NCBI GenBank assembly: GCA_023379355.1
Contig: JAMCUD010000094.1
Location: forward strand, 1 to 54,496
From: Thermoplasmatota archaeon
GTDB taxonomy: Archaea; Thermoplasmatota; Thermoplasmata; Thermoplasmatales; Thermoplasmataceae
Direction: 5' to 3'
Length of the DNA stretch: 54,496 nucleotides
Part shown: positions 1-54,496 of the stretch, in pieces
Layout: every line of letters begins with the position of its first letter
Numbering within the stretch: the stretch's first letter is position 1
Notes under the pieces: generated by a model
The model's database searches: none
Seen by the model: the letters and a program-made list of their open reading frames with translations, nothing else
What the model was told of the DNA's origin: nothing
Translations under genes and position numbers: made by a program

Positions 1-1
1 T

Positions 2-418
2 GTTCAGCATATACAGGGACTTTATGCTGCAGCTTTCAAGGGCGGAGTCTCCCCTAAAACAATCGCACTGATGCATCTCAGAATAAGTCAGATAAATGGA
101 TGCAGCTTTTGCGTGAACAGTGGATCAAAGGAAGCTCTTGAGAGGAAAGAAACTCCTGAGCGTGTCTACTCAGTGGCTGCCTGGAGAGATGCACCGTACT
201 ATACGAAAGCAGAACGCGCGGCCCTTGCTCTTGCTGAAAGTGTCACCAGGATAGCTGACAGACCGGATCCAGTTTCAGATGAGGTCTGGAATGAGGTGAG
301 GAAATACTACGACGAAAGAGGAATTTCTGCTCTTCTGGTGGCCATCGCAGTCACAAACGTTTTCAACAGATTCAATGTACCGCTCCGAACAGTGGCCGGT
401 GACCAGCCGAAATTCTAA
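2..418 (+). CDS. AhpD/carboxymuconolactone decarboxylase-family protein, 5' end outside window
   Basis: The reading frame is open from base 2 through the first visible ATG at 71, so the gene starts before the window and the ATG is internal. The translated upstream part (VQHIQGLYAAAF..., then SPKTIALMHLRISQINGCSFCV) matches the AhpD/CMD core, in which a helix rich in 'L.kLR.SqingC..C' carries the redox pair. The CxxC (C-S-F-C) is present and is followed by the expected 'A.aLAes.T' helix. Such proteins reduce peroxides or act as thiol-dependent decarboxylase-fold enzymes in the cytoplasm. About 138 residues are visible, close to the usual 140-150. Family assignment is firm; substrate is unknown. 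Nothing links it functionally to the ArsR gene 100 nt downstream. Confidence 0.8.
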   Translation, partial: VQHIQGLYAAAFKGGVSPKTIALMHLRISQINGCSFCVNSGSKEALERKETPERVYSVAAWRDAPYYTKAERAALALAESVTRIADRPDPVSDEVWNEVRKYYDERGISALLVAIAVTNVFNRFNVPLRTVAGDQPKF

Positions 419-518
419 TTATTTACCTTAGAGGTTATAGATTAAAGTGAAAAATTTTTCCCATGATTTCCTATTTGTCAATTGCATTTCACTTAAAATA
501 ATGCTGATGGTGTAAGGT

Positions 519-842
519 ATGGATGTGTTTTCAGCAGTATCGGACCCAACTCGCAGAAAGATGCTAGACATGCTCAGAAAGCAGCCTCTCACTGCCGGCG
601 AGATAGCGTTACACTTCACAGGCATTTCTCAACCTGGGATTTCAAAGCACCTGAAGGTGCTCAGAAATGCAATGCTTGTGAAGGTCACAATAAGGAAACA
701 GCAGCGCCTTTACTCTCTGAATATTTCCGGATTCAGGGACCTTGAAGAGTGGATATCCGAATACCGGGCTTTCTGGAGCAAAAACCTGGATAACCTCGGG
801 GAATTCCTGGAAAAAGATCATGATGATGGGCGGTTCAAGTGA
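519..842 (+). CDS. ArsR-family winged-helix transcriptional regulator
   Basis: This 107-residue protein opens with the ArsR signature 'MDVFSAVSDPTRRKMLDML' followed by 'TAGEIALHF..ISQPGISKHLKVL', the helix-turn-helix (about residues 24-48), and a wing 'V.IRKQQRLYSLN'. No CXC or similar metal site is visible, so it is probably not a metal sensor. It belongs to the ArsR group that sits upstream of AHSA1/SRPBCC genes. Its TGA overlaps the GTG start of the next gene (GTGA), which implies translational coupling. An AT-rich stretch around 490-503 lies about 22 nt before the ATG and may serve as a TATA element. It likely represses its own operon; the ligand is unknown. Confidence 0.87.
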   Translation: MDVFSAVSDPTRRKMLDMLRKQPLTAGEIALHFTGISQPGISKHLKVLRNAMLVKVTIRKQQRLYSLNISGFRDLEEWISEYRAFWSKNLDNLGEFLEKDHDDGRFK

Positions 843-1387
843 GCGAATCCTCGATGGATCAGCTTGGAAAAGTTATCCTGAATGGGGACCGCGCTTCCAT
901 AGAATTCCAGAGATACTTTCCATTTCCAGCAGAAAAAGTCTGGAGTGCAATCACAGACAACGATAAACTGGCGTCATGGTTCCTTACAAAAATAAGAATC
1001 CATCCTGGGCCATCCGGGAGCGTTGAATCCTGGTTTGGCTATCCAACACTTCATGTGCACGGAAGAATAAGGGTGTGGGACCCTCCAAACATACTGGAGC
1101 ATGAATGGAATTTAGATCCAGGGCCGGAACTTCCCGAGGGTGAATTCTCCATAATGAGGTGGGAACTTATAGACAAGAGTGGGGGGACCATTCTCAAACT
1201 CACACACCAAAACCTGACCAGGGAGACACTGACTGGGTTAAGAAGAGGTTTAGATCCGGCACCTGCTGAACACCTGATTCTTATGAGGCTTAATGCATAT
1301 CTGGCAGGCTCTTCGGGACCCAGCATAAACAGAGAGATGAGAATCCTCATGGAAACATATCACAGAATGCTGCAGAGAGATCCTTAA
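839..1387 (+). CDS. AHSA1/SRPBCC-domain protein
   Basis: The 182-residue product begins with a beta strand and 'FQRYFPFPAEKVWSAITDNDKLASWF', the typical opening of the AHSA1-like START/SRPBCC fold. A later 'RVWDPPNILEHEW' strand and a C-terminal helix fit the same fold. These helix-grip proteins bind small hydrophobic ligands; the specific role here cannot be read. The chosen start is GTG at 839 because it overlaps the ArsR stop by 4 bp; an in-frame ATG at 854 is an alternative. ArsR-AHSA1 overlapping pairs are a recurrent arrangement in bacteria and archaea, suggesting the regulator senses or controls the same ligand. Confidence 0.82.
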   Translation: MSESSMDQLGKVILNGDRASIEFQRYFPFPAEKVWSAITDNDKLASWFLTKIRIHPGPSGSVESWFGYPTLHVHGRIRVWDPPNILEHEWNLDPGPELPEGEFSIMRWELIDKSGGTILKLTHQNLTRETLTGLRRGLDPAPAEHLILMRLNAYLAGSSGPSINREMRILMETYHRMLQRDP

Positions 1388-1437
1388 GCCCTTGCCTGGC
1401 AAATCTTCAGGAATAACTCCCTAATTCCCCGGTTTTC

Positions 1438-1484
1438 CTGATGTTTTTTAGAATACAATCTCGGTGATTCTAAGGGCACATCAG
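1438..1484 (+). terminator. long imperfect hairpin between convergent genes
   Basis: Arms 1438-1454 and 1467-1484 pair over 17 bp with one bulged C and a 12-nt loop. The pairing needs three consecutive G-U wobbles, which only the plus-strand RNA can form; the minus strand would carry A-C mismatches there. It lies 50 nt after the AHSA1 stop and 77 nt before the convergent membrane gene's stop. Position and strand bias suggest RNA 3'-end formation or stabilisation for the ArsR-AHSA1 transcript. No long U-tract follows, so a simple intrinsic terminator is not proven. Confidence 0.45.
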
Positions 1485-1561
1485 CATCCGGACAATAATG
1501 AATCCCATTTTCATCGTGCTATGATGTTATTCCCTATGTGCAATATTCAGAAACTGGAGAA

Positions 1562-2077
1562 TCATGGACCCTTGATGCCGGACGAAGACTTCTTTGGGCC
1601 CACCTTTTCACTCAAACCTAGTGAGTGCCCGACATAGAAAAGACCAATTGATGCGCTAACCAGGGCTGAAACTGCGCTCATGGCCATTCCAATGGACCAG
1701 CCAAAAAATTGGCCGCTCGCCAGAAATAGTATGCCATTGACTATTGCTCCGATCACAGAGAACAGGGCAATAAGTGAAATGATCTTGAGGGATCTGTGCC
1801 TGTTCATAAATGAAAGCACAAGGAGAACTAAGGCGATTATCAGTATGACAAGACCATTCGCTATGTGTATAAGAACAAAGGTAAAATGGCTTCCAAAATA
1901 GAATAATGAGGCAAACAGGCCAAGGTGTTTTACCGGTATATTCACTTCAAGGTTGATCGTCATACCAAGCCAGAACTGCAGAGCGATCACCGCAAGAAAC
2001 AGGAAAAAAGTGTTTCTCATCCATACCAGATGTTTCGAGCCCAGACCTCTTTGTGATGCGGTTTTTGCATTTTCCAT
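1562..2077 (-). CDS. four-helix integral membrane protein of unknown function
   Basis: The 171-residue protein has four clear hydrophobic segments: about residues 23-42 (TFFLFLAVIALQFWLGM), 68-92 (FVLIHIANGLVILIIALVLLV), 97-120 (LKIISLIALFSVIGAIVNGILF) and 127-150. The N-terminus is polar and the C-terminus is short and basic (KKSSSG). A His in TM2 and another in the TM1-TM2 loop (GSHFTFVLIHIANG) could in principle bind heme, but there is no recognised cytochrome motif. No known family was identified. It is transcribed towards the hairpin at 1438-1484, and its start region abuts the IS element at 2152. Confidence 0.6.
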   Translation of the reverse strand: MENAKTASQRGLGSKHLVWMRNTFFLFLAVIALQFWLGMTINLEVNIPVKHLGLFASLFYFGSHFTFVLIHIANGLVILIIALVLLVLSFMNRHRSLKIISLIALFSVIGAIVNGILFLASGQFFGWSIGMAMSAVSALVSASIGLFYVGHSLGLSEKVGPKKSSSGIKGP

Positions 2078-2151
2078 TTAATTTCACTTACCCTTACGAA
2101 ATAAATTTTCTCTTGAACCCCTATCTGAACTTATTATATTAGGGTGTCTGG

Positions 2152-2164
2152 GAGTGTGGGACAC
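2152..2164 (+). repeat. left terminal inverted repeat of the intact IS
   Basis: GAGTGTGGGACAC is exactly complementary to the sequence at 3449-3461. It sits just downstream of the DUF2080 stop codon at 2167-2169. A 13/15 match to this end plus two inner bases occurs in isolation at 27496-27510. Confidence 0.85.
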
Positions 2165-2166
2165 AA

Positions 2167-2361
2167 TTACTCTTTAGCTTTTTCATGAACCGTTCCAGGA
2201 TTTTTTGTGATTATCACATAAACCCTTCTTCCTATGTATCTTCTGGGAATATCTGCCTTTCCTGAAGTACCTATTGGCGTTACTGTTCTCTCCAGAAACC
2301 CTTCTATCTCATCCTCATTCAAAACAAGATTGCCATTATTCAATTCCAGTCTTCTCACCAT
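2167..2361 (-). CDS. DUF2080-family transposon-encoded protein (AbrB-like)
   Basis: This 64-residue protein contains the pattern 'ERTVTPIGTSGKADIPRRYIGRRVYVII', which fits the DUF2080 family of small archaeal transposon-encoded proteins. The 'G-x-S-x-x-x-x-P-x-x-x-x-G-x-x-V' arrangement also resembles the SpoVT/AbrB swapped-hairpin DNA-binding fold. It is divergent from the transposase, with only 51 nt between the start codons. A 12-bp perfect palindrome sits 10 nt upstream of its ATG, and a closely similar site precedes the second DUF2080 gene at 7083-7235. This supports a role as IS-encoded regulator acting on its own promoter, which is an inference. The ATG at 2361 is the only sensible start. 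Confidence 0.8.
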   Translation of the reverse strand: MVRRLELNNGNLVLNEDEIEGFLERTVTPIGTSGKADIPRRYIGRRVYVIITKNPGTVHEKAKE

Positions 2362-2370
2362 GTATATGGA

Positions 2371-2382
2371 TATCTATAGATA
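2371..2382. promoter_or_regulatory. 12-bp palindrome (TATCTATAGATA), putative IS operator
   Basis: A perfect palindrome lies in the 51-nt divergent gap between the DUF2080 and transposase starts, next to GATATC at 2369-2374. A TATA-like 'tatttaac' at 2385-2392 lies 21-28 nt before the transposase ATG, so a protein bound at the palindrome could control both genes. Confidence 0.45.
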
Positions 2383-2412
2383 ACTATTTAACCTTTCTAT
2401 GCATGAACATCC

Positions 2413-3444
2413 ATGCCAAGGATCATGTCCAATGATATTCAATACAAGCTGGAGGAGATCAACAGCACACTGGGGAAGAAATACAACCTTGAACACCCCA
2501 GGAAGGAAAGGGACTGGCATACCTACGAGGAGGAGTTTTCCAAAAGGATCAAGCTGGCCATGAAGGATCTTGATCCCCTTATACAGGAAGCCGTATCTTC
2601 AATAAAGATCATTCCCGGACCAGGACACCGGCATTCATTACCACTGGATCAAAGGGTTAAGCTGCTTCTTATAAAGCAGCTTGTGGGTGAATCCAACAGG
2701 ATGTTTGCAAACATGCTTGCAATATTCTCCATGCTTTCCGGTATAGATATATCATACAAAACAGTTGAAAGACTATATTCTGATCATGAGGTCATAATTG
2801 CAGTGCACAATCTCCATGCACTGATACTGAAAAGGAAGGATGTAAAGAATTCAGACGCAACAGGTGCTGGGACCGGTTATTCGCTGACAGTGAAGAAGAA
2901 CTATGAATCCTATGCACAGAAACTGAAGGACATGGCAAAGGAAAATCCCGATCATGATAAGGATGCAAAGAAATCTAAAGGTCATAAGAAAAGGTTGTTT
3001 GCATATTCCTTTGCACTGATGGATCTGGAATCCAGAATGTACATAGCCTTTGGTTCATCCATGAAATCTGAGAGAGAGGCATATGACAGGGCGATGGATC
3101 TTCTTGCAATTATAGGAATACAAATGGATTCCATCCGTCTTGACAGGTATTATTCATCACCTTCATACATGGACAAGCTGGGGAATACGAAAGTGTTCGT
3201 AATACCAAAAAAGAACGCCACACTGAATGGATCACAGAAATGGAAGGATAGCATGAGGGATTTTGTTGAAAATACCATGCCATACCTGGAACAGTACCAT
3301 AAGAGAAGCAATTCCGAATCAGGATTTGCAGCTGACAAGAAGATGCTTGGTTGGAATGTGGCTCAGAAGAGGGATGACAGGATAGATCATGCACTGTTCT
3401 GCACAGGCGTCTGGCACAATATGTTCAATATGGGCAGGTCTTAG
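2413..3444 (+). CDS. DDE transposase, intact
   Basis: The 343-residue transposase has a retained DDE triad: D148 in 'NSDATGAGTG', D244 in 'IRLDRYYSS' and E302 in 'RSNSESGF'. The spacing and the 'DRYYSSPSYM' and 'SES.FAADK' contexts fit IS4/IS5-like RNase H-fold transposases of the type found in ISA1214/ISNCY archaeal elements. The N-terminus (about 1-110) is the DNA-binding part and contains 'QLVGESNRMFANML', typical of the helical segment before the catalytic core. It ends 5 nt before the right inverted repeat and has no stop or frameshift, so the element may be active. Family label is inferred; transposase identity is firm. Confidence 0.85.
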   Translation: MPRIMSNDIQYKLEEINSTLGKKYNLEHPRKERDWHTYEEEFSKRIKLAMKDLDPLIQEAVSSIKIIPGPGHRHSLPLDQRVKLLLIKQLVGESNRMFANMLAIFSMLSGIDISYKTVERLYSDHEVIIAVHNLHALILKRKDVKNSDATGAGTGYSLTVKKNYESYAQKLKDMAKENPDHDKDAKKSKGHKKRLFAYSFALMDLESRMYIAFGSSMKSEREAYDRAMDLLAIIGIQMDSIRLDRYYSSPSYMDKLGNTKVFVIPKKNATLNGSQKWKDSMRDFVENTMPYLEQYHKRSNSESGFAADKKMLGWNVAQKRDDRIDHALFCTGVWHNMFNMGRS

Positions 3445-3448
3445 AATA

Positions 3449-3461
3449 GTGTCCCACACTC
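3449..3461 (-). repeat. right terminal inverted repeat of the intact IS
   Basis: Reads GTGTCCCACACTC on the plus strand, the exact complement of 2152-2164. An open frame in phase with the YcaO gene runs back into this repeat (codon at 3450), so the coding frame of that gene and the IS end are fused without an intervening stop. Confidence 0.85.
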
Positions 3462-3512
3462 GTTGTCGTCATAGACTTAAAGTATAATAAGAAGTACACG
3501 TTTAAGCGGGTT

Positions 3513-4841
3513 TTGAGACATGGATTTTGCACCCACGCTTTCGACTTTGAAAATATTAGCCATTCAAAAGTTCAGAAAATCGCTCTTGATAAACTTATAG
3601 ATAAGGACATTGGCATTTTGAGATCAGTGGCGACCACTCAGGACATGGTTCCGAAGAAATACAGGGATTTGGTGAGCAAGTATAAAACTTACATTATTTG
3701 GTTCGAAAATCCCACCTTTCCGTTATATCCAAAGGTGAAATTTCTTGATACTGCTACTCACTGTGGCGTCGTCGGGGATGCTTTTGTTCCGGCCTTATAT
3801 GAAGCATTCGAAAGATATTCTATTTTAAACATCCCTCAACATATGCCCTATGCAGAAAGTTCTTACAATGACTTAATTGGCAATGGGTTAGAAGCCTTGG
3901 ACCCCACCGAATTCTGGCATTATTCTGAACAACAACTATCTAATAATAAACTTCTAAAGATGGAATTGGATTCCAATTTGAAGTGGGTTAAAGCGAATTC
4001 GACTAATGGAAAGCATATCCTAATCCCAGAAGATTTTGTTTATATAAATACTCTAATTCCGTCATCTTACGCGAACAATACAACGAGTGGTTGCGCTGCT
4101 CACAATAATGAGGAAAGTTCTCATCTCAATGCATTCCTGGAGTTAATTGAGCGAGACAATACCATTAGGCACTGGGCATCATTTAACTCTGTGGATCACA
4201 TCAACATAGAAAGTCTTCCAACATATGCTATAACGGTAGCCAATGCGTTGGATGAATTAGGTTACGACATGTTAGTATTGAACTCTTCTCTGTATCAAGG
4301 AATAACTGTCTTAGAAATTCTGCTGGTCAATAAGGAAGATAAATTCCCTAAAGCTATAATCTCATCAGCAGCCGGCCTCACCCCTATGAAAGCTTTAGGT
4401 TCAGCATTAAACGAAGCAATGGCAGGCTTTCAAATTTCCATGCACATCGAAGCCAAGAGGAAACCTTTCGTTCTTAATGAATCAAATGTTATCACACCAG
4501 AAGACCACGCAGCTTATTATAAAAACCCAGAAAAATTTAAGTTGCTTAGCCATTATTATCGTAGTCATAGGAATATAGATTTTTCTGAATTAGTAACTTC
4601 TAATTTTGAATTCAATAATATTTATAGACATATGGAAGAAAAATATAATATCAGGGCATTTTTTTACGATGTTACGCCTGATATCTTTAAGATATCCCAA
4701 GAAAAGGTAATTGTTTCACGATGTTTTTCTCCAGATTTAGTGCCTTTAAACTTTGGAACAGGTAATATTCCATATAAAGCAAAGCATCTAAAACTGCAAT
4801 TATCTGAACGAGCACTGATACACCCTCATCCATATGCTTAA
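3513..4841 (+). CDS. YcaO-domain ATP-dependent cyclodehydratase-like protein (azoline/TOMM type)
   Basis: The 442-residue protein shows the YcaO hallmarks. 'AxxEAFERYS' (E97, E100, R101) and 'SGCAAHNNEESSHLNAFLELIERD' (residues 192-215) are the two ATP/Mg-binding helices. The late strand 'VIVSRCFSPDLVPLNFG' matches the family's C-terminal strand. The chain ends in HPHPYA; a Pro-rich PxPxP-like tail marks YcaO enzymes that form azolines on RiPP peptides rather than thioamides. In that family the enzyme activates backbone amides with ATP so that Cys/Ser/Thr side chains cyclise. No E1-like/ocin-ThiF, TfuA or FMN dehydrogenase gene is visible nearby. The start is TTG at 3513; the frame is open upstream into the IS repeat and holds no ATG, so the 5' end may be lost. 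Base composition is clearly AT-richer than flanking core genes, consistent with transfer. Confidence 0.82.
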   Translation: MRHGFCTHAFDFENISHSKVQKIALDKLIDKDIGILRSVATTQDMVPKKYRDLVSKYKTYIIWFENPTFPLYPKVKFLDTATHCGVVGDAFVPALYEAFERYSILNIPQHMPYAESSYNDLIGNGLEALDPTEFWHYSEQQLSNNKLLKMELDSNLKWVKANSTNGKHILIPEDFVYINTLIPSSYANNTTSGCAAHNNEESSHLNAFLELIERDNTIRHWASFNSVDHINIESLPTYAITVANALDELGYDMLVLNSSLYQGITVLEILLVNKEDKFPKAIISSAAGLTPMKALGSALNEAMAGFQISMHIEAKRKPFVLNESNVITPEDHAAYYKNPEKFKLLSHYYRSHRNIDFSELVTSNFEFNNIYRHMEEKYNIRAFFYDVTPDIFKISQEKVIVSRCFSPDLVPLNFGTGNIPYKAKHLKLQLSERALIHPHPYA

Positions 4842-4843
4842 CT

Positions 4844-5332
4844 TTATGCAGTCTTAAATTCTTTGGCCATTATATATTGGTCCTTGATATTACCGGTAAC
4901 GTCGTATCCAGAATCTTTGTAGAACGATATGGCCCGTAAATTCATTTTATTTACTTCTAACTCACAACCATGAACCCCATATTTTTTCAGGTACCTTTCG
5001 GTAAATTGAATGAGGGCCTTACCATATCCCATTCTAAACTTGTCTGGTCTTAAATATAATCTCAACAATTTGGAGTATTTTTGAGAATAATAGTATTCAA
5101 TGAATCCCAAGCAGGTAGAATCTTCGAAAATACCCACGAATAGAATACCCTCATCATTCAAAGACCTTTTTATTTCTTCCTTAATGGTTTCTAATTTGTA
5201 TTTGTCTCTTAACCATTTTTCAATATATGCATCATCGTATATTCCTTGATAAGCTGAATACCATGAATCTGTAGCAATTTCTTGAACAGTATGTGCTTCT
5301 TCCTCATTCAATTTTCTGAAGATTAAACCCAT
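4844..5332 (-). CDS. GNAT-family N-acetyltransferase
   Basis: The 162-residue protein from the ATG at 5332 begins 'MGLIFRKLNEEEAHTVQEIA'. It carries the acetyl-CoA pyrophosphate loop region 'LYLRPDKFRMGYGKALIQF' (a variant of R/Q-x-x-G-x-G/A) and the C-terminal 'ELEVNKMNLRAISFYKDSGYDVTG' strand and helix. This is the RimI-like GNAT pattern, using acetyl-CoA to acetylate an amine. The same frame stays open to 5764, but the part beyond 5332 is antisense to a transposase fragment and is not part of the gene. Its stop lies 2 nt from the convergent YcaO stop and it shares that gene's AT-rich composition, so both may have arrived together. Whether it acetylates a RiPP product, a toxin or an antibiotic is unknown. 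Confidence 0.8.
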   Translation of the reverse strand: MGLIFRKLNEEEAHTVQEIATDSWYSAYQGIYDDAYIEKWLRDKYKLETIKEEIKRSLNDEGILFVGIFEDSTCLGFIEYYYSQKYSKLLRLYLRPDKFRMGYGKALIQFTERYLKKYGVHGCELEVNKMNLRAISFYKDSGYDVTGNIKDQYIMAKEFKTA

Positions 5333-5387
5333 AAATAACCTACTGATAATGTATGAATTTATAATCTTTAACTCTTCGTTTTGCCTT

Positions 5388-5790
5388 AGTGCGTTGCATA
5401 ATTCCCCTGTATAATGAAATACAGGGGAACGATTTGTTGTTATGACACCACAGCCAATCATATCTACAGGAAATAGAAGCACAAGAAGATATTGGGTCGG
5501 TTCCAACCGCAGGCATGACAGGTACAACCGATCTCTGGTGAACAGGGTTGAAGACCTCATGGATCCGTCATTCCTCGTGAACTGGAAGACTCTTCTTGAG
5601 GAAAACAACAGGGGAAAGAGGGGACACCCGTTCATGACGCCAAATGCATTCATAACATTCCTTGCGAAGCTGAGAGCGCTGTACAGTGTACCATTCCGGT
5701 CCCTTGATGGAATTGCCCACATATTCGCCAGAGTCACGGGCATCAGAACAGTGTGTGGTGACACATGCCTATTGAATTGTACAACGCACT
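5388..5790 (+). mobile_element. internally deleted IS (MITE-like, 0.4 kb)
   Basis: Inverted termini AGTGCGTTGCATAATTC (5388-5404) and GAATTGTACAACGCACT (5774-5790) match at 15 of 17 positions. Between them lies only the N-terminal third of a transposase running straight into the right end. Retention of both ends with loss of the middle is the structure of a non-autonomous, MITE-like derivative that could be mobilised by a full-length relative. A perfect 11-bp hairpin lies just inside the left end. 'TGCCT' occurs near both outer flanks but not directly abutting the ends, so a target duplication is not established. Confidence 0.65.
5402..5429. other. 11-bp perfect hairpin just inside the left IS end
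   Basis: TTCCCCTGTAT (5402-5412) and ATACAGGGGAA (5419-5429) are perfectly complementary around a 6-nt loop. It ends 12 nt before the ATG of the transposase remnant. Subterminal hairpins in ISs commonly block impinging transcription or translation of the transposase; that role is inferred. Confidence 0.55.
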
Positions 5791-5792
5791 AG
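5442..5792 (+). pseudogene. N-terminal fragment of an IS5/IS1182-like transposase
   Basis: The 116-codon frame contains 'LLEENNRGKRGHPFMTPNAFITFLAKLRALYSVPFRSLDG', the N-terminal helical region of IS5/IS1182-type transposases (G-R-P-x-x-Y-P-x-x-x-I and the '.lp.R...G' motif). After about residue 98 the sequence stops looking like transposase and runs into the right inverted repeat, ending at TAG. No catalytic DDE residues remain, so it cannot transpose by itself. Family placement is by motif only. Confidence 0.65.
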
Positions 5793-5812
5793 GTGCCTGA
5801 ACTCTTTCACAT

Positions 5813-5968
5813 TAACACATATTCCTGTAATCAGCTGAATCCGTAATATATGGGACCAGATCTAATTACGTAGTTTTACATTTCAATTAATACATATGCT
5901 TCCGACCCTTTATTTCAGCCATTTTCAGTGGAAACATGTAAATAGTATTAACACATGTACTAACACAT
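5813..5968 (+). repeat. three TAACACAT repeats in a gene-free spacer
   Basis: The octamer TAACACAT occurs at 5813-5820, 5949-5956 and 5961-5968; the last two are 12 bp apart. The spacer 5793-6060 (268 nt, AT-rich) otherwise holds no gene I can support. The repeats could be binding sites or debris of IS ends. Confidence 0.3.
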
Positions 5969-6060
5969 ATGTCAATGATCTATAGTATCTCCGAACCGAG
6001 TTAATTTTTTAGACAGCAATGGCTATCCATGCTGAGAGAAGGGGGAAGAGTGGCCTTCCT

Positions 6061-6087
6061 CAAACAGTCTTTATTCAGGACTGTTTG
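6061..6087. other. 9-bp perfect hairpin spanning the transposase stop codon
   Basis: CAAACAGTC (6061-6069) and GACTGTTTG (6079-6087) pair perfectly around a 9-nt loop that contains the TGA stop of the decayed transposase (minus strand). It may be a transcript 3' end or a subterminal IS structure. Confidence 0.4.
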
Positions 6088-7086
6088 CGGTTTCTTTCCT
6101 TTCTCTCCACGTTATTGACCATTGTTGTGTATGCTTCACTCAGTTCCATGAGATACTTCTTGAAACTCACCTCCTCATGATAGAAAAGATACCAGATTGA
6201 TTCAACAAGCTGTTCGTATGCGAAGAGGAAATACCTGACGCGGATATCCTTGCTCTTCGTCTTTATCCTGCCCTCGTCCAGGACCCTGAACATGGTCTTA
6301 ATGCGCCATCGGAACTTGTATTTCGCAATGATATGATCCAGATCGATGTCAGATGTGTTTGAGGCAAAGCACCAGTCATAGTATTCCTCTGATCGATGAT
6401 CGAATATCTGCTTCAGGAATGCAAGGTGGAAGGAATCACTGACCCTCCTTCCATTTTTGTACATGGAGAATTCATGCAGAATCACTTTCTTCTGGTTCTG
6501 GTACATGGATGAGAACTCCTCCTTCACCTAGGGATTCTTCGGCACGAATATGAGGTAGTTTATTTTTCGATCGTTCAATGACATGATCAGGTCCTTTGAG
6601 TAAAATCCACGATCAAACAGCAGAAGGTCTATATGATCCAGCAGAGGCAGAATGATATCCAGGACTGCTGATATCTCTGATGGCATGTCATTGCCCATGG
6701 GTGATGGTATTGATATTATGGGAAGCCTCAGGTCCCTGTTCACTATGCTTGCGGTAAGATAGGAAAACTTTCCCGTTACGCCATGATCACCCGTCCATCC
6801 ATGTATCCACAGCGAATCCCGATCGCCGTAGAAATCCTCATGGGTGTAGTCGAATGCAATCATTATGGGGTCTGTATTGTCAGATATGGATTTCCTGGAC
6901 AGTGCAGATATACGGGAGAATAGGGAATCCCTTATGCCTTTCACTGTATCCTTGACAGGATAATGCTCTATGGCGAGATGCATGGAATCCGTTCAGGTAT
7001 CCCGGATCATGCTTGAGTCTCAGAGCATCGTTGGTGAAGCGTTCCAGAGCGCTTAAAGATGTCAGGAGTCTGGTGGGGCTGTTCAT
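6075..7086 (-). pseudogene. decayed ISH3/IS4-like DDE transposase (frameshift plus nonsense)
   Basis: The gene starts at ATG 7086 and its frame is lost near 6990-6985, where the coding phase shifts to the frame starting 'MHLAIEHYPVKD'. It is interrupted again by TAG at 6530-6528 directly after 'FVPKNP', while the same frame continues to 6075. Joined, the pieces give a normal-sized transposase of about 335 residues. Catalytic contexts are 'MIAFDYTHEDFYGD' (first Asp), 'LLFDRGFYSKDL' (second Asp) and 'FRWRIKTMFRVLDE' (Glu after the Y/R-rich segment), typical of ISH3/IS4-type archaeal elements. Two disabling mutations make it a pseudogene. Its ATG overlaps the stop of the upstream DUF2080 gene by 4 bp. 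Confidence 0.8.
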
Positions 7087-7235
7087 AGTACTACTAAATA
7101 AACAGTTCTTCCTATGAATTCCTTAGGGCAATCCACCTTTGCACTTGTTCCGAATCTTGTCACTGTCTTCACGAAGAATCCCTGTATGCCTTCTATCTCA
7201 AGTCTGTTTGTCACATTCATCGGTATCTTTTTCAT
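7083..7235 (-). CDS. second DUF2080-family transposon-encoded protein
   Basis: This 50-residue gene runs ATG 7235-7233 to TGA 7085-7083. It reads MKKIPMNVTNRLEIEG..., then 'GFFVKTVTRFGTSAKVDCP' and 'KEFIGRTVYLVVL', the same pattern as the DUF2080 protein at 2167-2361. It is short but intact, and its TGA overlaps the transposase ATG (ATGA), so the two were translationally coupled. The upstream palindrome at 7246-7257 matches the one before the first DUF2080 gene. Unlike the first IS, here it is co-directional with the transposase. Confidence 0.75.
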   Translation of the reverse strand: MKKIPMNVTNRLEIEGIQGFFVKTVTRFGTSAKVDCPKEFIGRTVYLVVL

Positions 7236-7257
7236 TAGATATCAAATAGATATCTAT
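7236..7257. promoter_or_regulatory. TAGATATC repeat and 12-bp palindrome before DUF2080 gene 2
   Basis: TAGATATC (7236-7243) abuts the start codon, and the perfect palindrome ATAGATATCTAT (7246-7257) follows. The nonamer ATAGATATC recurs in the same relative place before the first DUF2080 gene. Shared sites in front of two otherwise different ISs suggest an operator for the DUF2080 protein. Confidence 0.45.
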
Positions 7258-7325
7258 GAACTATGAATAAATATTTTGATCATTAAGAAGAAAGCTAAGA
7301 ATTTATTATCGTATTATTTAGATAA

Positions 7326-7523
7326 TTATCTTCGGAGATACTGATAGATCCTGTAAGCATAAAAACCGTTCGATCTCATAAGGCATCAGCCCGCAGGCTG
7401 AGTGTTTTTCTTTCTGATTTCATGCTTGAATACCTCCCGGAGAATTATACGCATGTGCCTGAAGACTGTATAACAGCATTTGTTGCTATCTGGCATAACC
7501 TTCCAGTTAAGACCTCAATATGA
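7326..7523 (+). pseudogene. possible C-terminal transposase remnant
   Basis: An open frame of 65 codons with no credible start ends at TGA 7521. Its tail 'CITAFVAIWHNLPVKTSI' resembles in pattern the C-terminus of the intact transposase ('ALFCTGVWHNMFNMGRS'). The bases just after the stop (ACTGTCCCCCAGG at 7538-7550) vaguely resemble that IS's right end. I read it as the degraded right end of another copy, marking the edge of the mobile island. The evidence is weak and the frame could be chance. Confidence 0.3.
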
Positions 7524-7562
7524 AGAAAATTGTAAGGACTGTCCCCCAGGAGATTGAATTAG

Positions 7563-7570
7563 ATTTAAAT
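7563..7570 (+). promoter_or_regulatory. TATA-like box for the methyltransferase gene
   Basis: ATTTAAAT is centred about 33 nt before the ATG at 7599, with no Shine-Dalgarno in between. This fits an archaeal promoter making a leaderless or near-leaderless mRNA. Confidence 0.4.
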
Positions 7571-7598
7571 CCTGACTTCTTTTATCATATGAGTTGTA

Positions 7599-8684
7599 AT
7601 GGAGCCTCCGAGACCATTGAGAAATGCTGAAAATGACCATACAGATATCCTTGACAGAGACTCCATCCTCTATTTTCTGAAAACCATGGAGAATGAGCCG
7701 CTGCTTGACCAGATTCGAATAACTGCAACTCATCTCAAAAAATTGTCAGAATCATCTGCATGGGACTCTATGCCGGACCCGGGCATTTCAAAGCAGCACC
7801 TGGAATCTGACCTGAATCAGATAATTGAGGCATACTCCATTGAAAGGACGAAATACTACATAAGCCGGTTGATAAAATCCATGACTGTTGTGAGGAAGAC
7901 CAGATACAGCGATATAAACCTCAATAGATGGAAGGAATATGACGATATACTTACTGACAGCCTCTGGATTGAGAAGAGCAGGGATAGAGGTTATGGGCAC
8001 AATGCGGACTACTGGGGAAATTTTATACCGCAGATCCCGCATCAGATGATCAGAAGGTTTACCCGTGAGGGTGACTGGATACTGGATACGTTTTCAGGAA
8101 GCGGCACCACACTCCTGGAGTGCATGAAACTCTCAAGAAATGGAATAGGCCTTGATATTTCCAGTGAAGCGGTGGAAATTGCAAGAAAGAATCTCAGAAA
8201 AGTAGAGAGGGAAGGGCCCAGCAAGACCGTTGAGGTGGTAAACGCGGACAGCACCAGGGCAAATTTCTCTGAGATCATTGGCAGATTCGGCGTCAGTCGG
8301 GTACAGTTTGTAATGATGCATCCGCCCTACTGGGATATTATAAAGTTCAGCAGGGACGATAACGACCTGTCCAATGCAACATCCATTGAGAGTTTCCTCC
8401 TTGGAATCAGAAAAGTAGCTTCTGAAGCTTATAGAGTCCTGGAAAAAGGAAGGTTTCTTACCCTTGTTATTGGAGACAAATATAGCGAAGGAGAATGGGT
8501 CCCGCTTGGATTCAAATGCATGAATGCCCTTATGGAGGAGCATTTCAGTTTGAAGTCCATAATAGTCAAGAATTTCGATTCGACCAGAGGAAAGCAGAAA
8601 CAGAAAGACCTCTGGAGATACAGGGCCCTGCTTGGAGGTTTCTACGTCTTCAAACATGAATATATTTTCCTGTTTCAGCGCTGA
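7599..8684 (+). CDS. site-specific DNA methyltransferase (N4-cytosine/N6-adenine type, HPPYWD motif)
   Basis: The 361-residue protein has the SAM-binding motif 'DTFSGSGTTLLEC' (163-175), the acidic strand 'GIGLDISSEAVEIARKNL' (183-199) and a catalytic motif 'MMHPPYWDIIKFS' (239-251). In that motif the usual D/N-PPY is H-PPY followed by WD. The order SAM motif then PPY, plus the late 'YRVLEKGRFLTLVIGD', fits solitary N6_N4_Mtase-family enzymes that methylate DNA bases. An N-terminal helical region (1-140) has no recognised domain. No restriction endonuclease gene is adjacent. A second, Dam-like methyltransferase lies 0.7 kb downstream on the same strand, so the pair may be a host epigenetic or defence module. 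The recognition sequence cannot be read. Confidence 0.82.
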   Translation: MEPPRPLRNAENDHTDILDRDSILYFLKTMENEPLLDQIRITATHLKKLSESSAWDSMPDPGISKQHLESDLNQIIEAYSIERTKYYISRLIKSMTVVRKTRYSDINLNRWKEYDDILTDSLWIEKSRDRGYGHNADYWGNFIPQIPHQMIRRFTREGDWILDTFSGSGTTLLECMKLSRNGIGLDISSEAVEIARKNLRKVEREGPSKTVEVVNADSTRANFSEIIGRFGVSRVQFVMMHPPYWDIIKFSRDDNDLSNATSIESFLLGIRKVASEAYRVLEKGRFLTLVIGDKYSEGEWVPLGFKCMNALMEEHFSLKSIIVKNFDSTRGKQKQKDLWRYRALLGGFYVFKHEYIFLFQR

Positions 8685-8717
8685 ATGTCCAAATTGGGTC
8701 CATCAAACGCCTTAGGG

Positions 8718-9257
8718 CTATTCCCTGCTGGGGATAAGTATCCATATCACAGTCAGTGATAGCAGTATTCCAATAAACCATATCAGCGCAATCTCAGACC
8801 CGAATATAACGTGCCCAAATATCCTGAAATACTTATCAGCGGCAAGGAAATATATGAACTCATAAAATATCAGAAGGGCCTGGATTCCAGTCAGGTACTC
8901 GTACCATGTCTGGTTGCCACTTCTCAGATTTTCTGCAATAATCGCCAGGAATACTCCTGTAACAAGAAAGGCCATTCCGGCAAGGAAAGACATTGACAGC
9001 ATTGCCACTATAATTCCGTTGATCACTGAAAGCGCCATCAGTTCAATCTGCAGGGATTTGAGAAAACTGTTTTTGGCCTGTTCTGCATATTTCTGATCCT
9101 CTACGTTCGAGGAGGATCTGCTCACCCACAGATATCTGTTTATGTTTCCAACTATGAAGAGCAATGTCGGAAGAATGGCTAGCAGGTGGAGATTAAGAAG
9201 ATTCATGGACTTCATTCCATTTGAATTGATGGATTCTGAAATAAGACTCCCATGCAT
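8718..9257 (-). CDS. membrane protein of unknown function between two methyltransferases
   Basis: The 179-residue protein has about five hydrophobic segments: 24-42 (LHLLAILPTLLFIVGNI), 75-92, 93-110 (AGMAFLVTGVFLAII), 122-142 and 152-175 (IALIWFIGILLSLTVIWILI). A charged loop at 45-68 (SSSNVEDQKYAEQAKNS) lies after the first segment. I recognise no family. It is opposite in strand to both flanking methyltransferases and convergent with the first (33 nt between stops). The start at ATG 9257 could also be the Met at residue 15 or 18. Its position inside the methyltransferase pair is notable but does not show a shared function. Confidence 0.6.
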   Translation of the reverse strand: MHGSLISESINSNGMKSMNLLNLHLLAILPTLLFIVGNINRYLWVSRSSSNVEDQKYAEQAKNSFLKSLQIELMALSVINGIIVAMLSMSFLAGMAFLVTGVFLAIIAENLRSGNQTWYEYLTGIQALLIFYEFIYFLAADKYFRIFGHVIFGSEIALIWFIGILLSLTVIWILIPSRE

Positions 9258-9404
9258 TTTAACCTTTTATGTAACCCTCAGTGTAGGTTCCACCTGATCT
9301 CCTGGGGATGATCCCGGGATCATGGGAACCGAGTTCTGTGAACAACGAATGCCCTCTGTCACTCTCTATAAACATTTTTAGCCCAGCACCCCTTCAGGTA
9401 TTTG

Positions 9405-10229
9405 ATGCCCTATCTCAGACTTTTCAAGTATCCCGGTTCAAAACTATCAATGATTGAAGACATAGAAGAGGTTTTCCTGAGATCGGGTTGCAGAACCCTG
9501 GTTGATGTATTCGGCGGTTCAGGGAGCGTTTCCCTGAATTTAAGGTCCCAGATGACCGTGTTCAATGACATCGATCCAGAGATTGTTAACCTTTTCAGAA
9601 CAATAAAGAGCTCCCCTGGCCCAATTTCCGATTATCTTGAAAGGCGTGTTCAGGAAGAACGCAGAAACAGAAGAGGCAGAAACGGCGCTGGAAGTGACAG
9701 GGATCAACAGTCTGAGACCAGCCCTGCCCCACCTTCCCTCAGAAAACAGATAAAAGGGGTCAGTGTTGAGAGATCAATTTATTTTCTGGAAACCCATATA
9801 ACGGGATTCGGAGGATCTGGTGGAACTTATCGGACCAGGGAGAGATCTGTTTCCCCATTTTTCAGGCACCTGTATCATAATTTCCCAGAAATATGGAAGA
9901 AGGTATCCAGGTTAACAATTGAGAACCTTGACTTCAGGGCCCTTGTGAGCAGGTATGATTCCCCTGATGTTTTCTTCTACTTTGACCCCCCCTATCATTC
10001 CAGGGAATGGTACAGCTTTAACTTCAGGGAACAGGATTATTCCAACCTGAAGGATCTTATTTCAGGTATCCGGGGAAAGTATCTCCTGACAGTAGATTCA
10101 GGGGATCTCTTTCTGGAGGATGTCTTCGGGGAGCCAGACTTCATAAAGAGGTACGAGAACCAGAACCAGCACCCGGTTTACGGCAGCAGACCACCTAGAA
10201 ACCGTTCTTTCTATACCAACGTAATCTGA
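9405..10229 (+). CDS. Dam-like (D12 class) N6-adenine DNA methyltransferase
   Basis: The protein begins 'MPYLRLFKYPGSK', the Dam/D12 N-terminal motif. It carries 'LVDVFGGSGSVSLN' (SAM site, about 32-45), 'VFNDIDPEIVNLFR' (52-65) and the catalytic 'FYFDPPYHSREWY' (DPPY about 194-197). D12 enzymes methylate N6 of adenine. The start is placed at ATG 9405; a TTG directly before it would add one residue. A charged, low-complexity stretch (about 80-115, rich in R, N, Q, S, P) interrupts the target-recognition region and is unusual for the family. A TATA-like 'tataaaca' lies near 9366-9373. There is no endonuclease neighbour, so it looks like an orphan methyltransferase. Confidence 0.85.
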   Translation: MPYLRLFKYPGSKLSMIEDIEEVFLRSGCRTLVDVFGGSGSVSLNLRSQMTVFNDIDPEIVNLFRTIKSSPGPISDYLERRVQEERRNRRGRNGAGSDRDQQSETSPAPPSLRKQIKGVSVERSIYFLETHITGFGGSGGTYRTRERSVSPFFRHLYHNFPEIWKKVSRLTIENLDFRALVSRYDSPDVFFYFDPPYHSREWYSFNFREQDYSNLKDLISGIRGKYLLTVDSGDLFLEDVFGEPDFIKRYENQNQHPVYGSRPPRNRSFYTNVI

Positions 10230-10300
10230 TAATGCTCCATTTGTCTCATGCCCGAATGCTTTCCTGATCAGGGCAACCAATTATCTCTTTTCACCAGGAC

Positions 10301-11479
10301 TCAGATGTTGAAAGCAATCATGACAAGTGACATAATCCCAAGAGGCAGGACATCTTCATCGGAGGTGAACTTTGAGGAGTGGTTGGGGTAGATTAATCCC
10401 TTTTTCTCGTTTCTGGTTCCGAGGAAATAGAAGGTCCCCGGGGCTTTTTCCAGGAACCTTGAGACGTCCTCTCCCCCCATTATTGAATCGATGTCCAGTA
10501 CCTTTGCACCCTTTATTTCAGAGAGTAATTTTCGGACCTTATCGGTCTGTTCAGGATCATTATAGGTGACCGGATATGCATTATCCTTGAACTTTATTGT
10601 GGATTCTGCCCCATAACTTTTCACCAGTTGGGAGATTATATCTGTTATTTTCTTCTTTACATCTGACCTCATGTTTTCCTCGAGTGTTCTTATTGTACCC
10701 TCCATTCTAAGTTCATCTGGAATTATGTTATCCTTGGTTCCAGCATTGATCATGCATACAGATATCACCAGAGGTCTGGACTGCGACATATATCTGGCCC
10801 TGATACCGTAAAGCGCGTTTATAACCTGAGCACTAATGAAAACAGGGTCTATGGTTTCGTCTGGTGCGGATCCGTGTCCGCCTTTTCCCCTTATTTTTAT
10901 GTGAAAATGATCCGGTGCGGCCATTATTGGCCCGCTTCTCAGGGCGAAAGTTCCAGATGGATAGTTGCTCATAATGTGGATGCCGAATACATTGTTAACT
11001 TTGGGATTCTCCAGAGCCCCATCCTCGATCATTGGCATTGCTCCACCTATGCCACCATCCTCCTCTGCCGGCTGGAATATTAGCTTGACGTTGTTTTTCA
11101 GTTCATCCCTGTGCCGGGATATAATGGATGCTGCGCCAAGAAGCATTGCCACATGGTTGTCATGACCGCATGCGTGCATAACGCCGCTCACCTTTGAGGA
11201 GAATGGTAACCCTGTTTCCTCCATAACTGGAAGAGCATCCATATCGGCCCTGAGAGCTATTGTTCTTGTTGGATTCTTCCCCGGTATTAGGCCAACAACC
11301 CCGTTTCCGCCTACCCTTGTTCTAACCTCAATGCTAAGGTTTCTCAGGTGATCAGCAATAAAATGTGCAGTATTTTTTTCATAAAAAGAAAGTTCCGGGT
11401 TCTCATGGAGGTGACGCCTGATTCTTATGACCTCCCCCTTAATATCTTCAGTTTCGCTGATGATTGTGGCTTGATCCAT
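10301..11479 (-). CDS. M20-family amidohydrolase/peptidase
   Basis: The 392-residue protein has the M20D layout: 'RRHLHENPELSFYE' near the N-terminus, 'ALRADMDALPV', the metal site 'HACGHDNHVAML', the 'FQPAEEDGGIGGAMPMIEDGAL' segment with the catalytic Glu, the dimerisation domain 'GKGGHGSAPDETIDP', and a C-terminal 'IMGGEDVSRFLEKAPGTFYFLG'. These enzymes hydrolyse N-acyl or carboxy-terminal amide bonds of amino acids (hippurate or indole-acetyl-amino-acid type) in the cytoplasm with one or two metal ions. No signal peptide is seen. It is convergent with the Dam-like gene and 142 nt from divergent glyA. A second M20 protein lies at 51.8 kb. Substrate is not determinable. Confidence 0.9.
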   Translation of the reverse strand: MDQATIISETEDIKGEVIRIRRHLHENPELSFYEKNTAHFIADHLRNLSIEVRTRVGGNGVVGLIPGKNPTRTIALRADMDALPVMEETGLPFSSKVSGVMHACGHDNHVAMLLGAASIISRHRDELKNNVKLIFQPAEEDGGIGGAMPMIEDGALENPKVNNVFGIHIMSNYPSGTFALRSGPIMAAPDHFHIKIRGKGGHGSAPDETIDPVFISAQVINALYGIRARYMSQSRPLVISVCMINAGTKDNIIPDELRMEGTIRTLEENMRSDVKKKITDIISQLVKSYGAESTIKFKDNAYPVTYNDPEQTDKVRKLLSEIKGAKVLDIDSIMGGEDVSRFLEKAPGTFYFLGTRNEKKGLIYPNHSSKFTSDEDVLPLGIMSLVMIAFNI

Positions 11480-11621
11480 GGGTTATGATGTTCGACTGGT
11501 ATTTAAGATGTAGATTATGCCCTAACAGGAATCTCGGGTCATAAGGATTATCCGCAGTTTGTGTTCCTCTCAACATTACAGAGCCTCCATACATCTTTAT
11601 AATTCACAATAATAAAGTTCC

Positions 11622-12914
11622 ATGTCGAACCTTGAAAGCGCGCTTAAAATAAGGGCTCTGGCACGCAATCACCAGAAACTGTTCTCAGAGAGTGTTCCCC
11701 TAATAGCGTCGGAGAACATTATGAGCCCTCTTGCAATGGAGATGCTAACCACCGATCTGGGCTTCAGATACGCAGAGGGTCTTCCGCATCACAGGTATTA
11801 CCAGGGAAATGGGTTCGTTGATCAGATCGAGGACCTCACAACCGATCTTGGAAAAAAACTTTTCAATGCAAAACAGTGTGATCCCAGGCCAATATCCGGT
11901 ACCAACGCAAACACCTCTGTAATTTATGGCCTTCTTAAACCGGGAGAAAAAATAACGGTTCCTGACCTTGCCGGTGGAGGACACATAAGTGCCGCCTCTT
12001 TCGGCGCAGTAGGTCTGAGGGGACTGAAGGTGTTCAATTATCCATACGATCCTGAAACCATGACAGTCCTCCCTGATGAAGCATCAAAGCTTATAATTAG
12101 GGAAAAACCAAAGGTATGCCTGTTAGGGCAGTCCGTTTTTCTATTCCCCACCCCCATGAAGGAAATGGCAGATGCCTTTCAGGAAGCTGGATCCAGGGTA
12201 TGGTACGACGGGGCACATGTACTTGGACTTATTGCCGGTGGAAAATTCCAGAAACCACTTAGTGAGGGCGCGGACATAGTTACCGGGAGCACTCACAAAA
12301 CATTTCCGGGCCCTCAGAGGGGAATTGTTCTCGGGAATACCGGGGAAGATGTGTGGAAGGGTGTCCAGAGAGGGTTGTTCCCCGGTACCCTGAGCAATCA
12401 TCATCTGAATTCCATGGCAGCTCTTGGTGTTACAATTGCTGAAGAACTGGAATTCGGGAAAGACTATGCCGAAGCCATCATAAGAAACAGCAAGACCCTG
12501 GCAGGGACTCTTGCGGAAAATGGAATAAAAATACTTGGTGAATCCAGAGGATATACAGAATCCCACACCCTTGTTGCCGATGTCAGCAGCAATGGAGGAG
12601 GCCGGAGAGTTGCTGAGGATCTGGAGAAAGCCGGAATAATAGTGAACAAGAACCTGCTGCCTGGAGACAGCAGCAAAGATTCCCAGAACCCGAGCGGAAT
12701 AAGAATAGGGACCCAGGAGATCACAAGAATTGGCTTTCAAAAGGATGATGTCATTGAGCTTGGAAGACTCATGTCAGATCTCATCCAGGGAAAGAACGGC
12801 ATTGAAAAAACCAGATCCATGGCTCTGGAAATGAAGGCGCGCTTCGAGGAGATAAAGTACTGCTTCGGCAGCATGCGTCCCTACAGTTACTTTGAAATAT
12901 TCAACGCAAGGTGA
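11622..12914 (+). CDS. glyA: serine hydroxymethyltransferase
   Basis: The 430-residue PLP enzyme interconverts serine and glycine with a C1 carrier (folate or methanopterin type). Visible landmarks are 'VPLIASENIMSP' (26-37), 'HHRYYQGNGFVDQIE' (56-70), 'WYDGAHVLGLI' with the PLP-ring Asp near 196, and the PLP lysine K226 in 'TGSTHKTFPGPQRG'. Length and divergence match archaeal GlyA. The stop TGA overlaps the GTG of pdxT by 4 bp, and gcvT follows 6 nt after pdxT. The operon thus ties glycine/C1 metabolism to PLP supply. A TATA-like 'ctttataatt' lies about 22 nt before the ATG. Confidence 0.95.
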   Translation: MSNLESALKIRALARNHQKLFSESVPLIASENIMSPLAMEMLTTDLGFRYAEGLPHHRYYQGNGFVDQIEDLTTDLGKKLFNAKQCDPRPISGTNANTSVIYGLLKPGEKITVPDLAGGGHISAASFGAVGLRGLKVFNYPYDPETMTVLPDEASKLIIREKPKVCLLGQSVFLFPTPMKEMADAFQEAGSRVWYDGAHVLGLIAGGKFQKPLSEGADIVTGSTHKTFPGPQRGIVLGNTGEDVWKGVQRGLFPGTLSNHHLNSMAALGVTIAEELEFGKDYAEAIIRNSKTLAGTLAENGIKILGESRGYTESHTLVADVSSNGGGRRVAEDLEKAGIIVNKNLLPGDSSKDSQNPSGIRIGTQEITRIGFQKDDVIELGRLMSDLIQGKNGIEKTRSMALEMKARFEEIKYCFGSMRPYSYFEIFNAR

Positions 12915-13516
12915 TCACCGTGATCATTGGAGTTGTAGGGTTCCAGGGTGATGTTGAGGAACATGTGAATTCCACAGTTGCTGCAGGCAAAGGTAGGGTA
13001 ACAGAGGTAAAGGATCTGAGAAGAGTGTCTGATTTTGATGGTATTTCCGGCCTGATAATACCTGGTGGTGAAAGTACAACAATATACAAGCTCATAAACA
13101 ACTATGGAATTTACAACAAGATCAGAAACGAGGTAAGGAAAGGGCTCCCGGTCATGGGGACATGCGCAGGTCTTATTTTGTTATCAAGAGACACTGGAGA
13201 CTCCTCAGTCAGGGGTATGGACCTTATAGATGCCGTTGTATCAAGAAATGCCTATGGAAGACAGAAGGAGTCATTCATAGGAACTATAGAAATAAAAGGA
13301 ATTGGAACATACAGGGCCCCATTCATAAGAGCTCCGAAAATTGTAAGGGCATCGGAGAGTTACATTATTGGAAGATGTGGAGATGAACCTGTCATGATAC
13401 ATAATGAGAATGTACTTGGACTGACATTTCACCCGGAGCTGACGAAGGATCGAAGAGTTCATTCCATGTTTCTGGACATTGCAGAGAGGGAGGGGTACAT
13501 TTCCACTGGAGAGTAG
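12911..13516 (+). CDS. pdxT: pyridoxal 5'-phosphate synthase glutaminase subunit PdxT
   Basis: The protein matches the class I glutaminase partner of PdxS, which feeds ammonia for PLP synthesis. It shows 'GVVGFQGDVEEHV', the oxyanion segment 'LIIPGGEST', the nucleophile C85 in 'VMGTCAGLIL', and His174/Glu176 in 'LTFHPEL'. The GTG at 12911 overlaps the glyA stop. A second in-frame GTG at 12920 would give the family's usual N-terminal length (xIGVVGFQGD) and is an equally good start. No pdxS is present in this window, so it must be encoded elsewhere. Coupling to glyA, a PLP enzyme, makes functional sense. Confidence 0.93.
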   Translation: MITVIIGVVGFQGDVEEHVNSTVAAGKGRVTEVKDLRRVSDFDGISGLIIPGGESTTIYKLINNYGIYNKIRNEVRKGLPVMGTCAGLILLSRDTGDSSVRGMDLIDAVVSRNAYGRQKESFIGTIEIKGIGTYRAPFIRAPKIVRASESYIIGRCGDEPVMIHNENVLGLTFHPELTKDRRVHSMFLDIAEREGYISTGE

Positions 13517-13522
13517 ATTGAT

Positions 13523-14611
13523 ATGGAGAACAGAACACCGCTTTATGAAGAACATGTTAAACTGAATGCCAGCATGGTAGATTTTCATGGATGGGCCATG
13601 CCAATGCAGTACGGAAAGATCCTTGATGAACACATGGCAGTTAGAAACAGTGCAGGAATTTTCGACGTATCCCATATGGGAGATGTTATAATTTCAGGCA
13701 GCGATGCTGAGAGATTCCTGCTGCATGTTTTACCCACGGATATCACTGTTCTGCATGACGGGGACGCTGCATATACTGCTTTCCTTAATAATGATGGTAA
13801 TATAATCGATGATACAATAGTATATAGAATAAATCATGAGAAGTTCTTTATTGTTCCAAATGCTGCAACAACATCTATTGTTTATAACTGGCTAATAAAT
13901 AATTCTCATGATTTTAAAGTTGAAATAAGTGATGTATCAAGTAAGATAGCCTGTATCGCCCTGCAGGGGAAAAAATCCTTAGAAATACTTGACAGGATGG
14001 GTAGGAAATATCCAAGTGAATTCAAATTCTATGAACTTGTCTCAGACGAATATTCAGAGAATTACCTGACAGGAAACAGAGGAGTTATTGTTTCAGGGAC
14101 AGGTTATACTGGGGAGAAGGGTGTTGAATTTCTTATCCCTTCAGATAATGCTGTGATGCTATGGAGAAAATTGCTTTCTGAGGTCAGTGCGATGGGTGGA
14201 TCCCCATGTGGACTTGGTTCCAGGGACACATTGAGGTTGGAGAAGGGCATGCTGCTTTCTGGCACAGATTTCTCATCAGACAGAAACCCGAATGAATGTT
14301 CTATTTCATTCATAATTACAAACAGGAATCAGTATATTGGAAAAGAATCTCTGGAATCAGTAAAGAAAAAAGAGATTTTCAGGGGAATAAAGATGGAAGG
14401 AAAGATAATAGCAAGGTCCGGTTCCCAGGTATATCATGGCAATACATTAATAGGGAGAGTAACAAGCGGAACGCTTTCTCCTGTTCTTGGGACCGCCATT
14501 GCCCTTGCATTTATTGACAGAAATTACTCAAAGCCAGGAACAGAGGTAGAGGTGATGGTAAGGGACAGGAGACTTAAAGGTGTGATAAGCAGGCCAAGAA
14601 TGGTTCCATAG
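13523..14611 (+). CDS. gcvT: glycine cleavage system aminomethyltransferase (T-protein)
   Basis: The 362-residue protein begins 'RTPLYEEHVKLNASMVDFHGWAMPMQYG' and contains 'RNSAGIFDVSHMGDV', 'TGYTGEKGVEFLIP' and 'GLGSRDTLRLEKGMLLSGTD', the set of motifs of GcvT. The enzyme moves the aminomethyl group from lipoylated H-protein to the C1 carrier, releasing ammonia. It lies 6 nt after pdxT in the glyA-pdxT-gcvT operon. GcvP and GcvH are not in the window. The L-protein role could be served by the Lpd of the 2-oxoacid dehydrogenase operon at 39.5-40.8 kb, an inference. The region from about 13780 to 14060 is more AT-rich than the glyA part but the frame is intact. Confidence 0.93.
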   Translation: MENRTPLYEEHVKLNASMVDFHGWAMPMQYGKILDEHMAVRNSAGIFDVSHMGDVIISGSDAERFLLHVLPTDITVLHDGDAAYTAFLNNDGNIIDDTIVYRINHEKFFIVPNAATTSIVYNWLINNSHDFKVEISDVSSKIACIALQGKKSLEILDRMGRKYPSEFKFYELVSDEYSENYLTGNRGVIVSGTGYTGEKGVEFLIPSDNAVMLWRKLLSEVSAMGGSPCGLGSRDTLRLEKGMLLSGTDFSSDRNPNECSISFIITNRNQYIGKESLESVKKKEIFRGIKMEGKIIARSGSQVYHGNTLIGRVTSGTLSPVLGTAIALAFIDRNYSKPGTEVEVMVRDRRLKGVISRPRMVP

Positions 14612-14629
14612 GAAGCATACCCCTCCCCC

Positions 14630-14923
14630 TCACCTCTTCTCAAAGGTCATGAAAGTTCCGTCAGAGTAAGTTCTAAAATAATATTTGAACTCGTCACCAT
14701 CAGATATGGCCGTACACTCCCTCCCTCTGGAGTAGTTTCCTTTGAGTTCCACATAATCTATAGATTTCCATCCTGTATCTTCCTTTACTTTTTTTACCAT
14801 GGTCTCAAAAATGTCTGCGCATATGTTGCAGCAGAACAGCATATTCTCTCCATCTATATCTCTCCTGTACTCCCCCCATGTGGCGTCACAGAGGGCGCAC
14901 CCAATTTTATTGTTTGTTTTCAA
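14630..14923 (-). CDS. small Cys-rich metal-binding protein, Ta0938-like
   Basis: The 97-residue protein has 'IGCALCDATWGEY' (C9, C12) and 'MLFCCNICADIFE' (C31, C32, C35), a likely four-cysteine zinc site, followed by a beta-rich C-terminal half. It resembles the Thermoplasma Ta0938 family of small zinc proteins as I recall it; a search should confirm. The start TTG at 14923 lies inside the end of the upstream oxidase-like gene (17-nt overlap), which argues for co-expression and perhaps a complex. No catalytic activity can be assigned. Confidence 0.65.
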   Translation of the reverse strand: MKTNNKIGCALCDATWGEYRRDIDGENMLFCCNICADIFETMVKKVKEDTGWKSIDYVELKGNYSRGRECTAISDGDEFKYYFRTYSDGTFMTFEKR

Positions 14924-15791
14924 GTTTCAATCCCCTCTCAATTCTTGCAAGCAGGTAATCATAGAAATATTCCATGGATCTTAGGATTACAGACTGACAT
15001 CTCTCCAGCATGTCCCGGTCTGAATATTTCTCAATTATCATCAGGGCTCTCTCAGAGTGAGAAACATCAGCAAGATAACCCTCTTTAAGGAATTCCTTTG
15101 CTTCACTCTTTATCCTGTCGTCACCCATGATACGGGGATCAAAGTATCCCACTTTGCCACCATATTCAGTAATTTTTCTGTTAGCTATGAATTCCAGGGT
15201 GTGCATTGCAGACATACCCTCCTGCCATGACCTCTCCCTGCAGACATGACTCCAGAATTTTGTTGCACGTTCCGTGGCTGGAAGGGGCACCGATTTTAAT
15301 ATGTCATTTCTATCCAGCCCATAGGCTTCACCCATTCTCAGCAGCAGTTCATGATGGGAAGGGGTCTTCTCTGTCCCATACCATTCGGAAACAATATTTT
15401 CACATTCATACTGGACCACATCGTCATTATCTGAATTTCCTATTATGTATGAGCAGGACCGAACCCACTGCCAGAGGAAATGATGGTGCTCCATGGCATA
15501 CCCCCTGATAAGGTAAGGCTTGGGATCCTGGTTTTCTAAGACAAAAGGATGGGGATCCTTTCCATAGAACCTCTGTATGAATATTTTTATTACCCAATTT
15601 CTGAAGCCATTTTCCATATGAAAGATCTTAGAAAGTCGCGTCCCCAGATCTTTAATGCCCAGTTCTTCCCTGCCTACATAACGGTTTAGAAACATTACGT
15701 GATCACTGCTGGAATTTCCAGCTTCCAGATGAAGGTGTTCTGCAAGCCCTTCAACATTTTCAGTCTCAAGGAGACAAGCCGGGCACAACAT
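14907..15791 (-). CDS. zinc-finger plus TenA/PqqC-like (heme-oxygenase-fold) oxidase-family protein
   Basis: The 294-residue protein starts with a C2H2-like finger (C3, C6, H19/H21) followed by 'SDHVMFLNRYVGREELG'. The rest is an all-helical PqqC/TenA-like domain with 'GYAMEHHHFLWQWVRSC', 'SEWYGTEKTPSHHELLLRMGEAYGL' and a late 'YLADVSHSERALMII'. Such heme-oxygenase-like di-iron (HDO) or cofactor-free folds use His/Glu/Asp ligands; EHHH and DxxH are candidates here, but the full canonical ligand set is not obvious. It overlaps the downstream Ta0938-like gene by 17 nt. A 'gttaaaatag' TATA-like stretch sits about 24 nt before the ATG. The N-terminal finger fused to this fold is the odd feature. 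Function is unknown. Confidence 0.65.
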   Translation of the reverse strand: MLCPACLLETENVEGLAEHLHLEAGNSSSDHVMFLNRYVGREELGIKDLGTRLSKIFHMENGFRNWVIKIFIQRFYGKDPHPFVLENQDPKPYLIRGYAMEHHHFLWQWVRSCSYIIGNSDNDDVVQYECENIVSEWYGTEKTPSHHELLLRMGEAYGLDRNDILKSVPLPATERATKFWSHVCRERSWQEGMSAMHTLEFIANRKITEYGGKVGYFDPRIMGDDRIKSEAKEFLKEGYLADVSHSERALMIIEKYSDRDMLERCQSVILRSMEYFYDYLLARIERGLKLENKQ

Positions 15792-15914
15792 GAATTAGTA
15801 TCTAATCTTTCTATTTTAACTGATACCGTTTATATAGTTTACAAAAAGTTTATTCAACATTATCTGAGGGTTTGCTTTCTGTTAGGTTTAAATTCAGATC
15901 GGCATTGAAGATAA

Positions 15915-17135
15915 ATGGCAGAGGAACCCCTGAAAGGCATTAAGATTATTGACTTCACACAGGCAATGGCCGGTCCTTTTGCGACAATGGTCCTCGGTGA
16001 TCTGGGAGCAGAAGTGATAAAGATCGAGCCCCTATCAGGTGATCAGACACGCCACTGGGCTCCCCCATACACAGGAGGCATGTCATCATATTTCCTGAGC
16101 ACAAACAGAAACAAGAAAAGTATCTCGTTGAATCTGAAACATCCAGGTGGTCTGGAAATAGCCAGAACCCTGATCAGTAAAACAGATGTGGTGATGGAGA
16201 ATTTCAGACCTGGAACAATGAGAAAATTCGGGCTTGATTATGCAGCTGCATCAGCCATAAACAACCGCATTGTTTACTGCAGCCTCTCCGGATATGGGCA
16301 GGAAGGCCCCGGGTCAGACAGACCCGGATACGACATAACCATACTGGCGAACAGCGGCCTACTGGGACTGAACGGTGAGAGAGGGCGACCCCCCTCCAAA
16401 TTTGGTGTCCCAATTGCAGATATAACTTCCGGTCTTTTTGCCGCAGTCTCCATACTTTCATCGTTATATGAAAGGGAAAAGAGTGGCATGGGACAGTTCA
16501 TAGACCTCTCCATGCTGGACACCAGTGTCCTCGCCCTGACCCATCAGGCATATTCTTACTTTTCCACCGGGAAGGAACCGGAAAGACTTGGATCAGCCCA
16601 TGCAAGTATTGCTCCATACCAGGCATTTCAATGCAGAGACGGTTATGCGGTGATTGCTGTTGGGACAGAAAAGCTCTGGGAGAGATTTACAGATATCATT
16701 GGACGGAAAGACCTTGCTAAGAGCAGCCGTTTCAACAGCAATGCAAAACGCATAGAGAACAGGGAGGATCTGGTAATGGAGATAGAGAAGTCCATCGGCA
16801 AAATGTCAGTAGAAGAAACGGTAGAAAGTATGTCGGCTGCAGGCATACCATGCGCCCCGGTAAAAGGACTGGGAGATGCCATTGCCGATCCTGTACTGAG
16901 TTATAGAAACATGTTACAGACCATGGAGTCTCCCTATGGGCGACTGCAAATTCTGGGAACCCCTTTCAAATTCTCCAGGACTCCAGGATCTGTGAGAATT
17001 CCTCCTCCAGAGCTTGGTCAGGATACCATTGACATTCTAAGATCAATAGGAATTGAAGATGAGATCGGGCAACTCTTGGAATCCGGAGTAATTGGTTCAG
17101 GGGATAAACTGGATAGTGATCTGAAGTCGAACTAA
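15915..17135 (+). CDS. class III CoA-transferase (CaiB/BaiF family)
   Basis: The 406-residue protein opens 'LKGIKIIDFTQAMAGPFATMVLGDLGAEVIKIE', the CaiB/BaiF signature. It carries 'NRNKKSISLNLKHPGG' and 'VVMENFRPGTMRKFGLDY', and the catalytic Asp at residue 169 in 'GVPIADITSGLFAA', the same number as in formyl-CoA transferase. These enzymes move CoA between carboxylic acids (succinyl-CoA, benzylsuccinate, carnitine and others). The substrate here is not determinable, but the many acyl-CoA genes in the window suggest activation of a carboxylate. The TATA-like 'ggtttaaatt' at 15885-15894 lies about 25 nt before the ATG, fitting a leaderless mRNA. The divergent neighbour is the PqqC-like gene. 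Confidence 0.9.
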   Translation: MAEEPLKGIKIIDFTQAMAGPFATMVLGDLGAEVIKIEPLSGDQTRHWAPPYTGGMSSYFLSTNRNKKSISLNLKHPGGLEIARTLISKTDVVMENFRPGTMRKFGLDYAAASAINNRIVYCSLSGYGQEGPGSDRPGYDITILANSGLLGLNGERGRPPSKFGVPIADITSGLFAAVSILSSLYEREKSGMGQFIDLSMLDTSVLALTHQAYSYFSTGKEPERLGSAHASIAPYQAFQCRDGYAVIAVGTEKLWERFTDIIGRKDLAKSSRFNSNAKRIENREDLVMEIEKSIGKMSVEETVESMSAAGIPCAPVKGLGDAIADPVLSYRNMLQTMESPYGRLQILGTPFKFSRTPGSVRIPPPELGQDTIDILRSIGIEDEIGQLLESGVIGSGDKLDSDLKSN

Positions 17136-17255
17136 CATGACAAACCCCAAGAAAAGGATGCATTCTGAAATCCAGTAATAAGGTGGCTTCAGCGCCCATA
17201 AGCGGGTGAAAATTATGTTCAAAGGGGTTTTTAAGGAGGGATTGCATATGAAGCC

Positions 17256-17783
17256 ATGTTAAACATAGTCGGCTCCATAGATAACGCCTGGAAAACAGGG
17301 GAAAAGGTGGAGGTTTGTCACCTTCTGTTCCTTAAGGATTCCTTTATTGAGATAGACGTTCCTAAATTATCAGAACTGCCAGATTCACTGAAAAAGTTTG
17401 TGGGCGGAGTGTCCCCTTCGGAATTGAATTCACCCTCAGGCAAAAGGTATAACCTTGGAGTGACACGTGAAGAGGGGAGGAAGCACATAGATGAATTGCA
17501 CAGGAGGGGAGTGGAATCAGAAAAAAAACTCAGTGACTCAACAGATAACGAAGAGGGAGTCAGGAAATTTCCATTCTCGGCAGTCAATAAGGTTACCCTG
17601 GTGCAGGGTGATGAGAAGGGGTTTTCAAGAATAGACATATCTCTTGGAGATCAGGGAAACATTAATTACAGGCTCATGCACAGCTGCTTTGAGGATTACG
17701 GAAAACTGGATACCATTGATTTCATAAAGTATAAAGCAGCCCTGAAAGCTTCTCTGAAGGATAAGCTTGTAGTGGAGAAGTGA
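17256..17783 (+). CDS. hypothetical protein, possibly lineage-specific
   Basis: The 175-residue soluble protein has no motif I recognise. Predicted strands near the start (KVEVCHLLFLKDSFIEIDVPKL) precede a mixed helical middle (EEGRKHIDELHRRGVESEKKL) and 'FPFSAVNKVTLVQGDEKGFSRIDISLG', which could be a pleckstrin-like or membrane-associated beta fold. It lies 120 nt after the CoA-transferase on the same strand and converges on the M13 peptidase gene. A coding-like composition and clean ORF length support it being real. Confidence 0.65.
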   Translation: MLNIVGSIDNAWKTGEKVEVCHLLFLKDSFIEIDVPKLSELPDSLKKFVGGVSPSELNSPSGKRYNLGVTREEGRKHIDELHRRGVESEKKLSDSTDNEEGVRKFPFSAVNKVTLVQGDEKGFSRIDISLGDQGNINYRLMHSCFEDYGKLDTIDFIKYKAALKASLKDKLVVEK

Positions 17784-17855
17784 ACCCGGGATTACTGACC
17801 CGGTAAACGTGTCGATAGAATGGTTCTCTCCACTCTTTTTTCAGTAATGGCGAAA

Positions 17856-19829
17856 TTACCATATCTGTATGAAATTCTTGTCCGTCTGAACCATTCCGAT
17901 CTTCGGACTGTATGACTGGAAGCACTTCCAGAAATCTGGGTGATTGTATACCGGAAGAACTCCTCTGATCTTATCAGGCGAATGTGTGTCCACTGTCAGG
18001 AGCATTTTTGTGGTAGGGTCCAAAGAATTGCATCTCCAGATCTGTGCAAAGGATATGAAGAACCTCTGCTGGGGGGTAAAGCCGTTTACCACTCTGTCCA
18101 GGGACGGGTCCCTCTGCAGCCTCCGGTTCAGGGCTTCTAAGGCAATGGAAACACCCCCAATGTCAGCAATATTCTCCCCCAGTGTAAGTTCGCCATTGAC
18201 ATGGAGTCCTGGAAGAACCTCAGCGTTGCTGTAAAGCTTTACAACATCAGCTGCAAGTTTTTTGAATCGGGCCTCGTCGTCCGCAGACCACCAGTCAGAG
18301 AGGTTTCCATTCTCGTCGTACCTTCTCCCCTGGTCATCATAGCCATGGGTGATCTCATGGGATATGACGGCTCCAATGGCTCCGTAATTGATCGCATCAT
18401 CCGCATTTTCGTCAAAGAATGGGGGCTGAAGAATTCCCGCGGGAAATACTATCTCATTGTCATTTGGTGAAAAATATGCGTTCACTGTGGGTGGTGTCAT
18501 GAACCATTCATCCCTGTTCACCTTTCCCCCGGCCCTTGACATCTGGCGTTTCACCTCAAATTCCTGCGATCTGACTATGTTTCCCAGAAAGTCTTCAGGA
18601 TCTATCTCAAGGCCTGAATAATCCCGGTATCTCTCCGGATGTCCGATCTTTGTCCTGAATCTCTCAAACTTTCTGATGGCTCGCTCCCTGGTCTTATCTC
18701 CCATCCAGCTGAGTTTCCTGAGGCGATCCATGAAGACATCCTTTATGTCATCGACCATGATTGCCATTCGTTCCCTTGCTTCAGTTGTGAAGTGTTTCTC
18801 CACGAACTTCTCTCCGAGTATCTCTCCAACTGATCCGTCAATAATGCCAACCGCTTTCTTCCATCTGGGTTCCTGATCTTTCTGCCCCATAAGTTTTCGA
18901 CCGAACATATCAAAATTCTCCCGCTCGACATCCGAAAACAGGAATGGTGAGGCTGAGTGAAGCATGTGCCACTTCAGGTATCGTTTTAGATCGTTGAGAG
19001 GCTTCTCTGAGAGAAACCTGGAAAGGAATTCAAAATATTCCGGCTGTCCGATGACCGCAAACTCGATCGCAGGAACCTGGAGCTCTCTGAGGTATTCAAT
19101 TAATTTAAGCCGGGGATATTCAACCTCAAGTTTACTGAATTCCACTGGATTATAATTCTTCTCGGTGTCCCTAAGATCTACTCTGCTCCGACAGTTCTTT
19201 GCAAGCTGTGTCTCAACCTCAAGAACTGAAACGGCCGAAGACCTCGCATCCTTCTGATCCATACCAAGCAGGGAAAACATCCTGAAAAGATGATCCAGAT
19301 AATATTCCCTAATTTCCCTGAAGGACTCCTGAAGATAATAGTCACGATCTGGAAGTGACAGACCTCCCTGATATAAGTAAAGGGAATATACGGAACTGTT
19401 TCTGTCATCATTGTTGGTGAATGCTCTGAAAAAAGGTGACAGACCAATTCTGTGAAGCCTGGCGGCGATTTTTCTCAGCGAATCGAGAGAGTCAATAGAA
19501 TCTATATCGGAAAGATATCTGGAAACAGGTTCAAACCCTTTTTTTTCTATAACATCTGTGTTCATTGCGGATCGGTAGAAGTTTCCAAGCATTGCTGCCT
19601 TTAAATCTCCGTCTCCTGCAGAATGATGGCATTCCTCAAGAATTGCCTTCAGCCTTTCCATATTGGTTTCCATTAACTCATTGAAGGCGCCCCATCTGGA
19701 TTTATCAGGGGGAACAGGATTGTTCCTCAGCCACTCTCCACAACTGAACGCATAAAAATCATCCAGAGGGTTAACGCTTGTGTCCATATTGGAAAAAAAA
19801 TCCGACTTTAGATCATCGGCATCATTCAT
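17856..19829 (-). CDS. M13-family metallopeptidase (neprilysin/PepO-like), cytoplasmic
   Basis: The 657-residue protein has the complete M13 signature: 'NAYFSPNDNEIVFPAGILQPPFF' (450-472), the zinc site 'VISHEITHGYDDQGR' (HExxH at 491-495) and 'LGENIADIGG' with the third ligand Glu552. The ending 'SYSPKIGMVQTDKNFIQIW' corresponds to the family's short C-terminal tail (usually CxxW; here I-Q-I-W). It cleaves peptides of limited length. There is no signal peptide or N-terminal anchor, so unlike neprilysin it would act in the cytoplasm, like PepO of lactic bacteria. M13 enzymes are uncommon in archaea. It is likely monocistronic. Confidence 0.92.
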   Translation of the reverse strand: MNDADDLKSDFFSNMDTSVNPLDDFYAFSCGEWLRNNPVPPDKSRWGAFNELMETNMERLKAILEECHHSAGDGDLKAAMLGNFYRSAMNTDVIEKKGFEPVSRYLSDIDSIDSLDSLRKIAARLHRIGLSPFFRAFTNNDDRNSSVYSLYLYQGGLSLPDRDYYLQESFREIREYYLDHLFRMFSLLGMDQKDARSSAVSVLEVETQLAKNCRSRVDLRDTEKNYNPVEFSKLEVEYPRLKLIEYLRELQVPAIEFAVIGQPEYFEFLSRFLSEKPLNDLKRYLKWHMLHSASPFLFSDVERENFDMFGRKLMGQKDQEPRWKKAVGIIDGSVGEILGEKFVEKHFTTEARERMAIMVDDIKDVFMDRLRKLSWMGDKTRERAIRKFERFRTKIGHPERYRDYSGLEIDPEDFLGNIVRSQEFEVKRQMSRAGGKVNRDEWFMTPPTVNAYFSPNDNEIVFPAGILQPPFFDENADDAINYGAIGAVISHEITHGYDDQGRRYDENGNLSDWWSADDEARFKKLAADVVKLYSNAEVLPGLHVNGELTLGENIADIGGVSIALEALNRRLQRDPSLDRVVNGFTPQQRFFISFAQIWRCNSLDPTTKMLLTVDTHSPDKIRGVLPVYNHPDFWKCFQSYSPKIGMVQTDKNFIQIW

Positions 19830-19921
19830 GATATCCTCGGATTAATATCTATTAGTTAAGACTTGGGTGAATTTACCGGTTCACAATTTCTGTAATTTCA
19901 GTTTGAGGCAAATATAGATGG

Positions 19922-20782
19922 TTATGCGACCGGATTCACAAGATCAGGTATTCCGGGGAAATCGAATCTGCATCTCACCTCATCACCAGGTGAAATGAGT
20001 GCAGCTCCGGGGGTTCCAGGTGAAAGTATATCTCCAGCTTCAAAAGTGAACACCCTTGAATGGAAAGATACCAGAAATTCAGGGGAAAACGTCATCTGGT
20101 CCACTGTATTTGAATGGACAATCTGTCCATTTCTGATTGTAGACACCTTAAGGGAATGAAGATCAGGTATCTCATCAGTCGTGGTTATAAAGGGACCAAA
20201 ACTGAAGAATGTATCATAGCTTTTGGCCCTTGTAAGAAATCTCGGATTTTTGTTGAGAATATCAAGAGCGGTCACGTCAATGATGGGAACTATTCCAAGT
20301 ACAGCATCCATAGCACTGTCTTCATCAATATTCCTCACTCTCTTTCCAAGAATGATCCCCATCTCAGATTCCGCTGTTACCCTTCCAATACCGTCTGGAA
20401 TAACAATGTTCTCTCCATATCCTATGATAGAAGTACGTGGTTTCATGAAGCTGGCAGGTTCATCAGTGGGAAGTTTTTCCTTGAGATCATCGGAGTGTTC
20501 ACGATAGTTCAGCCCGATACTCCATATCTTTGAAGGAGTTCTGTATGGTGGGAGGTAGGTACACTCATCCAGCGGAGAGGCTATATTATAAAGTTTCTGG
20601 CGTTCCCTTTCCTGTATCTTTATGAGTTTGGAGAAGGCATTATTGTCTTCAATAAGGGAGAAAAGATCAAGTGGAAAATCAATTCCGCTCTCCCTGTTTA
20701 TTATGGATATGGGAACAATCTTTTCATCATAAAGAATAGCTGTTTCCATTACCCCTTTTATTCTTACTGTCCCAATCTTCAT
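19922..20782 (-). CDS. fumarylacetoacetate hydrolase (FAH)-family protein
   Basis: The 286-residue protein has the FAH core: 'IWSIGLNYREHSDDL' near 87-101, 'FMKPRTSIIGYGENIVIP', the metal ligands in 'VTAESEMGIILGKRVRNI' (ExE), and 'LGIVPIIDVTALDI' with the third acidic ligand. The C-terminal 'FEAGDILSPGTPGAALISPGDEVRC' is typical. Members hydrolyse or decarboxylate C-C bonds of acylpyruvates and oxo-diacids with Mg2+. Single copies like this in heterotrophic archaea are often acylpyruvase or oxaloacetate-decarboxylase-like, but the substrate cannot be read. It sits alone between the M13 gene and the LIV transporter. Confidence 0.88.
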   Translation of the reverse strand: MKIGTVRIKGVMETAILYDEKIVPISIINRESGIDFPLDLFSLIEDNNAFSKLIKIQERERQKLYNIASPLDECTYLPPYRTPSKIWSIGLNYREHSDDLKEKLPTDEPASFMKPRTSIIGYGENIVIPDGIGRVTAESEMGIILGKRVRNIDEDSAMDAVLGIVPIIDVTALDILNKNPRFLTRAKSYDTFFSFGPFITTTDEIPDLHSLKVSTIRNGQIVHSNTVDQMTFSPEFLVSFHSRVFTFEAGDILSPGTPGAALISPGDEVRCRFDFPGIPDLVNPVA

Positions 20783-20923
20783 GGCTATTTATGTGATAAT
20801 GGATCATTATCTTTTCCTTTTATTCTATGGATAAAGTCCCGCTCTTTCCTTGTTGAAATTGAGCGTTTAACTTAACTGAATAATAAAAGGCCGGAAATGT
20901 CTTAAAGTCATAAAAAACAAAAA

Positions 20924-21634
20924 TCAAAGGCTGAAATAAGATTTTCTTATGGAGTCATTTCTTTCAGCCTCTTCTCGAGATCCATCGAATGAAATAGATC
21001 CCCCCTCAAGGATGCAAAGACGGTCAGCCAGGGAAACAAATTCAACATTCTGTTCAGCAAGAAGAATTGACCTTCCTGCCCTCTTTAAAACTTCAAGTGA
21101 ATTGATGATCTTCTCCACATACAGAGGAGAGAGACCTCCAGATGGCTCATCAATGAGGAGAACCTCTGCTTTCGACATAAAAACACTTCCAATTATCATA
21201 AATTTCCTCTGTCCGCCACTCAGAGAGGAAGCCTTTGATTCAGCCCTCTCCTTGAGCTCAGGAAACACCTCGTAAACCTGATTTAGCCTGCTCTCCCTTT
21301 CCTTTCTATCTGTGCCTATGGAGGCCATTGTCAGGTTTTCCAAAACGGTAAGTGTGGGAAAATAGGTATCCTCTGAAGCATATGCAATCCCTAATCTGCG
21401 TCTTTTTGATGGATGAACCGAAGTGATATCATTCCCTTTCAGGAATGTTTTCCCTCCGTCCAGTGGTATGAGGCCCAGTATTGATTTTAGCAATGTGGTT
21501 TTACCCGCTCCATTTGGGCCCAGGACTACAAGAGTCTCACCACCGTACAGGTTGAGGTCAACATTGTTTAGAACCTGCATTCCCGAGTATCCTGATCTCA
21601 AGCCCTCAACTTCAAGCACCTGTTCTTTTTCCAA
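20924..21634 (-). CDS. livF: branched-chain amino acid-type ABC transporter ATPase LivF
   Basis: The 236-residue ATPase has Walker A 'GPNGAGKTT', the LivF-typical 'SEDTYFPTLTVLENL', signature 'LSGGQRKFMII' (a variant of LSGGQ-Q) and Walker B 'VLLIDEPSGGLSP'. It pairs with LivG to power the LivHM permease. It overlaps livG by 23 nt as the last gene of the livK-H-M-G-F unit. In this family substrates range from Leu/Ile/Val to amides and urea; the ATPase alone cannot tell. Confidence 0.92.
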   Translation of the reverse strand: MEKEQVLEVEGLRSGYSGMQVLNNVDLNLYGGETLVVLGPNGAGKTTLLKSILGLIPLDGGKTFLKGNDITSVHPSKRRRLGIAYASEDTYFPTLTVLENLTMASIGTDRKERESRLNQVYEVFPELKERAESKASSLSGGQRKFMIIGSVFMSKAEVLLIDEPSGGLSPLYVEKIINSLEVLKRAGRSILLAEQNVEFVSLADRLCILEGGSISFDGSREEAERNDSIRKSYFSL

Positions 21635-22355
21635 GATACACCTCCCTCACTGTGGCATCTTCTGCAGCCCCACGGAAGTCACCATCATAGATCTTCTTTC
21701 CCATGTTCAGGACGACTACACGGTCTGCCACATCCCGGATAAACTTCATTATGTGCTCAACTACGATTATAGAGACGCCAGTTTCCTTAAGATGGGCTAT
21801 CAATTTTTTGACCTTCTCCAGCTCGTCCAGATTCAAACCAGCAGCTAGTTCATCCAAAAGCAGTATTTTTGGTTTTGTGGCCAGTGCCCTCCCTAAATCC
21901 AGCATTTTCTTCTGAAAAGAGTTCAAGGTAGAAGCCCGCTTACCCCTCAGATCATTCAGTTCAAGCATATGGAGCACCTCCTCAACTATGGAAGAAGTAA
22001 TTCTCCGGTCTCCATTTTTAATCATGCTTCCAAAGAAGGCAGCTGTTTTGATGTTCTCCTCGACTGTAAGGGTCGTAAAGGGCTTAGGGGTCTGAAAGGT
22101 TCTGGAAACTCCAATTCTGCAAAGTTTGTAAGGCTGAATTCCATTAAGAGAAATGCCGTCAAGATAGATCTCACCAAGTTCAGCGTTATAGACCCCTGAG
22201 ACTACGTTGATGAAAGTGGTCTTACCAGAACCGTTAGGTCCTATTAGCCCCAGAATCTCAGATTTGTCCAGATGAAGATTTACCCCATCAAGTGCCTTTA
22301 GTTTTCCGAAGGACTTTGATAAATTCTCTGAGATGAAGAAATGTGGCTTCTGCAT
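21612..22355 (-). CDS. livG: branched-chain amino acid-type ABC transporter ATPase LivG
   Basis: The 247-residue protein carries Walker A 'GPNGSGKTT', 'RTFQTPKPFTTLTVEENI' characteristic of LivG, and Walker B 'ILLLDELAAGLN', with the His-switch in 'IIVVEHIMKFI'. The signature motif region reads 'LNSFQKKMLDLGRALA', a LivG-type divergence from LSGGQ with no Gly-Gly. The start ATG overlaps the livM stop by one base (TGATG), and its end overlaps livF. Confidence 0.92.
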   Translation of the reverse strand: MQKPHFFISENLSKSFGKLKALDGVNLHLDKSEILGLIGPNGSGKTTFINVVSGVYNAELGEIYLDGISLNGIQPYKLCRIGVSRTFQTPKPFTTLTVEENIKTAAFFGSMIKNGDRRITSSIVEEVLHMLELNDLRGKRASTLNSFQKKMLDLGRALATKPKILLLDELAAGLNLDELEKVKKLIAHLKETGVSIIVVEHIMKFIRDVADRVVVLNMGKKIYDGDFRGAAEDATVREVYLGKRTGA

Positions 22356-23332
22356 CAGAACACCCCGCTGATTTTCCTGGAGATAACCCCAATGATTCCG
22401 TCCGGAAGAAACAGAATCACGATAATTATAAGAAGCCCAAAGACAAGCAGATAATATGACGGGAAAAAGTTAATCAGGTACTGGTAAACAAAAAACAGAA
22501 GTACGCTCCCGAAAATCGGTCCGATATAGGTACCTTTTCCGCCGAATATCAGAAATATTATGACGAGTACGGAAAACTCTGTAAGATCAAACACCCCGCT
22601 TGGATAGAAGAATCCAAGATAGATTCCGAACATAGCTCCTGCAAGCCCCGTAAGAAATGAACTTATAACCCATGCGTAAGTCCTGAATTTAAGGGTATTT
22701 ATTCCATTGATCTCAGCAGAATAACGTTCATCCTTGATCGCCCGGAGCGCCAGTCCAAAGTTTGTCCTCATTATTAGCAAGATTACCAGAGAAGAAACAA
22801 TGGCAATGGCAGTTACTATTATGTAATCAAGCTGCGGGGTATATGCAACATTGATGGAAATTCCGTAAGGCCCCCCTGTGATTTTGGTAAGCGCTCCATT
22901 CTCGAAAATATAGAATATGGCTTCAAAAGCAGCAAGGCTGGCAATAGCAAAATATGCCCCGTTTAGCTTTAAAAGCGGGGTAAATAGCAGGGAAAGAACA
23001 ACCGAACTGAATCCCCCGAATAAAACTGACTCCATAAGGGAGAAATGAAGTAGGTTGATTGAGATTGCACTGGTATATGCCCCGAATGCTATAAAAACAG
23101 CGAACCCAAATGGAAGGTAGCCAGTGAAACCATATACGATATTGAGGGAATTGGTGGCAGTTATAAGAACAGCAAGAAGCGCGAACAGATATTCATCGCT
23201 ATACAGAAACGGGCCGAGAATAAAAAGCACGGCTAGTGGAACTATGGTTTTCATGGCATCAATAGCCAGCCTATCCGGGGAGGTTGAGAGGTGACCTTCA
23301 AATTTCACGAAGCTTACCCCCAAGTACGCCAT
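22355..23332 (-). CDS. livM: branched-chain amino acid-type ABC permease LivM
   Basis: The 325-residue permease has eight or more hydrophobic segments and the LivM landmarks 'SLNIVYGFTGYLPFGFAVFIAFGAY' near the N-terminus and 'ALRAIKDERYSAEINGINTLKFRTYAWVISSFLTGLAGAMFG', the cytoplasmic coupling loop. The first 26 residues (up to MKTIVPLAVL) overlap the end of livH by 35 nt. The true start could be that internal Met at 23254. It works with LivH as the membrane channel. Confidence 0.9.
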   Translation of the reverse strand: MAYLGVSFVKFEGHLSTSPDRLAIDAMKTIVPLAVLFILGPFLYSDEYLFALLAVLITATNSLNIVYGFTGYLPFGFAVFIAFGAYTSAISINLLHFSLMESVLFGGFSSVVLSLLFTPLLKLNGAYFAIASLAAFEAIFYIFENGALTKITGGPYGISINVAYTPQLDYIIVTAIAIVSSLVILLIMRTNFGLALRAIKDERYSAEINGINTLKFRTYAWVISSFLTGLAGAMFGIYLGFFYPSGVFDLTEFSVLVIIFLIFGGKGTYIGPIFGSVLLFFVYQYLINFFPSYYLLVFGLLIIIVILFLPDGIIGVISRKISGVF

Positions 23333-24179
23333 TTGGTCTGATTACAATTATAACCAGCAGAATAAGGAAAGGAATCACATTGATCCAGGAGGGAATGTAG
23401 ATGCTCGCAAACTCGTATGCAAACCCATAAACTGCTCCTCCTATTAGAGTGCTCAATGGATTGCCAAGTCCCCCTATGATTATAATTGAAAACGAGGTAA
23501 CAGTTATTATATCTCCTATATTCTGTGAAGTGCTGAAAAGGACCTCTGATGAGAATGCCCCAGATGCTGCCACTATGGCAATGCTGATTGCAAAAGCTAT
23601 CGCAGACACTAGAGGAACATTTATTCCCGATATTATCGCAGTTTCCCTTCTTGACATGAGTGCCCTGGTCTGCATCCCTAAACCAGTGTGGTAAAGATAC
23701 AGGTATGCAAAGATTATGAGAAAGACTGAAACAATAGCCGCAACTATGTAAGAGAAGGGTATGTAGTAACCAATGAATTTCAAGGAGGCCACATTGAACG
23801 ACGAATTTGGGACGTCATAGTAGCTTGTGCCGAACAGCGAAATGGCTATGGACTGGATGACCAGTGCAACACCATAAAAAAGCACAAAAGAAGCGATCTC
23901 CGAGTCCCTGGATTTCTGCAATCTGGGTATGAGTGCGAAATATATAGGCAGCGCTACAATGAAAAATACAGGAATTATCAGGAGCAGTGACAGCAAAGGA
24001 TCAAACCTGTATGTTCCATAAAGAGCAACAGCCATGAATGATCCCATCATGAAAAAACTTCCATGAGATAGGTTTACAACTCTCAGAACTCCAAATATTA
24101 TATTCAATCCAAGTGCCATGGCCGAAAAGTAGGCAGTCAATATTAGAGAGAAAACTAAAGCATCAATTACCAGTGCCAT
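23298..24179 (-). CDS. livH: branched-chain amino acid-type ABC permease LivH
   Basis: The 293-residue permease shows 'ALGLNIIFGVLRVVNLSHGSFFMMGSFMAVALY', the LivH signature, and the coupling loop 'GLGMQTRALMSRRETAIISGINVPLVSAIAFAISI', ending 'IVIRPNGVLGGKLREI'. About eight transmembrane helices are visible. It lies 31 nt downstream of livK and overlaps livM. Confidence 0.92.
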   Translation of the reverse strand: MALVIDALVFSLILTAYFSAMALGLNIIFGVLRVVNLSHGSFFMMGSFMAVALYGTYRFDPLLSLLLIIPVFFIVALPIYFALIPRLQKSRDSEIASFVLFYGVALVIQSIAISLFGTSYYDVPNSSFNVASLKFIGYYIPFSYIVAAIVSVFLIIFAYLYLYHTGLGMQTRALMSRRETAIISGINVPLVSAIAFAISIAIVAASGAFSSEVLFSTSQNIGDIITVTSFSIIIIGGLGNPLSTLIGGAVYGFAYEFASIYIPSWINVIPFLILLVIIVIRPNGVLGGKLREI

Positions 24180-24210
24180 TTTGAAAACCAGTTAAAATTA
24201 AAAGAGGGAA

Positions 24211-25581
24211 TTAATTAAAAATTTTTCCACCCGTCATTATAGTACCTGTTATCAGCATCCTCTTTGCGGAGCTCGAGTGTGCAGTGGCGTCTGTTGCAAG
24301 AGGCGTAACCGATCCAACAGAGGGTGCAGGATAAACGGCAGGTCCTGTAGACACATTTGCTGGGAAGATAACAACATTCTTCAACACTCCCTTATTTGGT
24401 TGGAACTGCATAAGGTTCATACCCTCTCCAGTCTGCATTCCAGTTGTCTTGTTTATGATAAATGGGCCTTCCAGGGTGGTAGTTCCGGAGGTTTCATTGG
24501 CTGCTTCCCTTATATCATTCTGGTTAAGGTTTCCTGCCTTTTTGAGTATCGCACCAATTAACTGTCCACTATTATATCCAGCAATATTGTTAAGATTGGG
24601 TTGCGTGCTGGTGTTAGCCATCCACTCTGAAACGAATTGTGTAGTATTGGGTCCAAGCGTCACGTTACTGTACTGACTGAATGGGGGTGCGGCATAGGTG
24701 TATGTATAATTTAGCATTCCAGTTGGGACGGAACTCTGGAGAAGCGAGAATTCAAGGCCAGTATATATTGTAAAAGTCATGTTGAAATGATAATTTCCGC
24801 TGTTCATGGCATCAAAGAAAGCAATATCATTTGTGTCATAACCGAATTCAAGAACTGCCTGAGGATGAGTGGCGTTAATTGAGGCCAGAGTCGTAAGGTA
24901 TTCAGAAGTACTGCTGTCGGCTGTGCTTTGATAGTACACTGGTGTTATTCCATGTGATGTGAGATAAGTGTCAACGGTTTGAGCCTGGGCAGTTGTGAAA
25001 TCCTGATCAGTATAGAGAATGGCGATCTTTGAGATATTGGTGTTCTTCTCTACCAGGTACTGCGCCAGGGGCAATGGCCAAAGTGAAGATGATTGAATGG
25101 CGAGATCAACGAGATATGGATCACTCTTGTTGAAAAACGATGGTGTAGAACCGGTAGTGTCAAAGAAGACTATTTTATTGTTTTTTGCAATAGAAATACC
25201 CGGAGATACTAGAGTTGACCCGAAATCTGACATAAGTATATTCACATGATCCTGGGTGATAAGCTGAGTGTAATCACTTGCAACAGTACTCGTGCTGCTG
25301 TCATCATCCAGATAATCGACCTTGAGAGGTAGTTTCTTGCCATACTGTGACAGGTAAATCCCTCCGGCCGCATTAGTCTGGTTCACCCACATCTGAAACC
25401 CGCTTTTAACAGCAAGAGAGGAAAAAGCAAATGACCCGCTGCTGGCATAGGGCATTCCTATAACTATTTCGGATGGCGTAGTACTGGTCGGGGGCTTATA
25501 ATATTTATCGAAATATATGGCAAGACCTGCTACAACCAGTATAATCACTATTATCACAGAAACTAAGGCTGCTTTGTTCAT
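24211..25581 (-). CDS. membrane-anchored ABC substrate-binding protein (LivK-like)
   Basis: From the ATG at 25581 the 456-residue protein starts 'MNKAALVSVIIVIILVVAGLAIYF', a single N-terminal anchor, followed by a Ser/Thr/Pro linker and 'IVIGMPYASSGSFAFSSLAVKSGFQMWVNQTNAAGG', the periplasmic-binding fold type I of LivK-like receptors. An earlier in-frame Met would add 17 residues that do not improve the anchor. There is no lipobox Cys. Many N-x-S/T sequons (NQTN, NSGN-type, NMTF) fit an extracytoplasmic archaeal glycoprotein. Ligands of this family include branched-chain amino acids, amides and aromatic compounds, so 'leucine-binding' is not proven. It heads the transporter operon. Confidence 0.88.
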   Translation of the reverse strand: MNKAALVSVIIVIILVVAGLAIYFDKYYKPPTSTTPSEIVIGMPYASSGSFAFSSLAVKSGFQMWVNQTNAAGGIYLSQYGKKLPLKVDYLDDDSSTSTVASDYTQLITQDHVNILMSDFGSTLVSPGISIAKNNKIVFFDTTGSTPSFFNKSDPYLVDLAIQSSSLWPLPLAQYLVEKNTNISKIAILYTDQDFTTAQAQTVDTYLTSHGITPVYYQSTADSSTSEYLTTLASINATHPQAVLEFGYDTNDIAFFDAMNSGNYHFNMTFTIYTGLEFSLLQSSVPTGMLNYTYTYAAPPFSQYSNVTLGPNTTQFVSEWMANTSTQPNLNNIAGYNSGQLIGAILKKAGNLNQNDIREAANETSGTTTLEGPFIINKTTGMQTGEGMNLMQFQPNKGVLKNVVIFPANVSTGPAVYPAPSVGSVTPLATDATAHSSSAKRMLITGTIMTGGKIFN

Positions 25582-25846
25582 ATTAATAATCAAAGCTAAA
25601 TCATCATATAAATATTTTCCCAAAAATATCAACTAATATATGCTCAAAGGTTTTTTCAAATAATGAACTGCTGGGAAGTATGAACATTAAATAAAATTGC
25701 GAAGATATTTCAAGTTCCATGGCAATGAATGAGCAGGGAATGTTCAAATTTTTATGAACCCTATAATCACCTGCGCTTAAAGTAGAATCACCTTAACATT
25801 GAAGTAAACCACCTGAAATGAATAAAAATTCTCCGTTTGTCAGGGA

Positions 25847-25919
25847 AGCCACTGGAGGGTATCGATCCCCCGACCTGCTGATTACAAGTCAGCTGCTCTA
25901 CCAACTGAGCTACAGTGGC
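25847..25919 (-). tRNA. tRNA-Thr (anticodon UGU)
   Basis: The minus-strand cloverleaf is complete. The acceptor stem is GCCACTG/CAGTGGC with discriminator U, the D arm is GCTC/GAGC, the anticodon arm is GCTGA-CTTGTAA-TCAGC with anticodon TGT, the variable loop has 5 nt, and the T stem is GGGGG/CCCTC with one G-T pair. There is no intron and no encoded CCA, as usual in archaea. The T loop reads ATCGATA, with A rather than T at position 54. The flanking spacers 25582-25846 and 25920-26076 contain no gene I can support. Confidence 0.93.
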
Positions 25920-26076
25920 TTAGGCTGCCTAATCATTATTTACAGATAAATCTTTCAATTTTTATTCAGCGTAACAGGGTTTTATAATCCATGGGGAATT
26001 TAAAAGGCCGAGAAGATTAAATCAGGATGAACCAAATGATTCAGCATCATTAATGAGTCTTGACTGGATATAAGAT

Positions 26077-27354
26077 ATGAGGCTTATGAAACCTGAAGTC
26101 AGGATACACTTTACTGAAAAGAGCCGACTCAATGGAGATATGGAAAAAGTGATGCCAATGTATGGTTCCGCCTCCATAGCAGATATACCTGAAATATTGG
26201 AAAATTCGTTGGGATTTAAAAAGAATTTCCATGGGTCTCTCAAAGCCGGAAAAGATTTTCCAGAGTGCGATCATCTGATATTTGTTTTACTTGATGGGTT
26301 CGGTTTTCATACTTTGAAGTGGGCACTTGAAAACAATCACCTGAAGAACACTGGAAAGTTCCTTGAAGAATCGTTTCTGGACATCATAAGCAGTACATTT
26401 CCTTCCACAACTTCCACAGCAACAATATCATGCCATACAGGTCTCACTCCGGGCGATCACGGCATTCTGGGCTATATTCAGTATCTTGCTTCGGTTGGTT
26501 CTGTCTGTAATATGATAAGCCTGTCACCGCTTGGAAAGAGCGGCCAGTCAATTCTTAGTGGTGGACTTGAGATTGGAAAAATTCTGAGGAGAGGCACTGT
26601 GCATTCTGTTCTTACTGAAAATGGAATCAGTTCCTATTATTATTCTCCCAGCTCGATCATAAACAGTGAGCTGACGAAGCTAACAGCAGATTCCGCCATA
26701 AAAAGGGGTTACCTTTCCCATTCCCATCTTTTTACCATGATCCGTTCGGACATTCAAAAGGAAAAAGGTAGGTCACTGCACTTCTGTTACCTATCAACAG
26801 TGGACACTATTTCTCACAAAGTTGGTCCATACACTAATGAAACAGCTAATGAGATTGAAAGCATATTCCGTTTTATCCGGGATTTATCTGATATATGCCA
26901 TCTGAAAAGAAATTCAGGGATCGTTATTTCAGCAGATCATGGGCACACAGTTGTCCCACCATGCGGTCTCATAGATTTAGCCCTGGATGAAAAAATACGG
27001 AACAATATGATCAGCCCTGTGGTTGGCGATGTCAGATCACCATTTGTCCACCTCAGGCATGGTTTTCTGGAATCTGTAATGGTTGAGATCAGTGAACTCC
27101 ACAGAAACGTTGAAAGCATGGAGATGAACAATGCTACGTTAAAGGGTCTTTTTGGAAACCGAGAACTGAAACCTCTCAATTTCGGTTCTGGAGAAGATCT
27201 GGTTCTCTTTCCCGCCCATGGGACTGGGGTAACAGATTCAACTCTGGCCATGCTTGATCCCGATTACAGTGTTAAGGAAATGATAGGGATGCATGGAGGT
27301 CTGAGCATGGAGGAGATGGAGATACCTCTCATAAACTATTTTGGAAATCGTTGA
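26077..27354 (+). CDS. alkaline-phosphatase-superfamily phosphodiesterase/nucleotide pyrophosphatase
   Basis: The 425-residue protein has 'HLIFVLLDGFGFHTLKWAL' (metal Asp), 'STFPSTTSTATISCHTGLTPGDHGILGY' with the nucleophilic Thr/Ser region and the family's 'G..HG..G', 'YLSTVDTISHKVGPYT' (D..H ligands) and 'IVISADHGHT'. This is the PF01663 type I phosphodiesterase/nucleotide pyrophosphatase pattern. It hydrolyses phosphodiesters or pyrophosphates with two metals. No signal peptide or anchor is seen, so it is probably cytoplasmic. It follows the tRNA-Thr gene on the opposite strand and has no operon partner. Substrate unknown. Confidence 0.85.
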   Translation: MRLMKPEVRIHFTEKSRLNGDMEKVMPMYGSASIADIPEILENSLGFKKNFHGSLKAGKDFPECDHLIFVLLDGFGFHTLKWALENNHLKNTGKFLEESFLDIISSTFPSTTSTATISCHTGLTPGDHGILGYIQYLASVGSVCNMISLSPLGKSGQSILSGGLEIGKILRRGTVHSVLTENGISSYYYSPSSIINSELTKLTADSAIKRGYLSHSHLFTMIRSDIQKEKGRSLHFCYLSTVDTISHKVGPYTNETANEIESIFRFIRDLSDICHLKRNSGIVISADHGHTVVPPCGLIDLALDEKIRNNMISPVVGDVRSPFVHLRHGFLESVMVEISELHRNVESMEMNNATLKGLFGNRELKPLNFGSGEDLVLFPAHGTGVTDSTLAMLDPDYSVKEMIGMHGGLSMEEMEIPLINYFGNR

Positions 27355-27495
27355 ATTTAAACAATGTGGGCATTGAATGCTAATCAACCCCCTGGCGTAT
27401 CTGCTGAATTATAACAGTTCATTTGGTAGAAATCAACCGTACCCAGGATTATAACGGGAACCCCTGACTTGGTTGTTTCACTCAGGGTGACAGGA

Positions 27496-27510
27496 GAATG
27501 CGGGACACAA
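27496..27510 (+). repeat. isolated degenerate copy of an IS terminal repeat
   Basis: GAATGCGGGACACAA matches 13 of 15 bases of the outer left end of the intact IS (2152-2166) but no transposase or second end is near. It lies in the 193-nt spacer before the MFS gene. It may be a solo IS end left by deletion or a chance match. Confidence 0.25.
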
Positions 27511-27547
27511 CGGTAAATTGTTTAGTACTTTGTTGCATTTCTAAATT

Positions 27548-28969
27548 GTGGACCGGTCCTCGAAGCTGATTTTTGCACTGCTGGTCGCTGTCCTCATGGG
27601 TGCAGTTGACTCAACCATTGTCCTCCTGGCACTTCCAACAATAACTGACAGGCTGCACACAAATCTGTCCATTTCCATCTGGATCATACTGATCTACCTG
27701 CTGGTGATAGCTGTGGGCACTACCCAGCTTGGTCGCCTTGGGGACATCATAACGAGGAAGAAGATATTCATATCAGGTCTTCTTATATTTATACTGGGAT
27801 CTGCATTGTGCGGGGCATCTCTAGACATCGCAGAACTCATAGCATTCAGGGCAGCCCAGGCTGTGGGGACATCTATGATACAGGCCAACAGCGGCGCCAT
27901 CGTGGCGGAGAACTTCCCTCCGAACAAGAGGGGAAGGGTGTATGGATACACTGCAGTGGGGTACAACGCTGGAGCAATGCTGGGAATAGTGCTGGGTGGA
28001 ATAATTACCACCTTCATAGGATGGAGATACATATTCTACATAAACGTACCAATTGGAGCCTTTGCTGTATATTTCAGCATTAGGTATATCTCCGGGGGAA
28101 CACCTATAAAGAACAGGCTGGACCTGCCAGGGATGTTCTCGCTGGGCACAGCCCTCATTCTCATTTCCTATGCTGCAGTGGACATTTCATCCCATGGAAT
28201 GAGGTCGCTGAATATTGTAATGATATCACTGGGTGTGATTACAGCATTCATCTTCGTTCTCATAGAAAAACATGTTGAAAAACCGCTTCTTCCGTTCAGT
28301 GTTTTCAGGATTCGCATCCTCTCATTCTCCCTCCTCGCATCATTCCTTCAGAGCCTGGGCTTCTTGGCAGTGGTTTTCATAATAATCATGTACCTTCAGG
28401 GAATCAGGGGGCTCTCCCCTTTCGACAGCTCTTTGCTTCTTCTTCCTGGATACGTCATAGGAAGCATGGCAGGTCCATACTTCGGGAAACTGGCTGACAG
28501 GATTGGTTCTCGGATTCCAGCCACCGGTGGGCTTCTTCTGATGGCAGTGTCCATACTTATATACTCAACTCTTTCTGTCTCATCCTCCCTGTATATCATT
28601 CTTTTTGTTTCAGGAATCACTGGAATCGGGTCATCAATGTTCTACCCTGCAAACAACAGCGCGGTGATGGCAAACTCCCCCAGAGATCTTTACGGCATGT
28701 CCTCCGGATTCCTTAGGACGCTTTCCAATATAGGAATGCTCGGGAGTTTTGTTCTGGCTATATCAATTGCAAGCCTCAGCGTTCCACGATATGTGGCCTT
28801 TGAAGTATTTGCCGGCGTCGGAAAACTCATGGGAGGTGTATCAACATCATTCATGGCAGGAATCCAATACGCACTCTACGCATCAATGGCAATCATCCTG
28901 GCGGGTGCAGTTCTATCATACAGCAGAGGCAGAGAAAAACGGGATTTGATAACACACCGTGGGCCGTAA
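27548..28969 (+). CDS. MFS transporter, DHA2 (EmrB/QacA) type
   Basis: The 473-residue protein has about 14 hydrophobic helices and starts 'LVAVLMGAVDSTIVLLALPTI', the DHA2 motif D1 (D-x-T-I-V-x-x-A-L-P). The loop 'GRLGDIITRKKIFI' is MFS motif A, and 'AVGYNAGAMLGIVLGGIIT' is motif C, typical of proton-driven drug exporters. The start is GTG at 27548. It is flanked by unrelated genes and no adjacent regulator is visible. Function as multidrug or metabolite efflux is inferred from family only. Confidence 0.88.
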   Translation: MDRSSKLIFALLVAVLMGAVDSTIVLLALPTITDRLHTNLSISIWIILIYLLVIAVGTTQLGRLGDIITRKKIFISGLLIFILGSALCGASLDIAELIAFRAAQAVGTSMIQANSGAIVAENFPPNKRGRVYGYTAVGYNAGAMLGIVLGGIITTFIGWRYIFYINVPIGAFAVYFSIRYISGGTPIKNRLDLPGMFSLGTALILISYAAVDISSHGMRSLNIVMISLGVITAFIFVLIEKHVEKPLLPFSVFRIRILSFSLLASFLQSLGFLAVVFIIIMYLQGIRGLSPFDSSLLLLPGYVIGSMAGPYFGKLADRIGSRIPATGGLLLMAVSILIYSTLSVSSSLYIILFVSGITGIGSSMFYPANNSAVMANSPRDLYGMSSGFLRTLSNIGMLGSFVLAISIASLSVPRYVAFEVFAGVGKLMGGVSTSFMAGIQYALYASMAIILAGAVLSYSRGREKRDLITHRGP

Positions 28970-29034
28970 GATATACTTCACACGTTCTAAATATGGAAGT
29001 GTCAGATATTAATAGATAGTCCGCATATTTACTA

Positions 29035-30426
29035 ATGGAATACACCCGGGAACTGAAAAGGATCTTTGGAAGCATCGTAATGACTGATCCAGTAGAGATT
29101 AAGCCCTATGAGACCGATGCATCATATTTCACCGGAGTGGGGCCTATAGCTGTGATCATACCTGAAAATATATCCCAGGTCTCTAAGATTGCAGCCTACT
29201 GCAACAGAAACGGCATCCCAATTGTAACAAGGGGTGGCGGCACTTCCCTGACCGGGTCTTCCATACCATCCGAAGGCTCCGTGGTTCTGAGCATGGGAAG
29301 GTTTGATCACATACTTGAGGTTAAACCAGAGGACAGATTTGCTATTGTGGAACCTGGCGTAAGGTTAGAAGCCCTCAACGATCACCTCTCAGAAATTGGT
29401 TTTTTCTATCCTCCAGACCCTGCAAGTTCTATTGCAGCAACAGTAGGGGGGTCAATATCTACCAATGCGGGAGGCTTGAGGGCGTCAATGTACGGTACGA
29501 CTAAGAACTGGATACTTGGTCTGGAAATTGTCCTTCCAGACGGGAGGATCATAAGAACGGGGGGAAAGGTTCTGAAGAGAACAGCAGGATACGATCTAAC
29601 ATCACTGTTCGTAGGGGCAGAAGGAACACTTGGAATAATCACCAAGGCAATACTGAAGATCTGGCCTCTTCCAGAAGCAACCGGGAGGATACTGGCATAT
29701 TACAGGGATATAGAGGAGATCGGTCACGCAATCGCTGACCTAAAGAAAAACGGCCGAACACCATTGATTGCTGAATTCCTTGACAGAATAACCATGGATT
29801 CACTTCATCAGTCAAGCGGCATAGAATTTCCAGAAAACGCGGGGTACATGCTTATAGTTGACATGGCCGCTGAGACCAAGTCAATTGATGATTCCATACT
29901 GGCAGCAAAAGAGATACTCTCCAGGCATAATCCAACTAAGATTGAGACTACAAGGGACAGGGTAGTTATGGAGAAATTCTACCAGGCAAGGAAAGGTGCC
30001 TACTCCTCCCTGCTTAACCAGAGAGCATCAACCAGTGAGAGGGTCGTTATTGGAGATATCGTGGTTCCAGCGTCCCATCTGCCGGAAGCTCTCAAGGAAG
30101 CCATTGAAAAACTGCGGGAACATCATGTGAAGGCAGCCCTGTTTGGTCATATTGCAGATGGAAACATTCATGCGAACATCTATGCGGACATGGAGAACAA
30201 GGAGAACATGACAAATGTGGAGGAATTTCAGAGGGATCTTGCCATGATTGCCATCAGGCATGATGGGAGTGTATCCGCTGAACATGGAATAGGGCTTGAA
30301 AAGATGGAATTACTGAAAATGGAGCACCGGGAAACCGGGAATGAGGATGCACTGAGACTTATGAAATCCATCAAGACAGTTCTGGATCCCAACATGATAA
30401 TGAACAGGGGTAAGATGTTTGACTGA
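29035..30426 (+). CDS. glcD: FAD-linked 2-hydroxyacid dehydrogenase subunit (GlcD/D-lactate dehydrogenase type)
   Basis: The 463-residue flavoprotein has the PCMH FAD fold: 'PIVTRGGGTSLTGSSIP' and 'GFFYPPDPASSIAATVGGSISTNAGGLRASMYGTTKNWILGLEIVLPDG', then 'AEGTLGIITKAILKIWPLP'. The C-terminal 'FGHIADGNIHANIY' and 'SVSAEHGIGLEK' hold the His/Glu residues of the GlcD/DLD active site. It oxidises glycolate or D-lactate-like acids. The Fe-S partner gene overlaps its end by 8 nt, so electrons probably go via GlcF to the membrane quinone pool. Confidence 0.9.
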   Translation: MEYTRELKRIFGSIVMTDPVEIKPYETDASYFTGVGPIAVIIPENISQVSKIAAYCNRNGIPIVTRGGGTSLTGSSIPSEGSVVLSMGRFDHILEVKPEDRFAIVEPGVRLEALNDHLSEIGFFYPPDPASSIAATVGGSISTNAGGLRASMYGTTKNWILGLEIVLPDGRIIRTGGKVLKRTAGYDLTSLFVGAEGTLGIITKAILKIWPLPEATGRILAYYRDIEEIGHAIADLKKNGRTPLIAEFLDRITMDSLHQSSGIEFPENAGYMLIVDMAAETKSIDDSILAAKEILSRHNPTKIETTRDRVVMEKFYQARKGAYSSLLNQRASTSERVVIGDIVVPASHLPEALKEAIEKLREHHVKAALFGHIADGNIHANIYADMENKENMTNVEEFQRDLAMIAIRHDGSVSAEHGIGLEKMELLKMEHRETGNEDALRLMKSIKTVLDPNMIMNRGKMFD

Positions 30427-31645
30427 GAACATATTCAATGAACTGGAATCTGAAGCTTCGAAATGCATCAGCTGCGGGTTCTGTGAAAGTGTGTGCCCGA
30501 CTCTTCCCGCATCGGGCTATTCCCTCTCGATGGGGGCAAGAGGGAGGGTTATACTGGGGAAGGAGCTTCTGAAAACCTCCGGATCGGATCAGGACTTGAC
30601 TTCATTCTTTGATTCCTTTTATTCATGTCTGGATTGCTTCGCCTGCCTGCAGGTATGCCCTGCAGGTGTAAATGCTGGAAAGGTCAGCCAGCTTTCACGT
30701 GCCATTCTTGTTGAATCAGGAGAGAGAGGGTCAAAGGACCCTGTGGCTGAAATGATCGTGAAGGTCACAGAGAAAACCATGAATCCACTGGGACAGGGGA
30801 AGCAGATGGCAAGATGGTCCGAAGGGCTCCAGTTTGACAGGAATTCGGAGTATCTCCTTTACACAGGGAATATGTACCAGCTGATGGCATATACCAGGAC
30901 TCTTAACCGGGTCAGGAAAAGAACTGGAAAAACACTGTCACGGGCGATGGCAGGAATAGTCTCACGTGTCCCCTCACTCTCTACATTTTTCAGGTTCCAG
31001 TCTGATCCAGAAACAGCGGAACAGATGGAAAAGACCCTTCGTGGGATATATGATCTGCTAAGAAAGGCAGGAATAACACCATGGTACCTTGGGGAGAGAG
31101 AACCTTATCCCGGAACATTTATACATGACCTGGGTTACAAAGGCGTCTTCAGGAAATACGCAGAGAAGGTTCATGGATTACTTAAGGCAGAAAATAGGAC
31201 GATTATAGTCATCGATCCCCATACCTATGACTTACTGAAAAACACGTATAGAGAAACTGTTGAGGGTTATTCCCTGAAGGTTGTCTATTATCTTGATCTC
31301 ATAGGGAACCTGAAGATCAGGAAGAGTACTGAAAAGGTGGTTTTCCATGAGCCCTGTCATCTTGTGCTGAGGAATCCTGAGTACAGTACACCTAATAAGA
31401 TACTGGAAAATAATTTCAATCTGGTGCTTCCCAGGAGAAGCGGAAAGAGAACGATGTGCTGCGGTGGCCCAAACGAGCTTCTCTTTCCTGATCTTTCTGA
31501 AAAGGTCTCAGAGAAACGCTTCAGGGACCTCGATTCCCTCAATGGAGACAGAATTGTCACTGCTTGCCCTATATGCTACATAAACCTAGGAAAAAGCAGC
31601 AAAAACATTGAACTTTCCGATCTGATCCTGAAAAACATAGAATAA
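30419..31645 (+). CDS. glcF: Fe-S subunit of 2-hydroxyacid dehydrogenase (GlcF type)
   Basis: The 408-residue protein has two [4Fe-4S] ferredoxin motifs: C16xxC19xxC22xxxC26 ('CISCGFCESVCP') and C70xxC73xxC76xxxC80 ('CLDCFACLQVCP'). Two CCG-type domains follow, the second with 'HEPCHLVL', 'MCCGGPNELL' and 'CPICYINL'. This matches GlcF/LutA-like electron-transfer subunits. The TTG start at 30419 lies within the end of glcD, indicating co-translation. No membrane helix is evident. Confidence 0.9.
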   Translation: MTENIFNELESEASKCISCGFCESVCPTLPASGYSLSMGARGRVILGKELLKTSGSDQDLTSFFDSFYSCLDCFACLQVCPAGVNAGKVSQLSRAILVESGERGSKDPVAEMIVKVTEKTMNPLGQGKQMARWSEGLQFDRNSEYLLYTGNMYQLMAYTRTLNRVRKRTGKTLSRAMAGIVSRVPSLSTFFRFQSDPETAEQMEKTLRGIYDLLRKAGITPWYLGEREPYPGTFIHDLGYKGVFRKYAEKVHGLLKAENRTIIVIDPHTYDLLKNTYRETVEGYSLKVVYYLDLIGNLKIRKSTEKVVFHEPCHLVLRNPEYSTPNKILENNFNLVLPRRSGKRTMCCGGPNELLFPDLSEKVSEKRFRDLDSLNGDRIVTACPICYINLGKSSKNIELSDLILKNIE

Positions 31646-31694
31646 CTCTCATGCTTCATGGAAAAGCATTTTTCCATATTCCACATAGCAGATA

Positions 31695-32612
31695 ATGCGA
31701 ATTATTGACATGCATGAGGATCTGGCCATATCATCTATGAAAATGGATGTAACCCTTGATTCGCCACAGTCGAATCTGAAATCACTGAAAAAACTGGAGG
31801 GCGGTGTTATTTTCGGCTCTATTTTTCCTCAAGTGCCTCTGGTTAGGAAGGGGAGTGATTCAGGAGAAGTGTTCACTACAACACCGAACAGGGAATTGCT
31901 CTTCGGGCAGATAGCTCTATACCATTCACTTTCCGCCGAACACTCTATTCCCATTGTCCGAAGGTCTGGGGACATTGGCAGGGATTGTTTGAATTTACTT
32001 CTCGCACTTGAGGGTTCAGACACTCTGGTAAAACCAGAGGATGCCCTTCAGCTGAGAGAACTTGGTGTAAGATCCATTGGAATAACATGGAATTATGATA
32101 CGAAGTTCGGGGCTTCCTGTCATTCCAGGCACGATTATGGACTGACTGGCTTTGGTGAAGACCTCGTAAGGGTCTGCAATGATTCAGGCATTATTGTGGA
32201 TCTGGCACATTCAAGCAGAAAAACAATTCTTGACGTCTGCAGGATATCATCACGACCGGTCATATTTTCCCATGGAAACTCCAACTCTGTCCACAGGAAT
32301 ATAAGAAACATTGATGACGAATGCATTGAAGCGGTTGCGGCAACGGGGGGAATCATCGGAATAACTGCCATTCCGCCGACTCTGAGTGAAGCTCCGCAGA
32401 TCGGGGATATGGTCAGGCATGCTTCTTACATAGGGGACAGGTTTGGATGGGATCACGTGGGGATAGGAACTGATTTTCTTGGAATAGACAGCGCTCCACG
32501 GGGATTCGAGGATATAGGTAAGATCATGCAGCTTCAGGATTTGCTAGGCAATAATGCAGAAAAAGTAATGTGGAAAAATGGAGAAAGAGTTCTTAGAAAG
32601 GTTCTGCTATGA
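31695..32612 (+). CDS. membrane-dipeptidase-type peptidase (M19 family)
   Basis: The 305-residue protein has the M19 metal motif 'IIDMHEDLAI' (H-x-D) at the start, 'LALEGSDTLVKPEDALQLRELGVRSIGITWNY' with the bridging Glu, 'GIIVDLAHSSRKTILDV' and 'PVIFSHGNSNSVH' (metal His residues), and 'HVGIGTDFLGI' near the end. These zinc enzymes cleave dipeptides, including ones with a C-terminal D-residue. No signal sequence is seen, so it acts in the cytoplasm despite the family name. It lies 49 nt after glcF on the same strand. Confidence 0.9.
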   Translation: MRIIDMHEDLAISSMKMDVTLDSPQSNLKSLKKLEGGVIFGSIFPQVPLVRKGSDSGEVFTTTPNRELLFGQIALYHSLSAEHSIPIVRRSGDIGRDCLNLLLALEGSDTLVKPEDALQLRELGVRSIGITWNYDTKFGASCHSRHDYGLTGFGEDLVRVCNDSGIIVDLAHSSRKTILDVCRISSRPVIFSHGNSNSVHRNIRNIDDECIEAVAATGGIIGITAIPPTLSEAPQIGDMVRHASYIGDRFGWDHVGIGTDFLGIDSAPRGFEDIGKIMQLQDLLGNNAEKVMWKNGERVLRKVLL

Positions 32613-32645
32613 AGTCAGCATGGTAGATTGAAGGGTACACTTCCA

Positions 32646-34634
32646 TCATCTCCCCCTGTATTCGGGCGCTCTCTTCTGCAGAAAGGCAGTTATACCCTCC
32701 TTAAGGTCCTCTGTGCCGTAGATCAAACCCATGGACATGGCCTCCATCTCGAGCCCATTATCCTCCGGAACATCTCCACCCTTGTTTATGAGCCTTTTAG
32801 CAACAGAGGCGGCTATTGGAGCAATCCTCTTTCCGAGATCTCTGGCAAGCGAGGCAGTTTTATCAGCAATCTCAGATGAAGGGAATAGTTTCCAGACAAG
32901 GCCAAGATCCAGCGCGGTCTTCCCGTCGAATCTGTCTCCGCTCAGTATTATCTGCATTGATCTGGATACACCAATGAGCTTTCTCAGCCTCTGAGAACCT
33001 CCCCAGCCAGGAATCAAACCAAGTGTTACTTCTGGAAACCCCATAGTGCAATCTGGTGTTGCAACTCTCAGATCGCACCACAATGAAAGCTCAAAACCAC
33101 CTCCAAGGGCATATCCTTTCATCTCAGCTATTGTGATCTTGGGAATCTCAGACAGCATCCTGAACACTCTCTCACCCCGCCTGGAGTTTTCTGCGAAATC
33201 CATCGTACTGCTGAAGAACTGCGTAAGCTGGGCACCTGCGGAAAAGTTGTTCCCCTCACCCCTCAGGATAATAACCCGTGTTTCCTTTCTGTTCCACAGA
33301 TTCCTTAGATGGTTCTCCAGAGAGTTAATGACCTCAACGCTGAGAAGGTTGTTTCTTGTATTGCTGAAAGTCAGGACGGCAACAAAGTTCTCATCATCGT
33401 ACGTTACGGAGATCGAATCAGATCCCTGTAGAGGGACTTCAGTTTTGGCAATTGTTGCGTCAGGTTCCCGTTTCATTTGCAATTTCCCTGCGACGGCATC
33501 CTTCATTTTCCCCTGCTCAATAGATTGGGCAGGTTTGAATATCTCAGTCTGGAATTTTTCAGCAAGTTTCTGGAGCTTTGCCTTTACTTCTGCATTTGTA
33601 AGGCCCTCTGCTACGGAAATTGGACCAAATGGCCTGTTCATACCCAGCTTGACTCCAGTTTCAATATCCTGCGGTGACGCAACGTTAAGTTCCAGAAGCT
33701 TCACTGCTTCGTTCACCTCAACAGAAAGCACGTCCATCAGATCAATAACCTGGGACGGTTCAGCATGTGGTATCTGGGCCTTTCCGTCCTTCCATGTGTA
33801 GAAGCCCTTTCCTGTTTTCGCACCCAGCCTTTTGCTGTTTACCATCTCCTGAAAGATATGGCATTTAGCGTAATCAGGATGGACCGCCCTGGCATAATAC
33901 TCAAGGGAGTGTGCCATGGTATCTATGCCAACATAATCCATCAGTTCATATGGCCCCATGGGAAGGCCCTGTGCACGGGCAAAGGCGTCCACCGATTCCG
34001 GAGAAGCCATTTTTCCCTGGATAATCAGGCCGAATAGAAGGCTCTCTGGCGCATTAACCCTGTTCACAACAAATCCAGGTGTGTCATGGTTTACCAGAAT
34101 CGGTGTCTTTCCTATCCTCCTTGCAAGTTCCATCAGAGAATCAGCTGTCTGTGAAGATGTGACATCACACTTTATCACCTCTATAAGTTTCATGACAACC
34201 GGAGGGTTGAAGAAATGGAATCCTGCAAGTCTGGAGGGATTTTTAACAGCCTTGGCGAGATCTGAAATGAGAATGTTGGAAGTGTTAGAAGCAATTATGG
34301 TATGTTCTGGAGCGCTTGATGAAGCCCTTGAGAGAATATCTCTCTTCAGGCTCTCTATCTCCGGTACGGCCTCTATCACAATATCAACATCGGATACAGA
34401 TTTCTCAAGATCCCCACTGAAGGATATTCTCCCCAATATCCCATCCTGTGGTTCCTTCAGTTTTCCGGACTTATGCAGTCTTTCAAGGCTTATTCCTATG
34501 GAGTCCCTTGCCTTTGCCAGTGCTTCCGGGAATGCATCAACAAGCGTGACCTGAATACCTGAAAGTGACAGAACCTCGGCGATGCCGTGACCCATGATTC
34601 CAGCCCCTATTATGGCAGCTTTCCTCACATCCAT
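32646..34634 (-). CDS. bifunctional 3-hydroxyacyl-CoA dehydrogenase / enoyl-CoA hydratase
   Basis: The 662-residue fusion has an N-terminal NAD-binding 3-hydroxyacyl-CoA dehydrogenase ('IIGAGIMGHGIAE', 'AGFHFFNPPVVMKLIEVI', 'NRVNAPESLLFG') through about residue 390. A crotonase domain follows, with 'AEMKGYALGGGFELSLWCDL' and 'FPEVTLGLIPGWGGSQRL', retaining both catalytic Glu positions. The order HAD-ECH is opposite to bacterial FadB and is the archaeal arrangement. It catalyses the hydration and oxidation steps of beta-oxidation or a reversible crotonyl-CoA route. It follows the SCP2 gene by 4 nt, with the PDO gene upstream. Confidence 0.93.
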   Translation of the reverse strand: MDVRKAAIIGAGIMGHGIAEVLSLSGIQVTLVDAFPEALAKARDSIGISLERLHKSGKLKEPQDGILGRISFSGDLEKSVSDVDIVIEAVPEIESLKRDILSRASSSAPEHTIIASNTSNILISDLAKAVKNPSRLAGFHFFNPPVVMKLIEVIKCDVTSSQTADSLMELARRIGKTPILVNHDTPGFVVNRVNAPESLLFGLIIQGKMASPESVDAFARAQGLPMGPYELMDYVGIDTMAHSLEYYARAVHPDYAKCHIFQEMVNSKRLGAKTGKGFYTWKDGKAQIPHAEPSQVIDLMDVLSVEVNEAVKLLELNVASPQDIETGVKLGMNRPFGPISVAEGLTNAEVKAKLQKLAEKFQTEIFKPAQSIEQGKMKDAVAGKLQMKREPDATIAKTEVPLQGSDSISVTYDDENFVAVLTFSNTRNNLLSVEVINSLENHLRNLWNRKETRVIILRGEGNNFSAGAQLTQFFSSTMDFAENSRRGERVFRMLSEIPKITIAEMKGYALGGGFELSLWCDLRVATPDCTMGFPEVTLGLIPGWGGSQRLRKLIGVSRSMQIILSGDRFDGKTALDLGLVWKLFPSSEIADKTASLARDLGKRIAPIAASVAKRLINKGGDVPEDNGLEMEAMSMGLIYGTEDLKEGITAFLQKRAPEYRGR

Positions 34635-34638
34635 GTTA

Positions 34639-34974
34639 TCACTTTTTCATTTTAGAGGCTAGGGATGTAAGCTTCTGGGCGCTGAAAATGTCACCGGATA
34701 CCTTCAAGGTTCCACCCATGAATGCTGTGACGGCATTAGCCTGTCCAGAGAGAACCCTTGAAAGAAGATCATCCGTTGCAGATATGACTGCGGCTGCGTC
34801 CTTGGTCTCTCCCTTAGACAATGAGAGCGCGCCGTCTTTAATGGAAACAAAAAATGCTTCGGAATCTGTTGGCTTGAACTGGAAGGTCTTGTCAAAACCT
34901 TTCAGCTCATTCTTTACTTCCTGGCTCCCATTTGCTTTTGTGACCATCTCATTCAGAAGTTCAAAAGATTTCAT
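34639..34974 (-). CDS. SCP2-domain (sterol-carrier-like) protein
   Basis: From the Met codon at 34974 the 111-residue protein shows the SCP2 fold pattern: 'FQFKPTDSEAFFVSIKDGALSLSKGETKDAAAVISATDDLLSRVLSGQANAVTAFMGGTLKVSGDI'. Such domains bind acyl-CoAs or lipids. A longer frame to 35064 would overlap the PDO gene by 47 nt and adds a low-quality N-terminus, so the internal start is preferred. A TATA-like stretch (ggttaaag, 34994-35001) lies about 24 nt before it. It is 4 nt from the HAD/ECH gene and probably presents acyl-CoA substrates to it. Confidence 0.82.
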   Translation of the reverse strand: MKSFELLNEMVTKANGSQEVKNELKGFDKTFQFKPTDSEAFFVSIKDGALSLSKGETKDAAAVISATDDLLSRVLSGQANAVTAFMGGTLKVSGDIFSAQKLTSLASKMKK

Positions 34975-35017
34975 AGTTGGATAGGATAAAATAAGGTTAA
35001 AGTTTTTTGCCTTTTGT

Positions 35018-35677
35018 TCAGGCGTGGTTGTAAGCTTCAAGGACGTATTCGGCGAACTGGTCATCAGGGTATGCGCCTACAAACTCAACCTCTCCGTTGA
35101 TGAGGATGTGCGGCACACTTGAAACGCCCGCCTGTTCTGCTTCAGCCTCAAATTCAAGAGACTCCACCATTTCTCCTGTAATATTCTCGTTAAGTATGGC
35201 AAATTTATGGGCAGTGCCAACTGCCTTGGGGCAGTATGGGCATGTCGGTGTGACAAATACCTTGATCGTCACCGGTTTGTCTATCTTCTTTATGATCTCA
35301 AGAGCCTTGGACGAAATATCCGCCTCCCACTTTGAAACATTCTTCAGATCCTCTATGAGGGAACCGAACTCATAACCTGAAGGCAGTCCAGAGTACCTGA
35401 CTCTCCCGTCTGTGGACCCATGTTTTGTAACTATGGTGGTAGGGGCCTTTTCAACCTTGAACTTCGTCGCTTCCTCCTTATTATCCTCCATAGTATATTT
35501 CACAAGGTGTATCTTATCGGACAGTTCTGAAACTTCAGATGCAAGCTCAATTGTCTCCTTGCAGTACTTGCATTCCTGCTTTGTCGTGGTAAAAAGAACG
35601 ATATCCACGTCATTTGTGACATACTTTTTGAATTCCTCTGAAAGGTAGTTCTTATCCTCATCCCTTATTAGAGCCAT
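35018..35677 (-). CDS. protein disulfide oxidoreductase (two-thioredoxin-fold PDO)
   Basis: The 219-residue protein comprises two thioredoxin folds, each with a CXXC: 'TKQECKYCKET' in the N half and 'TPTCPYCPKAV' in the C half, plus cis-Pro motifs 'KAPTTIV' and 'SVPHILING'. This is the PDO family common in thermophilic archaea, used for cytoplasmic disulfide formation and NADPH-linked thiol reduction. It lies just upstream of the SCP2 and HAD/ECH genes on the same strand. Confidence 0.92.
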   Translation of the reverse strand: MALIRDEDKNYLSEEFKKYVTNDVDIVLFTTTKQECKYCKETIELASEVSELSDKIHLVKYTMEDNKEEATKFKVEKAPTTIVTKHGSTDGRVRYSGLPSGYEFGSLIEDLKNVSKWEADISSKALEIIKKIDKPVTIKVFVTPTCPYCPKAVGTAHKFAILNENITGEMVESLEFEAEAEQAGVSSVPHILINGEVEFVGAYPDDQFAEYVLEAYNHA

Positions 35678-35801
35678 GTTTCATGATTAGTTTCACATAT
35701 TAAAACTTTGGTATACAAGTTTGTTTATTTACTCTATACTGGGTCCAAAAGTTCATGCATGGGTGGACAGATATTTATGCTGTAAATTGGATGAACCTGA
35801 A

Positions 35802-36554
35802 ATGACTGAAAAGGTATTCTGGGTTGACATGTACATGAAGGAAATTACTGCTAAGGTTACAGAGACAGGTGATGATGGAATCCTGCTGGACAGAACCATT
35901 TTCTACCCAACAGGCGGAGGGCAGCCAAACGACACCGGATATCTGCACTCCTCATCGGGAAAAGTAAGGATCACAGATGTACTCAAGAGTGGGGAGGATG
36001 TACTTCATGTGCCGGAGGTTAAGAATCAGATAAAGAAGGGGGATTCGGTCAGGGCTGAAATCGACTGGGATCGCAGGTACTCACATATGAGGTACCACTC
36101 CGCCATACATGTCATTGACGGTATGATGGCCGCCAGGCATGGAGAAGAAGGTCTGCTGACAGGGGGCCAGATATATACAGACCACGCGCGAATCGACATG
36201 GACCTCTCTGATTTTTCGAAGGAATTTGTGGACTCGCTCATATCTGAGTGCAATTCATTCATCTCGGAGAGTCACCGGATTTACCAGAGGGAAATCTCTT
36301 CGGTGGAGGCTCTGAAGATACCGAATATATCAAGAACTGATCCAGGAAGGGAACTCCTCAGAAGGCTGGAAAAGGTCAGGACCATAGTGATAGATGGGCT
36401 CGATGAACAGGCTGATGGAGGAACACATGTCCGTGATACTTCCGAAATCGGCTCTATACAGTTACAGAGAATACAGAGCAAGGGAAAACGCAATAAGAGG
36501 ATAGAGTTTACACTGAGTCAGGAATCAGCTCCAGCTTTTAGACATGACCCTTAG
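35802..36554 (+). CDS. alaX: alanyl-tRNA editing protein AlaX
   Basis: From ATG 35802 (MTEKVFWVDMYMKEITAKV) the 250-residue protein shows the free-standing AlaRS editing domain. Landmarks are 'TIFYPTGGGQPNDTGYL', zinc-site 'RYHSAIHVIDGMM' (HxxxH), 'GGQIYTDHARIDMDL' and 'ADGGTHVRDTSEIG', where Asp stands in the position often held by Cys before GGTHV. It hydrolyses Ser- or Gly-mischarged tRNA-Ala. The open frame extends 27 codons upstream but that part lacks similarity to the family. It is convergent with the DtxR-type regulator gene, 8 nt apart. Confidence 0.9.
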   Translation: MTEKVFWVDMYMKEITAKVTETGDDGILLDRTIFYPTGGGQPNDTGYLHSSSGKVRITDVLKSGEDVLHVPEVKNQIKKGDSVRAEIDWDRRYSHMRYHSAIHVIDGMMAARHGEEGLLTGGQIYTDHARIDMDLSDFSKEFVDSLISECNSFISESHRIYQREISSVEALKIPNISRTDPGRELLRRLEKVRTIVIDGLDEQADGGTHVRDTSEIGSIQLQRIQSKGKRNKRIEFTLSQESAPAFRHDP

Positions 36555-36562
36555 ATATATGA

Positions 36563-37192
36563 TCAGCCTCTCTCCCTTGAAAGCCTCACTGCCAGTGAAA
36601 GGTTCTCCGGTATCTTTATTTCGCCGTTCTCTGTCACCATCACAAATTCATCAGGGCTTTTAATAATCTCCACCCAGGTACCGGGGAGGCAGTTCAATGA
36701 ACTCAGGCTCCTGAGAATATCTCTTTCCTCAAAGGAGATTCGCTTGAAAATGTACTTCCCTTCGGGAGCAAGGGTCAGGGATACCTCCACCTCAGGGCGG
36801 AGAGGATCTGTTGGGTTTCCATGAGGGCAGGTTTCAGGGTTTCCCAGGTTCTTGAAGAGCTTGTCTCCCTTATCTCCGCTAAAAAGATGTTCCAGTTCCA
36901 TAACTGAAGAGTGGGTGTCTTCCCATGGGATTTCAAGAAACCTGTGCGCGAATACCTCAGTAACGCGATGCATTCTTACCAGATCAATCGCCTGCCTGTG
37001 GCCATCAGGCGTGAATCTGATGTCCCCCCTCTTCTTGATTATGAGACCGGCATCAGTCAATTTCTGGAGGTATTCATGTGCAGTCGGCGGGCTGATTTTA
37101 AGGCGATCTGCAAGCGCCTTTTCAGTGATACTTCCGAAGGATTCTATGAATTCCCACATCACAAGAAGATAATCCTCCCGATTAAGGGTCAT
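36563..37192 (-). CDS. DtxR/MntR-family metal-dependent regulator
   Basis: The 209-residue protein has an N-terminal winged helix ('TEKALADRLKISPPTAHEYLQKLTDAGLI', residues 22-50) and the dimerisation and metal region 'HRVTEVFAHRFLEIPWEDTHSSVMELEHLFS'. These H/E residues form the DtxR metal sites. The C-terminal SH3-like FeoA domain is 'EERDILRSLSSLNCLPGTWVEIIKSPDEFV'. 'ETCPHGNP' (a typical DtxR 'CPHG') is present. It would sense Fe2+ or Mn2+. The operator is not identified; 'TTTAGGCTATAGG' at 37258-37270 upstream is only a faint candidate. Confidence 0.9.
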   Translation of the reverse strand: MTLNREDYLLVMWEFIESFGSITEKALADRLKISPPTAHEYLQKLTDAGLIIKKRGDIRFTPDGHRQAIDLVRMHRVTEVFAHRFLEIPWEDTHSSVMELEHLFSGDKGDKLFKNLGNPETCPHGNPTDPLRPEVEVSLTLAPEGKYIFKRISFEERDILRSLSSLNCLPGTWVEIIKSPDEFVMVTENGEIKIPENLSLAVRLSRERG

Positions 37193-37343
37193 TAATTATC
37201 CATTCCAGGCATGGCTATAAACTTTACCCGATTTCCCTTTATATACCGGCAATTGAAATTTAGGCTATAGGTCTGCCAAGAGGAATGGGTTCCAATTAAG
37301 ACAACCTCAGGATCATTTTCCTTTCAGTTCATGAGGATTCCCG

Positions 37344-38255
37344 CTAAATTATGGCCACCGGAGAAACAGGTGATGCAGTAGCTCCTTTGAATCTAAGGGG
37401 TGCAGTGACAAACATGAACTCACTTATATTTTCATCCACAAGCCCGTTGAGGTTGATATTGTCTATAAGTCTGATTCCACTCCTCGTGATTAGGTACTGA
37501 TGCACCGGGAGCCTCGATCCTGGGAGTTCTGAAGGACTCACTTCGGTTGAGGGAGTGTCACTTCCGGTAATGGAAACCCTCTTTTCAGAGAGCCATCTGG
37601 CAAGCTCCATCCCTATTCCGGGAGATTTTTCGTAATAGGTGTTGTACTCAGGCACATCCTCCCAAAGTCTTCCAACACCGGTATAGAAGAATATTGCATC
37701 TCCTGGATCAATTTCCAGATTATGATCCTCAAGGTATTTTCTGACAACTGAAAGGCCGATAGGTTCTCCCTTTTTCATTAAACCCTTCCCATCTGTTGCA
37801 TCAACCATTAAACCTCTGGTAACCACCGGTGGTACTTCATCGATACCGAGTTTCGAGGTTCCGTAGGTGGTTGAAAGATCAAATGCATCGTTCCCATTAT
37901 AGAACTTATTATCATAGGAAATATGGTTCAATGAATCAAGGTGTGTGCCAAGATGGTCAACCATCTCTACCCTGCACAGGGCCCCTCCGAACTTGTTCGA
38001 GGAAGCCTGACGGAATGGAGGTCTGACATCATAGACCCTCTGGGAAAGCAGATAAAAGAAAGGCCCATGGCTCTCATATCTTCCAGGCATTCCATTGAAC
38101 ATCTCATGTGAAAGGTAAATTGCCCTTCCTTTCTTTACAATTGAGGCTGCCTTCAGAATGTTTGCAGGACCGATCTCATTCATTGTTCCAAGAACATCAT
38201 CCTTACCGTATGGTGAAGGAAACCATTTCTCTCCTTTTTGAAACCAATCTTCCAT
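37344..38255 (-). CDS. cyclase-family (kynurenine formamidase-like) hydrolase
   Basis: The 303-residue protein carries the cyclase/KynB metal motif 'MVDHLGTHLDSLNHISYDN' (HxGTHxDxxxH), preceded by 'IYLSHEMFNGMPGRYESHGP' and followed by 'GDAIFFYTGVGRLWED' and 'GMELARWLSEKRVSITGSDTPSTE'. Metal-dependent members hydrolyse amides such as N-formylkynurenine or isatin. It is divergent from the PduO gene (91 nt) and shows no operon partner. Substrate unknown; the family is clear. Confidence 0.88.
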   Translation of the reverse strand: MEDWFQKGEKWFPSPYGKDDVLGTMNEIGPANILKAASIVKKGRAIYLSHEMFNGMPGRYESHGPFFYLLSQRVYDVRPPFRQASSNKFGGALCRVEMVDHLGTHLDSLNHISYDNKFYNGNDAFDLSTTYGTSKLGIDEVPPVVTRGLMVDATDGKGLMKKGEPIGLSVVRKYLEDHNLEIDPGDAIFFYTGVGRLWEDVPEYNTYYEKSPGIGMELARWLSEKRVSITGSDTPSTEVSPSELPGSRLPVHQYLITRSGIRLIDNINLNGLVDENISEFMFVTAPLRFKGATASPVSPVAII

Positions 38256-38346
38256 GGGACAATAGGCTTAGGGATTTTTTAACTGTTTCCACGGATTGGA
38301 ATCATGGGAACCGGAATCAAGAAGTAATTGTTACATATAGGCAATT

Positions 38347-38880
38347 ATGTTCACCAGGCGAGGGGACAGCGGAGAGACGGACAACACAAGAAAGGAAAGG
38401 GTATCGAAAGCATCCATACATATAGAGGTTGAAGGGACCATAGATGAATTGAATTCATTTCTGGGGATGGCACTGGATATGTCAGGGTGGGATGATGTCC
38501 GTAAGGACATAGACAGAATGCAGGAAAACGTTTTCAGGCTAGGCGAGCATATAATAGCATCTGCCAATGGACGAACAATAAAAGATGAAGACGTGAACTG
38601 GCTTGAGGAGAGAGTTAATGTGTACAGGAAGGAGATTGGGAAGATAACTCTCTTTGTTGTACCTGGAGGATCCAGGGAAGCCTCATCCCTGCATATCGCG
38701 AGGACCGTATCCAGACGCCTTGAAAGGCTTATAGTCCTCTACGCCCATGAGAAAGAGATTCCAAGGGTTGTTCTTCAGTATTCCAATAGAATTTCATCCC
38801 TCCTATTCATGATGGCCCTGGTTTCGAACAAGAGGCTGAATGTGGAGGAAAGAATATGGCCGCTCAGGCCTCCATCTTAG
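38347..38880 (+). CDS. cob(I)alamin adenosyltransferase, PduO type
   Basis: The 177-residue protein shows the PduO pattern: N-terminal ATP-binding 'FTRRGDSGETDN', 'IEVEGTIDELNSFLGMALDM' and the later 'LHIARTVSRRLERLIVL' (the R-x-x-x-R-R-x-E-R motif) plus 'VLQYSNRISSLLFMMALVSN'. It transfers adenosyl from ATP to cob(I)alamin, giving coenzyme B12. Its last 17 nt overlap the convergent lipB 3' end. It implies a B12-dependent enzyme such as methylmalonyl-CoA mutase elsewhere, an inference. Confidence 0.9.
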   Translation: MFTRRGDSGETDNTRKERVSKASIHIEVEGTIDELNSFLGMALDMSGWDDVRKDIDRMQENVFRLGEHIIASANGRTIKDEDVNWLEERVNVYRKEIGKITLFVVPGGSREASSLHIARTVSRRLERLIVLYAHEKEIPRVVLQYSNRISSLLFMMALVSNKRLNVEERIWPLRPPS

Positions 38881-39538
38881 CTCCCAGTATTTCTTCCAGA
38901 TGTCTCCTTCCAATCTCCATAAAATTGGCAAAGTTGTTTCTGAAACTCCTCAGCATGGAATCTTTCAGCAGAGATCGCTTTACATTAAGGGAACCCATAA
39001 CGGATGGATCCATGTCGCATGGGCGGATTCTCATGAAACCGTCCAGAACCTCACTGGAGTAGTTAATGGCTATCCCGTGGTAGGATATTCCATGATCAAT
39101 GGCCATTCCTATGGAGCAGACCTTTCTTCTATCTGGTCTCTCAATCCATATCCCGGGTTCTTCGCCCACAAATGGAATGAATCCAAGATCTGAAAGGGAT
39201 TCAATTACAGTATTTTCAACTTTTTTCACAAATGACCTCACATCTATCTTCTCAGTCCCGACTCTGAAAATCGGATAAAAAACAAGCTGTCCAGGTCCGT
39301 GGTAGGTCACATCGCCACCGCGATCTATTCTCACTGCCTTTACCCCATTGAGATTTGCTTCCGTGGTCTTTCTTCCGGCTGTATAAACTGGAGGGTGTTC
39401 AAGTATCATTAAAAAATTCTCAAAGACTTGGTCCCTAACCGCTTGAACCAGCGTCCTCTGAATTTCCATGGCATCATGGTATGGAAGTGTTCCGAAATCA
39501 GTCGCGGGGTTTGAAATGAAGTGGTTTGGAGTAGACAC
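38864..39538 (-). CDS. lipB: lipoyl(octanoyl) transferase LipB
   Basis: The 224-residue protein has the LipB landmarks 'RGGDVTYHGPGQLVFYPIF' (73-91), K139 in 'RRKVCSIGMAI', 'GISYHGIAIN' and the nucleophile C174 in 'RIRPCDM'. LipB moves the octanoyl group from a carrier to the E2 or H-protein lysine, forming a thioester through that Cys. The start is GTG at 39538, inside the lpd end (41-nt overlap), because no later start would keep the N-terminal 'DFGTLPYHDAMEIQ' segment. It is the last gene of the oxoacid dehydrogenase operon. Most archaea use LplA-like ligases, so a bacterial-type LipB here is notable. Confidence 0.9.
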   Translation of the reverse strand: MSTPNHFISNPATDFGTLPYHDAMEIQRTLVQAVRDQVFENFLMILEHPPVYTAGRKTTEANLNGVKAVRIDRGGDVTYHGPGQLVFYPIFRVGTEKIDVRSFVKKVENTVIESLSDLGFIPFVGEEPGIWIERPDRRKVCSIGMAIDHGISYHGIAINYSSEVLDGFMRIRPCDMDPSVMGSLNVKRSLLKDSMLRSFRNNFANFMEIGRRHLEEILGAKMEA

Positions 39539-40826
39539 TCTGGGACACCTCCATTATCCCTTCTGAAACTGTTGGATGGGGATGAATGGTCAACCCTATG
39601 TCCATGGCATTGAGACCGGATTCAACCGCAAGTGAGATCTCGCTGATCATTTCTGAAGCATGGGGAGCCACAATAACTGATCCCCTGACGTTTCCTTTCT
39701 GATCCGTATAAATCCTGAAAAAGCCGTTAGAGCTGTTCATTCCCAGCGCTCTTCCATTTGCACCCAGCGGGAATGATTTGAACTCCCCTGATATGTCTCC
39801 GGTATAGGCAATTTCTGGGTCGGAATATATCACAAATGGCATGGCCCTGTAATCTGCAATATTTGATATGCCGGCTATGTTGTCTGCAACAATTTCAGCT
39901 TCGTGAAATGCCTTGTGAGCAAGCATTGGTCCGCCACTCACGTCTCCAAGCGCAAATACCCCGTCAACCGATGTCCTCTTTCCTGAATCCGTCTTTATGA
40001 AGCGACCATCCATTTCAAGCTGAAGATTCTCTAGGCCAAAACCCTGTGTGTTAGGTCTCCTCCCGACAGTCACCAGAACCTTCTGAGCCCTGATCTCGTT
40101 CCCGTTATCAAACTTCATCACATATTCATCTTGTCGAGAGAATGAGGTGACTTTTGTGGAAGTCAGTACGTTCACGCCAAGCTCCCGCAAGGTTCTGGAC
40201 ACAGGTCTTGTGAGATCCTTGTCAAGGCCGGGTAAAATCTGATCCATCATCTCGATTATGGTAACACTGCTTCCAAGTTTGGCAAAGGCAGTGCCCAGTT
40301 CAATGCCTATATACCCTCCACCAATAATGGCCAGGGTTTTCGGTATTTCCTTCAGGTCGAGGACTTCCCGATTGTACATAACGCCTTCCATATCCGGGAG
40401 GACTGCAGGAGAAGATCCGGTTGCTATAACAAGGTTGTGGGTGGTGAATGTTTTCCCATTAACAGAGACGGTGTTTTTGTCAACGATGGAAGCCTCCCCT
40501 TTCTCAATCTGGACTCCATAAGCCTTGCAGAGGGTTTCTACACCTCCAGTCAGTTTGCCAATCATCCCCCATTTCCATTCCTGCCACTGAGGCATTTCAA
40601 CTCCCATGTCTCCCTTGAATCCTGGCATATTCCTGAGATAGTTCATCGAACTGGAAAGCTCTATGAGTGCCTTGCTGGGAATGCATCCGTAATTGAGGCA
40701 TTCACCCCCTACTCTATCCTTTTCTATGAGCAGTGCTTTCTTCCCATGCTGGCCAAGTCTTATGGCCACAGAATACCCGCCTGGACCCGCTCCAATAATT
40801 ATTGCATCGAAATCCATCATGGTCAC
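39498..40826 (-). CDS. lpdA: dihydrolipoamide dehydrogenase (E3)
   Basis: The 442-residue flavoprotein has the N-terminal FAD motif 'AIIIGAGPGGYSVAIRLG', redox cysteines C43 and C48 in 'GGECLNYGCIPSKALIE', the NAD motif 'LAIIGGGYIGIELGTAFAKLG', 'FALGDVSGGPMLAHKA' and the C-terminal active-site 'IHPHPTVSEGI'. It reoxidises dihydrolipoyl groups with NAD+. The GTG start overlaps the E2 stop (GTGA). It can also serve as glycine cleavage L-protein. Confidence 0.94.
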   Translation of the reverse strand: MTMMDFDAIIIGAGPGGYSVAIRLGQHGKKALLIEKDRVGGECLNYGCIPSKALIELSSSMNYLRNMPGFKGDMGVEMPQWQEWKWGMIGKLTGGVETLCKAYGVQIEKGEASIVDKNTVSVNGKTFTTHNLVIATGSSPAVLPDMEGVMYNREVLDLKEIPKTLAIIGGGYIGIELGTAFAKLGSSVTIIEMMDQILPGLDKDLTRPVSRTLRELGVNVLTSTKVTSFSRQDEYVMKFDNGNEIRAQKVLVTVGRRPNTQGFGLENLQLEMDGRFIKTDSGKRTSVDGVFALGDVSGGPMLAHKAFHEAEIVADNIAGISNIADYRAMPFVIYSDPEIAYTGDISGEFKSFPLGANGRALGMNSSNGFFRIYTDQKGNVRGSVIVAPHASEMISEISLAVESGLNAMDIGLTIHPHPTVSEGIMEVSQSVYSKPLHFKPRD

Positions 40827-42010
40827 CTCACAAGGAAGTACTCAGGTGTTTCAAGGGCCGACTTGAGTTTCATCAAAAACCTTGTTGCAAGGGCGCCATC
40901 TATTAGCCTGTGATCGCATGAAAGTGAGAGGAATGTCATTGTTCTCTCAGTTCCATCCACATCTCTCCTGAATGCCCTGTGAACGCCAAGGATTGCAACT
41001 TCAGGGTAATTGATTATAGGTGTAGAGAAAAGACCGCCTATGGGCCCGACATTGGTCACTGTGAAGGTTCCACCCTGTACCTCGTTGAGGCCAAGCCTTG
41101 ACTCTCTGGCTTTCATGGCCAGGTCCCTGATCTCGGCAGCGATCTGAAGGATAGACTTTCTGTCCACATCATGAATAACCGGAACAGTAAGGCCCCCTTC
41201 AGTGTCAACTGCCATCCCTATATTGTATGCGCTTCGCAGGGTGTAGTTCTTCTTATCCTCGTTGTAGGTAGCATTAAGGTATGGGAACTCCTTGAGGACG
41301 GTGGCAGTGGCTTTTATGAAGAAAGCTGTGAGAGTTACCTTTGTGTCCATTTCTGAAAGCTTTTTCACAATACCCTGCAGAGATGTTATGTCTGCCTCTT
41401 CTGCCACAGTAAAGTGAGGCATTATCTCCTTGGACTTTGTCATCTTCTCGAAAATCAGTCTCCTCAATCCCCTTGGTTCGAGCAGCGTATCTCCTGATGC
41501 AACAGGTGATGTCACCGCGGGCCCCTTAGAAGGTGGTGTCGGTATGGTGGTATGTGATGTTGTCACCACCTCAAGGTCATTAAGGGTGATTCTTCCGTTC
41601 TCACCAGTTCCCATTATTTCAGAAAGGTTAAGTCCCCTTTCTCTTGCAATCCTTCTAACAGCCGGGGAGGCAGTAACCAATCTATCTGTATTCTGAGCAT
41701 GCTGTTGCACCTGAGCTGGCGTATCTGCTTTTTTATCATCCGCGTGCATTTCTGAAGTCTGCAATTCGTCTGTTTCAATCTCTATGAGTGCAGATCCCAC
41801 TGCTGCAACCTCCCCTTCATTGAAAAGGATCCGTGAGACCTTACCGTTGACCGGTGAGGATATTTTCACCGTAACTTTGTCGGTCATGACCTCAACCATG
41901 TCCTGTTCCTTTCTTATGGTGTCTCCTGAAGAAACATGCCATTTTACAATCTCACCCTCAGAAACACCCTCTCCTATATCCGGAAGTTTAAACATATACA
42001 ACTTAATCAC
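40823..42010 (-). CDS. 2-oxoacid dehydrogenase E2 (dihydrolipoyl acyltransferase)
   Basis: The 395-residue protein has one lipoyl domain (4-80) with the lipoyl lysine K45 in 'VMTDKVTVKI', a peripheral subunit-binding domain (about 112-147, 'ASPAVRRIARERGLNLSEIMGTGENGRI') after a linker, and a catalytic domain ending with 'SCDHRLIDGA' (HxxxDG, about 367-372). The hinge 'TIPTPPSKGPAVTSP' is Pro/Ala-rich. It forms the core of the complex. GTG 42010 overlaps the E1beta stop by 4 bp; an ATG at 41995 is an alternative. Sequence alone does not separate branched-chain from pyruvate specificity; known Thermoplasma complexes prefer branched-chain 2-oxoacids. Confidence 0.93.
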   Translation of the reverse strand: MIKLYMFKLPDIGEGVSEGEIVKWHVSSGDTIRKEQDMVEVMTDKVTVKISSPVNGKVSRILFNEGEVAAVGSALIEIETDELQTSEMHADDKKADTPAQVQQHAQNTDRLVTASPAVRRIARERGLNLSEIMGTGENGRITLNDLEVVTTSHTTIPTPPSKGPAVTSPVASGDTLLEPRGLRRLIFEKMTKSKEIMPHFTVAEEADITSLQGIVKKLSEMDTKVTLTAFFIKATATVLKEFPYLNATYNEDKKNYTLRSAYNIGMAVDTEGGLTVPVIHDVDRKSILQIAAEIRDLAMKARESRLGLNEVQGGTFTVTNVGPIGGLFSTPIINYPEVAILGVHRAFRRDVDGTERTMTFLSLSCDHRLIDGALATRFLMKLKSALETPEYFLVR

Positions 42011-42984
42011 CTGAATTCAAGAACCTTTTTCACTGACCTCATGATTCTGGCGCTGTCAGGTATATAGAGTTCCTCCTGCCTGTAGGGGAACGGTATATCT
42101 GGTCCAGTAACTCTCAGAATCGGGGCATAAAGGTATTCTACGGCCCTTTCAGTTATAAGTGCAGAAATCTCTGCCCCCATACCCAGAGTCCTTGGAGCCT
42201 CGTGTACTATCACCACTCTACCTGTCCTCTTTACGGTTTTCAAAATTGCATCAACATCCAAAGGTGAGAGTGTCCTGAGGTCAAGAACATCAGCATCCAG
42301 TGAGTTATCTGCAACGGTCTTCAGAACTGTTGGTACCATTGAACCATATGTAATTATGGAGATCGAATCCCCCTCGTGGACAAGATTTGCCTGCCCAATG
42401 GAAACCTTGAAATCCCCATCCGGCACCTCCATCTTTCCTGATCTGTAGAGCCTCTTTGGCTCCAGAAATATAACCGGGTCTGGTGAATCAAGGGAGGAAG
42501 AAAGCAACCCCCTGGCATCATAGGGGTTGGACGGCGTTACCACTTTCAGTCCCGCGGTGTGGACAAAATAACTTTCACCGCTCTGGGAATGATAGAGTCC
42601 ACCTCTGATCCCTCCGCCATACGGGGTTCTGAGAACCAGCGGCGAAGATAAGGTACCTCCTGATCGGTATCTCAATTTTGCCATCTGATTAACTATCTGG
42701 TCAAAGGCTGTGTATATAAAATCCTGGAACTGGATTTCAGGTACCGGTTTTAGCCCGCTAACAGCCATTCCTATGGCCATTCCCACTATCCCAAGCTCTA
42801 CAAGCGGAGTGTCAATGACCCTGGCTTCCCCATATTTGGCCTGAAGTCCGTCAGTCACCCTGAATACACCACCATCTTTACCTATGTCCTCACCAAGGAG
42901 GATCATACGGCTGTCCTCATCCATCTTCATATCGAGAGTTCTGTTGAGGGACTGAACCATGTTAATTTCTGCCAATGATATCAC
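42007..42984 (-). CDS. 2-oxoacid dehydrogenase E1 beta subunit
   Basis: The 325-residue protein is an alpha2beta2-type E1 beta chain. It shows 'NMVQSLNRTLDMKMDEDSRMILLGEDIG', 'QFQDFIYTAFDQIVNQMAKLRYRSGG', 'QSGESYFVHTAGLKVVTPSNPYDARGLL' and 'PVIFLEPKRLYR', then the C-terminal 'GRVVIVHEAPRTLGMGAEISALI'. It binds thiamine diphosphate with E1 alpha. The GTG start overlaps the alpha gene by 23 nt, and its stop overlaps E2 by 4 nt, indicating tight translational coupling. Confidence 0.94.
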   Translation of the reverse strand: MISLAEINMVQSLNRTLDMKMDEDSRMILLGEDIGKDGGVFRVTDGLQAKYGEARVIDTPLVELGIVGMAIGMAVSGLKPVPEIQFQDFIYTAFDQIVNQMAKLRYRSGGTLSSPLVLRTPYGGGIRGGLYHSQSGESYFVHTAGLKVVTPSNPYDARGLLSSSLDSPDPVIFLEPKRLYRSGKMEVPDGDFKVSIGQANLVHEGDSISIITYGSMVPTVLKTVADNSLDADVLDLRTLSPLDVDAILKTVKRTGRVVIVHEAPRTLGMGAEISALITERAVEYLYAPILRVTGPDIPFPYRQEELYIPDSARIMRSVKKVLEFR

Positions 42985-43987
42985 CTTTCTCCTCCTTGAT
43001 TATCCAGGTCATGGATTCATAAACGTCATCAAACATCTTCTCAGGAGAAGGCGGAGGTATCTTCTCCAGTTCATCGAATTTGGCAGTGACAAAATTTCTT
43101 GAATCCTCCATCATCTTTTCCACCACATGGTCACTGATCACACCCATCTCAATCAGGTGATTCCTGGTAATAACCATAGGATCTCTTTCACTGTTCTCCT
43201 TAACGATGTCAGTAGCATATTTTGAAGGATCGTCCGACGTTGAATGAGGACCCATTCTAGGACATCTTGCCTCAATTAAGGCCGGCCCCTTTCCTGATCT
43301 GACATAATCAACGATATCCTTGGTTTTATTGTAACTGTCCACCAGGTTACTGCCTTCCACAAGAATGCCAGGCATTCCGTATGCTTCGGCTTTTTTCCAG
43401 ATCTCAGTCTTTGTCTGCTTCTCCGTTGGGAGTGAAATGGCAAGGCCATTGTTTTCGCAGAAGAATATAACCGGAAGGCTGAAAACTGCAGCAAGATTCA
43501 ATGCGGCATGAAAGTCAGGGGTGGAAGATGACCCATCGCCAAAGCTGGCAACAACTAATCCGGGTTTTCCAAGATACCTGTTTGCGTATGCAGTTCCCAC
43601 AGCAAGGGGGAGGTTTGTTGCGACTGGGCTTGGAACAGACATGAAATTGTAATCTCTGGCAAGCAGGTGGCTCGGCATCTGTCTTCCCAGTGCGATATCT
43701 GCACTGTTTCCGTAAATCTGGTTGATTATTATGTCTACCGGAACTCCCATGTGGATCATCATGGGCATATCCCTGTAGTACTGGTATATGGTATCCTCCT
43801 TCTTCAGGTTCATTGACAGTCCAATCTGGGCAGCTTCCTGCCCCATTGTTGGTGTGAAAAAACCGACCCTGCCCTGTCTCTGGGCTGACATTATCTTATT
43901 GTCAAGGGTGCGCGAAAGAACCATTGCTCCAAATCCTCTTATGTACTTTTCCCTCTCACTCTGTTCCATCTGTTCAGACATTTTCAA
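42962..43987 (-). CDS. 2-oxoacid dehydrogenase E1 alpha subunit
   Basis: The 341-residue protein contains the ThDP motif 'ASFGDGSSSTPDFHAALNLAAVFSLPVIFFCENNGLAIS' (GDG...N) and 'ARCPRMGPHSTSDDPSKY', the phosphorylation-loop region. It decarboxylates 2-oxoacids and passes the acyl group to E2. It overlaps lipA by 14 nt upstream and E1beta by 23 nt downstream. Starts at residues 3 or 7 (in-frame Met) are possible. Confidence 0.93.
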   Translation of the reverse strand: MKMSEQMEQSEREKYIRGFGAMVLSRTLDNKIMSAQRQGRVGFFTPTMGQEAAQIGLSMNLKKEDTIYQYYRDMPMMIHMGVPVDIIINQIYGNSADIALGRQMPSHLLARDYNFMSVPSPVATNLPLAVGTAYANRYLGKPGLVVASFGDGSSSTPDFHAALNLAAVFSLPVIFFCENNGLAISLPTEKQTKTEIWKKAEAYGMPGILVEGSNLVDSYNKTKDIVDYVRSGKGPALIEARCPRMGPHSTSDDPSKYATDIVKENSERDPMVITRNHLIEMGVISDHVVEKMMEDSRNFVTAKFDELEKIPPPSPEKMFDDVYESMTWIIKEEKGDIIGRN

Positions 43988-44834
43988 TTCGCCTCTTTGA
44001 CCAGGCTTCAGCTGCCCTGTAGGATGTTCTCACAAGTGGTCCGGAGGCCACAAATGAGAACCCCAGCGAGTAGGCAACCTTTTCCAGCCTCTGAAACCTT
44101 TCCGCAGAGCAGTACTCAAAGACCTCAATCTGCTTTCTTGAAGGTCTCAGATACTGACCAATTGTAACTATATCTACACCGCATCTCCTGAGGTCACCAA
44201 GGGTCTCCTCTACCTCAGAATCTGTTTCTCCGAATCCAACCATTATTGATGATTTTGTTATAATGCCGGGATGGTCTCTCCGAATTCCGGACAGTACGCC
44301 CAGTGACTGATCGTAGCCGGCTCTGCCATCCCTCACAACTGGTGTTAGCCTCCTCACAGTCTCTATGTTGTGAGCCACAACATCCGGTTTGCCCTCGATT
44401 ACCCTGTTGACGAGTTCCATATCTCCCCTGAAATCTGGAATCAGGACCTCAACCTTTACATTGAGCCTTTTAACTGTTCTTATGACATCGGCGAAATGGC
44501 CTGCTCCCTGGTCCTCCAGGTCATCCCGATCAACCGAGGTTATTACCACATAATCCAGTCCCATGATGCCGACAGATTCAGCGACCTTACGGGGTTCATC
44601 CGGATCTAGCGGCGTCATACCTCCATGCGTAACGGAACAGAATCTGCACCCCCTGGAGCAATTTCCCCCCATAACCATGAAAGTGGCGGTACCAGCGCCC
44701 CAGCATTCAGCAACATTCGGGCATCTGGCCTCTTCACAAACAGTGTGAAGAGTTCTGACCCTCAGGGTGGATTTGATTCTTGAATAGGCCTCCCCGGAAG
44801 GAAGCGGGACTCTAAGGTAATCAGGCCTCACCAT
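43974..44834 (-). CDS. lipA: lipoyl synthase (radical SAM)
   Basis: The 286-residue protein carries the auxiliary-cluster motif C33xxxxC38xxxxxC44 ('CEEARCPNVAEC') and the radical SAM motif C59xxxC63xxC66 ('CSRGCRFC'), as in LipA. 'RTSYRAAEAW' near the end contains the R-x-S-Y that ligates the auxiliary cluster. It inserts two sulfurs into octanoyl groups on E2 and H-protein. It is the first gene of the operon. A TATA-like 'attataatat' at 44851-44860 lies about 22 nt before its ATG, fitting a leaderless operon mRNA. Confidence 0.93.
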   Translation of the reverse strand: MVRPDYLRVPLPSGEAYSRIKSTLRVRTLHTVCEEARCPNVAECWGAGTATFMVMGGNCSRGCRFCSVTHGGMTPLDPDEPRKVAESVGIMGLDYVVITSVDRDDLEDQGAGHFADVIRTVKRLNVKVEVLIPDFRGDMELVNRVIEGKPDVVAHNIETVRRLTPVVRDGRAGYDQSLGVLSGIRRDHPGIITKSSIMVGFGETDSEVEETLGDLRRCGVDIVTIGQYLRPSRKQIEVFEYCSAERFQRLEKVAYSLGFSFVASGPLVRTSYRAAEAWSKRRIENV

Positions 44835-45025
44835 TCAGTATGGGTTTGTGATATTATAATTTTCAGGAATTGGTATTTTTAACAGTATTTTTTCATATGA
44901 AATGCCAGAAAATAGGTAAAATTCATGAATTCCAGCTAAACCAAAATCAATAAACCATAATCAATTTACAAAGTCAAAGATTTATGGCCGCTGATCTTCC
45001 TATGTTTACATGACACGGAATGATA

Positions 45026-45472
45026 TCATGAAATTGCTATCTCAAGGCCACCAGCGTAGGTTTTATACGGAAGTGAAAGCGTCAACTCAAGAATGGCGTT
45101 TGAATTGGCTTTGACATTTAGGGGCAGGTTAGAGTGTACAACATCAAATCCTATGGTATAAACTGACACAGAACTCAATGTAACAGTACTGGAACCATTG
45201 TTATGTATTGGAAGGGTAAATGTGGTCAGCCCACCTGAAGAGAGGGTTTGGAAGTTTTCCTGGTAAGTTCTGGAAACCATGGCTCCATTTTCATCAATTG
45301 TTGCCTTGATATAAAGAACATTAACCGTCCCCCGTTCATTGTAGCCTGCAATTATGAAGACTGAAACGACAATTATGATGACTATCGCTATGGATATTCC
45401 AAGCTTCTTCCTGTTTCTGTGAAAATCTGAGGGGTAATCACTTTCCACAGGCTTCATTATGGAAAATGGCAT
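45026..45472 (-). CDS. hypothetical membrane-anchored beta-rich protein
   Basis: The 148-residue protein has one hydrophobic helix (about 25-43, ISIAIVIIIVVSVFIIAGY) after a short charged N-terminus. A Ser/Thr-rich, strand-rich outer domain follows ('GLTTFTLPIHNNGSSTVTLSSVSVY'), probably an extracytoplasmic Ig-like/CARDB-type fold. An internal Met at residue 6 (45457) is the likelier start if 'atatttaaaatt' at 45477-45488 is its TATA box. It is divergent, 30 nt from the membrane oxidoreductase. No family identified. Confidence 0.6.
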   Translation of the reverse strand: MPFSIMKPVESDYPSDFHRNRKKLGISIAIVIIIVVSVFIIAGYNERGTVNVLYIKATIDENGAMVSRTYQENFQTLSSGGLTTFTLPIHNNGSSTVTLSSVSVYTIGFDVVHSNLPLNVKANSNAILELTLSLPYKTYAGGLEIAIS

Positions 45473-45502
45473 CCACCATATTTAAAATTCATCTTTCCCG
45501 CC

Positions 45503-47527
45503 ATGGGAATAATAATTATAGTTCCCTGCGAATTGGGATGCATGGGAATCCCGGTTGCCAGCCAGACGCTGTTCTATGTAAATACCCAGGAACTGGTGGC
45601 TGACTATGTCATTTCTTTTGCTGCACTGGCTTTCATAATAATATGGTGGTATAGGACATATGCGAAAATGGGTGTAACTGCAGGACCTATGTGGAATTAC
45701 TTTCGCCGTAACTGGAAGACCGTGATAAAACAGGTCTTTTCATATGGCTTCTTTCATCAGAAGAATGTAAAGAACAGATATGCAGGAATAATGCATCTGC
45801 TGATTTCATTCGGCATTCTGATACTTTTCATAGCCACTTCCCTCATTTTTCTATCCCATGACATACTGAAGCCTCTGGCTCATCAGGGAATCCTCGTGGG
45901 TGACTTTTACCTTAATTTCGAAGTATGGGCAAACATCGGAGGCGTGATGCTGATAGCCGGAATCCTGATGGGATTCTACAGACGAATCAGGAGAAAGACC
46001 AGGCTTGACACAAAGGATGAAGATTACATAATCCTCGCCTCTCTACTTGTTCTGGCACTGGAAGGTTTTTTTCTGGGGGCGCTGAAGGTTTATCTCATAC
46101 GGGTTCCTTATGACCAGTACAGATTCGTGGAATGGGTTCTTAGCTATTTTTATGGAGTTTTCGGGTTGAATCTATCCACCGGGATATTGATCTACAGGTG
46201 GTTTTGGATAATACATGTTCTGACGGCATTCGCAATAGTTGCCTATCTGCCATTTTCAAAGCTTTCTCATATGATACTCTCGCTGACAACTATCGGAGCA
46301 AAAAATATCAGGAAGAGAGGAGAAATGCCAACTCCGTTTGTTCTTTCAGAAGCCCTTGAATCAGGAAATTTTGATTTCAAGGTTGGAACTAAAACCGTTT
46401 CAGACATCCGGACAACATCGAAGATCGATGCCCTTGCCTGTACAGATTGCGGAAGATGCGAGAGATCCTGTCCGGCATTCCTCTCAGGCACAGATCTAAG
46501 CCCCAGAGCATTGGTGCAGAACATTAAGAAGAATGTATATTCTGACGTTGAGATAGTTCCTAACCTTATCACAGAAAATGCATCATGGTCATGCACCACA
46601 TGTCAGGCATGCGTTGAGGAATGTCCGGTTCTTATAGATCCACAATCCTTCGTGATGGAAGCAAGAAAGAACCTGGTCATGGAGAACAGGTTTGGGAAGC
46701 TCACCAGTCAGTATTTCAACAATCTTACCAATACCCAGAACCCCATGGGAAATTCTCCCTCAGACAGGGATAACCTGCTTGAAATTGCACCGCCATTTGA
46801 TGACACAAAGGATGTTCTTTACTGGGTTGGATGCATGGGCGCATTCGATCCACGGGACAATAAAACTACCAGGACTATTCTCGGCCTTCTGAACAAAGCC
46901 GGAGTAAATTACGGTATACTTGGATCAGGAGAGAAATGCAATGGTGAAACCGCCCGAAGAATGGGAGAAGAAGGCAGGTATCAGGAGCTTGTCCTACAGA
47001 ATATGGAAACTTTCACCGGCAAAAACGTGAAGAAAATAATAACTGCATGTCCTCATTGCATGAACACATTCAGGAATGAGTATCCGAAATTCGGCCTTAA
47101 GGCTGAGGTTGTTCACCACAGTCAATTTCTCGCCGACCTTGTAAAAGAAGGGAGGCTGAAGGTGAAAAATTCAAATGAAACCATAACACTTCACGATCCA
47201 TGTTATCTGGGAAGAATCAACGGCGAATATGATAATACAAGGAATATAGTTAAAAGTACAGGAAACCTTGTGGAAATGACCCGTTCAAAACAGAAGAGCA
47301 TGTGCTGTGGTGCTGGTGGTGGAAATTACTGGTATAAGGTCGAGGGTCAGGAAAAGGTAAGTTCCCTCAGAATAAAGCAGGCTATTGAGACCAGGGCAAA
47401 CAAGCTGGCTGTTGCCTGTCCGTTCTGCATGCCAATGCTTCAGGATGCATTATCTGGAACAGATTCTGCAGGTAAAATGCAGATAAAGGATGTTGCAGAG
47501 CTAATAAGCGAGAACCTTGCAGAATGA
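45503..47527 (+). CDS. membrane-bound Fe-S/heme oxidoreductase (ETF:quinone oxidoreductase-like)
   Basis: The 674-residue protein joins an N-terminal NarI/cytochrome-b-like membrane domain (about six helices, 33-260; His98 and His238 are candidate heme ligands) to two [4Fe-4S] motifs and two HdrD-like CCG domains. The Fe-S cysteines are C313/316/319/323 and C364/367/370/374. The CCG domains show 'YWVGCMGAFD', 'HDPCYLGRING', 'SMCCGAGGG' and 'CPFCMPML'. The same architecture is proposed to take electrons from ETF to quinone in bacteria ('EMO'). The adjacent convergent etfA-etfB genes (8 nt between stops) support that role. The ATG at 45503 is listed; an in-frame ATG at 45542, 28 nt after a TATA-like 'aattatag', is a real alternative. 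Confidence 0.88.
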   Translation: MGIIIIVPCELGCMGIPVASQTLFYVNTQELVADYVISFAALAFIIIWWYRTYAKMGVTAGPMWNYFRRNWKTVIKQVFSYGFFHQKNVKNRYAGIMHLLISFGILILFIATSLIFLSHDILKPLAHQGILVGDFYLNFEVWANIGGVMLIAGILMGFYRRIRRKTRLDTKDEDYIILASLLVLALEGFFLGALKVYLIRVPYDQYRFVEWVLSYFYGVFGLNLSTGILIYRWFWIIHVLTAFAIVAYLPFSKLSHMILSLTTIGAKNIRKRGEMPTPFVLSEALESGNFDFKVGTKTVSDIRTTSKIDALACTDCGRCERSCPAFLSGTDLSPRALVQNIKKNVYSDVEIVPNLITENASWSCTTCQACVEECPVLIDPQSFVMEARKNLVMENRFGKLTSQYFNNLTNTQNPMGNSPSDRDNLLEIAPPFDDTKDVLYWVGCMGAFDPRDNKTTRTILGLLNKAGVNYGILGSGEKCNGETARRMGEEGRYQELVLQNMETFTGKNVKKIITACPHCMNTFRNEYPKFGLKAEVVHHSQFLADLVKEGRLKVKNSNETITLHDPCYLGRINGEYDNTRNIVKSTGNLVEMTRSKQKSMCCGAGGGNYWYKVEGQEKVSSLRIKQAIETRANKLAVACPFCMPMLQDALSGTDSAGKMQIKDVAELISENLAE

Positions 47528-47535
47528 GCAGGGTC

Positions 47536-48423
47536 TCAGGAAGAGACCTTCTCAGTAAGCTTCTGGACCACAGTAAACATGTCTCCAACAACACCGTAGT
47601 CCGCCTCTTCAAAGATTGGCGCAGATTTATCCTTGTTCACTGCCACAACAACTTTTGAATTCCTCATCCCTGCAATGTGCTGTATCTGCCCTGAAATTCC
47701 CAGCGCAACATAGAGTTTTGGTTGAACCTTCTTTCCTGAGAGCCCAACCTGCCTGTCTTCGCTGAGCCACCCATAATCAAGGCATACGGGCCTTGAACCA
47801 GCGATCTCCCCATGTATAGCTCTTGCGAATGGTTCAATTTTAGATAGATTCTCCTTGTTTCCAAGTCCCCTTCCAACTGAGACTATGACTCCTGCCTTCT
47901 CTATGTCCACAGATCCTGATTTCTTCTCTATGGTTCCTTCTACGGATACCTTAGATTTCCCAAGGGATAACTCTTCCACCGGCGGGTTCCCAGCTTTTTC
48001 TGTGGCCTCTGCAATTCCCGGAGCTGAAACAAGAATCTTTGCACCTGACTTCTCAGTTATAAGGCTTTTACCACCATAGAAGAACCTGGAGCTTGTTATT
48101 GTTCCATTCTCAGGAGTTACGTTGTTGACCTCCGAGATTGCATGCAGACCAGTATTGAACGAAAGCATGCCGGCAATTTCCCTGCCTCGTACAGAGGTCC
48201 CTATTACTATCAGATCGTACGGGTCTTTTTTCTGGAGGTCAGTTATGATCGCGGCAAGTGAATCTGAAAGAATGGGTGGTTTTACAGTAAGGACTTTAGC
48301 AGGTCCAAATTTTTTAGCGAATTCAGGATTGGATGTGACTGCATGTACTTCGCCCGTATCCCTAAACCTGGACACTATCTGTGAAAGAAGTGCATCAATA
48401 TCCGAAAAGGCAAGTATCTTCAT
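47536..48423 (-). CDS. etfA: electron transfer flavoprotein alpha subunit
   Basis: The 295-residue protein has the EtfA C-terminal FAD domain: 'VIVSVGRGLGNKENLSKIEPFARAI', 'GSRPVCLDYGWLSEDRQVGLSGKKVQPKLYVALGISGQIQHIAGM' and 'VVAVNKDKSAPIFEEADYGVVGD'. It carries FAD and, with EtfB, takes electrons from acyl-CoA and other dehydrogenases. It overlaps etfB by 4 nt (ATGA). It faces the membrane Fe-S oxidoreductase. Confidence 0.95.
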   Translation of the reverse strand: MKILAFSDIDALLSQIVSRFRDTGEVHAVTSNPEFAKKFGPAKVLTVKPPILSDSLAAIITDLQKKDPYDLIVIGTSVRGREIAGMLSFNTGLHAISEVNNVTPENGTITSSRFFYGGKSLITEKSGAKILVSAPGIAEATEKAGNPPVEELSLGKSKVSVEGTIEKKSGSVDIEKAGVIVSVGRGLGNKENLSKIEPFARAIHGEIAGSRPVCLDYGWLSEDRQVGLSGKKVQPKLYVALGISGQIQHIAGMRNSKVVVAVNKDKSAPIFEEADYGVVGDMFTVVQKLTEKVSS

Positions 48424-49166
48424 TTTATGGCCTCCTTTATTATTTTAGCGACTTCCTCCACTCCCTTGTCCATATCCTCAAAGATCAATCTCTTTCTGTC
48501 GCTCTTCGGAGCTCTGTTTGAAATAACTGTTACTTCTGGTTTTTTCAAATCACTGGCAGCGGTCTGGTTTATGGGTTTCCGTCCCGCAGCCATTATCTGA
48601 AGAACAGGTGGCAACCTTGGCTGGTTTATCTCCTGTGCAACAGAGATGATCGCCGGAATTCTGGCGGATATCTCCATGTTATCACTTTCCATAGCGGACA
48701 CAACTTTCACTTTCCCATCCTCTGGTTTAATTTCAATAGCGTTCCCCAATAAAGGCTCACCTGTAATAGAGGCAATCATACCTGCAAGAAGTCCTGTGTA
48801 GGTGTCTGCCGACTGGTTACCCAATATCACCAGATCATGGGGGATCTCCCTCAGCTTAGCTGCAAGAACTGAGGCAGTCAGCGAAGGGTAGTTGCCTGGG
48901 TAACCAGTGATCAGGTGACCCTCATCCACTCCCATGGCATAGGCTTCTTTTATCACTGATGTGGATTTTTCACTCCCAAAGCAAATTGCAGTTACTTTTC
49001 CACCGTTCTTCTCTTTTATTCTCACAGCAGCCTCAACTGCATTCTTGCTGAGGTTCTCCATTCTCATAGGAACCCTTTCCAGAAGTGGTTCGCCGGATGT
49101 AGGGTCTGTCTTCATCTGATCGATGTCAGGAATCTGTTTAATCAGTACCGTTATGTTATATGGCAT
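48420..49166 (-). CDS. etfB: electron transfer flavoprotein beta subunit
   Basis: From ATG 49166 the 248-residue protein starts 'MPYNITVLIKQIPDIDQMKTDP' and shows the AMP-binding 'SMG-like' region 'AYAMGVDEGHLITG' and 'LVILGNQSADTYTGLLAGMIASITGEPLL', the EtfB signature. An earlier in-frame ATG would add 29 residues without family similarity. The chosen start has a strong Shine-Dalgarno (GGAGGG at 49177-49172, 5 nt spacing), indicating a leadered mRNA. It heads etfB-etfA. Confidence 0.93.
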   Translation of the reverse strand: MPYNITVLIKQIPDIDQMKTDPTSGEPLLERVPMRMENLSKNAVEAAVRIKEKNGGKVTAICFGSEKSTSVIKEAYAMGVDEGHLITGYPGNYPSLTASVLAAKLREIPHDLVILGNQSADTYTGLLAGMIASITGEPLLGNAIEIKPEDGKVKVVSAMESDNMEISARIPAIISVAQEINQPRLPPVLQIMAAGRKPINQTAASDLKKPEVTVISNRAPKSDRKRLIFEDMDKGVEEVAKIIKEAIK

Positions 49167-49507
49167 TTGGTCCCTCCTTTTCTTTAGGGCATTCATAACT
49201 TTATATTTTTCCAAATTCTCATTGACAAAATATGCCACGGTAGAAGCTATCATTCGCGCAGCGAGTGTTGCTGTTTAAGTATCTTCGCAATCGTTTGTTT
49301 CTCAAATCTTTTTATGTTAAAAAGCCCAAATGCAGAGTATTTCCATAGATATTCGGGAAAAGAAAAACATTACGATGGGATTTATCATTCACTTTCATTT
49401 AATTTATGTGAAAGTTTGTATTAACTTACAAAATTAACCATTTAACTTAGAAAGATTTAAATAATGAAACATTGTAGCTTCCGATAATAAACTTTGGAGG
49501 TAAATAA
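49167..49507. promoter_or_regulatory. divergent etfB / MFS promoter region with repeats
   Basis: This 341-nt AT-rich gap holds no gene. For the MFS gene it shows a TATA-like ATTTAAAT (49455-49462) and a Shine-Dalgarno GGAGGT (49496-49501) 6 nt before the GTG start. Upstream are an inverted repeat ACTTTCA (49391-49397)/TGAAAGT (49409-49415) and a direct repeat TTAACTTA (49421-49428 and 49442-49449) spaced 21 bp, two DNA turns. The reverse complement TAAGTTAA recurs at 51717-51724 between the hydrolase and M20 genes. These are candidate regulator sites. Confidence 0.4.
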
Positions 49508-50746
49508 GTGTCAGAAGATGAGAACGCTGTAAATACAGCGGTAGTAAGAGCCGAATCAACAGGTGGTTTGCTATCAATGGGAATTATAGTCGCGCTGGGT
49601 CTTTTTCTTGTTGGGTTTGATTCAGAATTGTTCCTGTTTGGAGGGGCATTCGTTGATCAGATAACGCACATAAGCACCTCAACTCTGGGAATCATGGCAA
49701 CTGCCTATACTCTTGGGATTGTTGTCTTCAGTTTAGCAGGAGGCTATATATTTGACAAGATTACCACCAGAAACGGAATAGTACTATCTCTTGCTGTTCT
49801 CTCATTGTTTTCAGGTTTAATGGGATTCGCCAAAACTGAAGACGAACTGTTTTTCTTCAGGTTCATGACCGGTGTTGGCACAGGTCTCGCACAGCCAATG
49901 ATAGCTTCATTCTTAGGCGATCTTCGTTCGGTCCATCGCGGCAAATTAATAGCATTAGTTTCCATTATGTTTAACGCTGGGATAGCCAGCGCACCTTATG
50001 TATATTCAGGTTTCTCCACTAGTACTTCATTCTACTGGCCCTTTGTCATCTCTGCAATCATGGGTGTTGTGTTAATTTTGCTTGTTACAGCATTTGTGCC
50101 TTCTGTGTACACATTCAAGAGGCATAATATGAAAGGTATACTGGAGGTTTTAAACAAACCATTGATTCTCATATCTCTTTCAATTCTCTTCTTTGGCATA
50201 GGCTACTTTGCATATCTGAGTTACTTTACCCCATACATGCTGAGTCTCCACTACACAAAACCCACAATAACCGCAGTTTCTAGCGCATTAGGCTTTGGTG
50301 GAATTGCAATGGCTCTTCCAGCGGGATGGGGCGGCGACAGATTCACCAGAGTCAGAGTTATTCAGCTCGGTGCTGCGATGATGGTTATAGGGACCCTTCT
50401 AATTACGGTGGTTCATCTTACGGTGCTGATTGCAGTACCTGGGCTAGTTATTTTTGGTGGGGGTTATGCAGTATTTGGTCAGTTGAGAGCCTTCACACAG
50501 GAAACCGTGGAGCTGGCCTGGGTTGGAACAGCAGTAGGCTTCATGGAAGCAATGTACAATGTAGGAGGAATGGCTGGGGGACCACTTATGAGTTCACTTG
50601 TCTCCCACGGATACCAGACTGCCGGACTCTTAGCCATAGTTCTCCCGATTTCTGTATGTTTGGTCCTTGCCATTGTCACTCCGTCAGTACCGAAGAGGAT
50701 ATGGCGTCCGGAGGGTGAAGTTTCAGGCGTAAAGGCTGAGGCGTAA
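49508..50746 (+). CDS. MFS transporter (12-helix, metabolite carrier)
   Basis: The 412-residue protein has about 12 helices, starts 'SMGIIVALGLFLVGFDSELFLFGG' and has MFS motif A-like 'LAGGYIFDKITTRNGI' between helices 2 and 3 and 'GWGGDRFTRVRVIQLG' between 8 and 9. The start is GTG at 49508, fixed by the Shine-Dalgarno GGAGGT. The alpha/beta hydrolase gene follows only 5 nt later, so the carrier may import an ester or a ring-cleavage-type compound that the hydrolase processes. Substrate unknown. Confidence 0.87.
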   Translation: MSEDENAVNTAVVRAESTGGLLSMGIIVALGLFLVGFDSELFLFGGAFVDQITHISTSTLGIMATAYTLGIVVFSLAGGYIFDKITTRNGIVLSLAVLSLFSGLMGFAKTEDELFFFRFMTGVGTGLAQPMIASFLGDLRSVHRGKLIALVSIMFNAGIASAPYVYSGFSTSTSFYWPFVISAIMGVVLILLVTAFVPSVYTFKRHNMKGILEVLNKPLILISLSILFFGIGYFAYLSYFTPYMLSLHYTKPTITAVSSALGFGGIAMALPAGWGGDRFTRVRVIQLGAAMMVIGTLLITVVHLTVLIAVPGLVIFGGGYAVFGQLRAFTQETVELAWVGTAVGFMEAMYNVGGMAGGPLMSSLVSHGYQTAGLLAIVLPISVCLVLAIVTPSVPKRIWRPEGEVSGVKAEA

Positions 50747-50751
50747 AAACA

Positions 50752-51594
50752 GTGAAGGATTATTTTGAGGGTTATGGAAAGTATGCAGAAGTGAACGGAG
50801 TCAGAACACATTACTATGATGTCGGAAAAGGTAAACCACTGGTACTGATACACGGTGGTGGAGTTTGTGTGGCCTCAGCCATACAGTGGAGATATAACAT
50901 TGAGAAACTTTCTGAGTCCTTCAGGGTCATTGCTCCGGACGAACTCGGTTTCGGGATGACAGAGGTTCCCCGGAAACCTGATTATTCACTGACAGAGAGA
51001 GCTGAGCATATTTCCGGCTTCTTGAAGGTTTTGGGTATAAAATCTGCTGCACTGTGCGGGCAATCACAGGGGGCTTGGATCGCTTCATATATTTATTTTG
51101 AACATCCTGAACTCGTTTCTAAACTTATTTTCTGCAACACTGGAAGTATAACAATGGAACGAGGAAGGGCCTCAACTAAATTTGACTTCGACTCTCCATT
51201 CAACCTGGAAGTAACAAGAAAATTCTATTCTAGAATAGTTTACAATAAAGACCTAATAACAGAGGAAATGGCGGAACTGGCATATGAGTATGGAAAGCGA
51301 AATTTTGAAACAAGGCGCAAGGATCAGGAAAGGCACTCGGCAACCGAAGAGGGTAGGCTATTAAACAACTCGTACAAAGGAAAGCACATCTCAAATTTCA
51401 TCAGCAGAATCAACCTCCCCACTCTTATAATATGGGGAGCAAATGATGTTGTTCCCGTTGAAAGGGGGTTCTGGCTTTACAATCAGATCAAGGGTGCAGA
51501 AATATCTGTTCTCCAGAATGCTGGTCACCTTGTTTTCATGGATCGTCACCAGGCATTCAATTCTCTTGTCGAAATATATGTTATGGGGGAGTGA
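50752..51594 (+). CDS. alpha/beta hydrolase (C-C bond hydrolase/BphD-like)
   Basis: The 280-residue protein has the oxyanion 'LVLIHGGGVCV', nucleophile elbow 'LCGQSQGAWIASY' (G-Q-S-Q-G), acid 'WGANDVVP' and His in 'QNAGHLVFMD'. The HGGG plus N-terminal cap pattern is like meta-cleavage product hydrolases (BphD, HsaD), but esterase or haloperoxidase-type activity is possible. It starts at GTG 50752, 5 nt after the MFS stop, so the two are co-transcribed. Confidence 0.88.
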   Translation: MKDYFEGYGKYAEVNGVRTHYYDVGKGKPLVLIHGGGVCVASAIQWRYNIEKLSESFRVIAPDELGFGMTEVPRKPDYSLTERAEHISGFLKVLGIKSAALCGQSQGAWIASYIYFEHPELVSKLIFCNTGSITMERGRASTKFDFDSPFNLEVTRKFYSRIVYNKDLITEEMAELAYEYGKRNFETRRKDQERHSATEEGRLLNNSYKGKHISNFISRINLPTLIIWGANDVVPVERGFWLYNQIKGAEISVLQNAGHLVFMDRHQAFNSLVEIYVMGE

Positions 51595-51787
51595 TGGTTT
51601 CTTCGAATCAATATCAATGTGCCCTCGTCATACAAAATAATTAATAACTGGAATAAAAATCGGCCCTTAGGGTAATGTAAAACGGCAATAGTGCAGAGAA
51701 GAACGACTTATCTTGGTAAGTTAAAAATAAATTAAAAAGTTGAGGAATAAAGTCTAGTCCTACCAAGTGTATTTTAAGTATGTGCCA

Positions 51788-53002
51788 TCAATTCTTTTCT
51801 CTAAAATATTGCAGAATTGAATCATGGGCAATGGCTATTCCGGTAAGTAAAGCCTCATGAGCCTGGGGGGTTATTGCGGAATCTCTCAGATGCTCTGAGT
51901 GACCTGCCATTCCAACCGGGCCGACCTTTATACCAAGGTGGCTAGTAGGGATAAGCTGGGAAACATTTCCGACATCTGAAGATGCTCTTGGAGGTCTCTC
52001 ATAAAACTCCTTTGGAGATACTACTATATTACCGACATATTTTACAGCATTCTGGTAATAAATCGAGTCTAGAAGTTCGTTTCTCTTTCTAGGTTTCATC
52101 TCAGGGGCAAGTGGACTACTTTCAAAGGTACACAAATGAACCGCTGCAATATTCTTAGCCATTTCAATGGTTCTCTTAAAAATAGACTGAAGAAATTCAT
52201 CATCCTCCGATCTCATATCTACCCATAGTTCTGCTCTCCCGGGAATAACATTAGGGGCACTCCCTCCATCCTTTATGATGGCGCTTAGCACTATCTGGTG
52301 TTTCCTGCTCAGGAGACCGAACATCATTCTGAAGTTCATATAGAAATCAACCGCGGCATCAAGGGCATTTATACCCTTTTCAGGGGAAACGGCTGCATGG
52401 GCATCCTTACCATGGAAAACGAAAGAATATCTTTTGATCCCTAAGCTGTAATTTCCAACCTCCCACTCATCCACCGGATGGGAGGTAAAGACGGCATGAA
52501 CTCCAATTTTCTTCAATTCAGGAGCTATTACAACCTTACTGGAGGCGTATTCCCCTCTACCCTCTTCGGCAGGACTTCCCACCACATAAAAGGTACCGGA
52601 TTTCAGTTTCTTTATTTCATCTGCGAGAGAAGCTCCAACCCCAAAAGCCCAGGAGCCAAGTATATTGTGTCCACATGCCTGACCTATTGGAAGCGCGTCA
52701 TACTCTGCAAATACTGCAACTTTGGGATCACCTTTCCCAACTTTTGCAAGAAAGGCAGTTTTCATACCGAGGTAGTTTTCCTCTACGTCAAATCCCCACT
52801 TCTTCAGGGATCCAATCAACTTCGCGCTGCATTTAAATTCCTCACTTCCCAGTTCCGGGTTGGAGTGTATAAAATGAGACATCTCCAGCACATCTTCCTT
52901 AGCCCTGAGAACTGATTCTGGCAGATTTTTAATTCTGCTCACTATCTGTTTTTCCTCTTCCACCGATAGTTCCATTTGTACACCCAATAGTCTGATCTTC
53001 AT
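51788..53002 (-). CDS. M20-family amidohydrolase (AbgB-like)
   Basis: The 404-residue protein has 'FIHSNPELGSEEFKCSAKL', 'VAVFAEYDALPIGQACGHNILGSWAFG' (metal His), 'GSPAEEGRGEYASSKVVIAPE' (catalytic Glu pair), 'GKDAHAAVSPEKGINALDAA' and 'SSDVGNVSQLIPTSHLGIKVGP'. This is the AbgB/peptidase-M20 subgroup that cleaves p-aminobenzoyl-glutamate or N-acyl amides. It differs from the M20 protein at 10.3 kb in its 'ACGHNILG' site. A start at residue 10 (MELSVEEEK) is possible. It converges with the hydrolase, leaving a 193-nt gap without a gene. Confidence 0.9.
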   Translation of the reverse strand: MKIRLLGVQMELSVEEEKQIVSRIKNLPESVLRAKEDVLEMSHFIHSNPELGSEEFKCSAKLIGSLKKWGFDVEENYLGMKTAFLAKVGKGDPKVAVFAEYDALPIGQACGHNILGSWAFGVGASLADEIKKLKSGTFYVVGSPAEEGRGEYASSKVVIAPELKKIGVHAVFTSHPVDEWEVGNYSLGIKRYSFVFHGKDAHAAVSPEKGINALDAAVDFYMNFRMMFGLLSRKHQIVLSAIIKDGGSAPNVIPGRAELWVDMRSEDDEFLQSIFKRTIEMAKNIAAVHLCTFESSPLAPEMKPRKRNELLDSIYYQNAVKYVGNIVVSPKEFYERPPRASSDVGNVSQLIPTSHLGIKVGPVGMAGHSEHLRDSAITPQAHEALLTGIAIAHDSILQYFREKN

Positions 53003-53219
53003 AACTGATAGTAAGTACTTTAATTCTTGTTTTTGTTAGTTGATTTAAGCTTATTCAATACGTTAACAGCCTTGGAGAAATGAATCAGGTTAACAGAAAT
53101 TATCAGTTTGCCCAATGTAATATAACGATCTCAATTACCTTTCTTGTGCAAGTAAGATGAGACCTTTTATTTTCGTATATCAGGTAGACAGATAGGAGTA
53201 TCACAAGATATATGCCATT

Positions 53220-54182
53220 TCAAAAGTTTGTTTGCGCAATACTTCCATACCAATGATCTATAACATCTGCAAGTGGGTCCATATTATCCAAAAACTGATG
53301 TCCCCTTGGAGTGAGGCCCTTCGGGTTAGGAATTAGATGATATTCTATCTGTTTTGGCAATGAACCTGGTGAATTTGCACTTCTCAATAACTGCAAAGGC
53401 TCGTTAGGTCGAATAATCTGGTCACCTGAATCACGAATCATTAATACAGGTATGCTTACAAACTTTATCCAGTATTTAGTAACCGCTCTGCTACCGGAAG
53501 TATCTCGGTAAGTGTAGAAATTTATCGCGCTAATCTTCATCTTAATGTTCCCTAAGAATCCCATTTCAAGAGGGAGAATTTCATTGGGCCTGTTTTTCTT
53601 TATGAAATCCATGGAATATCTATGTAATTTCCTATAGGACTCCTCATCTTGGATAAGCACCTTCCTAGTCTTTGAGGGTAGATCTGCAAAAGGGCCGGAA
53701 ATAATCATTCCAATTATGGAAGGGTCATGGTTAATGGCGCAGAAATATGTTGCATGCAGGGTTCCCATGCTATGCCCCATTATTATGATAGTTCTGTACC
53801 CTAAACTCTTCAGAAACTGAACAGAGGTGAGGATATCAGAGTAGGAATCATAGAAATTGTCCAAAAGCTGATCATTAGCTACCAAATTGCTATACCTCAT
53901 GTTTATGCCAAAGAATGCAAACCCTCTGGAGACCATCTTAGGAAATAGAAATCCAATAGTACCGCTGAAATAATTTCCCAGTGTTCCATGCATACCCAGG
54001 ATTACGGTGGTTTTCTCCGGGTTTCTATCTATGGGCTGCCACAAACTGCCGTTTATCAGGTAACCGGATGAAATGTTTTTAAGTTGATAGTATCTGACTT
54101 TCGCAGACGTTCCACCGGAAAAATCAGTTGGGATATATTCCGGTCTGTTTACTTCCTGATATGTACCTCCAGAGAACAACAT
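53220..54182 (-). CDS. alpha/beta hydrolase
   Basis: The 320-residue protein has 'TTVILGMHGTLGNYFSGTIGFLFPKMVSRGFAFFGINMRYS' (HGxxG oxyanion region), the nucleophile elbow 'IIIMGHSMGTLHATYFC' (G-H-S-M-G), an acid in 'MIRDSGDQII' and His in 'TPRGHQFLDN'. The early 'SAKVRYYQLKNISSGYLINGSLWQP' fits the strands preceding the hydrolase core. No signal peptide is visible. Substrate is unknown. The 217-nt gap to the M20 gene holds no gene. Confidence 0.82.
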   Translation of the reverse strand: MLFSGGTYQEVNRPEYIPTDFSGGTSAKVRYYQLKNISSGYLINGSLWQPIDRNPEKTTVILGMHGTLGNYFSGTIGFLFPKMVSRGFAFFGINMRYSNLVANDQLLDNFYDSYSDILTSVQFLKSLGYRTIIIMGHSMGTLHATYFCAINHDPSIIGMIISGPFADLPSKTRKVLIQDEESYRKLHRYSMDFIKKNRPNEILPLEMGFLGNIKMKISAINFYTYRDTSGSRAVTKYWIKFVSIPVLMIRDSGDQIIRPNEPLQLLRSANSPGSLPKQIEYHLIPNPKGLTPRGHQFLDNMDPLADVIDHWYGSIAQTNF

Positions 54183-54309
54183 GATACTATACGAAAGGAG
54201 TATTCATATTAATCCTCATCGACATATGTGATAGGATCAAGCAATAATTTCCCGGATTTGAAAATAGGGCGAAACATTTTGGATAAATTACCAGAAATAC
54301 CTGAAATGT

Positions 54310-54319
54310 TATCTATATA
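54310..54319 (+). promoter_or_regulatory. TATA-like box for the thiolase gene
   Basis: TATCTATATA-type sequence is centred about 32 nt before the ATG at 54347. The spacing suits a leaderless archaeal mRNA. Confidence 0.4.
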
Positions 54320-54346
54320 TTGTTCATTATTGGATGGTTGAGTTCT

Positions 54347-54496
54347 ATGAGAGATGATAATGAAGTTTATCTGGTTGATTTTAGAAGAAGCCCATTCTCC
54401 AGGGCAAGACCCAATGACCCTGATAAGGATGTCTTTAACACAGTAAGGATGGACGAGGTTCTGGGAAATCTTATAAAATCTTCTGTAGAAGATACA
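54347..54496 (+). CDS. thiolase (acetyl-CoA acetyltransferase-like), 3' end outside window
   Basis: The first 50 codons read MRDDNEVYLVDFRRSPFSRARP..., then 'DVFNTVRMDEVLGNLIKSS', which matches the N-terminus of thiolases ('v.ivdf.Rtpfsr', then the short 'M...lg.li'). The charged insert 'RARPNDPDKDVFN' is a pattern I associate with archaeal fatty-acid thiolase homologues. Thiolases join or cleave acyl-CoAs with a catalytic Cys that lies beyond the window. With the HAD/ECH, SCP2, CoA-transferase and EtfAB genes it completes a beta-oxidation theme. Confidence 0.7.
   Translation, partial: MRDDNEVYLVDFRRSPFSRARPNDPDKDVFNTVRMDEVLGNLIKSSVEDT

Follow-up and report, generated by a model that had tools for sequence, protein, structure and literature searches.

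A YcaO gene cut by an insertion sequence in a Thermoplasmatales archaeon, probably what remains of a fused azoline cyclodehydratase of the short kind

A YcaO gene and a GNAT gene between mobile elements

The DNA analysed here, a stretch of 54,496 nucleotides from a Thermoplasmatota archaeon (hereafter the window), carries a YcaO gene and a GNAT acetyltransferase gene near its left end. The YcaO reading frame was called at 3513-4841 on the forward strand and encodes 442 aa from a TTG start, the first in-frame ATG lying at 3645. A Pfam scan placed PF02624 on residues 90-389 of the product with 118.1 bits against a cut-off of 25.7. All 442 codons are free of stops, the YcaO domain is complete, and structure prediction gave a confident model of it. 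Both ATP-site motifs are present (EAFERYS and ELIERD), and seven residues in them, E115, E118, R119, E228, E231, R232 and D233 in a 460-residue numbering, were invariant across an alignment of 17 rows; E115, E118, E228 and E231 we take to be the ATP/Mg binders of the family. The protein ends in IHPHPYA. The description given in an earlier note on this DNA, of a YcaO protein with its ATP-site motifs and an HPHPYA tail, is therefore borne out.

The GNAT gene occupies 4844-5332 on the reverse strand and encodes 162 aa (PF00583, 52 bits). The two genes are convergent, the YcaO stop ending at 4841 and the GNAT stop beginning at 4844, 2 nt apart, as the earlier note had read them. They are also AT-richer than their surroundings, with GC contents of 36.8% for YcaO and 32.9% for GNAT, where the sliding mean of the whole 54 kb is 44.2% (SD 2.8). 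Of the overlapping 1,329-bp windows used for this mean, the 12 with the lowest GC all begin between 3501 and 4601. The best model for the GNAT protein was the Thermoplasmatales spermidine-acetyltransferase model NF041158 (95 bits, cut-off 225), and its closest relatives in genomes of the order are 55, 53 and 50% identical. Matches were found in 25 of 117 genomes of the order at E <= 1e-20 and in 116 at E <= 0.001. The GNAT genes of these relatives have 30-41% GC (eight loci checked of 20 fetched), and in seven of the eight the gene lies below its flanks, which themselves have 33-42%. Since the relatives' genes are AT-rich as well, AT-richness and adjacency do not tie the GNAT gene to the YcaO gene; the whole 1.9 kb may still have come from a lower-GC source.

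On the left, the YcaO gene is bordered by an insertion sequence (IS) of 1,310 bp on the forward strand (2152-3461; terminal inverted repeat GAGTGTGGGACAC), whose right end cuts the gene. Its transposase frame (2413-3444) is IS5-like, with 30 bits to NF033579 against a cut-off of 140. Matches to the stretch 2100-3520, a good many of which are partial, occur in 52 of the 117 genomes. Many of the long matches in other genomes begin near 2152 and most end within about 2 bases of 3461, which is the basis for placing the boundary at 3461. Ten loci with the IS were fetched, three of which held a complete copy with both flanks: a 9-bp target duplication was perfect in L064, matched at 8 of 9 positions in L071 and was absent from L065. 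The copy in the window has no such duplication, the two sides agreeing at 5 of 9 positions. In its left flank, the open frame at 1562-2077 encodes a small hydrophobic protein with no Pfam match.

On the right lies a 403-bp element at 5388-5790 with terminal inverted repeats AGTGCGTTG/CAACGCACT, no assigned strand and no evident target duplication; by eye, a frame overlapping it (5442-5792) resembles a piece of a transposase. The claim that mobile elements flank the two genes thus stands. Two reverse-strand frames further right, 6075-6527 and 6528-6983, form one frame split by a stop and look by eye like a decayed transposase; the pair would be a further mobile element to the right of the YcaO/GNAT cargo.

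The window has the look of a Thermoplasmatales-type archaeon: its glyA product shares 79% identity with the counterpart in 'Thermoplasmatales archaeon UBA447'. When the window was compared with 35 glyA loci, glyA matched in 35, the SNO glutamine amidotransferase gene in 17 and gcvT in 16. These three genes are tightly packed in the window (11622-14611) and stand in the same order in several relatives, e.g. L001 and L002. To the left of glyA, only the methyltransferases starting at 7599 (1 of 35) and 9402 (2 of 35) matched anything near the relatives' glyA, and the stretch 1-11500 appears to be strain-variable. The methyltransferases in this variable part (7599-8684 and 9402-10229) are of the N6_N4_Mtase and D12 classes; no restriction enzyme family was found among the window ORFs scanned.

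The search for partners and precursors covered the 54-kb window, and its ORF scan took in 32 of the 40 ORFs of at least 150 aa listed for 12900-54496. Pfam detected no second YcaO and no ThiF/E1 or nitroreductase family in 43 window ORFs, and inspection by eye of 32 ORFs of at least 20 aa at 3440-5420 revealed none that was precursor-like. In sum, the window yielded neither an F protein nor a precursor nor a dehydrogenase; a precursor or an F protein may lie elsewhere in the genome.

Full-length relatives and the missing front of the gene

A search of 5.8 billion proteins returned 13 matches to the window YcaO: two near-copies (P0001 and P0002), one long relative (P0003) and ten more distant YcaO proteins. 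P0001 has 442 aa, differs from the window protein at two positions and represents a cluster of 7 member sequences, with one contig listed (2,014 bases). P0002 is a piece of 252 aa, 97% identical, which begins at an internal Met on a contig of 1,401 bases. P0003 is longer, at 594 aa, and is 34% identical across the whole window protein. A second search, started from P0003, raised the count of full-length relatives to eight (558-595 aa), to which a search with their alignment added none. Among the distant matches of these searches, P0004, P0006, P0009 and P0021 combine a nitroreductase (PF00881) and a YcaO domain in a single chain. All eight have 112-144 residues ahead of an HPxCxH motif, with a CPxC motif before it.

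The window gene very probably retains the end of this N-terminal domain. Upstream of the TTG, no stop interrupts the frame before the IS is reached. The translation there, VVVIDLKYNKKYTFKRV-LRHGFCTHAFD, can be aligned without a gap to the part of the relatives that leads up to and includes HPxCxH; the in-frame remnant as a whole, VVVIDLKYNKKYTFKRVLRHGFCTHAFD, covers 3462-3545 on the forward strand. With the register fixed by the HxxCxH motif, the 17 codons between the IS end at 3461 and the TTG were equalled or exceeded in score by 58 of 53,943 stop-free window segments and by 16 of 5,000 shuffles, and the nine residues from the TTG onward were equalled by 4 of 73,338 segments. When the relatives' N-domains were searched by tblastn, which makes no use of the register, collinear matches appeared at 3468-3545 and 3459-3545, with E values of only 1.1 and 6.5.

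As the frame upstream of the TTG matches the family right up to the IS end, that end marks the cut: the gene is cut at the IS end. On account of the family-matching codons upstream of the TTG, a stand-alone YcaO was rejected as the natural form of the gene. Judged by its alignment with the relatives, the window YcaO is very probably the 3' part of a larger gene that extended further upstream, and the called TTG at 3513 is very probably not the natural start. The residues lost number 125 by the numbering of P0003 and 93 by that of P0020; half of the CPxC/CxH layout is gone, and about 28 residues, the last of the N-terminal domain, remain in frame. The statement in the earlier note that neither precursor nor partner is visible holds for the precursor, none having been noticed by eye, and is not supported for the partner, the remnant at 3462-3545 being the end of a probable partner-like domain.

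The missing 5' end was not recovered elsewhere in the window, where tblastn with eight N-domains gave nothing below E 0.13, and the left flank of the IS shows no trace of it. A simple insertion should have produced a target duplication and kept the missing front beside the IS; the lack of both suggests that a deletion or recombination went with the insertion or came after it.

Enzyme type and origin

Of three NCBIfam models, the SagD-type model TIGR03604 scored highest on the window protein, with 135.3 bits over residues 89-441, below its curated cut-off of 219.25; the full-length relative P0003 reached 164.6 bits, also under the cut-off. The McrA-thioamidation model TIGR03266 gave 25.9 bits against a curated cut-off of 365, and a thioamide/McrA type was rejected on this difference. 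The profile scores support a placement nearest to the azoline type, though at a score below the SagD cut-off, and the azoline leaning of the earlier note fared well in this comparison of subtypes. Neither a thioamide-type assignment nor a core-gene neighbourhood, which that note would have counted against itself, turned up. The C-terminal tails, HPHPYA in the window protein and PHP[YF][SA] in all eight relatives, amount to PxP, shorter than the PxPxP described as the canonical C-terminus (PMC12338566).

We consider it probable that the relatives' N-domain is a short E1/ocin-ThiF-like domain, on the basis of the extent of its predicted fold and its motif layout; the model of a full-length relative begins opposite LynD residue 115. 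Structure prediction of the N-domain was poor (pLDDT about 39-77), an hhalign comparison with three E1/ocin-ThiF sequences gave a non-significant E of 0.16 and a probability of 0.4%, and hmmsearch yielded no significant match to E1/ocin-ThiF, with P0003 lacking a match to TIGR03882. Cyclodehydratase chemistry for the family is what we infer from these sequence comparisons.

Among known systems, the short cyclodehydratases of heterocycloanthracin (HCA) and of many thiopeptide clusters are described as fused C-D proteins that depend on an F protein and whose C domain lacks about 100 leader-binding N-terminal residues (PMC4603692). The window's relatives are probably likewise fused, with a reduced front, as the start of the model opposite LynD residue 115 indicates; unlike those fusions, P0003 has no TIGR03882 match, and hardly anything of the front domain survives in the window copy. 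According to the same source, the haloazolisin cyclodehydratases of halophilic archaea are truncated fusions whose C domain can hardly be recognised (PMC4603692). By that description they share with the window gene an archaeal host, truncation and, probably, fusion; the truncation in the window, however, was made by an IS, and among the clade's eight full-length members the only named one is bacterial. With the cyanobactin heterocyclases LynD and TruD, the relatives share the YcaO domain and, probably, the C-D fusion fold, but they lack the leader-binding N-terminal region and are only about 15-18% identical in the aligned parts.

In a tree of 29 rows, the window protein and P0001 grouped with the eight relatives (support 100/99), which stood apart from the window pair (support 95/92). 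When 389 genomes from the phylum were searched with a profile built from the window protein, P0002 and P0003, 8 gave matches, seven of them short partial matches in frames of about 400 aa and one at locus L036. The tree included four of these eight, leaving aside L040-L043, and all four fell outside the window clade. At L036 (9-3520), in another Thermoplasmatota genome, E1-like, YcaO and SagB-like dehydrogenase genes follow one another by eye, the YcaO gene alone having a profile match, and this is probably an azoline RiPP cluster in another lineage of the phylum. Its YcaO belongs, like that of the window, to Thermoplasmatota, and it stands next to genes that look like RiPP partners; the locus differs from the window in having three separate genes and a YcaO outside the window clade.

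In the order of UBA447, YcaO was found in 0 of 117 genomes by a search that detected 5 of 14 controls, and this absence marks the window YcaO as foreign to the lineage; judging from this distribution, the gene was probably acquired by horizontal transfer. The earlier note had proposed a transferred locus, either a new stand-alone type or one broken by an IS: foreign origin and breakage by the IS are upheld, and the stand-alone type gives way, since the protein is the 3' part of a longer one. The sole relative with an organism name belongs to Candidatus Levybacteria (Patescibacteria), which makes a patescibacterial donor a lead rather than a result; YcaO-bearing RiPP clusters have been described in CPR genomes of acid-mine-drainage sediments (PMC12153355, 2025). 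One single-protein scan of genome contigs and two scans of viral contigs gave no YcaO match, and phages gave none either. Among plasmids, 36 records carried distant YcaO proteins, none covering 80% of the query and none exceeding 28% identity among the 10 listed.

A probably decapitated cyclodehydratase and alternative readings

In azoline formation, Cys, Ser or Thr side chains attack the peptide backbone, and YcaO activates the amide with ATP. Our preferred reading, which we hold with good though not full confidence, is that the locus is a relic: an IS has decapitated the gene of a short fused azoline cyclodehydratase, which was probably acquired horizontally and whose pathway is very probably dead, while its catalytic domain still has an open frame. 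A short C-D-fused gene, joining a reduced E1/ocin-ThiF-like domain to YcaO without a leader-binding N-terminus, would have entered the Thermoplasmatales lineage, most likely horizontally. By analogy with the family, the YcaO domain of the intact gene would have formed azolines, and its small E1-like domain would have docked a separate leader-binding F-type protein. The IS would then have removed the first ~93-125 codons, either because its insertion was accompanied by a deletion next to it or because IS copies recombined. Since little is left of the docking domain and the window shows neither an F protein nor a precursor nor a dehydrogenase, azoline formation is very unlikely, and the gene is probably drifting despite its open frame. 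The docking role, the donor and the loss of function are the parts of this account that we infer.

The open 442-codon frame and the seven-sequence cluster of P0001 would also fit selection on the shortened protein. The 442-aa protein might work as a stand-alone YcaO, starting at TTG 3513 or ATG 3645 and needing no E1-like partner to modify a peptide or protein, a reading that we regard as unlikely. It can draw on the retained ATP-site residues, on the confident domain model, on the near-copy P0001 of the same length and on a TATA-like TATAATA at 3483-3489, read by eye, which adjoins the IS end 24-30 nt 5' of the TTG and is weak evidence; stand-alone D proteins do exist, e.g. in bottromycin clusters (PMC4603692). 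Yet the nearest neighbours of the protein in the tree are longer and have two domains, only half of the CPxC/CxH layout is left, and neither a precursor-like ORF nor a partner family was seen among the ORFs surveyed. Moreover, 7 of the 252 residues of P0002 are changed, one of them by C194S in the SGCAA motif, although P0018 also has S there. A broader form of the idea, in which the clade would have crossed between bacteria and Thermoplasmatales archaea and one archaeal population would keep the IS-trimmed YcaO as a working stand-alone enzyme, seems to us distinctly unlikely from the sequences at hand.

We consider it quite improbable that the junction is an assembly chimera joining the IS of one organism to the YcaO gene of another. 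Matches to the IS are frequent in these genomes, and such repeats can mislead assemblers; the missing target duplication and the near-absence of synteny left of glyA would fit as well. Against this, P0001 has the same 442-aa frame and P0002 starts at an internal Met, as if both were without the upstream extension, an argument that counts if their assemblies are independent of that of the window, and the adjoining GNAT gene comes from a family of the same order.

A single transferred RiPP module made up of YcaO and GNAT, as their adjacency, shared AT-richness and position between mobile elements might suggest, is highly improbable: the genes are convergent, GNAT belongs to a family found in many genomes of the order (25 of 117, against none for YcaO) and its relatives are AT-rich too. 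The earlier note's placing of GNAT in a RiPP pathway is not supported, and from its sequence relationships the gene probably lies outside the YcaO pathway.

Read as a decapitated cyclodehydratase, the window gene gives a very rare clade, short YcaO proteins of two domains of which eight were found at full length, a sister in the archaea. It also shows that genes of this kind find their way into an order where a search of 117 genomes detected no YcaO. It is also a warning that a 'stand-alone YcaO' called beside an IS can be a larger protein that has lost its head. YcaO genes from acid-mine-drainage CPR genomes have been linked to MCR thioamidation (PMC12153355, 2025). The family of the one named CPR protein scores nearer the azoline type, as measured on P0003, and this may bear on those genes. 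The rare clade of intact members is a more interesting object than the relic in the window.
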